From: Rhodospirillales bacterium
Lineage (GTDB): Bacteria > Pseudomonadota > Alphaproteobacteria > Rhodospirillales > JAPHRK01
DNA: 38,812 nucleotides
Assembly: GCA_026196105.1 (NCBI GenBank)
Contig: JAPHRK010000082.1
Location: 1-38,812 of the forward strand
Direction of reading: 5' to 3'
In this document: positions 1 to 38,812 of the stretch, piece by piece
How the letters are laid out: the number at the start of each line of letters is the position of its first letter
How positions within the stretch are numbered: the first letter of the stretch is position 1
Position numbers and translations under genes: made by a program
The notes under the pieces: model-generated
Told to the model about the DNA's origin: nothing
Databases searched by the model: none
The model's input: only the letters and a program-made list of their open reading frames with translations

Positions 1-68
1 CCAAGAGAAAGACAAGGTAATGCTGGTTCACGCGACTTGCGTACCTGCCAATCAAAGGTAAAAATCAT
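1..68 (-). CDS. Start of a further phage gene (partial)
   Basis: An ATG at 68-66 overlaps the TGA of the upstream DUF5131 gene in the ATGA arrangement that many genes of this operon use. The frame stays open to the window edge (22 codons, beginning MIFTFDWQVRK). No ribosome-binding site stands out and the fragment is too short to identify. It is reported because of the overlap and the dense operon layout only. Confidence 0.35.
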   Translation of the reverse strand, partial: MIFTFDWQVRKSREPALPCLSL

Positions 69-949
69 TGCTCGTTCTCAGGTAAGGATTTCTGGGACAT
101 TTCCGGGACTTGATCCCAGGTGATATTGTCGAGTTTGGGTATGTGAATTTTTTTGCCTTTGATGATTATTTGTTTGTCGAAAAAGGGGATGTTGTTGGCT
201 TGGCAAAAATCTCTGGCGGCTCTTTCCCAATCTCTTTCGTGGGGCAAAGGCTGGGTGGCGCTGTGGCATCCGGTTACCAGCCAGGAAAGGAACTCCCATC
301 CTGTCCAGTCGACTTGATCTAGGGCGGGTTCATAACTAACCCATACTCGCCAACCAAGCTTTGCTAATTTCTGCATAAAGGGTCGAGCAGCATCGGCGCT
401 TTTTTGATCCCAAACACTCACACCAAGAAGGAAATTGCTAAGGGGCTTGCCATCCCAACTGTCCAGAATTGAATGGCAATCCCACTCATAGATACGATCA
501 GGTAGGCAAACAAAATAATCGCTCATTTCTTCAAAGCGCTTGGTCAAGAAAACATGAATATCATTAGGGCGAAGCGCCGCACGTCCTATAAGTTCGTCTA
601 TGTCATTGCGGTAATGTTGCTCAAACCAAGTGTCACCTTCAGAATTATGGAACCAGGCGCGAGGCTTTCCGCTAATGCGTTTAAAGTCCCTTTTAAGTAC
701 CTTTGAAGAGCCATTAAAAACACTATTTCCATTTAAGTTTTTTGCTGTGAGACCCCCATATCTTTCCTGGACTTTTGGGTTGGATTGACAAGCACGACGA
801 GCGGCAACGTCTGCAGCCCAACAATTTAAACAGCCCTTGCCAAGGGGGGTACATCCCCGCAACGGGTTGGTTACATCAGCCTTGAGGCCATACAGATTTG
901 CCATAGCAACCATCCAGGAAATCTTGGTGTTGTGATTTATGGCGTTCAT
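65..949 (-). CDS. Phage Gp37/Gp68-family protein (DUF5131)
   Basis: A 294-residue protein whose N-terminus carries Cys33-x6-Cys40-x2-Cys43 in the context GCTPLGKGCLNCWAAD. This corresponds to the conserved GC...GC..CYA signature of the DUF5131 (Gp37/Gp68) family. Three closely spaced cysteines are compatible with an iron-sulfur cluster, and the family has been compared with radical-SAM enzymes, but its reaction is not established. Later segments such as FLTKR and VSVWDQKSADAARPF, and the VSYEPAL/VTGCHS stretch, also match the family pattern. It is the last complete gene before the window edge. Length is normal for the family. The family call is fairly secure; any catalytic role is inference. 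Confidence 0.7.
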   Translation of the reverse strand: MNAINHNTKISWMVAMANLYGLKADVTNPLRGCTPLGKGCLNCWAADVAARRACQSNPKVQERYGGLTAKNLNGNSVFNGSSKVLKRDFKRISGKPRAWFHNSEGDTWFEQHYRNDIDELIGRAALRPNDIHVFLTKRFEEMSDYFVCLPDRIYEWDCHSILDSWDGKPLSNFLLGVSVWDQKSADAARPFMQKLAKLGWRVWVSYEPALDQVDWTGWEFLSWLVTGCHSATQPLPHERDWERAARDFCQANNIPFFDKQIIIKGKKIHIPKLDNITWDQVPEMSQKSLPENEQ

Positions 950-960
950 TGTTTCCGTGC

Positions 961-1317
961 CTAATCTAAATATCTGTATTCGATGCGGTTGACAGGGCTT
1001 TCTATGGTTTCTTTGGTTTTCTTGAGAAGAAGGGCGACAAATTGTTCTGGGGTTAGGTCGGGAAACCCTTCAAGGATTACCTCTGTTTTGCCGTAAACCG
1101 GGTCGTCTAGTAGTCGCCTAACAGGTTCTATACGGGCCGATATGACTTCGATTCTTCTTAACCGAACTATCTTTTCCCCTTTCTTCAGGCCCTGGCATTT
1201 TACGTTGCCTTGAAGCTGTGTTAGAGGGGGAATGTTCCACCATGCAAAGCGCCGGGTAACGGTTTTTGTTCGATTTAAAACCTGTTGTTTGGTGAGGAAA
1301 AAAGAAATATTTTTCAT
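961..1317 (-). CDS. ASCH-like domain phage protein
   Basis: I chose ATG 1317 over the upstream TTG at 1335. The ATG directly follows the TGA of the preceding gene and has GGAAG seven bases before it. The 118-residue product has the pattern of phage ASCH proteins: a Lys-Thr-Val-Thr-Arg-Arg motif near residue 20 in NRTKTVTRRFAWW, then a GLKKGEKIV turn, a beta strand with an arginine-rich VRLRRIEVISARIEP segment, and a GFPDLTPEQFVALLL helix. ASCH domains resemble PUA domains and are thought to bind RNA or modified nucleotides. Position next to the DUF5131 and methyltransferase genes suggests nucleic-acid modification or its recognition, which is inference. Confidence 0.6.
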   Translation of the reverse strand: MKNISFFLTKQQVLNRTKTVTRRFAWWNIPPLTQLQGNVKCQGLKKGEKIVRLRRIEVISARIEPVRRLLDDPVYGKTEVILEGFPDLTPEQFVALLLKKTKETIESPVNRIEYRYLD

Positions 1318-1318
1318 C

Positions 1319-1540
1319 TCAAAGCTTCCAGCCAATATCTAGAAGACAACGTTCTTTAGTGCTGTAGAACACCATTAATTTACGGCCCTCACGCTTGACT
1401 TTTAGCCAGTACTCGCTCGTGCCAGGGCGCTCGAAAGCCGGGCGGCATTTCTCAAGGTCAGCTTCCAATTTTAACAAGGCTGCATGGGTTAAGCCCAAGC
1501 GTGTTCTGTTGTTGAATTGAGGAGCTGAAGCCTGGCTCAT
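1319..1540 (-). CDS. Small phage protein of unknown function
   Basis: A 73-residue open frame beginning MSQASAPQFNNRTRLGL. It overlaps the end of gemA by 4 nt (ATGA) and abuts the ASCH-like gene, so it sits in the early operon. The sequence is basic and contains one apparent helix (LTHAALLKLEADLEKCRPAF) followed by a short strand-rich tail (KLMVFYSTKERCLLDIGW). I recognise no family. The frame, spacing and composition fit a real gene. Confidence 0.6.
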   Translation of the reverse strand: MSQASAPQFNNRTRLGLTHAALLKLEADLEKCRPAFERPGTSEYWLKVKREGRKLMVFYSTKERCLLDIGWKL

Positions 1541-2268
1541 GAGAAAGCCTTTTTTAAATCAGCTTTTACTTTGCGAATTCGTCTACCCAAGGCTTCAATG
1601 ACCCGATCTGCGTCCTCATCGGTGATAAAACAATATGATGTTCTCCCAGGGAGGTCTAAAAACCTGCAAACCCAATTAGTTAAAGCCCCTGTATCGCTAA
1701 TCATCACATCGCCGAGCTTGTGGAGTATCTCCCATTGGGCTTCCATGACACGCGCTCTGGGAAGCTCAATTAGCCCAGATGTAGAAGCATAAGCAGACCA
1801 ATCGACACCACCTTCTCGCGTGGCCCATTTCTTTAAAGCCTCAATCACTTTATGAGATTCACTAGGGGTCATAAAGTTGATGGCATCAACTTTGACCTGA
1901 CGCTTAACAAAGGTGTCCAGTGCTTGTTCTGAGGGATCGGAAATAATGCCCAAATGATAAAGAGATAACCATAAGGCTCTAGCTTTCATTTGAGTTGGCC
2001 CATCAGCAAGCTTTTTACGCCCAGCCCGTTTGGGCGGCGCTTTCTTGGGTTTGAACCCGAGTTCTTTAAAATGAGTGATCAGATCGCTAAGTTGGGCATT
2101 GCTGAATTTCTTCAGACTGTCTTTACCAAAATTGGTTGTCAAAATATCCCGATAAGTTTCCTCATCTAACCCTAGTTCCTTTTTGGCAATATTGATCTTG
2201 GCATAAAGAGGTTTGCGGAAAGGGTTTACAGGCTTTTTTGCGGCTTGTTTTTTGACTGCTAAAGGCAT
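1537..2268 (-). CDS. gemA: GemA-like early regulatory protein (Mu gp16 family)
   Basis: A 243-residue protein. Its N-terminal half carries the GemA/gp16 (DUF1018) signature: a basic start, KINIAKKELGLDEETYRDIL near residues 24-43, then KKFSNAQLSDLITHFKELGFK. The middle holds a KMKARALWLSLYHLG-type helix and a second conserved region around FVKRQVKVDAINFM, typical of family members. In Mu, GemA modulates host gene expression and DNA supercoiling; here the role is carried over by homology. The gene overlaps the methyltransferase-like gene upstream by 10 nt and the small unknown downstream by 4 nt, so translation is probably coupled. Confidence 0.85.
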   Translation of the reverse strand: MPLAVKKQAAKKPVNPFRKPLYAKINIAKKELGLDEETYRDILTTNFGKDSLKKFSNAQLSDLITHFKELGFKPKKAPPKRAGRKKLADGPTQMKARALWLSLYHLGIISDPSEQALDTFVKRQVKVDAINFMTPSESHKVIEALKKWATREGGVDWSAYASTSGLIELPRARVMEAQWEILHKLGDVMISDTGALTNWVCRFLDLPGRTSYCFITDEDADRVIEALGRRIRKVKADLKKAFS

Positions 2269-2861
2269 TTGACATCATCCTTCCAAATATGGCCAACTTG
2301 GGTGCCTTGGGGGTTCCCACGTTCCCAAACAAACCAAGCATGGGCTCGTTTTTGACCATTCCCTCGCTCATCCAATGGGATAGTGCCAATCCAGCAATCG
2401 GCCCGATTTCCACAAATGTAGACTCGGTTTGGAGGTGTGCTTTCAAAGAAGGGGCGACGGGTAAGGCTTTCCCACCATTCTAGGCGTTGGAAGCAAAGAA
2501 CTTTTCGAGCGCCATCATCAAAAGATTTTTGGATGAATTCGGTAGCTAAAGAAAATGGGGGATTATAAAAATCTGTAAAATCATACCCCGTTGAAGGCTT
2601 GGCTAAGGTCAGAAAATTTAAACCAATTTGACTACTCGTATATCCCCAATCATATAAATCAGATGATTCAACATCATACCCAGCCCGTAGCGCTGCAATA
2701 GAAATTACTCCAGAACCGCAGCAAGGGTCTCTAACCACTTTGGTTAACAGCTCACGGCGTAAAATCGCCCAAGGTGCCCAAGCTGGAGTTTCCCAAAACT
2801 CAGCTTTTTTTGCGAGTTTTATCAGTTCTGGCTTAGTGTCTGTTTCAGCAAACAAACTCAT
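2259..2861 (-). CDS. Phage DNA N6-adenine methyltransferase-like protein
   Basis: A 200-residue protein with a class I SAM-methyltransferase core. Motif I is DPCCGSG at residues 45-51 and the amino-methyltransferase catalytic motif IV is NPPF at 100-103. The order (SAM motif before NPPF) and the short length match small phage Dam-like enzymes without a separate target-recognition domain. The likely substrate is adenine in phage DNA, protecting it from restriction or tuning transposition, but the site cannot be read from the sequence. The start at 2861 overlaps the upstream gene by 4 nt. A phage Mu genome carries the Mom modification gene late; this enzyme may serve a similar protective end, which is inference. 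Confidence 0.75.
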   Translation of the reverse strand: MSLFAETDTKPELIKLAKKAEFWETPAWAPWAILRRELLTKVVRDPCCGSGVISIAALRAGYDVESSDLYDWGYTSSQIGLNFLTLAKPSTGYDFTDFYNPPFSLATEFIQKSFDDGARKVLCFQRLEWWESLTRRPFFESTPPNRVYICGNRADCWIGTIPLDERGNGQKRAHAWFVWERGNPQGTQVGHIWKDDVKCL

Positions 2862-3139
2862 ACCTTCAGCTCCGGGTGTGTGGTGTTGTGGCTGTTGACG
2901 ATGGTGGCGATCTGCTTGGGGCTCATTTGGCTAGAGCAATATTCCAGGGCCAGCTTCAAAGCTTCTTCCGGGTCGGCGTCTTCCATATATTCAGACTTAA
3001 GCACCATGGCGGTAACGGCCTTAATATCTGCAGAAATTCTTTCTCTAACCTCAGGGGTCATTGCGCTTTTTCTAACGTTGAAAAAGAGGTGAAGGTCGAG
3101 AGCGGCGGCGACTGGATCAATAGGTTGCTGGCTTGCCAT
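2858..3139 (-). CDS. Small phage protein of unknown function
   Basis: A 93-residue protein starting at an ATG preceded by a strong AAGGAG eight to nine bases upstream, one of the clearest ribosome sites in the operon. The sequence is alpha-helical and acidic in the middle (MEDADPEEALKLALEYCSS). It contains no membrane segment or known motif. It overlaps the methyltransferase-like gene by 4 nt. Function unknown. Confidence 0.65.
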   Translation of the reverse strand: MASQQPIDPVAAALDLHLFFNVRKSAMTPEVRERISADIKAVTAMVLKSEYMEDADPEEALKLALEYCSSQMSPKQIATIVNSHNTTHPELKV

Positions 3140-3152
3140 GGGGTGATCTCCT

Positions 3153-3356
3153 TTAAGCGGATGGTCGGTTAATGGCGTTGATTTTCATCTTTTCATCAGT
3201 TTTGATAACGATGGGTTTCCCGTCCTTTTTTCCGACTTGATAGTTATGAGATTTAGCTACACTCAAAGCCCCTTTGGTATGTCGGGCTAGAACGTAAATG
3301 CTCCCTACACCTTTCACTCCAATGAGAAACACTTTTGAAGGTTTCTTCTTACTCAT
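3153..3356 (-). CDS. Small basic phage protein of unknown function
   Basis: I chose ATG 3356, which overlaps the gam stop codon (TGATG) and has AGAGG about seven bases upstream, over a TTG one codon earlier. The 67-residue product is lysine-rich. Its N-terminal half (VFLIGVKGVGSIYVLARHT) looks like two beta strands and the rest is charged. No family recognised. Confidence 0.6.
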   Translation of the reverse strand: MSKKKPSKVFLIGVKGVGSIYVLARHTKGALSVAKSHNYQVGKKDGKPIVIKTDEKMKINAINRPSA

Positions 3357-3877
3357 CAAACCACCTCTTCAAGTTCGGTTTCGTTGGGTTTGACGATGAA
3401 ATCTTCACTCTGATTTATAGTCACGCCTTTGATAGATTCTGCGGCATTTTCATCTTTGAGCATGGCGTCTTTATCAACTTCCTCTTTAGTTCTGAGGAAC
3501 TCGTTTTTCCCTAATTTTTTGCAAGCTTCAATGATATCAACCACTCCTTTGAGGGTGACTTTCTTAGGACGCATGCGCCAACTAATTTCGCCAGAGGTAA
3601 AACGGTGGAATTTAACTTTGCCGCCTTGGGTAAGGCGTTTGCGGTTAGCCTCGCCATAAGTTTGAAGGCCCTTTAAACGATCATTAATTTCTTCTGCAAG
3701 GGGACGCGCTTTTTGATCTGCTTCATTTTGCAATGTTGCTATTTGATCGTTGAGGGTAGTCTCAATTACTTTCCGAGCGCGTTGGAGTTGCCCGATTTTG
3801 GCAATGAATTTTTGTGCTTCAGCATCGGTTTGAGGGACTTCAACTGAAATAGCTTTTTTCTTTGTGCGGGTAGCCAT
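3356..3877 (-). CDS. gam: Gam-like host-nuclease inhibitor
   Basis: A 173-residue protein matching Mu Gam, the Ku-like protein that binds double-stranded DNA ends and shields linear phage DNA from host exonucleases. Visible features are the long N-terminal helix with alternating charge (residues 20-75, around AQKFIAKIGQLQRARKVIE), the KVKFHRFTSGEISWRMRPKKV strand region after about residue 85, and the C-terminal segment with FLRTKEEVDKDAML. Length is close to Mu Gam (174 residues). ATG 3877 is preferred to ATG 3886 because AAGGA lies at proper distance only for the former. Downstream genes overlap or follow closely. Confidence 0.85.
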   Translation of the reverse strand: MATRTKKKAISVEVPQTDAEAQKFIAKIGQLQRARKVIETTLNDQIATLQNEADQKARPLAEEINDRLKGLQTYGEANRKRLTQGGKVKFHRFTSGEISWRMRPKKVTLKGVVDIIEACKKLGKNEFLRTKEEVDKDAMLKDENAAESIKGVTINQSEDFIVKPNETELEEVV

Positions 3878-3962
3878 ATTAAGCATCCTTATTAAGAGGG
3901 AAAATTATGTTGAACAGCCAACGGCATTGCTGACGAAACCAGGAGGGGCGCTTTCTCATAGT

Positions 3963-4307
3963 TCAAGCCCTCCCAGACATCAGTTGATTTTTTGTTGGTA
4001 GCTTTAGTGGCCGCCAATTGCCTTTTTTGGTTTTTGCCCTGGCTTTTTTGGCGACTGGGGCTTTGGCAACGGCTTTGGGTTTAGGATTTGTTTTAGGGAA
4101 CTTTGAGCAGTTTTTCCGCCAAGCATAAGCAAGGAAGAAAACCGCATCTTCCCATGAGGGTGTTTTCCCCTCCATCCAACCAAGGCCACTGGCATCAATG
4201 ATTTCTCGCGGGGTGTAACCTCTCGAAGCGAATTCAAAAACTTGCTCAATAGCGATGGCATAACTTGAGGTTTGAACCTCAAAAATTGCTTTATCTAATT
4301 TGCTCAT
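3963..4307 (-). CDS. Phage protein of unknown function with basic tail
   Basis: A 114-residue protein. The N-terminal 70 residues look globular and helical (YAIAIEQVFEFASRGYTPRE, then WEDAVFFLAYAWRKNC). The last 40 residues are a Lys/Ala/Pro-rich tail (PKPKAVAKAPVAKKARAKTK), typical of non-specific nucleic-acid binding. It overlaps the upstream gene by 4 nt; an 85-nt gap separates it from gam. No family recognised. Confidence 0.6.
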   Translation of the reverse strand: MSKLDKAIFEVQTSSYAIAIEQVFEFASRGYTPREIIDASGLGWMEGKTPSWEDAVFFLAYAWRKNCSKFPKTNPKPKAVAKAPVAKKARAKTKKGNWRPLKLPTKNQLMSGRA

Positions 4308-4621
4308 GCTTCAGCCCCCTGATTGACAATAAGGGCCATAGCCATGGCAATGGCGGTTGCTCCTTCGCTGCCGTGGACCACCTCACCACAGATCAATCGT
4401 TCAGCAACGATGTACGGGATATCGACAGGATGGGGACCAGTGATTATGTGGTAGCCGCCTTTGCCATTCTCTTCGATCAAGTAAAGGCTGTTGTCTTCTT
4501 GTACTATCGCTCGAGGATATTTCTCCAATTGACTAACAGCGCGGAGCATCCCTTCGTAAACTTTACCTTCAGGATCGGTCCACCTAAATAGCCCACCTTG
4601 TTTATATTTTTTTAAGCTCAT
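4304..4621 (-). CDS. Phage protein of unknown function
   Basis: A 105-residue protein starting MSLKKYKQGGLFRW. The first 60 residues look beta-rich with repeated short strands, and the last 30 are a hydrophobic alanine-rich helix (ATAIAMAMALIVNQGAEA) that could lie in or on a membrane or pack in a core. Both ends overlap neighbours by 4 nt. No family recognised. Confidence 0.6.
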   Translation of the reverse strand: MSLKKYKQGGLFRWTDPEGKVYEGMLRAVSQLEKYPRAIVQEDNSLYLIEENGKGGYHIITGPHPVDIPYIVAERLICGEVVHGSEGATAIAMAMALIVNQGAEA

Positions 4622-4881
4622 GCTGTATCTCCTTCAACGGGATGAGGGCCAACGGTGACGCCTCTTTTGTCGAGAAATTCTGCTAAACGGACAACATTTG
4701 GGGGAAGCGGTTTTGTGTCATTGGGGTTGGGTTCAACTGTTCGCTCCATCTGCTCAAGTTCCTTGGCGATCTGTTTCACATTGTCGACAAACAAATCCCA
4801 AGTGCATTGGTTCAGAGTTTTGTCTTTTGCTCTTTCGTCAACTGCATTGATAGAATTTTTGAGGCGCTCACTTAACATCAC
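4618..4881 (-). CDS. Small phage protein of unknown function
   Basis: An 87-residue, mostly helical and charged protein (MMLSERLKNSINAVDERAKD...VKQIAKELEQMERTV). A proline-rich middle (VEPNPNDTKPLPPNVV) separates it from a short C-terminal segment. It shares 4-nt overlaps with the genes on both sides. No family recognised. Confidence 0.6.
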   Translation of the reverse strand: MMLSERLKNSINAVDERAKDKTLNQCTWDLFVDNVKQIAKELEQMERTVEPNPNDTKPLPPNVVRLAEFLDKRGVTVGPHPVEGDTA

Positions 4882-5207
4882 AAGTCTCCTTTCGGACAGT
4901 CGTTACATGCTTTAAACATTTGAGTTCGCAGTGGATCAGTGGCAGCAAAGTTACCTGCCTTCTCACGCCATTGGTGGCACTCTGCTAAAGGAATTCTTTC
5001 TAAGGCTGGGCAGTCGATTTCTTCAGAAAGTAACTCCGTACGAATGCGTTCTTCCATCTTAGAAACATCGGCTCCATATTTACCGCTAAGAAGTTGGCTA
5101 ACAGCCGTTGGTGAAGTCCCAATTCTTTTTGCTGTTTTCGACAAACTTTTAAGTTTCTCATGACAAGATTTTAAAGCTGATAAACATTCTGGCGATAAGG
5201 TTTTCAT
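4878..5207 (-). CDS. XRE-type regulator with C-terminal four-cysteine cluster
   Basis: A 109-residue protein. Residues 15-50 form a helix-turn-helix (SKTAKRIGTSPTAVSQLLSG). The C-terminal half has Cys66-x10-Cys77-x23-Cys101-x2-Cys104 in the context CPALERIPLAEC...FKACNDCP. I know this combination from regulators of transposable phages and related elements. Four cysteines at such spacing suggest a bound zinc or iron-sulfur cluster, which is inference. It lies downstream of B and the winged-helix gene with 4-nt overlaps. It could be an early-to-middle switch or a regulator responding to redox or metal state. Confidence 0.7.
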   Translation of the reverse strand: MKTLSPECLSALKSCHEKLKSLSKTAKRIGTSPTAVSQLLSGKYGADVSKMEERIRTELLSEEIDCPALERIPLAECHQWREKAGNFAATDPLRTQMFKACNDCPKGDL

Positions 5208-5803
5208 TGTTTCACCTCATCTTCTTTCCAGACCATTTCAGACAAGTTACGGTCATATACGCCGCCGAGTTTCGCGCTCCATATCGGGTTTAATGGTCCC
5301 GTGTTCTTAATTAGAAGATATCGATTGAAGCCATTTGAAGTGAGAGCAAAACCTTGTTCACGTTTTGGCATAACCTTCACGTATCCGGCTTTTTTAAGGA
5401 TGTTTAAGTATTTGCCAATGTTACTCGCATGAGAGCGAGATTCATCATCAATGAGGCTTTCAATTTCTGGGATGGTCGTTTTGTTACCCTCCCTTAAAAC
5501 CTTCCAAACTGCGCCACGTACTGTACCAGCAATGTGTTTGCGAGGACCGCTATGAGGTTTAGTGGGCCCAGATGTTATTTTTCTTCCTGCCTCTCTAAAT
5601 TCTAAACCTGATTTATTGAGGATAAACTGGTTAGTTTCTGGTTTGTCGACCATTTCCCGGTTGACCAAAGCGGCAAGGAATTTAACCACCCGTCTTTTAG
5701 TCATCTTTGGGTCTGTTCTGATCGCTAATTTAAATACGTCTTCAACGGTCAGTGGGTCGCCTGGGGGTGGCATCACGGCAAGAATATCGTTCATGCTGCT
5801 CAT
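5204..5803 (-). CDS. Phage protein with two predicted winged-helix segments
   Basis: A 199-residue protein just downstream of the MuB-like gene (2-nt gap). Two segments look like winged-helix folds. Residues 15-75 contain LTVEDVFKLAI...TKRRVVKFLAALVNREMV. Residues 90-150 contain GTVRGAVWKVLREGNKTTIPEIESL followed by NIGKYLNILKKAGYVKV, where the helix pair and wing are clear. A Gly/Pro/basic linker separates them. It probably binds DNA and may act with the transposition proteins or as a regulator. No named family assigned. Confidence 0.65.
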   Translation of the reverse strand: MSSMNDILAVMPPPGDPLTVEDVFKLAIRTDPKMTKRRVVKFLAALVNREMVDKPETNQFILNKSGLEFREAGRKITSGPTKPHSGPRKHIAGTVRGAVWKVLREGNKTTIPEIESLIDDESRSHASNIGKYLNILKKAGYVKVMPKREQGFALTSNGFNRYLLIKNTGPLNPIWSAKLGGVYDRNLSEMVWKEDEVKQ

Positions 5804-5805
5804 GA

Positions 5806-6486
5806 TTAAGCCCCCTTTAGATGATCAGCTGTGACAGCTTGTCCATTGCGCTTGCCGATGTTTTCTGCTTTGGCAATGCTTTTGATAATGTTGCGAATTT
5901 TACCTTTGGAATTTTCAAAAATAATCACACAGGCATCATCGGTAATATCAACTTCGGCAAGTTCGGATGCACAAAGCCGGACATCTTCTAAGGTGAGTTT
6001 TGTAAATTCTGCCACCGAAGAAACTCGGGTTTCAAATTGCGCCAAGGCTTGAAGTTTGCTCCAAACCCATTCCCGCCCTAAAGCAATGACTGGCACCTCT
6101 GTGTAGTCGGTTATGTCACGGACAGTCTCAAGGGTTTCGATATGGCGGATACCATTCTCAACCTCATCCAAAATTATTGTTTTTGGATTTTGTATCAGCC
6201 TCTGGCAAACCTGTTCAAATAATACCTGACAAGAGTTGCCCGGAGCATTTTCTCCCAAGGACTTTGCTAAGTCAGTTAACAGCCATCTAGGGGTGCAAGC
6301 GGCCTTTAATCGTACAGTGACACTAGGGTTTTTTAACCCCCACCAAACACCCGCCCTGGTTTTTCCAAGTCCAGCGTCTCCCACCGCCATCATCCAGCAA
6401 GCTTCTGGAGCTGCGTTGTTCCCAAGAGCCGTATAAGCATTGAGAAATCTTTTAACATTTGACGTTTGAACAAATTTGCGCTTCAT
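5806..6486 (-). CDS. B: MuB-like AAA+ ATPase, target-DNA activator
   Basis: A 226-residue AAA+ ATPase placed directly after the transposase gene, as in Mu. Walker A is GDAGLGKT at residues 36-43, and Walker B is TIILDEVE with Asp107-Glu108. Later sensor-like segments follow (VPVIALGREWVW). In Mu, MuB binds target DNA as an ATP-dependent filament, delivers it to MuA and provides target immunity. This protein is shorter than Mu B (312 residues) and lacks an obvious N-terminal helix-turn-helix extension. Its start is 57 nt from the end of the transposase gene. Confidence 0.85.
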   Translation of the reverse strand: MKRKFVQTSNVKRFLNAYTALGNNAAPEACWMMAVGDAGLGKTRAGVWWGLKNPSVTVRLKAACTPRWLLTDLAKSLGENAPGNSCQVLFEQVCQRLIQNPKTIILDEVENGIRHIETLETVRDITDYTEVPVIALGREWVWSKLQALAQFETRVSSVAEFTKLTLEDVRLCASELAEVDITDDACVIIFENSKGKIRNIIKSIAKAENIGKRNGQAVTADHLKGA

Positions 6487-6543
6487 TTAAAACCTCATTA
6501 AAAAGCGTTTAAAGCCATCAAGCGTTAGGTGCCCTGCCAGGAG

Positions 6544-8700
6544 CTACGCTAGGTGGCTTTCTTCGTTAATCTCGTCTTCGATACCCAACAGAAGCCGGAT
6601 CGAAGGATTTTCTAATAATTCTGCCGTATATTTTTTGTCGCTATCTGTAGCGATGTTTGGGTTATCCATGACCCATTGGACAAATTCTGCATCGTTGCTA
6701 AAATGTGGACGTTCTGCGCTATTAGCTGCGATGGGAAACTTGGTCACATTACTTGCCTCATCTTCTTCATTTAACTTTTGGAACATGGCATCCGCAGCGG
6801 CCTCTTGTTCTTCTGTTAAATCGCTAAAGATGACTGGGCCAGAGTTTTTCTTTTTCCGTTTTGTTGTTGGTTTGTCAGTGGTGTTAAAGACCTGTTTAAC
6901 CACTTTAGCTTCAGGGTTTACGCTTTCTGTAGCAGTCGGCATCATCTCTGCAACTTCGCCGATCTCCATCTTGATCAAGGCTTTGGCTGCTTCTTTTTGC
7001 GCCTTCATCCAGCGACGACGATTGCGACCATGTTCTTGAGCAGCTTCAACGCTGTTAAAGCCTACAGCATGGATACAATCAGCAAATCCAAGGTATGAAT
7101 TATCAAGCTTATAAACATGAATGCCGCTGTGAAGGTCTTGAGGGTCAAACCGGACAACCAGTTTTTCTCCATGGTGGTTGCTCATAAATTCACCCCAGAA
7201 GCGATTTCCTAAAAGTTTCAATGCCCCATCTTGACGACTGGCTCGGATACCTTCTGCAGCCATCAACCAGAGCCGTTGTTGCTCAGGCAGGAGCTTGGTG
7301 ATTTTTGAAACTTTGTATGACTCTTCAAAAGCTTGATCGATAGAGCGGCCTTGGCAAACTTTTGAACGTCGCCCAAGACGTGAATTGTGTTCCTGAATGC
7401 CGTATTCAACAACCTCAATAAACTTATCTAAGGGGATGGCTTTAGAACCGTAATTTTCGGGTTTATTAAGAGGGTTATTACCGACCCAAGCTCCTGCAAA
7501 CCGAGGGTCTTTTGCAATAGCATCACAGAAATCACGAAACCCACGTTCAATAGGTTTTGATTGCCCTGAATAAGGCGTCGTCCAATGGACCTCGACACCT
7601 AAAGTGACAAGAATACCTGTTGGATCATCGTCTTTAATTTTATATCTGAAACGGTTAGGCACACCACCTGTCAGCCATTTATTAGCAGCTGCACGGGTGT
7701 TATCGATGGTTAAGCCTTCAGGGAGACCATAAGTCTCAATCATGTCGCCAATGGTTAACCGAAAAGCTTCTTTGTTTTCGCTTTTATCAAACCGCCAGGA
7801 CAGATACTTAGCGGAATAAACATCTTGTATTGCCATCATGCAGACACGGCCTATTTCACCGTCAGGCCACTTAACTGCCACATCCCATTTATGACCATCG
7901 CAGTTGACTTCCTGCAAGGCATGGAAACAGGTCTTGTCTCGTTCTTGCGGTGGGAACATCCCTTTAAGAGCTTGAACACCATACCGTCTCAGTTCTTGTA
8001 CAGTGGCAGGTATTTCCCGGTCCATGCGACGCTTTAGAGTGCGCTCAGGAGGAATAGTCCAACCTTGCTGTTCACCAATAGCCACTGTGTCACGATAGCA
8101 AGCTGTAAAAGATTTTCTTTCAGCTCTGAGGTAATTGGCTTTTAGAGCTTCCCAAGCATCTGGGCTACATTCAACAGTTTGTTGGCGCCCGGTATGGTGG
8201 GGAATGAGGTAAGGGAGCCAATCGGCACGGTCTTTGCCTTCAACAAGCTTAAACCAATTAAATATGGAAGATTTTCCAACCTTAAATTCTAGTGCCGCAT
8301 GAATAACTGCTGAGTTCTTTCTCATCCCGGCTTTTTCCATGGCGAGAACAGCTTCTAAGGCTTGCAATCGTTCACCAGCTTTTTTCTTTTTCTTGTCATT
8401 GAGCTGCTCATAATATCGCCAAGCTTCAGAACGGTTTAATTCAGCTTTTGAGGCTTTGATGGGTTCTACATTTTTGGAGGCAGCGTTTAAGGAAATTTGC
8501 GCCTGGGCAGATGCTGGGAACAATGAATAGTGATATTTCCATCCTTCCTTGGTTTTGACTGCAAGAGGGTTGTTGAAACGGTCTTTGGCAGTTCGCCAAT
8601 TTTCCGTGCGAGCCTTTTTAGTTATTCCTTGAACGCTTCCAGGAAGGTTTGGAATTTTAGCAGTAATCATTTCGGAGGCGGTAAACCATTCACCATTCAT
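6544..8700 (-). CDS. A: MuA-like DDE transposase
   Basis: A 718-residue transposase. Residues 1-70 form the Mu-type winged DNA-binding domain (GEWFTASEMI...NLPGSVQGITKKA...WKYHYSLFP) that in Mu binds the internal enhancer. Residues 90-240 fit the end-binding subdomains. The catalytic RNase H-like core has Asp268 (NCDGH), Asp333 (TIDNTRAA) and Glu385 (KPIERGFRD), nearly the spacing of Mu A (269, 336, 392). A beta-barrel and a basic C-terminal region follow; the last part should contact MuB and ClpX in the Mu model. It catalyses strand transfer for integration and replicative transposition. It overlaps the upstream gene by 4 nt and appears intact. Confidence 0.95.
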   Translation of the reverse strand: MNGEWFTASEMITAKIPNLPGSVQGITKKARTENWRTAKDRFNNPLAVKTKEGWKYHYSLFPASAQAQISLNAASKNVEPIKASKAELNRSEAWRYYEQLNDKKKKKAGERLQALEAVLAMEKAGMRKNSAVIHAALEFKVGKSSIFNWFKLVEGKDRADWLPYLIPHHTGRQQTVECSPDAWEALKANYLRAERKSFTACYRDTVAIGEQQGWTIPPERTLKRRMDREIPATVQELRRYGVQALKGMFPPQERDKTCFHALQEVNCDGHKWDVAVKWPDGEIGRVCMMAIQDVYSAKYLSWRFDKSENKEAFRLTIGDMIETYGLPEGLTIDNTRAAANKWLTGGVPNRFRYKIKDDDPTGILVTLGVEVHWTTPYSGQSKPIERGFRDFCDAIAKDPRFAGAWVGNNPLNKPENYGSKAIPLDKFIEVVEYGIQEHNSRLGRRSKVCQGRSIDQAFEESYKVSKITKLLPEQQRLWLMAAEGIRASRQDGALKLLGNRFWGEFMSNHHGEKLVVRFDPQDLHSGIHVYKLDNSYLGFADCIHAVGFNSVEAAQEHGRNRRRWMKAQKEAAKALIKMEIGEVAEMMPTATESVNPEAKVVKQVFNTTDKPTTKRKKKNSGPVIFSDLTEEQEAAADAMFQKLNEEDEASNVTKFPIAANSAERPHFSNDAEFVQWVMDNPNIATDSDKKYTAELLENPSIRLLLGIEDEINEESHLA

Positions 8701-9179
8701 TTGCGGCGACCCTTTCTCAGAGCGCTAAGATCGCTCCGCATTTCTTCAATTTTTTCTGCAAGGATTGCTTCTTCAACTGCACACTCAAATCGCTTGGGAA
8801 TAACCGCTAAACCAACTTCAGCTGCCATTAAACTCAGCAATCGATAATCGTCGGTTGCGTACATCAGGGCTAAGGCTCTAACCACGCTTATTTTATGGGT
8901 CTCACTGGACTCTGAGGAGTAACGGTCAAGGATGTCTTTAGAAACATCTTCGCCTAGATAAGCCGCCATTTCAGTAGCAACTTCTTTACGATCTAAAGGC
9001 TGTTTTTCACGTTTTTTAGTATCACTTAGTGTCTTTGAAACTGCTTTACTAACTTTTGATCCCAGATTTGCAGCCCGAACATCTTCTTCTTTAAAGTGCG
9101 CTACTTTTGGAACTTTTGGCGTCCATGATAGTAGGTCAAGAGTTTTGTTGTCGTGCCTGGCTTTTCCTTTGGCCCCCAT
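8697..9179 (-). CDS. Phage protein of unknown function preceding the transposase gene
   Basis: A 160-residue hydrophilic protein. The N-terminal third is basic and probably disordered (MGAKGKARHDNKTLDLLSW). A helical part follows, containing EVATEMAAYLGEDVSKDIL, then an Ala/Leu-rich helix (SVVRALALMYATDDYRLLSL) and a basic end (LRKGRRK). It lies 6 nt from the ParB-like gene and overlaps the transposase gene by 4 nt, so it is probably co-translated with transposition functions. No family recognised. Confidence 0.65.
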   Translation of the reverse strand: MGAKGKARHDNKTLDLLSWTPKVPKVAHFKEEDVRAANLGSKVSKAVSKTLSDTKKREKQPLDRKEVATEMAAYLGEDVSKDILDRYSSESSETHKISVVRALALMYATDDYRLLSLMAAEVGLAVIPKRFECAVEEAILAEKIEEMRSDLSALRKGRRK

Positions 9180-9185
9180 AATTAC

Positions 9186-10055
9186 TTACTCCTCAGCCAG
9201 TTGAGGCCACTCATGTTTTATAGCCCCATCTTTGATTAGAAATTGAATAAACTGCTCTTTGGTTCCAGCATTTGCACGGCTCCAGGAATCCACCAATTTC
9301 TCATAGATTTTTTCCTCAGGTGTCTTGATGCGTTCCACTTTGCCATCAATCACCTTCACCGCCGCTGCCACCGATGGGGCCGGATTATCATTGGCAAATA
9401 CCATGTCGAGAACTTGGGATTGCTTTTCAGGTCCATGTTGGGCGAGATCAAGCAGGTTTTTTTGTTTGAGAGCAAACTCAGTTCCAGCAATCCTGGCCTG
9501 AGTCTCAGGGGAAAGGTTTTTAGCGATCATGACAGATCGGCGTATGGAGCGTTCATTCAAACCTGTTTTATTCGCCGCATCCTGGCTAAAGGACAAAATG
9601 TCCGTTAGCTGGCTTTTTCCTCCAGTATGTTGGTTTCCTTTGTTCCCGCCCCTCTTTGTCTCAGGGTGCAAAGCTTCATAAATTTCTTTCCGCTTCAGAA
9701 GGGATACGGCTTTATCAAGAGGGTTCAATTCATGGCGAAAAAGGTTCTCATCTATCTTTATGAGCAAACGCGCATTTCTTGCCCGTTCATTGTTACCTAC
9801 TAGTGTCGTCTTTTGAATAGCTGGGATATCAAAGCGGTTTAAAAGACAATAGGCATCAGCCCTGTGATCTCCAGCTAAGAGCCACCGTTTTCCATCTTTT
9901 CTTTTCTGAGAGACTATAATTGGGGTGTTCAAATCCCCTTCAGGGCCACATTGATCAATGATTGAAGCTGCTATGGACTTTACCCAATCTGGGTCAATAG
10001 CCCTCAAACGTTCTGATCGATCAAGCTCAGACAAAGAAACTCGAATTATACCCAT
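9186..10055 (-). CDS. ParB-like nuclease/CTPase-fold protein
   Basis: About 289 residues from ATG 10055. That start is preferred to GTG 10061 because AGGTGG lies seven bases before the ATG and touches the GTG. The N-terminal 110 residues match the ParB/Srx fold. A promoter-proximal strand (IIRVSLSELDRSERLRAID) is followed by GDHRADAY at about residue 62, the position of the GERRxRA box of true ParB proteins, then ENLFRHELNPLDKAVSL. A middle HTH-like region (LNERSIRRSVMIAKNLSPE) follows. GDHR instead of GERR means classical CTP-dependent sliding cannot be assumed. The gene lies between ner and A, where Mu has none. It may bind phage DNA to help transposition or control. Confidence 0.75.
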   Translation of the reverse strand: MGIIRVSLSELDRSERLRAIDPDWVKSIAASIIDQCGPEGDLNTPIIVSQKRKDGKRWLLAGDHRADAYCLLNRFDIPAIQKTTLVGNNERARNARLLIKIDENLFRHELNPLDKAVSLLKRKEIYEALHPETKRGGNKGNQHTGGKSQLTDILSFSQDAANKTGLNERSIRRSVMIAKNLSPETQARIAGTEFALKQKNLLDLAQHGPEKQSQVLDMVFANDNPAPSVAAAVKVIDGKVERIKTPEEKIYEKLVDSWSRANAGTKEQFIQFLIKDGAIKHEWPQLAEE

Positions 10056-10057
10056 GT

Positions 10058-10345
10058 TCACGCCACCTTGCTTTTTTCACAGTGACGAGAGCCTTTTGAC
10101 GCGATAGTATTCTGACCGATGGAACGAGTCCCATCAGGATTGTAACGAGCTGGCCATATCCTGAAGGGGTTGATGTTTAAGTGGTCTGCTATCGCTTTCT
10201 CTCCAGCAGGAGAGACATGATAAAGGATCGCCATTCGACAGGCGCTTTCAGATAATCCATTCTGGAGAGCTAGGTCGGTTAAGGAAATTCCGGTTTTGCG
10301 GACTTTCGCTTTGATGTCTTCGGGGTGCCAACCTTTTCGCGCCAT
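10058..10345 (-). CDS. ner: Ner/Nlp-like early-transcription repressor
   Basis: A 95-residue DNA-binding protein close to Mu Ner throughout. It has the N-terminal GWHPEDIKAKVRKTGISL helix, the helix-turn-helix LTDLALQNGLSESACRMAI, and the C-terminal block GEKAIADHLNINPFRIWPARY that in Mu reads GEQIIANAL...IWPSRY. Ner turns down both the early and the repressor promoter after infection starts. It is the first gene of the leftward early operon, with AAAGGAA before its ATG, and its stop codon lies just before the chosen start of the ParB-like gene. A 20-residue C-terminal extension beyond Mu Ner is present. Confidence 0.9.
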   Translation of the reverse strand: MARKGWHPEDIKAKVRKTGISLTDLALQNGLSESACRMAILYHVSPAGEKAIADHLNINPFRIWPARYNPDGTRSIGQNTIASKGSRHCEKSKVA

Positions 10346-10361
10346 CTTTTATTCCTTTTTT

Positions 10362-10384
10362 AACCGGGTGCAATCCGGTTTTTT
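10362..10384. terminator. Inverted repeat with T-run in the ner leader
   Basis: AACCGG (10362-10367), a 7-nt loop, then CCGGTT (10375-10380) and further Ts. On the plus strand this has the form of a short intrinsic terminator. On the minus strand it would be a hairpin in the ner mRNA leader just ahead of its ribosome site. A role in blocking rightward read-through or in controlling ner translation is inference. Confidence 0.4.
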
Positions 10385-10412
10385 AAGGGTGTTCAAATTT
10401 ACGTTCGTAAAG

Positions 10413-10441
10413 AACATAGTCGCATATATGCGTGGATACAA
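10413..10441 (-). promoter_or_regulatory. Predicted early promoter of the ner-A-B operon
   Basis: On the minus strand a -35 box TTGTAT (10441-10436) and a -10 box TATGTT (10418-10413) are separated by exactly 17 bases. Transcription would begin near 10406, giving a leader of about 60 nt before ner. The spacer contains a perfect palindrome, so a bound repressor would block the promoter. Confidence 0.55.
10421..10432. promoter_or_regulatory. Candidate operator: 12-bp perfect palindrome
   Basis: CGCATATATGCG is a perfect dyad inside the 17-bp spacer of the predicted early promoter. A related half-matching sequence, TGCGTATATAC, lies at 10481-10491 over the -10 box of the repressor promoter. Shared sequence at both promoters is what one expects for a phage repressor or Ner. 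Which protein binds is not shown. A second dyad, GTTC-5-GAAC (10403-10415), overlaps the early -10 region. Confidence 0.5.
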
Positions 10442-10463
10442 GAATAAATTCTAGTTTCATGCA

Positions 10464-10492
10464 TTTTTAACTATTGTTTTTGCGTATATACT
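10464..10492 (+). promoter_or_regulatory. Predicted promoter of repressor gene c
   Basis: TATACT at 10487-10492 is a good -10 box about 22 bases before the c start codon. The -35 region is AT-rich and weak (TTTTTA, 17 bases upstream), consistent with a regulated promoter. The -10 box overlaps GTATATAC (10484-10491), related to the palindrome in the opposing early promoter, so both divergent promoters could be controlled by the same protein. Confidence 0.45.
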
Positions 10493-10513
10493 GAATAGAG
10501 TGTTGTTGTTATT

Positions 10514-11044
10514 ATGAAAACACGGGATGAAACTGCGCATTTCGTCGATGAAACCTCAGTTTCAGGTATTGCACCTGGATTTGAAACTAGACTAAGTGCG
10601 GTTTGCTCAGATGTCGGCACTAAGAAAAAAGCGGCAGAAGTGGCGGGTATCTCTGAGGACTCTTTGCACCGCTATATTCGGGGTGAGACCAAGGTCTCTC
10701 TTGATCCTATGGCAAAGTTATGTGCTTACACCGGGAAGACTTTGGATTGGCTTGTAACAGGTAAAGCTCCCACACTCTTGGGAGAAAACTTGGATGGGAG
10801 CATTCTTCCACCCGACCCCAAGACCAATCAGATAGACCCTGACCTCTTCGCCAAAGTCGTGGGCCAGGTTGAGCAATTTCAAATAAAGAACAAGATTGAT
10901 GTCGACCCATTAAAAAAGGGAGAATTAATCCTAGCAGTCTATTTTTTGACAGCAAATACAATGCATTATGGTGGTGATTATACTGAAACCCTTGCGAAAA
11001 TAGAAGCTGACATGGGCAGGATAATCCGCCTTGCTACCAACTAA
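10514..11044 (+). CDS. c: Prophage repressor (Mu c-like position), XRE family
   Basis: A 176-residue protein divergent from ner, the position of the lysogeny repressor c in Mu. Residues 22-82 form an XRE helix-turn-helix (KKKAAEVAGISEDSLHRYIRGE, then LDPMAKLCAYTGKTLDWLVTG). Residues 90-115 look like a flexible linker and the C-terminal 60 residues are helical, probably for oligomerisation. No Ser-Lys peptidase dyad is evident, so LexA-type self-cleavage is unlikely. The family differs from Mu c (MerR-like winged fold) and is closer to repressors seen in other transposable phages. It should silence the early operon through the dyads at 10403-10491. Confidence 0.8.
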   Translation: MKTRDETAHFVDETSVSGIAPGFETRLSAVCSDVGTKKKAAEVAGISEDSLHRYIRGETKVSLDPMAKLCAYTGKTLDWLVTGKAPTLLGENLDGSILPPDPKTNQIDPDLFAKVVGQVEQFQIKNKIDVDPLKKGELILAVYFLTANTMHYGGDYTETLAKIEADMGRIIRLATN

Positions 11045-11057
11045 TCACAACATCTAG

Positions 11058-11075
11058 TACATACTTTGGTATGTA
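11058..11075. promoter_or_regulatory. Inverted repeat between c and the cargo promoter
   Basis: TACATAC, a TTTG loop, and GTATGTA form a perfect 7-bp dyad starting 13 bases after the c stop codon. It ends directly against the predicted cargo -35 box. It could be an operator for the cargo promoter or a weak end-of-gene hairpin. No long T-run follows, which favours the operator reading. Confidence 0.4.
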
Positions 11076-11104
11076 TTTACAACTGTGCGCGAATACCTTA
11101 AAAG
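11076..11104 (+). promoter_or_regulatory. Predicted promoter of the cargo cassette
   Basis: TTTACA (11076-11081, five of six consensus bases) and TAAAAG (11099-11104, four of six) are 17 bases apart. Transcription would start near 11111, right at the edge of the GC-rich structured segment. This gives the cargo genes their own promoter, independent of the early operon. Confidence 0.4.
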
Positions 11105-11110
11105 TAGTGG

Positions 11111-11219
11111 GGGAGGATAGGGGCTACTACCCTCCGTTCCGGACAAAACGGCTGTCCTTATCGTGATTCCACGCCCACTCTCCCCGCGGGGAGTCCGGTG
11201 TTGAGGTAGGGGGTAGCCA
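11111..11219 (+). ncRNA. Candidate structured leader RNA of the cargo cassette
   Basis: A GC-rich island among AT-rich flanks with nested complementary segments. GGCTAC (11123-11128) pairs with GTAGCC (11213-11218). TACC (11129-11132) pairs with GGTA (11205-11208). CCGGAC (11140-11145) pairs with GTCCGG (11193-11198). Inner hairpins are CGTG-ATTC-CACG (11162-11173) and the palindrome CTCCCCGCGGGGAG (11180-11193). The outer strand contains the purine-rich GAGGTAGGGGG (11203-11213), the likely ribosome site of the gene starting at 11220. The fold would therefore hide the start signal. It matches no RNA family I recognise. The strand is inferred from the downstream gene. Confidence 0.45.
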
Positions 11220-11522
11220 GTGTTTAGTAATGAACAAAAAGCATATTCTTCAGTTAAAGAAATACTAGAAGACACAAAGTCAAAAAAAATCATAAGTATT
11301 AATCAAGTCCTAATAGTTTTAAGTATTGTATTATTAATCGCTATTGGTGCTTTTTCTTTTCAAATCGTGTCTTGTGGAAAAAAACATGGGGAAGAACATG
11401 TTAAAAATCAAGTAACTGCTTATGAACAAAAGATGAATTCTTATAGGAAGCCTAAAAATGACAAAGAAAGAAAGAATCTGGACCGCAGTAGGACTTTGTA
11501 TTCTTTGTTTAGTGGTAATTAA
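11220..11522 (+). CDS. Small single-pass membrane protein, prophage cargo
   Basis: A 100-residue protein from GTG 11220. Residues 1-27 are charged and cytoplasmic-like. Residues 28-50 form one strong membrane helix (VLIVLSIVLLIAIGAFSF). The rest is highly charged and Lys-rich (DKERKNLDRSRTL). It is the most AT-rich coding stretch of the prophage end. It lies outside c, between the repressor and the phage terminus, where accessory (moron) genes are often carried. The last 65 nt overlap the next gene in another frame. A role in host-surface change or superinfection exclusion is plausible from position and topology only. Confidence 0.55.
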   Translation: MFSNEQKAYSSVKEILEDTKSKKIISINQVLIVLSIVLLIAIGAFSFQIVSCGKKHGEEHVKNQVTAYEQKMNSYRKPKNDKERKNLDRSRTLYSLFSGN

Positions 11523-11835
11523 AGTTCTTCCGACCGGCTCCCCCCAGCCAGAGCCTACTGCATTGTCCCTTGAGACAGCCGCCTGGCTTACGGATTACTA
11601 TGATAAAACCCCAGTTGGTGGTGGCTGGCATGTTTCCAGCGTCACAGCTAAAGGCGAAGCCGCAATCATCAACCTTTCCGTCCCTAAAGGTATTGAATTT
11701 TATGATATCGATTTTGGGGGGATCGTTTGCCCCAACAAACTAGAGGACGTATGGAAAAAAGTGGACGACGGTAAATCTATCGAACTAAAAATCTCAGAAA
11801 GCGGCGGTAGTAAATCCCAAAAAGTGAAATGCTAG
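11458..11835 (+). CDS. Membrane-anchored protein of unknown function, prophage cargo
   Basis: A 125-residue protein: a short basic start, one membrane helix at residues 8-25 (WTAVGLCILCLVVIKVL), then a soluble domain, presumably periplasmic, with alternating strands (GWHVSSVTAKGEAAIINLSV). Two cysteines in the domain, one in IVCPNK and one as the last residue, could form a disulfide. The ATG lies inside the upstream gene, which is in a different frame, with a 65-nt overlap. Base use is more balanced than in the upstream gene, hinting at separate origin. No family recognised. It ends 180 nt before the phage terminus. Confidence 0.6.
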   Translation: MTKKERIWTAVGLCILCLVVIKVLPTGSPQPEPTALSLETAAWLTDYYDKTPVGGGWHVSSVTAKGEAAIINLSVPKGIEFYDIDFGGIVCPNKLEDVWKKVDDGKSIELKISESGGSKSQKVKC

Positions 11836-11839
11836 AAAA

Positions 11840-12015
11840 TTACTCCAAAATCAAATGACGAAAACTTCTTTTGCCCTATGCAGTCCAAAAACAAAATAAA
11901 AGCGCAAATTTTTTTTGAGCTACCTTTAAAACCCCTTTAAAACTGCGGATGTCCCGTTATATCCTCCAATATCCCGGATAGTCCCGGTTACTCCAATATC
12001 TAATGACGGGTTACA
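11840..12015 (-). repeat. Phage left end with L1/L2/L3-like transposase sites
   Basis: Counting inward from 12015, whose phage strand begins TGTAAC, three related motifs occur on the plus strand. They are CTCCAATATCTAATGACG (11991-12008), a weaker copy beginning GTCCAAAAACAAAA (11883-11900), and CTCCAAAATCAAATGACG (11843-11860). Their distances from the end are about 8-25, 116-133 and 156-173 bp, close to Mu L1, L2 and L3 (6-27, 111-132, 151-172). A further partial copy, CTCCAATATC, lies at 11964-11973 within a 25/27-bp direct repeat (11947-11973 and 11976-12000). A 5-bp target duplication would be ACCAT (12016-12020), but the other end is not visible. Confidence 0.7.
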
Positions 12016-12465
12016 ACCATCCTGCAGTTCGTGAGAAAGCGACTATAGGAGCTTTCGAAAGACGTTGTGACAAGCAACAGCCCGAGAGTTTCTCCAAGGA
12101 TAAAAAGTAACCCCAAGGCTGGTTTTTACTATTCCGTCTTCGACAATGGTTTCCGTTGTATGGACTTTCTGATTTTCTCAACGAAACTGGGATGGGAGCC
12201 TGGCTTTAATAATAAAAAGAAAAATCTTGTTAGGTCGTGCTTGGAAGGCGATAGCCATAGCAAAGTGTCGATGATCCAAAGCTTGCTTAGTGCTGAGGAC
12301 TGTTTATTTTAGCACATGTTCTCCAAAAGTATTGATGTCAATTCACGGGGCTATGCAATAGGTGGACAGAATAATGTTACAGAACGAATATCAATTGACG
12401 CAACCAATTATCAAGCCCATGTCTTTTGAAGAGACATAGATAAAATTCAACTCCGGAACCAAGCC
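12016..12465. other. Host junction and 450-nt spacer, no secure gene
   Basis: Chromosomal DNA next to the prophage end. A GTG-started frame of 81 codons (12067-12312) and an ATG frame of 37 codons (12316-12429) are open. Neither has a recognisable family or a good ribosome site, and the first could be a remnant of a gene interrupted by the insertion. The promoter and leader of the cyclase gene at 12466 should lie in the right part, but no clear -35/-10 pair stands out. Confidence 0.4.
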
Positions 12466-13734
12466 ATGGACATCAAAAATATTGATCCGCAAGAGCTCTT
12501 GAATTCACTCCAGGCGGGGGTTGTTGTGCATAGCCCAACTACCGAGATATTGTATGCAAATCCAATGTCCTTGGAAATCCTTCGTTTAACTGAAAATCAA
12601 GTGATAGGAAAAGATGCTTTAGATCCAAATTGGCGCATGCTGGATAACCATCATAAACCCTTAACCACAGAGCAATATCCTGTTAACCGCGTTTTAAGAG
12701 AAAAGCGAGCCATTAATAACGTGGAAATTGGGGTGTGTGATAGTTCGAGTGAGGAGGTGACATGGGTTTTGTGTAATGCTTATCCTGAGTGGACCGAGGA
12801 CAAAACAATATCTCAAGTGGTTGTCACTTTTATTGATGTTACCCATGATCATATCGACATTCCGTACAAAGATATCGTTGATTTATCAAATGACGTTATC
12901 GTTGTGACAAAGGCGACCCCCATCACGGACCCGGGACCTGAAATTGTATACGTGAATAACGCTTTTACCGACCTAACGGGATATACCCCAGAAGAGGCCA
13001 TCGGAAAAGATCCAAGATTTTTGCAAGGAGACGATACGAGTGTGGAAGTCAGAGATCGAATAAGGGAAAGTTTAGCCGCTGAAGAACCAACACGTGAAGA
13101 AATATTAAATTATTCCAAACGTGGGCAACCCTACTGGCTTGACATGAATATTGTGCCTTTACGAAATGAGTTTGGAGAAGTGACATATTTCGCAGCTATT
13201 GAAAGAGATGTAACGGAAGCCAAGAAACTCGAACAAGAACTAAAAGACCTCGCACTAACTGACCCCTTAACGGGTTTGTATAATCGCAGGGGGTTTGATG
13301 AATTGGGGCGAAACAGCCTCTCAACAGCTAAGCGCAACAAACAACCCGTGTGCATTGCAATGCTTGATATTGATTACTTTAAAAAGATCAATGATGAATA
13401 CGGTCATAATGTTGGAGATACTGTTCTGGAAGACTTGGCTTTGTGCCTTAAAGGGCACTTTCGAGAGAATGATTTGATTGGTCGTTTGGGGGGAGAAGAG
13501 TTCGCTGTTATTCTCTATGGAACAGAAATAAAATCTGCATATAACAAGCTTGAAGAACTAAGAAAAGATATCGAGGCTAGATCTGTCAAAGGCCCAAAAG
13601 AGATCAAGTACACCGTGAGCATTGGTTTCTGCAAAGTTGTAGAGTATAAAAGGCTGAATGAGGCTCTGAAAAAATCCGACAAAGCCCTCTATAAAGCCAA
13701 AGATGCTGGCCGAAATCAAGTCGTTGAAATATAA
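12466..13734 (+). CDS. Diguanylate cyclase with PAS and LOV-like PAS domains
   Basis: A 422-residue cytosolic protein that should make cyclic di-GMP from GTP. Residues 8-128 are a PAS domain. Residues 138-253 are a second PAS domain closely resembling LOV photosensors (GKDPRFLQGDD at 180-190, then LNYSKRGQPYW and IERDVTEAKK). The flavin-bonding Cys of LOV proteins is Pro183 here. The GGDEF domain spans 262-420 with the active-site GGEEF at 342-346 and the inhibitory-site Arg333-x-x-Asp336. The intact I-site predicts product feedback inhibition. No membrane segment is present. It stands alone between the prophage junction and a gene of opposite direction. Confidence 0.9.
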   Translation: MDIKNIDPQELLNSLQAGVVVHSPTTEILYANPMSLEILRLTENQVIGKDALDPNWRMLDNHHKPLTTEQYPVNRVLREKRAINNVEIGVCDSSSEEVTWVLCNAYPEWTEDKTISQVVVTFIDVTHDHIDIPYKDIVDLSNDVIVVTKATPITDPGPEIVYVNNAFTDLTGYTPEEAIGKDPRFLQGDDTSVEVRDRIRESLAAEEPTREEILNYSKRGQPYWLDMNIVPLRNEFGEVTYFAAIERDVTEAKKLEQELKDLALTDPLTGLYNRRGFDELGRNSLSTAKRNKQPVCIAMLDIDYFKKINDEYGHNVGDTVLEDLALCLKGHFRENDLIGRLGGEEFAVILYGTEIKSAYNKLEELRKDIEARSVKGPKEIKYTVSIGFCKVVEYKRLNEALKKSDKALYKAKDAGRNQVVEI

Positions 13735-13952
13735 AGAATTTTTCATCATTAGTCATGGCTAACGGTTGCCAATAACTGTAGCGTTTATTGTACCGAATAT
13801 TTACTCAAGTACTGTTCGCCTTCAAGCAGAATGAATGTGGGCCGAATATAACTTACGGTCTGTCCACCCGTCCTCCATTACCAAATTTTTAAAGGCTCTC
13901 GCGTTAATCGCACGAAGGTCTTTTTTATTAATGACCTCTTATAGATCTGGCC

Positions 13953-14711
13953 TCAAAACTTGCCGTTATCGTTCTTCCACCCGCTCCGGGGGGAGATGTT
14001 TTCGGTTGTGTCCCAATGTTCTACCAGCATGCCATCGGTGACCCGAAAGAGGTTGTAGAATGCACAATGGTTGCCGTCAAAGTTACCCTCGCTGACGCAA
14101 AGCACGAAATTACCTTCGGCTAAAACACGATGAATTTGTTGGTAGTCAATCTGCCTTGAACCATTGTCCTTGGCTTCCAATGCGAGATATAGCCCGGACA
14201 AGTCGTCCGTAAGTCGCGGATTATGTTCGACGTAGGTGTCCTTATCAACATAATCCGTCAGCCGGTCGAGTTGCCCATCAATAAGCACCATTTTAACAAA
14301 GGATCGAACGATGGCGCGGTTTGTTTCCGTCGATTCATGGTCAACCGCTTCTGTTGCTCCATCCACCATGCTATGGCCTGATTGATTGGGTCCCAGCCTT
14401 GCCTGGATATTGTCACAGTGCTCCACGGCTCGACCGTCTTCAAAGCGGAACACCTCAAAGCCAATATTCCTGCGCGAAAAATCGTACTCGGTATGTGCAA
14501 AGACGAAATCACCATCCTCGAAGGCACGGACGATGTTTACCCGAGGAGAGGTTTTTGAAAGTCGCTGAAAAAGGACAGCTAACCCCTCGCTCCCTTCGTG
14601 AGTTTGTGGGTTGTGCTGTATATATTTGTCTTCATTTACGATGGCAACTGGTTCCGGATCGCCAGTTTCAATGCTCTTCAGCAATGCTTTGATTTGATCT
14701 TTTTTTGCCAA
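13953..14711 (-). CDS. Tandem SnoaL-like domain protein
   Basis: A 252-residue protein from a TTG start preceded by AAGGA at eight bases. It contains two copies of the SnoaL/NTF2-like cone fold, residues about 5-115 and 130-245. Each copy has the family marks: YIQHNPQ in the first and YVEHNPR in the second, and VFRFEDGRAVEHCDNIQ versus LFRVTDGMLVEHWDTTEN near each end. Such proteins are usually predicted cyclases, isomerases or hydrolases, or stress-related proteins of unknown substrate, and function cannot be narrowed. Most relatives have one domain, so this looks like an internal duplication. The gene is isolated and convergent with the cyclase gene, and looks less AT-rich than its flanks. 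Confidence 0.8.
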   Translation of the reverse strand: MAKKDQIKALLKSIETGDPEPVAIVNEDKYIQHNPQTHEGSEGLAVLFQRLSKTSPRVNIVRAFEDGDFVFAHTEYDFSRRNIGFEVFRFEDGRAVEHCDNIQARLGPNQSGHSMVDGATEAVDHESTETNRAIVRSFVKMVLIDGQLDRLTDYVDKDTYVEHNPRLTDDLSGLYLALEAKDNGSRQIDYQQIHRVLAEGNFVLCVSEGNFDGNHCAFYNLFRVTDGMLVEHWDTTENISPRSGWKNDNGKF

Positions 14712-14948
14712 GGCTGTTATCCTTAACAGTCAAAATTGTATTTCTCACACGCCTATAAACCATTGACGATAAGGGATGTGTAGGTAGATCGCAATTATGA
14801 AATTATAGAACACAATATTTATTATTTTTCTACCGCTTCTCCTCTCATAAGCGCGTTACCACATGCCTTTATTATCGTTTATTGTACAAGACATGCATCA
14901 TATGGTCGAGCTGGATGGCGGCTATATCACTGAAGTGCTCAGAAATAG

Positions 14949-15296
14949 CTATTGATGTAGATTGGCTTCACGCAGGACGTCTTCGTTTTCCACTCGGCGT
15001 TTATGGGCGTTGGCAAGTTTCCCCAAATTCTTAATGAATGAGAAAAAACCGATGACCATGAATAACCCGGCCCCGGTTACAAAAGTGAGTGGTGTCTTGG
15101 AGAAGGTCTGTTCCCCCGTAAACCTGCCAATCGCGACCCCAGGGATCTGACTGATTATAAACAGGCAGCAGATTAAGCTAAGTAGCAATGCCATTAAGCT
15201 GTTTGCTCGGTATGTTTTTATTTGTTTATTTGTGCCCTCCTTTTCTTTGAAAGCGGATAGAAGGGTTATTTGCGTATCGTGCGAGGTTCTGACCAT
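14949..15296 (-). CDS. Small two-helix membrane protein
   Basis: A 115-residue protein with a charged N-terminus and two predicted membrane helices (about 31-52, NSLMALLLSLICCLFIISQI, and 69-90, PLTFVTGAGLFMVIGFFSFI). A basic C-terminal tail (KRRVENEDVLREANLHQ) follows. AGGTG lies seven bases before the ATG. Cytoplasmic N- and C-termini are likely. I recognise no family. The 237-nt spacer on its downstream side (14712-14948) shows no further gene. Confidence 0.6.
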   Translation of the reverse strand: MVRTSHDTQITLLSAFKEKEGTNKQIKTYRANSLMALLLSLICCLFIISQIPGVAIGRFTGEQTFSKTPLTFVTGAGLFMVIGFFSFIKNLGKLANAHKRRVENEDVLREANLHQ

Positions 15297-15428
15297 AGCT
15301 CTGCACCTTTTTTATTAGAGTACCTTCTAAAAAATATAGGAATTATGTGAAGCTTTTTTTACGGTTCTGTGACTTTTGTTAGAGGGTTTGGTATTGACGT
15401 TGTGTCTCGTTCGCCTAAATGATCTTTT

Positions 15429-15881
15429 ATGAAAAGTAAAAATCAGAAACCAATTCTAGTGGAGTTTACGCCACAACTGACCCCAAAACAGATGCTAGAG
15501 CAGGGGGTGTTTGGAGGATGGTATTTTGAAGGGGAGTATGAAGAATTCCCTTCTGACTGGTTTAACGGGGCAAAACTGAGCCTAGAGGGGTTTGATCCTA
15601 CCTTAAATTGCTTTGGTGTAAGGGCAGGACAAAGCCGTGTTGAATGGCAACAAAAAGGATGGATAACGCCTGAGGACCCCTTAGGCTGGTTCCAATGGTA
15701 TTGTCGCTACTCAATGGGACGGCGCCTAGATGGGATTGACCAGTTCCAGATTAAACGTTGGAAGCAGTTTGGCCCACGACATCTGGGTGGTATTAGAAAA
15801 AACTGTGAGGCTTATGACTTCTCTTGTCGCCGGGGACAGCGACAAGCTCTGTTACAGTGGGCCTATGATCCGTTTTTCTAA
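15429..15881 (+). CDS. Conserved-looking protein of unknown function
   Basis: A 150-residue soluble protein rich in aromatic residues. It contains GVFGGWYFEGEYEEFP near residues 27-42, WFQWYCRYSMGRRLDG in the middle and a RRGQRQALLQWAYDPFF C-terminus. The density of Trp/Tyr/Arg motifs suggests a conserved fold, and I have the impression of relatives in other proteobacteria, but I cannot name a family. The gene is alone, with convergent PuuD-like gene 29 nt downstream. The ribosome site is weak. Confidence 0.65.
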   Translation: MKSKNQKPILVEFTPQLTPKQMLEQGVFGGWYFEGEYEEFPSDWFNGAKLSLEGFDPTLNCFGVRAGQSRVEWQQKGWITPEDPLGWFQWYCRYSMGRRLDGIDQFQIKRWKQFGPRHLGGIRKNCEAYDFSCRRGQRQALLQWAYDPFF

Positions 15882-15910
15882 TTTTCCAAACACACAATTC
15901 GGTAGCAATC

Positions 15911-16669
15911 CTATTCCGCGCCTTTCCACCCCCTAAGCGCTCTCCCAAATGCCTCAAACAACGAGACCGATACAGTATCCTGTGCGGCGTTGTATTCTGG
16001 GTGCCATTGTACGGCGAGGGCGAAGCCTTTGACGTGTTCGATGGTGAGGGCTTCGGCGGTGCCGTCGGGGGCATAGCCATCTATGTTGATGCGGGGGCCA
16101 GGTACATCTATGCCTTGACCGTGCAGAGAATTGACCATGACTTCATCAGCGTTAAAGATTTTAGAATAAAGTGACCCCTCTGAGAACTTTACAGAGTGAC
16201 GTAGGGCGAATTTTTCATCCATGGTGCCGTCAGGGGGCATTCGGTGATTTATGCGCCCTGGGAGATCACGTATTTCGGGGTGTAGTGTGCCGCCCATGGC
16301 AACATTAAATTCTTGAAATCCTCGGCAAATGCCTAAGATCGGCTGTCCTACCTCTACACAAGCACGAATTAAGGGCAAGGCAACGCGGTCTCGGTCACGA
16401 TCAAAAACTCCGTGGGCTTCGGTAACCTCGTGTTCGTATTCTTCGGGGTGAATATTGGGGCGACCGCCCGTAAAGAGAAAACCATCACAAACCTTCATGA
16501 TTTGCTTGATGTCGATAGCTTTGGGGAGAGACGGGATGATCAGCGGTATGGCGTTGGCGACTTCGGCAATTGCTTCGATATTGATGTTTCCAGAGGTTTG
16601 AGCCGGGTACTCGTCTTCGATAAGGTGGAGGTTGGCAATAATGCCTACGACAGGTTTTTTAGTAGAGAT
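15911..16669 (-). CDS. Gamma-glutamyl-GABA hydrolase-like class I glutaminase (PuuD family)
   Basis: The frame encodes a full-length family protein of 252 residues only if translation starts at ATC (16669-16667). That codon has AAGGAG seven bases upstream. The resulting N-terminus, STKKPVVGIIANLHL, is the expected first strand of the family. No ATG, GTG or TTG occurs in frame until ATG 16498, which would remove the first 57 residues including that strand. Catalytic residues are Cys115 (GICRGFQ), His223 and Glu225 (WHPEY). The family cleaves gamma-glutamyl amides such as gamma-glutamyl-GABA in putrescine breakdown. No other putrescine genes are adjacent, so the true substrate is uncertain. Confidence 0.8.
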   Translation of the reverse strand: MSTKKPVVGIIANLHLIEDEYPAQTSGNINIEAIAEVANAIPLIIPSLPKAIDIKQIMKVCDGFLFTGGRPNIHPEEYEHEVTEAHGVFDRDRDRVALPLIRACVEVGQPILGICRGFQEFNVAMGGTLHPEIRDLPGRINHRMPPDGTMDEKFALRHSVKFSEGSLYSKIFNADEVMVNSLHGQGIDVPGPRINIDGYAPDGTAEALTIEHVKGFALAVQWHPEYNAAQDTVSVSLFEAFGRALRGWKGAE

Positions 16670-16743
16670 AACCGTTCTCCTTAGTTTGGTATTCTTCAGA
16701 CAAAATCTATCGAGAAATTATTCATGTGGCAATCATTCCAACC

Positions 16744-17661
16744 TTAGTCAACTAAGTTATATTCACTTGCTGCCGTTGGCCCACCATCACAAACCACCCG
16801 CCCAATTTCAACCAAATGGATCAAATGGGCCAGCACCGTATGCCCTGCAGCCGGATGGAGGTTACGCGGTACGCCTCGGTATATGTAGGCAACCATATCT
16901 GGAACGGTAGTCTTTCCTTTGGCTAAAGCCGTGAGAATGGCCTGATCTCGGCGTTCTCGGTGGGTAATGAGGGCTTCAACGTGTCGTTTGGGGTCGGTAA
17001 TAGCGGGACCATGGGTGGGCCAGTAGGTGGTGTCGTCGCGTGCTAGGAGCTTGGTGAGAGAAGCAATATAAACCTGCATGTCGCCATCTGGGGGAGAGAT
17101 AACCGAGGTTGACCAGCCCATCACATGATCACCGGAAAACAGGACTTTTTCTTCTTTGAGGGCAAAGCAGACGTGATTTGAGGTGTGCCCTGGAGTATGG
17201 ACCGCTTCAAAGGTCCAACCGTCGCCTTCAATAACATCCTCATCTTTGAGAACAACATCAGGGGTGAACTCCAAATCCCCCCCTTCCATAATTCGCATTT
17301 TATCTGGGGCCTGGCCTGACCCATGGGGGCCGAAACCATAAGTCGGTGCGCCTGTGACTTTCTTAAGGGGGGCCGCAGCGGGGGAATGGTCGATATGGGT
17401 GTGGGTCACCAGAATGTGGCTTACTGTAGCATCACCGATGGCAGAAAGTAGCGCCGCGACGTGATCGTCATACAAGGGGCCGGGGTCGATAACGGCAACG
17501 TTTCCTCCGGGTTCTCCTGAATCGACAATGTAAGTACCTGTGCCATAGAAAGTGAAAGAGCTTGGGTTTCGAGCTACCACACGTTGGATGCGTGGTGTGA
17601 TGCGTTGCGCCTTGCCGTATTCAAAATCCATATCGCGGACAAAGGGAATTCCAGTAGACAT
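16744..17661 (-). CDS. MBL-fold metallo-hydrolase
   Basis: A 305-residue metallo-beta-lactamase-fold enzyme. Metal ligands are visible as His87-x-His89-x-Asp91-His92 (THTHIDHS), His159 (HTPGHTSNH), Asp178 (FSGDHVMGW) and a late His in WPTHGPA. A C-terminal helical region (HRERRDQAILTALAKG...VLAHLIHLVEIGRV) resembles the LACTB2-like/glyoxalase II-like branch with a winged-helix-type tail. It probably hydrolyses a thioester, lactone or nucleic-acid substrate with two zinc ions, and the substrate is not readable. AGGAAG lies just upstream of the ATG. It is 17 nt from the GtrA-like gene and may be co-transcribed with it. Confidence 0.85.
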   Translation of the reverse strand: MSTGIPFVRDMDFEYGKAQRITPRIQRVVARNPSSFTFYGTGTYIVDSGEPGGNVAVIDPGPLYDDHVAALLSAIGDATVSHILVTHTHIDHSPAAAPLKKVTGAPTYGFGPHGSGQAPDKMRIMEGGDLEFTPDVVLKDEDVIEGDGWTFEAVHTPGHTSNHVCFALKEEKVLFSGDHVMGWSTSVISPPDGDMQVYIASLTKLLARDDTTYWPTHGPAITDPKRHVEALITHRERRDQAILTALAKGKTTVPDMVAYIYRGVPRNLHPAAGHTVLAHLIHLVEIGRVVCDGGPTAASEYNLVD

Positions 17662-17678
17662 TTGTTCTTCCTAAAAAC

Positions 17679-18059
17679 CTATAATGGAGTAGGGCGGATA
17701 TTTCCTTTGAGAGCCCAGCGGCTGCCAATGAAGTTAACCGGGATACCGAAGGCTGTCACCAGGACAATGGCAAAATATTCGTTAATCCCGGCATAATCGA
17801 CACTGAGATAGAGGACACCCCGGCAAAAGAGGTAAGATGCGATATAAAAAACGAAGTATCGGACCAGTTTGATTTTTGAGAGGGCGACATCAAAGGTTTT
17901 TTTGCTGTTCATCAGCCATGAGCCAAATGTCGCGATGACGAAGGCAATGGCGAAAGACATCTGATGACCGAAAAAAGACAGTAAAGTCCAGTAAATAGCC
18001 CAGGAGACGATGGTGTTGACGACACCAACAGCCAGGAATGAAGAAACTTCTTTTTTCAT
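17679..18059 (-). CDS. GtrA-family membrane protein
   Basis: A 126-residue inner-membrane protein with four predicted helices and the GtrA signature: FLAVGVVNTIVSWAIYW at the N-terminus, FGSWLMNSKKTF between helices 2 and 3, and a final helix ending RWALKG. GtrA proteins are thought to flip or help flip undecaprenyl-phosphate-linked sugars. The gene diverges from a membrane-protein, DPM-type glycosyltransferase and AsnB set, and GtrB-like enzymes are the usual partner. Together they suggest surface-glycan modification. Confidence 0.85.
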   Translation of the reverse strand: MKKEVSSFLAVGVVNTIVSWAIYWTLLSFFGHQMSFAIAFVIATFGSWLMNSKKTFDVALSKIKLVRYFVFYIASYLFCRGVLYLSVDYAGINEYFAIVLVTAFGIPVNFIGSRWALKGNIRPTPL

Positions 18060-18186
18060 GTAATGTAGATATGCTTACCAATTGAAAATTGGGTGCACCA
18101 TATCACTGCTTTACCAAAATGAAAATTCTTTACCGTATCCTCGTTTCATTATAAGCCTACGACCTGTGTCGGATGAAAGATTGAAA

Positions 18187-19686
18187 ATGGAAATGTCGGA
18201 TCTACAAAAGAAAATTGCTTGGATAACAGGAGGCTTTTTGATCCTTCTTAAAGCAATGTTTCTCATAGTTTACGGCCCTCTCCATCTCCCAGATAGTGGG
18301 GGCTACACGGTCTTTGCAGACTTGATGCTCTCCAAATCAGATTGGTTGCATTCCCTTGATTTAAAAACCAACTATTGGCAAGATTTAACGGCCTTTCGTT
18401 CTATTGGTTATCCCGCATTTATTGCCCTGACAAAGATAATTAGTGGCCCGTCTTATGATTGGCTAGCGGTAATTTTCCAAATTTCCCTCTCCTTAGTGAC
18501 AAGCTATTTTATCTTCCGTCTTGCTCATATGCTGACAGAACGCTTTTGGGTGGGGATGTTTTGTGCGCTAGCTCATGCTCTCAGCCAAGGCATGCTCATG
18601 GATCAATGTATCCTTACTGATAGTATAAACACTAGCCTACTGCTGATATTAGCCTGTTCAATTGGGATGGGTTTTTTAAGAAATGAAACACCGTTAACCC
18701 GTAAGCTCATAGGTCTTGGCTTGCTCATGGCTTTGGCTTTTTTGGTCAGAGAAGCTGGCAACCAACTTCAGTTTCTCTATTGGCCTGTTGTTGCCTATTG
18801 GATTGTGCAGACTACGACTAGTTGGAAGCAACGCTCTGTTTTGTTTGTCAGTTTTCTTTTACCCATGCTGCTTTTTACTCAAGTTTACAAAGGTTGGAAT
18901 GAATATCGCAGTGGGGAGAGATTTATTACAACGGCAGGGCAAACAACGATGTTTTTGCCTGCCATTGAGATTAAAAAAAAGGGCATCAATGTCTTTGAAA
19001 ATGATGAATATTTGAAAGATATGCCACCCTATAGGGAGCCCTTAGATCAAGTTTTCCCTATTCTAAACATTCAGATTATCAACAAACATTTAGCTGAAAC
19101 GCATGGATTGAATGGAGCCGATATTTCTCGATATGGGTTTAAAAGTTATTTTAAGAACTGGTTTAACTATCCACTCTTGATGCTCCAATACACATTGTCG
19201 GAAATACGAGAGAAACAGGCTTTTGTTACCTTTATGCCCTTTGAAACCATGATGAAGATCGATTTTTGGGCAACAGGGTATAAGCCGTTTGATAAAAAGC
19301 GAAACCTGTTCAAGAAGGTGAAAGACGAAAGTCGGTATGATTTGCTCGCGGCTTACATTGGGCGCCATATCAGCCGAATTATTTCAGTTGTCCTGACCAT
19401 TACCTTTGTTTTTGGGGTGCCAATCACATTAATCCAACATTGGAAAGGCCGGGCTTACAAAGTTTCTCAGGTTGATCCAAAATATATACTTATTTTCATG
19501 TATTGGCTGATTTATTTCGGTTATACATCTGCTTACGCAATGGTACACTTAGAGCAACGTTACCTTCTTCCTGTTGTCTCGTTGAGTGTTGTTGCGGCTA
19601 TGTTTGTTCTGGCGGAGCCGCTAGAAAGACTTTGGGCGAAGGTACACTCGTTAATAAATAGGGGATCGAGTACACATGGGGGCTAA
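18187..19686 (+). CDS. Multi-pass membrane protein, ArnT/PMT-like glycosyltransferase candidate
   Basis: A 499-residue integral membrane protein with about ten hydrophobic helices. The N-terminal helix is followed by a periplasm-facing loop with LPDSGGYTVFADLML; the acidic residue in such a first loop is typical of GT-C enzymes that use lipid-linked sugars. Large C-terminal helices surround WLIYFGYTSAYAM and HLEQRYLLPVVS. The resemblance to GT39/ArnT-type enzymes is structural, not a sure family call. I use ATG 18187, where the conserved-looking protein begins, rather than the TTG at 18082. It overlaps the next gene by 11 nt, implying coupled translation with the DPM-type enzyme. Confidence 0.65.
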   Translation: MEMSDLQKKIAWITGGFLILLKAMFLIVYGPLHLPDSGGYTVFADLMLSKSDWLHSLDLKTNYWQDLTAFRSIGYPAFIALTKIISGPSYDWLAVIFQISLSLVTSYFIFRLAHMLTERFWVGMFCALAHALSQGMLMDQCILTDSINTSLLLILACSIGMGFLRNETPLTRKLIGLGLLMALAFLVREAGNQLQFLYWPVVAYWIVQTTTSWKQRSVLFVSFLLPMLLFTQVYKGWNEYRSGERFITTAGQTTMFLPAIEIKKKGINVFENDEYLKDMPPYREPLDQVFPILNIQIINKHLAETHGLNGADISRYGFKSYFKNWFNYPLLMLQYTLSEIREKQAFVTFMPFETMMKIDFWATGYKPFDKKRNLFKKVKDESRYDLLAAYIGRHISRIISVVLTITFVFGVPITLIQHWKGRAYKVSQVDPKYILIFMYWLIYFGYTSAYAMVHLEQRYLLPVVSLSVVAAMFVLAEPLERLWAKVHSLINRGSSTHGG

Positions 19687-20665
19687 AGCCGTAACTAAAA
19701 AACAGAAGGCTAATGTTGAGCTATCTGTTGTCGTTCCTTTTTACAACGAAGAAGATAATATTCGTCCCTTGTATGAAGAAATTCGCGATACGCTCATTGC
19801 TACAGGCCGAAGCTATGAGATGATTTTTGTCAATGATGGCTCCAAAGACAAAACCCAAGAGCGTGCCATTGAGATCGCTCAGGAAGATCCTCATGTACAA
19901 ATTATTGATCTGTTGTTGAATTATGGGCAAACAGCAGGCTTGATGGCGGGGCTTGATAATGCCGTAGGTGATATTATCATTTCCATGGATGGTGATGGAC
20001 AAAATGACCCTAGGGAAATCCCTAAGCTCTTAGAAAAACTCGATGAAGGCTATAGTGTTGTTTCTGGCTGGCGGTCTGATCGTCAAGACAAGGCGATGAC
20101 CCGTAAGTTGCCTAGCCGAGTAGCAAACTGGTTAATCTCGAAAGTTTCCGGCGTCCATCTCCATGATTATGGTTGTGCCTTAAAAGCTTATCGTCGTGAT
20201 GTTGTAGAACAAGTCCGTCTTTACGGGGAGATGCATCGTTTTATTCCAATTTATACGGTTTGGCAGGGTGGTAAAATCGCTGAAGTGCCAGTGAACCATC
20301 GGGCTCGTACCCATGGGGAATCCAAATACGGACTTAACCGTATTTTCAAGGTCTTGCTCGACCTGATGCTGGTGATCTTCCTGGAACGATATATGACCAA
20401 GCCCATCTACGTATTCGGTGGTTTCGGTTTTGTCTCTTTGTTCCTGTCTGGACTCTGCGCTATTTGGGCCATTTGGCTGAAGCTCTTTGAGGCAACCTCC
20501 TTTATTTCGACCCCTTTACCTACTTTGGTTGGGACATTCTTCACCACGGGGGTCCTCTGTATCTTAATGGGATTATTGGCAGAGTTGATGATGCGGACCT
20601 ATTTCGAGGCCCAAGATAAGAAGATATATCAAGTTCGTTCTCATAGTAACTTCGCCAAGAAGTAA
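19676..20665 (+). CDS. Family 2 glycosyltransferase, DPM1/GtrB/ArnC type
   Basis: A 329-residue enzyme expected to move a sugar from a nucleotide donor to polyprenyl phosphate on the cytoplasmic face of the membrane. The GT-A domain (residues 15-230) shows VVVPFYNEEDNI, FVNDGSKDKT and the metal-binding SMDGDGQNDP. The characteristic RTHGESKYG loop precedes two C-terminal membrane helices (about 243-270 and 280-310). GGGGA-type ribosome signal precedes ATG 19676 inside the previous gene. With the multi-pass protein upstream and GtrA nearby it forms a lipid-linked sugar module. Confidence 0.9.
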   Translation: MGAKAVTKKQKANVELSVVVPFYNEEDNIRPLYEEIRDTLIATGRSYEMIFVNDGSKDKTQERAIEIAQEDPHVQIIDLLLNYGQTAGLMAGLDNAVGDIIISMDGDGQNDPREIPKLLEKLDEGYSVVSGWRSDRQDKAMTRKLPSRVANWLISKVSGVHLHDYGCALKAYRRDVVEQVRLYGEMHRFIPIYTVWQGGKIAEVPVNHRARTHGESKYGLNRIFKVLLDLMLVIFLERYMTKPIYVFGGFGFVSLFLSGLCAIWAIWLKLFEATSFISTPLPTLVGTFFTTGVLCILMGLLAELMMRTYFEAQDKKIYQVRSHSNFAKK

Positions 20666-20668
20666 GCC

Positions 20669-22519
20669 ATGTGCGGGATTGCGGGGTTTTTTGGTTCTGG
20701 TGATCAAGGTGACCTAACCCGTATGGCCCAGGCGATTGTTCATCGAGGGCCGGATGGTGAAGGCTATTATCAAGACCCCACCCAACCTGTTTTCTTTGCC
20801 CATCGCCGATTGTCTATTGTTGATTTAGCCGACGGTTATCAACCTATGAGCAATGAAGATAAGTCGGTTTGGGTAACCTATAACGGCGAAATTTATAATC
20901 ATCTTGAGCTACGCCAAGAACTTGAAGCCAAAGGTCATCGCTTCGCTACCAACCATAGCGACACCGAGGTGTTGGTCCATGGCTGGGAAGAGTGGGGGAC
21001 GGAGCTGCCCTTAAAGCTCAATGGGATGTTTGGTTTCTGCATTTGGGACCGCAACAAAAACACTCTGTTCTTGGCTCGGGATCGTTTTGGCGAAAAACCA
21101 CTCTTTTGGGCTGAGCAAAAGGATTTATTTGTCTTTGGCTCTGAGCTAAGTTGCATTAAGGCTCATTCAAAATTTAAGAGCAGCTTTAATCGTCTGGCGT
21201 TGAAAAAGTACTTCGCCCACGCTTTTATTCCTGCGCCAAATACAGCCCTTGAAAATTGCTACAAGCTCAAGCCTGGGCACTGGCTGCTTTTTGATTTGAA
21301 AACCAACAGCAAAACCATTGAACCCTATTGGCAATTTCGAATTGATGTCTCTCAAAACCCGCCGAGTTTTGAAGAAGCAGCGGAAGAAATTGAGCGGCTA
21401 TTGGTGCAATCGGTCAAACGACGGTTGATGAGTGATGTGCCTCTTGGGGTGTTTCTTTCTGGTGGGGTAGATAGTAGTTCTGTCGCCGCAGCTATGTGTA
21501 ACCTTCGCCCTCCAGAGAGTGTTCAGAGCTTTGCTATTGGCTTTGAAGAAAAGTCTTACGATGAGTCCAAACACGCTCGCTTTATGGCGGATGGGCTAGG
21601 TTGTAGCCATCATGAAAAAATCCTCGACCTCAATCAGGCGCGATCCATTATTGATGATGTACTCTCAAGGCTAGACGAGCCCATGGGGGACGGGTCACTG
21701 TTGCCGACCTACTTGTTGTGCCAGTTCGCCCGTCAGAATGTTACCGTGGCTTTGAGCGGTGACGCCGGGGATGAGCTGTTTGCTGGATATGACCCCTTTA
21801 AAGCCCTAGCGCCTGCTCGCCTCTACCACTCGGTTATGCCGAACGCTCTGCACCGCGGCATGAAGTCTTTGGTAGAACTAATGCCAAAGTCTTCAAAGAA
21901 TATGAGTTTGGATTTCAAACTGCGTCGCGTGCTGATGGGCTTGGATTATGGACCTGAATTATGGAATCCTGTGTGGATGGCGCCTTTGGCCAAGTCAGAT
22001 ATGGATGAGCTGTTTAACGAGCCCACAGCTGTTGAAGAAATCTATAGTGAGGCCCTTGAGCTTTGGCGCGAGGACCCGAACAAAGGGACCGTGGATAAGA
22101 CGTTAGAGTACTTCACTAATTTTTACTTGCCCGATGATATCCTCACCAAGGTTGATCGTGCTGCTATGCTTAATGGCCTGGAAGCTCGCTCAATTTTCTT
22201 AGACAACGATCTCACAGATTCTATTCGCCACCTACCTGCGGAGTATAAGTTTGATGGCAAAACTACCAAAAAAATCCTCAAAAAAGCCATGCAGCGCTTA
22301 GTCCCTCAAGACATCCTAAACCGTCGCAAAAAAGGCTTCGGCATACCCTTGATGAGTTGGCTTAAAGACATTCCTCTCACCTCAGGAAACGCGCCTCAAT
22401 TGGGTCTCGACCCACAAAAAATTGACCATTTTATCCAGGCCCACCAAGAAGAAGGCAAAGATCAACGGTTATTTCTGTGGAATTGGCATGTTTTGCAAAA
22501 GAGCGGATTATTGAGCTAG
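20669..22519 (+). CDS. asnB: Asparagine synthase (glutamine-hydrolysing), AsnB type
   Basis: A 616-residue amidotransferase. Cys2 of MCGIAGFF is the N-terminal nucleophile of the class II glutaminase domain (1-210), with RLSIVD, YNGEIYN and the RDRFGEKPL motif. The ATP-dependent synthetase domain starts near 220 with the PP-loop VFLSGGVDSSSVAA. Later motifs include SGDAGDELFAGY, KVDRAAMLNGLEAR and RRKKGFGIPL. The family makes asparagine from aspartate and glutamine. Members next to glycosyltransferases, like this one, often amidate sugars of surface glycans instead. The start lies 3 nt after the glycosyltransferase stop. Confidence 0.85.
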   Translation: MCGIAGFFGSGDQGDLTRMAQAIVHRGPDGEGYYQDPTQPVFFAHRRLSIVDLADGYQPMSNEDKSVWVTYNGEIYNHLELRQELEAKGHRFATNHSDTEVLVHGWEEWGTELPLKLNGMFGFCIWDRNKNTLFLARDRFGEKPLFWAEQKDLFVFGSELSCIKAHSKFKSSFNRLALKKYFAHAFIPAPNTALENCYKLKPGHWLLFDLKTNSKTIEPYWQFRIDVSQNPPSFEEAAEEIERLLVQSVKRRLMSDVPLGVFLSGGVDSSSVAAAMCNLRPPESVQSFAIGFEEKSYDESKHARFMADGLGCSHHEKILDLNQARSIIDDVLSRLDEPMGDGSLLPTYLLCQFARQNVTVALSGDAGDELFAGYDPFKALAPARLYHSVMPNALHRGMKSLVELMPKSSKNMSLDFKLRRVLMGLDYGPELWNPVWMAPLAKSDMDELFNEPTAVEEIYSEALELWREDPNKGTVDKTLEYFTNFYLPDDILTKVDRAAMLNGLEARSIFLDNDLTDSIRHLPAEYKFDGKTTKKILKKAMQRLVPQDILNRRKKGFGIPLMSWLKDIPLTSGNAPQLGLDPQKIDHFIQAHQEEGKDQRLFLWNWHVLQKSGLLS

Positions 22520-22544
22520 GTAGAGTGATTTCATCTTCCTAAGT

Positions 22545-23084
22545 TTATTCCAGAAATTCTCCATAAACAAAATCTAGCCTAGCAGTGGCATTTTTGGGGA
22601 GTTGTTTTAGGCCGTATAGCTCAGAGAGTTTTTGATAGAGGATTGGTTTATCGAATGTATCTTCTTCGGCGGCAAGATCGAAGAGGACTTCTCCTAGTTC
22701 TGAGGCGGGGATATCGTCGAAGCTGCGGTTGCCGAGTTCACGGGGGTTAACGCGCTTCATGGTAGGAAGCCAGAGGAGGGCGACGACACCTTCAGCACTT
22801 GGGTCGCGCTCCATGGAAATTTTGCCTTGGCTGTTGGCTTTTTTTAGTGCCGTTGAAAAGCGCCGAACCGCCGCTCCGGTCAATTTCGCCATGCCCCCTT
22901 TTTTCGAATAAAGATTAAAGGCCCGTGAGGAAAGGATTGGCCCTTCCATAGCAACGATTTGAACCAGCCCTTCAACGATTTGGTCCGTTAACTCGTCGGT
23001 TCCGTCCATAATCTGGCGGGTAATGGCGCGGCGACTTTCAGGCGTTGGTTTGCCCATCCAAGGGGTGAAAGGGGCGAGTTCCAT
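22545..23084 (-). CDS. Hypothetical protein, possible winged-helix
   Basis: A 179-residue soluble protein. The middle segment (residues 33-95, containing IVEGLVQIVAMEGPILSSRAF, GMAKLTGAAVRRFSTALKKA) has the helix spacing of a winged helix resembling DUF3320-type domains attached to helicases and nucleases, but nothing else of such an enzyme is here. The C-terminal half is acidic (GEVLFDLAAEEDTFDKPIL). The gene converges with asnB and is preceded by a 72-nt gap to arfB. The domain call is tentative. Confidence 0.6.
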   Translation of the reverse strand: MELAPFTPWMGKPTPESRRAITRQIMDGTDELTDQIVEGLVQIVAMEGPILSSRAFNLYSKKGGMAKLTGAAVRRFSTALKKANSQGKISMERDPSAEGVVALLWLPTMKRVNPRELGNRSFDDIPASELGEVLFDLAAEEDTFDKPILYQKLSELYGLKQLPKNATARLDFVYGEFLE

Positions 23085-23156
23085 TTATTAAAAATCCATT
23101 GTTGAGTTGTTGTGCTGGAAGGAGATATTAAACACTTATTCTCGGATAAGACACGA

Positions 23157-23576
23157 TTATTCAGGCATAACCCGTCCGCGCCCCTTTTTCGTTACCCCCC
23201 GCTTTTTCTTACCTTCTAAACGTCGCTGTTTAGAGCCTTTGGTCGGCTTTGTCGCCCGACGATGCTTGGGAGCAACTGCGGCCTTTTTTATAAGTTCAAT
23301 CAGTCGGTCCTGCGCATCTTTGCGGTTACGCTCCTGGCTACGGTATTGGTCGGCATTGATAACAAGGATACCTTCTTGGGTCAGGCGATTGCCAGCTAAG
23401 GCTTTAAGACGCAAATAAACCGCATTGGTCAGTGCAGGGCTGTGCCGGGCATCAAAACGCAACTGAACGGCGGTCTCCACCTTGTTGACGTTCTGCCCGC
23501 CGGGACCAGAAGAACGGGTGAAACGTTCTTCAAGTTCGTCGTCGCTGATGATGATGTTGTCGTTTACAGAAATCAT
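23157..23576 (-). CDS. arfB: Alternative ribosome-rescue factor ArfB (peptidyl-tRNA hydrolase)
   Basis: A 139-residue protein of the class I release-factor fold. The catalytic Gly-Gly-Gln is at residues 26-28 within RSSGPGGQNVNK, followed by the usual VETAVQLRFD strand. The C-terminal 50 residues are strongly basic (KHRRATKPTKGSKQRR...), the tail that enters the empty mRNA channel of stalled ribosomes. It releases peptides from ribosomes on non-stop mRNA. Length agrees with the family (about 140). It is separated from neighbours by 70-90 nt and is likely transcribed alone or with the upstream small gene. Confidence 0.95.
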   Translation of the reverse strand: MISVNDNIIISDDELEERFTRSSGPGGQNVNKVETAVQLRFDARHSPALTNAVYLRLKALAGNRLTQEGILVINADQYRSQERNRKDAQDRLIELIKKAAVAPKHRRATKPTKGSKQRRLEGKKKRGVTKKGRGRVMPE

Positions 23577-23666
23577 GACTAAGTTATAGAATATATCGCT
23601 TGCGTTGGCAGTAGGGAAAACTACACTCCCTTCATAAATATTATTTATTGGCTGGAGCCATTTACG

Positions 23667-24209
23667 ATGAAACGATCGAAAACACTGAAACTTGCTATTA
23701 TGTCAGCAACAGCCTTGACCTTGACGGCCTGTGATAATCCCGAAGAAGTTGCTGTCTTTGAGAATGTGGCTCAGTGCGTTAAGCAAGATGGGTTTGGCAT
23801 GGAAGATTGCGAAGCTAATATGAAAAAAGCTCAGGCTGAACATATTCGCGTCGCACCTAAGTATACGTCGGCTGCTGATTGTGAAGCAGATTTTGGCCCT
23901 GAGCAATGCGAAACAGCTCCTCAGAAAACCCAAAACGGCGGTTCTGTCTTCATGCCTTTGATGATGGGTTATATGATGGGCAATATGCTCAGCGGTGGGT
24001 CTCGTACGGCTACTCAGCCTCTCTATCGTTCTAAAGATGATCCAAAAAATTTCCGCACTGGCGACAACAAGAAAGTAGCTGGCAAAACCGGATTGTCGAA
24101 AGTTCCTGGAAGTGTTGCAAAAGCGCCAACCACTAAGACAAGCACAATGCGTCGCGGTGGTTTTGGTGCTGCAGCACCACGTGTGGCTTCTCGAAGCTAT
24201 GGTGGGTGA
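23667..24209 (+). CDS. YgiB-like (DUF1190) lipoprotein
   Basis: A 180-residue lipoprotein. A signal peptide ends in the lipobox LTAC, making Cys22 the lipid-bearing first residue. The mature part has four further cysteines in two similar blocks (VAQCVKQDGFGMEDCEANM and ADCEADFGPEQCET), a Met/Gly-rich hydrophobic stretch (MPLMMGYMMGNML), and a Gly/Arg/Ser-rich tail. This is the DUF1190/YgiB pattern. The next gene is a YgiC-like ligase 10 nt downstream, the same pairing as in Escherichia coli. Function of the pair is not settled; an envelope role is likely. Confidence 0.8.
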   Translation: MKRSKTLKLAIMSATALTLTACDNPEEVAVFENVAQCVKQDGFGMEDCEANMKKAQAEHIRVAPKYTSAADCEADFGPEQCETAPQKTQNGGSVFMPLMMGYMMGNMLSGGSRTATQPLYRSKDDPKNFRTGDNKKVAGKTGLSKVPGSVAKAPTTKTSTMRRGGFGAAAPRVASRSYGG

Positions 24210-24219
24210 TCTTTAATTC

Positions 24220-25380
24220 ATGCAAAGAATAACGATTGAAGAACGTGACGATTGGAAAACCCAAGCGGAAAACCTTGGATTTAATTTTCATACTATGTAC
24301 GGGGCGGCTTACTGGGATGAGACCGCCTGCTATCGCTTTAGCCTCCAGCAGGTTGAGGAACATATTGAAGACCCCAGCGCTGAGATTGAGCGCATGTGCT
24401 TTGATGTGGTTAACCGGGCTGTCGAGAATGAAGAGATTATGGAAAAGCTCGCCATCCCGGAGTTCTTTTGGGATTATATCCGTGCAAGTTGGTTAAGTCG
24501 GGAACGGAATCTTTATGGGCGCTTAGACCTTTCTTATGATGGCACTGGCCCTGCTAAGCTGCTGGAATATAATGCAGATACCCCAACCTCCCTTTATGAA
24601 AGCTCGGCCTTTCAATGGGTGTGGCTTGAGCAAGCTATTGAGCGAGAAATTATCCCCCCAGCATGTGATCAGTTCAATTCTATCCATGAAACTATGGTTA
24701 AAGCTTTAGGAAGTCTTGAACTTAACGGGCGGTTGCATCTGGCTTCCTGTAAAGGAAGTACAGAAGATGAAGGTACGGTTCGCTATATTGAAGAATGCGC
24801 TGTCCAGGCAGGCATAGAAACCGCTTTCCTCAATATGGAAGATATTGGTATTGATGCCAATGGCCACTTCACTGATGTGGACGATATGGGGATTGCGACC
24901 TTGTTCAAGCTCTACCCATGGGAATGGATGATGACTGACGAGTTTGGTAAATCTATTCCAGGTAGTGGCGTTACCTTCATTGAACCAGCTTGGAAGTCGG
25001 TGTTGTCAAACAAAGGTCTTTTGCCTTTGCTGTGGGAGATGTTTGAAGGGCACCCTAATCTTCTTCCAGCCTATTTTGCTGATGATCCGAGAGCTTCTGA
25101 TCTGACAGGTGGTTATGTCCGTAAGCCTTTGTTCTCAAGAGAAGGCAGCAATATTGAAATGGTGCGTCCTGGTGAAGAACCTTTGGTAGTAGAAGGCCCT
25201 TACGGTGCAGAAGGCTTTATAGTTCAAGCTTTACACGCGCTCCCTGTGTTTGAGGAAAATCATACGGTTATCGGGTCTTGGCTCGTGGCCAGTCAGCCCT
25301 GTGGCATGGGGATACGTGAAGATAACTCTCCTATAACCAAGGACAGCTCTCGCTTCCTCCCTCACGTTATTCTGGATTGA
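24220..25380 (+). CDS. YgiC-like glutathionylspermidine-synthase family ligase
   Basis: A 386-residue ATP-grasp protein, the same length as E. coli YgiC. Family marks are the N-terminal YWDE block, LLEYNADTPTSLYESSAFQW near residues 105-130, LFKLYPWEWM, FIEPAWKSVLSNKGLLPLLWEM, and the ATP-binding C-terminal region with RKPLFSREGSNIEM and GSWLVASQPCGMGIRED. The family joins the amidase-less C-terminal synthetase of glutathionylspermidine synthase, but the YgiC substrate is unknown. It forms an operon with the YgiB-like gene and ends 2 nt before the convergent kinase gene. Confidence 0.9.
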   Translation: MQRITIEERDDWKTQAENLGFNFHTMYGAAYWDETACYRFSLQQVEEHIEDPSAEIERMCFDVVNRAVENEEIMEKLAIPEFFWDYIRASWLSRERNLYGRLDLSYDGTGPAKLLEYNADTPTSLYESSAFQWVWLEQAIEREIIPPACDQFNSIHETMVKALGSLELNGRLHLASCKGSTEDEGTVRYIEECAVQAGIETAFLNMEDIGIDANGHFTDVDDMGIATLFKLYPWEWMMTDEFGKSIPGSGVTFIEPAWKSVLSNKGLLPLLWEMFEGHPNLLPAYFADDPRASDLTGGYVRKPLFSREGSNIEMVRPGEEPLVVEGPYGAEGFIVQALHALPVFEENHTVIGSWLVASQPCGMGIREDNSPITKDSSRFLPHVILD

Positions 25381-25382
25381 TC

Positions 25383-27815
25383 TCAGCGGTTCTCTAGAGT
25401 TTTCTTTAGGGTGTGAATTGCATCTGCAATATTGATGGGTTTGGTAATAATATCTTTGAACCCTGCGGCGCGGCATTTATCAAGAACATCAGGCATCGCA
25501 TTTGCGGTTACGGCAATAAATGGTGACTGATGTGATCCTTCTTTGAGGCCTTTGATCTTCTCTAAAGTTTCAAAGCCGCTTATCCCAGGAAGGTTAAGGT
25601 CTAGAAGATAGACATCAAAGTCTTTGCTTTGGGCAAGCTTAACCCCTTCCTCACCCGTGGTGACGGTGGTGAGAGTAGCATTCGGGGACATCCTGAATAT
25701 TTCATGCATCAGTTGAGAATTGTCAGGGTTATCCTCAACATAGAGAACATCACTTGGGGGAATTTCATTTAAACTACCCACTGACCTGTGAATGCCTGTC
25801 TTCTGGGATTTGGCTCTACCTTGAACAATTAAGGGGAATTCAAACCAGAATACGCTGCCAACCCCTTCAGTGCTTTCGGCATCAATCGTTCCTGACATTA
25901 GTTCAACTAAACGCCGAGTAATAGAAAGTCCAATTCCCGTACCTTCTACTGAAGAAGATTCGGCATTCAAACGGTTGAAAGGTGTGTATAGCTTTTCCAT
26001 GTTTGCTTTGGAAATACCCACACCTGTATCATGGACAGATATCCTCAATATGTTGTTGGGCTGCATTGTAGCCTTGATCTCGACACTTCCTTTAGGACGA
26101 TTATATTTAATCGCATTTGAGCTTAAGTTGATGAGGATTTGGCTAAACCTTGTCTCATCAGATGTTATTATTAAAGGGGGGGCAGAGGTTAAGATGTCGG
26201 TTGATAAGTTGACGTCATGTTTAGTGGCTAGGGGCCCCAAAATCTCCATACATTTTTGAACAATTTCAGCTACATCTAAGGCCTGCATCGAGAGTTGTAC
26301 CTTGCCAGCTTCAATTTTGGCCAGATCAAGTATTTCATTGATGAGATTTAGCAAATGGTTCCCGGCATCTAAAACATGCTGAATATATTCTTTGTGTTTG
26401 CCTGTTAAGACGTCAGCGGCTTGCATTTGTAAGAGTTGGCTAAAGCCCAAGATACCGTTAAGTGGTGTTCGCAGCTCATGGCTCATGTTTGAGACAAAAT
26501 CAGATTTAGCTAAATTTGCCTGGTCCGCAATATCTTTTGCTGAGCGTAATTCTTTTTCATTATCAATATGTTTGGTGATGTCTCTCGCAGCCCCGCGGAA
26601 TCCTGCAAATTTTCCATCTGGTGTTGTGAAGGGGCGCCCGCTGAGTTCGATAAACAAAGTGCGCCCATCAGCAGCTTTAATAGGGTAAGAGATATCCGAA
26701 AATGGCTCTCTGTTTTTGAGGGCTTGCTCATATTCTTCAAGCTGATTGTTGGGGTCGTCACGGGCAACGTCACCTTGGTCAATCTCTTGACGTGTTTTGC
26801 CGATATAGTCATTTGGGTCTAATCCAGTGACCACGTGGCTACGACCTGAGAGGTAGATGAAGCGGTTATCAGGCCCCATTTCCCAGAACCAATCAGATGC
26901 AGACTCAGCAATGTCTCGGAGGCGTTCTTCGCTTGACTGCAAGGCATCCTGGACATAAGTGCGTTCGGCGATTTCTTGCTGTAGGTGTTCGGTGCGGTCT
27001 GCAACTCTTTTCTCCAGCTCTTCATTTGTCGAACGAACTTCATCATAAGCACTTTGGAGTTTAGTATTGCTTGACCGAAGCTCATCGATAGTTAGTTCAA
27101 GCTTAAAGGCCATCTCATGGATGGCGCGCTCAACCATATCGATCTCATCTTTTTCTTTGCGGGTAAAGCCATTGCTATCGTCTTCAAGGATTGGACTGAG
27201 TTCTAGCCTAGAGCCAAGACCATCAACTTTTTCTGCGAGTTCATTTACCCGCGTAGTGACCAGCCTGTAGAAAATATAGAACATGAAAAGAGCAACGAAA
27301 AATGTTTTAACCCCGTTGCTGATAAGGATGTTTATCGCTTTAGAAATTATCCTGTCGTAAATTGCATCTAAGCTTGCGGTAACATGAAGAGTCGCAATTT
27401 CATGCTTTTCACCACGTTTTAGGTGACGCAATGTGTATTCTCGAGAAACAATTTCTTCTGATTTCAGTAGGCCTGATTTCCAACTTCTTTTTTTATCTGT
27501 CGTTGTAATTGTTGCGTGCTCGATATCACGCAGCTTTACCAAAGCATTTAGCCCGAGTTGAATTTGTTTTTCGTCATAAGCCCAAACACTTTCCACCAGA
27601 TTTGGTAAATTAATATTTACCATATTAAGAACGGTTTCTAGGTTTGATCTTTGCTCCCGATAATCAACAAAAAGCTGGGCAGCCGTAATGAAAAGCGTAA
27701 TGAGTGAACTGAAGGCAATCGTGAGCCCAATCAATCTCATTCCAATTTTGCCGCCTTTGGTAAAAAAGGCAAAATTAGGCACAGGTATACCCCAAAGGTT
27801 TAGCTTCCCTACCAA
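25383..27815 (-). CDS. Hybrid sensor histidine kinase with PAS and receiver domains
   Basis: An 810-residue membrane kinase. Membrane helix one is at about 28-50 and helix two at 168-185, with a 115-residue periplasmic domain between them. HAMP-like and coiled-coil segments follow (190-300), then a PAS domain (300-415). HisKA contains the phospho-acceptor His446 ([10 protein letters not shown]) and the ATPase domain shows [10 protein letters not shown] and DTGVG. The receiver domain (about 690-805) has Asp739 (YLLDLNLPG). It should autophosphorylate and pass phosphate to its own receiver, then to an unknown phosphotransfer protein. The upstream gene (16 nt) encodes a periplasmic solute-binding protein, probably its input partner. 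Confidence 0.95.
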
Positions 27816-27831
27816 AAAACTTCATCCAATT

Positions 27832-28617
27832 TTATCGACCTGGTGGATTTAAAAATTCGTCTTTATTTAAAGTGGCCGCTATTTTCTCTAGCTTAGCCAT
27901 TACATTTTCAGCATCAGGGTAAGCTTTTGAAAGGATAAGGTAAACCTTGGATTGGGACATCGTCTCAAATTTAATGTCTTTAATCGGGTTTTCTTGCAGG
28001 ACTTCTTCTGCAGGATTGGCATAATCAAGAACATAGTCTGCTCGTCCAGCCTCAAGCATCGCAAAAGCTGCATGGTGACTACCAGCCTCGTTGTTGGAGA
28101 TTTTGTTATCAACGATATAGCGTTTCAATCCTGCATAGCTATAGCCTCGGATCGTAATCAAGTCTTTGTCGAGGAGGTCTTCACGTTTCGTTATAACGGG
28201 GCTTTTACCTCGGCTATAGATACGAATTTCGACAACTGCGACGGGCTCTTTGCTGACAAGGCAGCAGCCATTTAAGGCTTTTTTTGCATTAACCAGCATT
28301 GAAAATTTTGAAACGTTATTTCGTAAATTTTCAAACATGCGTTTGGCAGGGTAGTCTTGAGCATGCCAAGGTATGCCGGCTTTCTCAAAGAGAGGTTTTG
28401 CTAATTTAACCAAAGGGTTTTTTAGTTTGCCGTTTGCATCTCTTTTTGTGGTCCAAACTGAAATGTCTGGATAGGCGTATTCTAATTTTTCTGGGGCTGC
28501 ATATGATGTAACTGAAAAAGAAAAGGTCCAAATTGCAAGTAGTAGAAATGAAAATAATATCTTTATAAACCAACCTGAAGGAGTTGAGTTGTTTTGTTTC
28601 GTATAAGTAGTCCCCAT
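27832..28617 (-). CDS. Periplasmic solute-binding protein (SBP_bac_3-like), kinase partner
   Basis: A 261-residue protein with a Sec signal peptide (hydrophobic core LFSFLLLAIWTFSFSV, probable cleavage after residue 41, in SYAA). The mature part matches the amino-acid-type family 3 binding fold: AYPDISVWTTK near the start, GLKRYIVDNKISNNEAGS, and the hinge LEAGRADYVLDYA that typifies such proteins. No permease or ATPase genes are adjacent. It is followed directly by the hybrid kinase gene (16 nt), so it most likely senses a ligand for that kinase. GGGAG lies eight bases before the ATG. Confidence 0.85.
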   Translation of the reverse strand: MGTTYTKQNNSTPSGWFIKILFSFLLLAIWTFSFSVTSYAAPEKLEYAYPDISVWTTKRDANGKLKNPLVKLAKPLFEKAGIPWHAQDYPAKRMFENLRNNVSKFSMLVNAKKALNGCCLVSKEPVAVVEIRIYSRGKSPVITKREDLLDKDLITIRGYSYAGLKRYIVDNKISNNEAGSHHAAFAMLEAGRADYVLDYANPAEEVLQENPIKDIKFETMSQSKVYLILSKAYPDAENVMAKLEKIAATLNKDEFLNPPGR

Positions 28618-28747
28618 CGTGACGTCTCCCTTTTTCGGGTTGTTTGGTTTATCCTCTGAGTTGAAGATGGTACCATATTTTATGATGTTTACATAACTAC
28701 TTCTTTGAATTTTTAGCCTAAATCCTTGTTTAACTTTAGGCTGTTTC

Positions 28748-28856
28748 TTGACAAAAATGACAATCTCTATATGGTCCCGATAAATTCAATCAGGTGACTC
28801 CTGGGGCGTAATATCCCTTGGGGGTTTTTTTATTCTTGCTTGAGAAGGAAATAACC
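28748..28856 (+). promoter_or_regulatory. Predicted promoter and leader of the small gene at 28857
   Basis: TTGACA (28748-28753) and TATGGT (28770-28775) are 16 bases apart. The leader of about 75 nt contains CAGG-TGACT-CCTG (28791-28803), GGGG (28803-28806) and CCCTTGGGGG followed by seven T residues (28815-28831). The two G-runs compete for one CCC, a layout resembling a terminator with an alternative pairing. GAAGGA precedes the start codon. The attenuator idea is inference. Confidence 0.4.
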
Positions 28857-29087
28857 ATGGCTCGTAAGAAGAAATCAACCAAAGCTGCTTTTGTTTCGTT
28901 TAATGTTATCTACGAAGATGGATCCCAAAGCTCAAATCGTAAAATTCCTTCAGAGTTGTTGGAAATGACCTTTGGTGATGAAGATGTTCAAGCACAAGTA
29001 AGGACGGCTATTGAAGAGCAAGATAATCGTATTGCTGAAAAATCTGGTTTCCGGAAAGCTAAAATTAAATCCATTAAGCGGGCATAA
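28857..29087 (+). CDS. Small basic protein of unknown function
   Basis: A 76-residue protein. I use ATG 28857, preceded by GAAGGA at seven bases, rather than the longer TTG-started frame from 28818, which reads through the T-run. The product has a basic start (MARKKKSTKAAF), a strand-like core (VSFNVIYEDGSQSSNRKIP), an acidic helix (DEDVQAQVRTAIEEQDNRI) and a basic end. It looks like a small nucleic-acid- or protein-binding protein. No family recognised. Confidence 0.65.
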   Translation: MARKKKSTKAAFVSFNVIYEDGSQSSNRKIPSELLEMTFGDEDVQAQVRTAIEEQDNRIAEKSGFRKAKIKSIKRA

Positions 29088-29117
29088 GATTTTTGAGTTT
29101 TGGTTTTCATCTTATGC
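29082..29117. repeat. Inverted repeat over the stop codon of the small gene
   Basis: GCATAAGAT (29082-29090) and ATCTTATGC (29109-29117) form a perfect 9-bp stem with an 18-nt loop. The stop codon of the small gene lies inside the left arm. No T-run follows immediately (one occurs at about 29130). It may slow read-through into the cyclase gene or protect the mRNA end. Confidence 0.35.
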
Positions 29118-29165
29118 TGGTGTATAACAGGTTTTTTTAAGTTGAGTTCTGGAGTGTAAATTATC

Positions 29166-30605
29166 GTGTGGACTAAGAAACTTCGCATAGTTCTTGCGCT
29201 CACAGCTCTTCTTGTTGCAGGTTTTGCGACAACGAGTGTGGTTAGCTATATCGTTGCCCATGATTCTCTCTCTGAACAAATCGCCGAGACGACGCTTCCT
29301 CTGACAAGTGACAATATTTATTCTGAAATTCAGCAAGACTTGCTGCGACCAATCTTTATCTCATCATTGATGGCGCAAGACACTTTCGTGCGAGATTGGG
29401 TCATGTCTGGAGAGAAAGATGTTGCCTCGATAACTCGTTATCTGAGTGAAATTCAAAAACAATATGGAACAATTACCAGTTTTTTTGTTTCTGAGGAAAC
29501 CCGTAAATATTATCATTCTTCTGGAGTTCTTAAAACGATTAAAGAAGAGGATCCTCTAGATAAATGGTACTTCAAAGTCAAGAATATGCGAGACGACTAT
29601 GAGGTTAATGTAGATATAGATACGGCCGATAAGCAATCCATGGTCATCTTTATTAATTACCGAGTTTATGACTACTCTGGTCGTTATATTGGTGCTACTG
29701 GGGTCGGACTTGCCGTTGATGCTGTTAAAAAACTAATTGAAACCTACCAGCAACGGTATGGTCGCAAAGTATATTTCACGGATCGACAAGGAGTTGTCGC
29801 GCTTAATAGTACTGGGTACACGGGGGAAAAAAACATACATGAGCGTCAGGGGATCAAAAAAATTGCGACGCAAATCCTTTCTTCTCCCAGCGGTTCATAC
29901 ACATACCAGAATAAGGGTCATACTGTTTATGTTAACAGTCGTTTAGTACCTGAATTTGATTGGTACCTTCTTGTTGAACAACAAGATGATCCAGGGGAAA
30001 CTCGTATTCTCAATACCTTGTTAAGCAATCTATTGATTAGCTTGTTTATTACAGGAATTGTTTTGCTGTTGGCTAATTTGACGATCAGCAGCTATCAAAA
30101 TCGCCTGGAGGAAATGGCGACGACAGATCAATTAACTGGTATCGCAAATCGCCATATGTTTGATATGCTTTTTGGTCATGCCCTTAAGTCTGCAAAACGG
30201 CATGAAGGCCCAATCTCTGCAATCATTCTCGATATTGATCATTTCAAATACGTTAATGATACCTACGGGCATGCCGCTGGTGACGCGGTTATTCAAAGGG
30301 TGGTAGGGGCAGCAAAAGAACAAATCAGAGAGTCTTATACCATCTGCCGCTGGGGGGGGGAAGAGTTCCTTCTTTTGCTGCCTGATTGTAATTTAGATCA
30401 TGCTCTTAAATTGGCCGAAAATATTCGAGACGCAATTTTAAAGCTCGTTGTAAATTTTGAAGATAAAGATATTTCTGTTACGGCAAGTCTAGGGGTTACC
30501 CTATATAGAGATGAGGAAAGTCAGATTGAATTGTTAAAGAGGGCGGATAGTGCTCTCTATGAAGCTAAGAAATCAGGCCGCAATAGAGTTGAATTCAAAA
30601 TCTAA
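29166..30605 (+). CDS. Membrane-bound diguanylate cyclase with periplasmic sensor
   Basis: A 479-residue protein from GTG 29166. Membrane helix one is at about 8-30, followed by a 250-residue periplasmic domain resembling double-Cache sensors (SFFVSEETRKYYHSSG, WYFKVKN, FINYRVYDYSGRYIGATGVGL). Membrane helix two is at about 287-307. The GGDEF domain follows with GGEEF at 397-401 (CRWGGEEF). The inhibitory site reads RESY (388-391) instead of RxxD, so Asp is missing at Tyr391 and feedback inhibition is probably lost or altered. It likely makes cyclic di-GMP in response to an external small molecule. Confidence 0.9.
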   Translation: MWTKKLRIVLALTALLVAGFATTSVVSYIVAHDSLSEQIAETTLPLTSDNIYSEIQQDLLRPIFISSLMAQDTFVRDWVMSGEKDVASITRYLSEIQKQYGTITSFFVSEETRKYYHSSGVLKTIKEEDPLDKWYFKVKNMRDDYEVNVDIDTADKQSMVIFINYRVYDYSGRYIGATGVGLAVDAVKKLIETYQQRYGRKVYFTDRQGVVALNSTGYTGEKNIHERQGIKKIATQILSSPSGSYTYQNKGHTVYVNSRLVPEFDWYLLVEQQDDPGETRILNTLLSNLLISLFITGIVLLLANLTISSYQNRLEEMATTDQLTGIANRHMFDMLFGHALKSAKRHEGPISAIILDIDHFKYVNDTYGHAAGDAVIQRVVGAAKEQIRESYTICRWGGEEFLLLLPDCNLDHALKLAENIRDAILKLVVNFEDKDISVTASLGVTLYRDEESQIELLKRADSALYEAKKSGRNRVEFKI

Positions 30606-30859
30606 AAACTCACACCAGCCTATTTTCTATCTATAATATTATTTCTATTCTTCGTCAAAACCATAAATTACAAGATGTATAGTTGTTTGTTGTTTGTGCT
30701 TAGATATTATTTAGTGTAATTGCAGCCATTGTTATTTTCTATGTTGCAATTTAGAGAAATCTTATATTAGTATCCGGAAAAATTATAGTAAGCCCTAGCT
30801 GTTATCAAAGATGGCCTACGGGGGGGCGTTCTATTCATTTGAGCTCAGGAGCGTGGCTA

Positions 30860-32401
30860 TTGATTGTTAGGTCTAAAGGCTTAAGTACGCGCATTGTCGC
30901 TCTAGCTTTTTCGGTGATTATTTTTTTACTGGCCTCTATTGGCGGTACTGCTGTTGTTGAAATCTATGACCTGAGGAAGGATGTAGATAACATTTACCGA
31001 CACCCTTTTGCAGTTAGTAATGCAGCAAAAGAAATCAATATTCACCTCAATGCCATGCACAGAAGCATGAAGGACGTGGTTCTTTCGACAAATCAGGAAG
31101 AATTAAATACGGCAATATCTAAAGTAAGCGATTATGAGAAAGAAGCCTTTGAAGATTTTGACATCATTTTTCAACGTTTTTTAGGCGATAAATCCCAAAT
31201 CCAAAAACTTCATAAAAATTTTACTGCATGGAAAAGTATTCGAGATCGTGTCATCCGGCTTGTCCAGGAAGGGAAAGTTAAAGAAGCGGCTGCCCTAACA
31301 AAAGGCGAGGGAGCTGAGCACGTCGTCCTTTTAGAAAAACAAACGAGAAGCTTAGTTAAGTTTGCTCATGGAAAGGCAGAGGAGTTTAGAAACCAAGCTG
31401 TGCAAAGTGAGCGAGTTGCTTTTATTCTCGTGAGTACACTTCTATCTATTGCTATTATTGTTGCTGTGATTATTGCGGTCTGGGTTGTTAAAGATTTACG
31501 GGAAAACCGGAAACAAACAGCGCGTCGAGAAAACTTAATTGACCAAAACATTCTTATCGCCTGGATGAACAATGAAGGCAAAATATCTGATACAAGCAAT
31601 CATTTAGCCCGTTTAGTTGGCGCAGAAAAATCAGAACTCATTGGACAAGATGCCAGTGCCATCCTTGGGGATGAAGGCCGCCATGATGATCTTGATGAAA
31701 TCCTAAGAGTCGCCAGAAGTGGTAAAGTATGGTCCGGGGAAATTAGGCGTCTAGATAGTGAAGGAAACGTTCATTGGCTGCTTGCTGAAGTTCATCCTGA
31801 GCTTGATGAACTATTCTCTCCTGTTGGGTATTCAGTCATTTACCAAGATGTTTCCGATAAAAAAATCTCTGTAACCGATAAGCTGACTGGGTTACCAAAT
31901 CGGCGTAGCTTTGATGCAACGATTGATCACCAAATTCGACTTGCACGCCGGGATGAAAATTATCTAACCCTTGCCATATTGGACGTGGATTATTTTAAAA
32001 AGTACAACGACAGCTATGGCCATCCAAAAGGCGATATTATCCTTAGCCGTGTCAGTAAAATCATTAAAGAGTCCATGAGGCGTCCTGGAGATTATGTTAG
32101 CCGGATCGGTGGGGAAGAGTTTGCTATCCTATTTAGTGGTAATGATGCTGTTCAATCTAGAAAGACCCTTGAAATGGTTTGTGCTGCGGTTGAACAACAA
32201 AAAATCCCACACGAAAAGAGTGATGTCAGTGATTATATAACGATTTCTATTGGGGCTTCTGTGGTCCATGGGAGTTCAATTCCCGATGTTGAAGAACTTT
32301 ACGATGGCGCTGATCGTACCCTTTATATGGCGAAGAAAAAACGTAATTCAGTTATTGTTGAGCAAGGAAATATTACAACGATTTCCTCTGCGAGAAGTTA
32401 A
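30860..32401 (+). CDS. Membrane-bound diguanylate cyclase with four-helix sensor and PAS domain
   Basis: About 513 residues from TTG 30860, which has AGGAG eight bases upstream; the TTG at 30839 has no such site. Membrane helix one spans about 12-34. A 150-residue periplasmic four-helix-bundle sensor follows (HLNAMHRSMKDVVLST). Membrane helix two (VAFILVSTLLSIAIIVAVII) spans about 186-210. A PAS domain (225-335) follows. The GGDEF domain contains GGEEF at 417-421 with Arg-Pro-Gly-Asp as the intact inhibitory site five residues before it. It synthesises cyclic di-GMP. The 254-nt spacer before it is very AT-rich and holds no gene. Confidence 0.9.
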   Translation: MIVRSKGLSTRIVALAFSVIIFLLASIGGTAVVEIYDLRKDVDNIYRHPFAVSNAAKEINIHLNAMHRSMKDVVLSTNQEELNTAISKVSDYEKEAFEDFDIIFQRFLGDKSQIQKLHKNFTAWKSIRDRVIRLVQEGKVKEAAALTKGEGAEHVVLLEKQTRSLVKFAHGKAEEFRNQAVQSERVAFILVSTLLSIAIIVAVIIAVWVVKDLRENRKQTARRENLIDQNILIAWMNNEGKISDTSNHLARLVGAEKSELIGQDASAILGDEGRHDDLDEILRVARSGKVWSGEIRRLDSEGNVHWLLAEVHPELDELFSPVGYSVIYQDVSDKKISVTDKLTGLPNRRSFDATIDHQIRLARRDENYLTLAILDVDYFKKYNDSYGHPKGDIILSRVSKIIKESMRRPGDYVSRIGGEEFAILFSGNDAVQSRKTLEMVCAAVEQQKIPHEKSDVSDYITISIGASVVHGSSIPDVEELYDGADRTLYMAKKKRNSVIVEQGNITTISSARS

Positions 32402-33072
32402 GAGGCATCTAAGCTACAGGCAAGGGTTTTGCTGATATGTGACAAAGGTTTGCCTGTTGCTGATCGCCAAGTGTTGAAAGCTTCCTGGACTGAAGTTAAA
32501 TCTCTTTTTGATGTTGGTTTCTTTTCAACAACACCAGCTTGGATTAGAGCTGCAATGACATCAGGGTTCAGGATGAATGAATCTTTACCCATTGTCCTTA
32601 GGAATACTTGACCAGTAAGCCCCCCTAAACGGCTACCTCTCTTTTTCAGTATATCCAATAGCCCTATAAAGTTCTCAGTTGGCCAATCAGCAAAGAACGC
32701 TGCAGCTGATCCATGTTCTTGAGCAAGATCGGCAACAAAAACGGCATTTTCAATTGTTGCCTTAATTTTCTGACCATTGCGAATGATCCGAGTATCTGAG
32801 GCAAGTTGATCTAGTTCATCGGGGGGAAGAAAAGAAAGGCGGCTTGGATCAAAGCTATGGAATGCTTCTTCAAACCCATCCCATTTAGCCTCAATTATCT
32901 TCCACACAAAACCAGCTTGGAAAACCCTTTTTGTCATGGTGGCGAGCCAGCGGTCATCCTGGATAGCTTTCAACTGCTCTGGGGGTTTTACATCAGGCAT
33001 CAAAGCTTCAAGAGCTTGGTCTCCCCCTTTGCGTTCGGCAGCTTTTTGCCAAATATCTGAAAAATCAATCAT
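32398..33072 (-). CDS. DNA-3-methyladenine glycosylase I-like protein
   Basis: A 224-residue protein of the TAG family (helix-hairpin-helix glycosylase). The marks are FQAGFVWKIIEAKWDGFEEAF near residues 52-72, a FDPSRLSFLPPDEL segment, and IIRNGQKIKATIENA around 96-110. A later aromatic/acidic region surrounds the hairpin. It excises 3-methyladenine from alkylated DNA. The usual zinc-binding Cys/His ends of TAG are not obvious, so it is a divergent member. It lies 7 nt from the solute-binding gene and overlaps the convergent cyclase end by 4 nt. Confidence 0.75.
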   Translation of the reverse strand: MIDFSDIWQKAAERKGGDQALEALMPDVKPPEQLKAIQDDRWLATMTKRVFQAGFVWKIIEAKWDGFEEAFHSFDPSRLSFLPPDELDQLASDTRIIRNGQKIKATIENAVFVADLAQEHGSAAAFFADWPTENFIGLLDILKKRGSRLGGLTGQVFLRTMGKDSFILNPDVIAALIQAGVVEKKPTSKRDLTSVQEAFNTWRSATGKPLSHISKTLACSLDAS

Positions 33073-33079
33073 GTGTTTA

Positions 33080-33805
33080 TCAATTTATATAGCTGTGCCA
33101 AATTTCTGAAACGCGACCAGATTTAACCAATTTCTTTGTTGCTTCCTGAAGCTTTAATACTTGTTCGAGGCTTACCCCACTTTTTGAGCAATGTACCCAA
33201 AAATACCTTTCTGTTAAAACTAGAGGAGGAGCAAGAGTATTCTGATCAAAATTAACACGCCTCATATTAAAGCGAAATGCCATCAAAGGGCCTGCTATTG
33301 CATCGACTCTCCCTCGCTGTAACATAAGTACTGCTTGATAATCATCTTTGGTGAATCGTTTTTTGAAGGATGTGTCTTTATCAAATTGATGGTTAAAGTG
33401 ACTGCCACGGACAACTCCGATATTGAGTCCTTTTAGGTCTTCATATGTTGCTAAAGGGGTTTCTTTTTTGGCGAGAACAATCAATTGCGCAGCTATTTTA
33501 ATATCTGCAATAGGGTAAGAAAAAGCTTCACTATAAGGTGACCGAGCGACAATGGTGCAGCCGGGAATACTTGCTTTCACAGCCTCAACAACACGAGCTA
33601 AAGGTTCCAGGCTATGGTTAATGGTCAGTCCTGATAATTTTCCTATCTCATATGCAATATCATTTAGGATACCCTTACTTTCTCCTGTTTGGCTTTTAAA
33701 ACCCCATGGAGAGATGTCCAATGTCTTAAAAGACAAAGGTTCCGCTTTTGCTGTAAAAGCAAAAGAGATGAATAGAAAAATAAACGTAATCCGTAATCTT
33801 GGCAT
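33080..33805 (-). CDS. Periplasmic solute-binding protein (SBP_bac_3-like)
   Basis: A 241-residue protein with a signal peptide (core ITFIFLFISFAFTA, cleavage probably after AKA at residue 21). The mature domain has the family 3 layout: ISPWGFK at the start, GILNDIAYEIGKLSGL, DLKGLNIGVVRGS and LQRGRVDAIAGPLMAF. No transporter genes flank it. It sits between the chemoreceptor gene (65 nt upstream) and the glycosylase gene (7 nt). It may sense a ligand rather than import it; a chemoreceptor without periplasmic domain is an unlikely direct partner. Confidence 0.85.
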   Translation of the reverse strand: MPRLRITFIFLFISFAFTAKAEPLSFKTLDISPWGFKSQTGESKGILNDIAYEIGKLSGLTINHSLEPLARVVEAVKASIPGCTIVARSPYSEAFSYPIADIKIAAQLIVLAKKETPLATYEDLKGLNIGVVRGSHFNHQFDKDTSFKKRFTKDDYQAVLMLQRGRVDAIAGPLMAFRFNMRRVNFDQNTLAPPLVLTERYFWVHCSKSGVSLEQVLKLQEATKKLVKSGRVSEIWHSYIN

Positions 33806-33870
33806 CTTCGTAATCTTTCAAGAGGAGGGTTAATTACCCCTCCTCAGACAACGTTTTATTATCCAAATGT

Positions 33871-35298
33871 CTAGATTTTATAACCCATTCGCATTCCGCC
33901 CCAATGCCGACCCTTGACTACGATAGGGCTGGCGACATCTTTCATGAGAACAAAGTTCCCGCCCCCAAGGTCACGTCTGTAAGTTTGGACCAAAACTGGC
34001 TTTTGGTTTTTCCCAGCATTTAATCCCGTCCGATCATTAAAGATGCGTCTGTTCCGGCAGTTTGCATTGTTCCAGACAGGATCGTTTCCTTGGGGTTTTG
34101 ATACGGCCATGATGTGGGTAGGCAGATATCCATTGCGATCAACCGCAGCAATAAAAGCAATTTTGTCGTCAGATTGAGTGATGGGCTCCTGAATGGGAGG
34201 TAAAACACGGTCTGTGAATTCTAAGAACCGCGTTGTCACTTGTTCGGGGTCGGTTCCAGAGATTGTTTGGTAATTTTCATCAAAAAAGTCATCAAGGGAT
34301 ATTTCACCGTTATCGATGGCATCTTCAAAAAGCCCGGAAACCTTTTGAGCTGTTTCCTGAACAGTTTCCAAAAACTTGGTGTCATCAGTCGTGAAACCGC
34401 TAACAGCGATGTAGTTCATCATACTCTCAGTTTCCCCAAGAGCTGCTGTGATGCGGCTATCTGCTGATTTGAGATTATTACTGGCAACGGATAGGCCATT
34501 CACCATCTCTTCAACGTTTTCATTCACCTCAGTGCATTGCCCAAGACTAGTATGAGCCGCTGAAGTGATAGAGCTAACTTGTCCTTCAACGGAGCTAAAT
34601 GACTCTGCAAAGCTATTAATCGCGTCATCAATGGCTGTTACGCCGGAATTAACTTCTGTAGCAGCATCGATCGTTGTTGTTGATTCTGTGATCAAGCTTT
34701 CGATTTGGGTCGTTAGAGCGTGAACTGTTTCATTAATCCGCTCTGTGGCTTTTGCCGTTTCATTGGCGAGGGCTTTTACTTCACCTGCAACAACGGCAAA
34801 TCCTTTGCCTGCTTCGCCAGCACGAGCCGCCTCAATGGTGGCGTTCAGGGCAAGCAAGTTTGTTTGCTTTGCGATGGTTTGGATGCCTTCAGCAATTTCA
34901 GAAACGCCTTTGAGAGAGCCATCCAAATCCTCAAGACGTTTCTCAATGTTGGTGACTGAGTTTACGAGCCCCGTAATTCCTTCGACAGCAGAAGAAATAG
35001 TTTCACGAGATTCACTAAGCTGCTGGTCTGCTTCAACCGTAACCCGGCTTGTTTCCTGGCCTGCACTGTCAACATCAGTAATTGCATTGGTTAGTTGCAA
35101 GATCAAATTGCTCAGGCGGTCAAATGTACTTACCTGATCTTCAATGAAACGTGAAACTTCTTCAACTGTACCAGCCGTTTCAGCCATTTCAAGGCTGACG
35201 ACTTCCGCTCGTTTTAAGGTGTTTGTTGCAAATTCATCTGCGCGTTTTGATACTGCTGACGCATCGGCGCTAATGGTTGTCTCCGTTGTCGTTTCCAA
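33871..35298 (-). CDS. Soluble methyl-accepting chemotaxis protein
   Basis: About 475 residues from TTG 35298, which has GGGGAG seven bases upstream (a TTG six codons earlier lacks a site). There is no membrane helix, so the receptor is cytosolic. Residues up to about 300 form the coiled-coil signalling domain with the conserved hairpin [20 protein letters not shown] followed by [12 protein letters not shown]. The last 130 residues form a separate domain ([47 protein letters not shown]) resembling a Cache/PAS-like sensor at the C-terminus. It should signal through CheA/CheW; no chemotaxis partners are in the window. Confidence 0.85.
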
Positions 35299-35630
35299 CT
35301 TCACTCTCCCCGGCAAAGATCATGTGAGCATTCGATTGCCCACTATTAGACCTGAGGCTTATTTAATAGCCTCATTTACTCCTATAATAATGAAGATGGT
35401 ACTCCCTACCGTCTCCATGCACTCCCTACTCTTGATATTGATGGTTCTCTGCTTTTAAAGCAAGATGAATAGCTCAAAAATTGGACATATATACTATAGG
35501 ATATTGCATCATCCGATCTTCATAAATGGAGATAGGGTCATATGGGACTTTGTGTGGGTGATTTAAGGCTTGTTATTGTTTACCTTTTTAGATTATTTTC
35601 GTCGCAAGAAATCTACTGAAAGGATCACTG
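35299..35630. promoter_or_regulatory. Divergent spacer with a near-perfect inverted repeat
   Basis: A 332-nt gene-free spacer between divergent genes. TGAGGCT (35353-35359), an 8-nt AT loop, and AGCCTCA (35368-35374) form a perfect 7-bp dyad about 55-75 bases upstream of the chemoreceptor start. The position suggests an operator or leader hairpin for that gene. AAAGGA lies seven bases before the ATG at 35631. I see no convincing -35/-10 pair. Confidence 0.4.
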
Positions 35631-35846
35631 ATGGCCAATATTTTGCCACAGCAGGAACTATTTCTTGAATTGCTCATTATGTCAGGTGATATCGCTATAG
35701 CGTCGGGCGACGAAGATACAATTTTGCAACGTACTCTTCAGGAGTGCAAAGCCAAAGGTTGGGTTAATCTTACCCCTTTTGGTGCCGGCTTTAACAAAGC
35801 AAGTATTACCCCTACAGGTAGAACTCAAGTTAAAATTAGTAAATAA
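35631..35846 (+). CDS. Small protein of unknown function
   Basis: A 71-residue protein with AAAGGA seven bases before its ATG. The sequence (QQELFLELLIMSGDIAIAS, then LQRTLQECKAKGWVNLTP, then KASITPTGRTQV) has the helix-helix-wing order of a small winged-helix protein, with the typical GWV-L-T and ITPTG turns. A DNA-binding role is possible but unproven. It ends 41 nt before pepN and could be co-transcribed with it. Confidence 0.65.
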   Translation: MANILPQQELFLELLIMSGDIAIASGDEDTILQRTLQECKAKGWVNLTPFGAGFNKASITPTGRTQVKISK

Positions 35847-35887
35847 CCTTTTTCTAAGGTAATGTTCTGCATATCCAGGAGATTAAA

Positions 35888-38494
35888 TTGACGGCTGAGC
35901 CAAAGGCAATAAAGCGCGAAGATTACCGCCAGCTTGGGTACCACATTAAAACGACCGAGTTGTTTTTTGAATTAGAAGAAAATTCGACCAAAGTTACCAA
36001 TCGCCTTACCGTCTTAAGGCAAGATAGTGAGAGTAAAACCGACTTTCCATTCGTCTTAAATGGTGAAGATCTCACCCTACTGTCTCTTAAATTAGATGAC
36101 ATCCCTTTAGAAAAAGGGAGTTACGACCTTTCATCTACTCAGCTTATCCTTTCATCTCTTCCAAACGAGTTTGTTTTGGAAGTAGAAACTAAAATCAACC
36201 CAGCAGAAAATACCAAACTTGAAGGTCTTTATCTCTCTAGCGGGAATTATTGTACCCAGTGTGAGGCTGAAGGTTTTCGCCGCATTACATTTTTCCCTGA
36301 TCGTCCAGATGTTTTGGCTACCTACACGGTGACGATCCAGGCTGATAAAACCAAATTCCCTGTTCTGCTCTCCAACGGAAACTTGGTTGAGGAGGGGAGC
36401 TTAGAAAATGGGCGTCACTTCGCCAAATGGCATGACCCTTTTCCAAAACCAAGTTATCTCTTTGCCTTGGTAGCTGGAAACCTTGCAAAGATTGAAGATA
36501 ACTTCACGACAGGTTCAGGGAGAGATGTTGCTTTAAGGATTTTTGTCGAGCCAGGGAACGAAGACCGCTGTGCTTACGCAATGGACTCCTTGAAACGGGC
36601 CATGAAGTGGGATGAAGAAGTTTATGGTCTGGAGTATGATCTTGACCTTTTTAACATTGTCGCAGTTGGTGATTTCAACATGGGGGCCATGGAGAACAAA
36701 AGCCTTAACGTTTTTAACTCCAAATATGTGTTGGCAAATTCTGAAACGGCGACCGACGCAGATTATGGCAATATTGAAGCCATTGTCGCCCACGAGTATT
36801 TCCACAATTGGACCGGAAATAGAGTCACTTGCCGAGATTGGTTTCAACTAAGCCTCAAGGAAGGTTTGACCGTTTTCAGAGATCAGGAATTCTCTGGCGA
36901 TATGCGCTCACGTCCCGTGCAACGGATTGGCGATGTTCGTATGCTCAGAGGACGGCAATTCATGGAAGATGCCGGTCCCTTAGCCCATCCGGTTCGTCCC
37001 GACTCTTATATAGAAATCAATAATTTTTATACAGCTACCGTTTATGAAAAAGGGGCTGAAGTTATCCGCATGATGCATCGGCTTCTTGGGGCAGAAAATT
37101 ATCGTAAAGGGATGGACCTCTATTTTGAGCGCCATGATGGGCAAGCTGTAACCTGTGATGATTTTGTGCTGGCAATGGAAGCCGCCTCTGGGGTTGATTT
37201 GGAACGATTCCGCAGGTGGTACAGCCAAGCAGGAACCCCAACTGTAGAGGCATTGGGTGATTACGATGAAGAGGCCAAGAAATTTACCTTAACCCTCAAA
37301 CAATCTACACCACCAACCCCCGGACAATCCAAAAAAGAACCCCTGCATATGCCCTTTGATATGGCACTTATTGGGCAGGATGGACAGGAGATAACTTATC
37401 CAGAAACTCAATCTCCGTTAGATTTTAGGCAAACTGAACAGCAATTTGTTTTTAATGATATTACCGTCCGACCTGTTCTCTCTTTAAACAGAGGGTTTGC
37501 AGCACCAGTTTACCTCAAGACCAACCAAACCGATGATGAGTTGGCATTCCTGATGGCAAAGGACAATGACCCCTTCGCCCGTTGGGAAGCAGGTCAGCAA
37601 TATGCGACAAAAATTTTACTGGCAATGACAGCGGATCAAAATTTGGTGCCTGACAGGAGCTTTATTGAGGCTATTGGTGGTAACTTGGCAGATCCCACCC
37701 TTGATAAAGCTTTTGCTGCCTTAGCAGTTTCTTTGCCTGATGAAGATTTCTTGGCAGAGCAAATGGATGTAGTGGATATTGATGGTATTCACCAAGCTCG
37801 CAAAACCCTGAAGAAAGCTATAGCTCAAAGTTTTGAAGATAAATTCTATCAAGTTTATCGAGCAAATCTGTCGAACCAGGCTTATGAACCAACTGCAGAG
37901 CAAGCTGGGCAACGGTCGCTAAAGAATGCGGCTCTGAGTTATATAGCCGCCCTAGAGACTGAGCAGTCTATTGCCTTAGTCGCTGATCAATATCAATCTG
38001 CAGACAATATGACAGATACCATGGCGGCTTTGATTTGCCTGAATGACTTAGAAGCGTCAGAAAGACAAACTGCCCTTGATCACTTCTATAACCGCTTCAA
38101 GGATGATGTGAATGTGGTCGACAAGTGGTTGGCATTGCAGGCAAAATCCACTGTCTCAGGAACCTTGCAAAGGGTAACTGCGCTTTTAACCCATGAAGCC
38201 TTTACCATTAAAAACCCCAATAAAGTCCGTTCTTTAATTGGGGTGTTTGCCATTGCCAATCCTGTGGTCTTTCACGCTAATGATGGAACAGGCTATGACT
38301 TTTTGGCGGATAGGGTGATTGAACTTAATGAGGTGAACCCTCAAGTTGCTGCACGACTTATCCAACCTCTTGGGCGTTGGCGCAAATTTGCCCCCCAACG
38401 GCAAGAATTAATGAAAGCCGCGCTTGAAAGGGTGTTAAATACCCCTAACTTAGCCAAAGATATTTATGAGATAACGTCAAAGTCTCTTGGCTAA
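35888..38494 (+). CDS. pepN: Aminopeptidase N (M1 family)
   Basis: An 868-residue zinc aminopeptidase of the bacterial PepN type. TTG 35888 is the start, with AGGAG seven bases upstream. The substrate-binding GAMEN motif is at residues 266-270. The zinc site HEYFH is at 302-306 with Glu325 as third ligand (HExxHx18E, spacing exact). The N-terminal beta domain (1-190), catalytic domain (190-440), a small beta domain and the C-terminal helical arch are all present, so it appears full length (E. coli PepN has 870 residues). It trims N-terminal residues from cytosolic peptides. Confidence 0.95.
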   Translation: MTAEPKAIKREDYRQLGYHIKTTELFFELEENSTKVTNRLTVLRQDSESKTDFPFVLNGEDLTLLSLKLDDIPLEKGSYDLSSTQLILSSLPNEFVLEVETKINPAENTKLEGLYLSSGNYCTQCEAEGFRRITFFPDRPDVLATYTVTIQADKTKFPVLLSNGNLVEEGSLENGRHFAKWHDPFPKPSYLFALVAGNLAKIEDNFTTGSGRDVALRIFVEPGNEDRCAYAMDSLKRAMKWDEEVYGLEYDLDLFNIVAVGDFNMGAMENKSLNVFNSKYVLANSETATDADYGNIEAIVAHEYFHNWTGNRVTCRDWFQLSLKEGLTVFRDQEFSGDMRSRPVQRIGDVRMLRGRQFMEDAGPLAHPVRPDSYIEINNFYTATVYEKGAEVIRMMHRLLGAENYRKGMDLYFERHDGQAVTCDDFVLAMEAASGVDLERFRRWYSQAGTPTVEALGDYDEEAKKFTLTLKQSTPPTPGQSKKEPLHMPFDMALIGQDGQEITYPETQSPLDFRQTEQQFVFNDITVRPVLSLNRGFAAPVYLKTNQTDDELAFLMAKDNDPFARWEAGQQYATKILLAMTADQNLVPDRSFIEAIGGNLADPTLDKAFAALAVSLPDEDFLAEQMDVVDIDGIHQARKTLKKAIAQSFEDKFYQVYRANLSNQAYEPTAEQAGQRSLKNAALSYIAALETEQSIALVADQYQSADNMTDTMAALICLNDLEASERQTALDHFYNRFKDDVNVVDKWLALQAKSTVSGTLQRVTALLTHEAFTIKNPNKVRSLIGVFAIANPVVFHANDGTGYDFLADRVIELNEVNPQVAARLIQPLGRWRKFAPQRQELMKAALERVLNTPNLAKDIYEITSKSLG

Positions 38495-38511
38495 AAGGAT
38501 AAACCCCGATA

Positions 38512-38812
38512 ATGGCTCCTCTTAAGGACCGACCTAAAAGCAAAACATTGGCTCCCCTCAGACAAGCCAGTGTTTTTCTGAAGCCCTATACGTCCATTAT
38601 TTTCTTTGCTGCAATAGCCCTTCTTATAACCTCTGGTTCTGTTTTGGGCTTGGGGACAGGGTTGCGTTATGTGATTGATCAAGGAATTAGCCAAGGAGAT
38701 GGTGAATTTCTCGATCGGGCCCTTTGGGGCATGTTGGTGATTGTGCTGGTCTTTTCCATCGGTACCTATGCCCGTTTTTACATGGTGACATGGCTGGGGG
38801 AAAAGGTCGTCG
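38512..38812 (+). CDS. ABC exporter, N-terminal membrane part (partial)
   Basis: A frame open from ATG 38512 to the window edge (100 residues). It begins MAPLKDRPKSKTLAPLRQ, then has a hydrophobic helix (SIIFFAAIALLITSGSVLGLGTG), the RYVIDQGI motif typical of the first loop of MsbA/ABCB-type half-transporters, and a second helix (LWGMLVIVLVFSIGTYARFY). This matches ABC exporters that fuse a membrane and an ATPase domain; the ATPase part lies outside. It follows pepN by 17 nt. Confidence 0.75.
   Translation, partial: MAPLKDRPKSKTLAPLRQASVFLKPYTSIIFFAAIALLITSGSVLGLGTGLRYVIDQGISQGDGEFLDRALWGMLVIVLVFSIGTYARFYMVTWLGEKVV

Follow-up and report, generated by a model that had tools for sequence, protein, structure and literature searches.

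Two overlapping membrane-protein genes as candidate cargo between the repressor and the left end of a Mu-like prophage in a Rhodospirillales bacterium

A pair of overlapping genes, P1 and P2, lies between the repressor gene c and the left end of a Mu-like prophage. The pair is cargo in a known kind of place, and consists of an orphan, P1, and a phage-borne member of an unnamed, envelope-type protein family, P2. The window, ie the whole 38,812-bp stretch of DNA that was analysed, is one complete contig (C39) of a genome in 82 contigs, and its first 12 kb are the left part of the prophage, which reads leftwards. The function that we tentatively favour for the pair is superinfection exclusion at the envelope of the lysogen.

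The features of the left end are collected in Table 1. The prophage part holds transposition genes of the A and B type together with c and ner at the left end, as in Mu-like transposable prophages. The B-like ATPase matches a DNA transposition protein family of PHROGs (9.9e-40), and a ParB-like gene, Gam and GemA are also among the prophage genes. A DUF5131 protein (E = 1.2e-29) is encoded in the phage part at 65-949. The last bases of the left end, at 12015, resemble the TGTAAC.. start of a second element on contig C7 and the ..CGCTACA right ends. Two transposase-end-like sites lie next to it, of which the inner one begins 5 nt past the P2 stop codon, and other elements in the genome have similar sites at their ends. 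When up to three mismatches were allowed, the 21-bp pattern occurred at five places in the genome (the two listed here and three with 2-3 mismatches) and its reversed control at two, so that isolated places carry little weight alone. The ends were therefore assigned on context, ie the matching 5-bp flanks, and not on single pattern matches. Two of the three further places frame the C7 element and the third is the right end of the prophage, at position 3267 of contig C57, where it is followed by ATGGT. The related end sites and the 5-bp target duplication thus surround the cargo. Contigs C39 and C57 most likely hold opposite ends of one prophage, judged by these sequences, and the same ATGGT at both ends places the cassette inside it. 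The original prediction of cargo within a Mu-like prophage, in a moron-like place beside the repressor, agrees with these ends and with the composition described below.

Table 1. Features at the left end of the prophage (positions in the window)
Feature	Position	Strand or direction	Remarks
Transposase A	6544-8700	reads leftwards	Pfam DDE_2, 1e-56
ner	10058-10345	opposite to c	Pfam HTH_35, 6.5e-22
c, phage repressor	10514-11044	+	Pfam HTH_3, E = 4.2e-07; reads towards left end and cassette
Inverted repeat TACATAC-TTTG-GTATGTA	11058-11075		exact, 7-bp arms, 4-nt loop
Weak promoter-like match TTTACA-17-TAAAAG	11076-11104	+	9/12, poor -10
GC-rich untranslated segment (leader)	11105-11219	+	61.7% GC
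P1	11220-11522	+	100 aa, GTG start; single hydrophobic segment at about 24-50; predicted helical, C-terminal part basic
P2	11458-11835	+	125 aa, ATG start; N-terminal hydrophobic anchor and domain 33-125 with W57, C91-P92, C125
Inner transposase-end-like site (L3-like)	11840-11860		90% identical copy at 11988
Terminal transposase-end-like site (L1-like)	11988-12008		21-bp sequence repeated from 11840
Phage left end, last bases	12009-12015		TGTAACC.. in phage orientation
5-bp target duplication ACCAT	12016-12020		ATGGT in phage orientation; same ATGGT after right end on C57

The C7 element (6287-14968, 8.7 kb) is a second Mu-like element and an apparent remnant, with similar end sites, identical CTTGG flanks and weak A-like matches (best E = 8.4e-06). 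Two proteins are encoded at 1577-3171 beside the right end on C57, one resembling DNA methylases (N6_N4_Mtase, E = 2.5e-07), the other PLP enzymes (PALP, E = 4.2e-09). These genes are possibly DNA-modification cargo; in phage Mu, mom sits at about the same place. In the window itself, one 20-kb host stretch holds three reading frames (12466-13734, 29166-30605 and 30839-32401) whose translations look by eye like GGDEF (diguanylate cyclase) proteins.

The existence of two overlapping membrane-protein genes between c and the phage end, predicted originally from the letters, was upheld by the open reading frames, their hydrophobic segments and their codon usage. A single strongly hydrophobic segment is present in each protein, the 19-residue Kyte-Doolittle mean peaking at 2.76 in P1 and 2.36 in P2. 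For both genes the stated frame is the one favoured by codon usage among all six, and the score of P2 is near that of c (0.197 and 0.21 bits per codon, respectively). In PMC4378225, morons are defined as genes in an otherwise conserved phage frame that are absent from relatives, have their own promoter and terminator, and differ in composition from their neighbours. Absence from relatives was seen here: a phmmer search (E <= 10) with P1 or P2 found no homologue among the 9,678 ORFs in 85 loci of related phages, where the profile of the P2 family gave one weak match (E = 0.021), and the slot is variable between related phages. The composition is also unlike that of the neighbours, with 61.7% GC in the leader, 27.7% in P1 before the overlap and 47.9% in P2 past it, compared to 41-44% in the surrounding kilobases. 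With both frames open and no homologue in the 85 loci, the interval does not have the character of a decayed remnant of ordinary phage genes.

As to a promoter and a terminator, which were sought by sigma-70 consensus scans only, the predicted promoter is a weak 9/12 match that fails the last-T rule and was not listed by the promoter scan, and no terminator-like site was found by scan in 10000-13000, where shuffles average 2.8. The inverted repeat is present as described but is not beyond chance, since dinucleotide shuffles also gave arms of at least 7, in 18 of 300 cases for the 175-nt gap between c and P1 and in 53 of 200 for 11045-11835. Because of the weak promoter, the chance-level inverted repeat and the lack of terminator-like sites in these consensus scans, read-through from c is the simpler reading, and the claim that the cassette is independently controlled is not borne out.

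The segment ahead of P1 is indeed GC-rich; its GC content is reached by 40 overlapping 115-nt windows, ie 0.10% of those in the contig. A perfect palindrome of 14 nt lies in it at 11180, and a ribosome-binding-like stretch can be seen by eye ahead of P1. That it is also structured, as had been proposed, was not supported. The predicted fold of 11100-11225 had z = -0.06, with 92 of 200 shuffles folding equally well, and that of 11139-11222 had z = -0.76 (37 of 200 as good); a hand-picked 41-nt hairpin at 11165-11205 reached z = -2.04 (6 of 200). No Rfam family reached its gathering score anywhere in the window, and 11000-12100 gave three sub-threshold matches only (best E = 1.5). With no Rfam match and a fold not above shuffles, a structured RNA leader was rejected as a demonstrated element. 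A repeat family as the identity of 11045-11219 was ruled out by its single copy in the genome. Translational control by the leader is possible, as the ribosome-binding-like stretch is partly paired in the predicted fold.

Comparison with relatives suggests that the interval from c to the left end is an accessory slot and no oddity of this phage. The firm case of a variable slot, by alignment, is the pair of Sinorhizobium phages Aussie and StopSmel. They are 84% identical over 5.8 kb; their left 420 nt align, as does the sequence beside c, and the slot between the aligned parts is 2.4 kb with AriA- and AriB-like genes in Aussie, and 0.75 kb in StopSmel. The AriA-like protein also matches many other ATPase models. 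Annotated genes lie in the same slot of ThpS-P1 and RhkS-P1, and the partial record of PeaS-P1 has no gene in the 491 nt beyond its regulator gene. Phage Mu itself is not known to have comparable genes between c and the phage end. Ochrobactrum phage POA1180 (L021 2829-3495), a related Mu-like phage, has annotated chromate transport/resistance genes beyond its repressor, suggesting an accessory region there again.

A survey of the slot covered the best 80 of 536 confirmed IMG/VR loci, with their left boundaries unverified, and five named phages. An iterated profile identified the repressor gene in 61 of these 85 loci; in 37 loci the interval left of c was at least 400 nt long and could be judged. 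An ORF of at least 90 aa was present there in 35 of the 37 and an ORF running with c within 250 nt in 23, both being counts of mechanical ORFs without a shuffled control. Some of this cargo may be host DNA: the TonB receptor match at L070 490-1404 is probably host flank. Pfam searches of 10 slot cargo proteins gave that receptor, a recombinase in L047, and nothing for the other eight. PADLOC searches of 18 slot proteins, taken from 11 loci, gave matches in four loci; the matches in L039, L102 and L107 are possibly of a generic helicase, nuclease or cyclase kind. Neither P1 nor P2 matched any of the PADLOC-DB families (E <= 0.01), ie they were not assigned to a known anti-phage system. The comparison of the same interval in related phages, which the original prediction had proposed as a check, thus gave a variable slot in which several relatives carry genes, and P1 and P2 have no homologues in the 85 loci.

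The explanation that we prefer, held tentatively and at less than even odds, is that of a moron in the slot between c and the left end, acting at the inner membrane or in the periplasm of the lysogen, most likely in superinfection exclusion. Expression in lysogeny is likely from the position of the genes. P1 and P2 would be made most simply via read-through from the c transcript, as no terminator-like site was found between. Both would be inserted in the inner membrane, with the probably disulfide-stabilised domain of P2 in the periplasm. At the envelope they would most likely stop DNA entry or the receptor function of superinfecting phages, and P2 may mimic a partner of a host envelope protein family. 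Location, topology and precedent, not homology, make superinfection exclusion the first candidate.

The statement that the proteins match nothing was wrong for P2. On profile evidence P2 is a divergent member of an unnamed alphaproteobacterial family of anchored two-cysteine domains. It scored 52.8 bits against a family profile built without P2, whereas 4,000 shuffled versions of P2 gave no more than 11.2 and other sequences no more than 13.2; the rows of that profile were first chosen by similarity to P2 or to a P2-containing profile, which makes the test not fully independent. A profile from a class-level subset still scored P2 at 49.4 bits. P2 has the W, CP and C of the family: C91, P92 and C125 are invariant across 34 aligned rows, and W57 is common to the aligned members, the exceptions being truncated rows and one row without W. 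The 34 rows were obtained from 62 matches by excluding members truncated at contig ends or within the ORF, duplicates, and hits without a fetched locus; the family loci are among L002-L008, L028-L035 and L124-L160. The domain is inferred to be periplasmic, and the conserved cysteines suggest that it is probably stabilised by a disulfide.

The relatives of P2 emerged through whole-genome search and profiles. Members were found in 49 of 317 genomes of the host's order (E <= 1e-4) and in 8 of 385 genomes of a class sample (E <= 0.001), the host's own included in both counts, and only in the host's own among 398 genomes of a phylum-wide sample (E <= 1e-4). A further order sample of 297 genomes gave weak matches to P2, and all those with E under 0.01 came from one genus. 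No relatives of P2 were found in IMG/VR, in plasmids or in a direct scan of GTDB contigs, and the only match to phages was one to an ssRNA phage (E = 0.4). No Pfam family was over cut-off for the 34 members scanned, and NCBIfam gave no good match for eight members (best E = 0.016).

Among the members that these searches gave, P2 alone lies in a phage, the surroundings of the others having been viewed within about 1.5 kb. In that distance the chromosomal relatives that were viewed have no recognised phage genes and no neighbourhood common across families, and by eye they resemble ordinary chromosomal lipoproteins or membrane-anchored proteins. A second member occurs in the host genome as the C-terminal portion of a protein of 274 aa (C40:9301-9693; L028, L139), whose gene adjoins one resembling glutathione reductase by eye. 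L035 and L155 resemble the 274-aa protein in architecture. The setting of these relatives speaks for a general envelope role and not for exclusion. A moron that altered the host envelope (its stability, stress response or surface) to the benefit of the lysogen, with no exclusion of phages, would fit such relatives, the C40 member among them, and we consider it possible, if rather unlikely. The AriA- and AriB-like genes in the slot of Aussie, a phage with a defined left end, weigh against it, as they raise the prior for exclusion or defence. In a tree P2 lies on a long branch and is not the sister of the C40 paralogue, with the placement unsure owing to long branches, and recent capture of P2 from that paralogue was rejected on this basis. 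The profile matches suggest that P2 shares deep ancestry with the host envelope protein family.

The sharp GC mosaic of leader, P1 and P2, the weak promoter, and the failure to find a P1 relative or a phage relative of P2 are also what a transient passenger would leave, ie DNA inserted in a tolerant slot with little or no expression and no selected function. We regard this as improbable, since P2, although very divergent and on a long branch, retains the C, P and C that are invariant in its family. In addition, its frame is clean with codon usage like that of c, and the genes fill the slot to 5 nt short of the inner end site.

The fold of P2 was modelled with AlphaFold2 from seq­uences of seven members (mean pLDDT 73.8, pTM 0.61). 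Foldseek found nothing for the model at E <= 0.001. When it was compared to 294 chains with VIA-align, the top two ranks were 4ftf (AspS, Z = 6.5) and 6i2v (EpsS, 5.9), with 3npd (PA3611, 4.8) fourth and 5zdh_P (ETEC AspS, 3.9) fifth; the third was the unrelated RbfA, unrelated chains tie from that rank on, and the Z values are under those commonly reached by unrelated models. According to the AspS paper, no structure is closer to AspS than that of PA3611, and AspS has a conserved disulfide, Cys74-Cys111 (PMC3542185). Its cysteine spacing of 37 compares with 34 in P2, and an AspS/PA3611-like fold of P2 is a suggestive lead from the predicted model.

A true T2SS pilotin was rejected on several grounds. 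T2SSS_2 (PF16549) was absent from the Pfam families listed at E <= 10 for the 34 members, and the host genome has no T2SSS_2 match at E <= 1 and no GspD-model match at 1e-20. Full-length YghG was aligned to the family by hhalign with a probability of 4.7%; the mature part alone dropped to shuffle level, 114 of 200 shuffles equalling it against the family profile. GspD was over cut-off (E <= 1e-20) in none of the 49 family genomes, compared to 24 of 268 others (p = 0.034). By eye there is no lipobox in P2. Neither the sequence-profile match nor the lipoprotein partner of GspD expected of an AspS-type pilotin was found. Secretin-like matches under the GspD cut-off were present in 35 of the 49 family genomes by our own count of the list, and these genomes may have secretins other than GspD.

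A P2 with the AspS/PA3611 fold could instead act as a mimic, disturbing a secretin (a pilus or secretion pore) that phages use as their receptor. The four pilotin-related chains among the first five ranks, the similar cysteine spacing (PMC3542185) and the sub-cut-off secretin matches are consistent with such a mimic; the rank of RbfA, the ties and low Z values, the Foldseek result, the shuffle-level YghG comparison and the distribution of GspD, together with the host genome's lack of GspD and T2SSS_2 matches, make it very doubtful. Similarly speculative is the boldest combination of these elements. In it P2 would be the phage version of a periplasmic domain of the host order's own envelope, with an AspS/PA3611-like, disulfide-locked fold; with its partner P1 in the inner membrane it would hijack or block the family's host partner and so exclude phages, under leader-controlled translation, as a new class of exclusion.

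Relatives of P1 were sought in the host genome, the 85 phage loci, 50,697 phage records, IMG/VR (by 8-residue patterns), Pfam and PHROGs. The host genome gave only a chance-level match with stops, and there were none in the phage records or by pattern in IMG/VR. All Pfam matches were under cut-off, the best being Ninjurin (E = 0.0031), and the best PHROGs match was an Rz-like spanin (E = 0.0099, not significant). The single-sequence model of P1 had a pTM of 0.35, and the net charge is +1 ahead of the hydrophobic segment and +6 behind it, which leaves the orientation ambiguous. A lysis pair in the overlapping Rz/Rz1 arrangement, to which the overlapping membrane genes and the spanin match might point, was rejected as most improbable, since that match falls short of significance, no lipobox was seen in P2 by eye, and the genes run with the repressor between c and the phage end.

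The cassette offers a well-defined cargo unit for experiment, in a slot whose content differs among relatives and in one of them includes defence-like genes, and screening of the interval between c and the left end across Mu-like phages would be a cheap route to new exclusion and defence genes. The analysis also exposes a family of anchored two-cysteine domains, centred on one bacterial order, for which Pfam gave no family over cut-off (34 members). Compared with known systems, the predicted alpha/beta domain of P2 and its two similarly spaced cysteines recall the AspS/GspS-beta pilotins and PA3611, but P2 differs from the pilotins in having no detectable sequence relation, no lipobox by eye, and no GspD over cut-off in the family genomes. 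Aussie has cargo in the same slot of a Mu-like alphaproteobacterial phage; there it is a 2.4-kb AriA ATPase/AriB (PARIS)-like unit that reads towards c, whereas here two small membrane proteins run with c. The transposable, B3-like phage Fc02 has small overlapping genes beside its repressor (olg1/sie1, olg2 and gene 10), and Olg1 and ORF10 exclude other phages when expressed, according to PMC9936078. Small overlapping genes thus adjoin the repressor of a transposable phage in both cases. As described there, the Fc02 genes lie on the upstream side of the repressor, and Olg1, a soluble protein, has a DEDDh-exonuclease-like match; for these reasons Fc02 is, by analogy, a precedent for the place only. 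With the rest of the two-cysteine family P2 has in common the N-terminal anchor and the pattern of W, CP and C; it is set apart by being phage-borne, by its long branch, and by an identity of at most 24% in full-length alignments.
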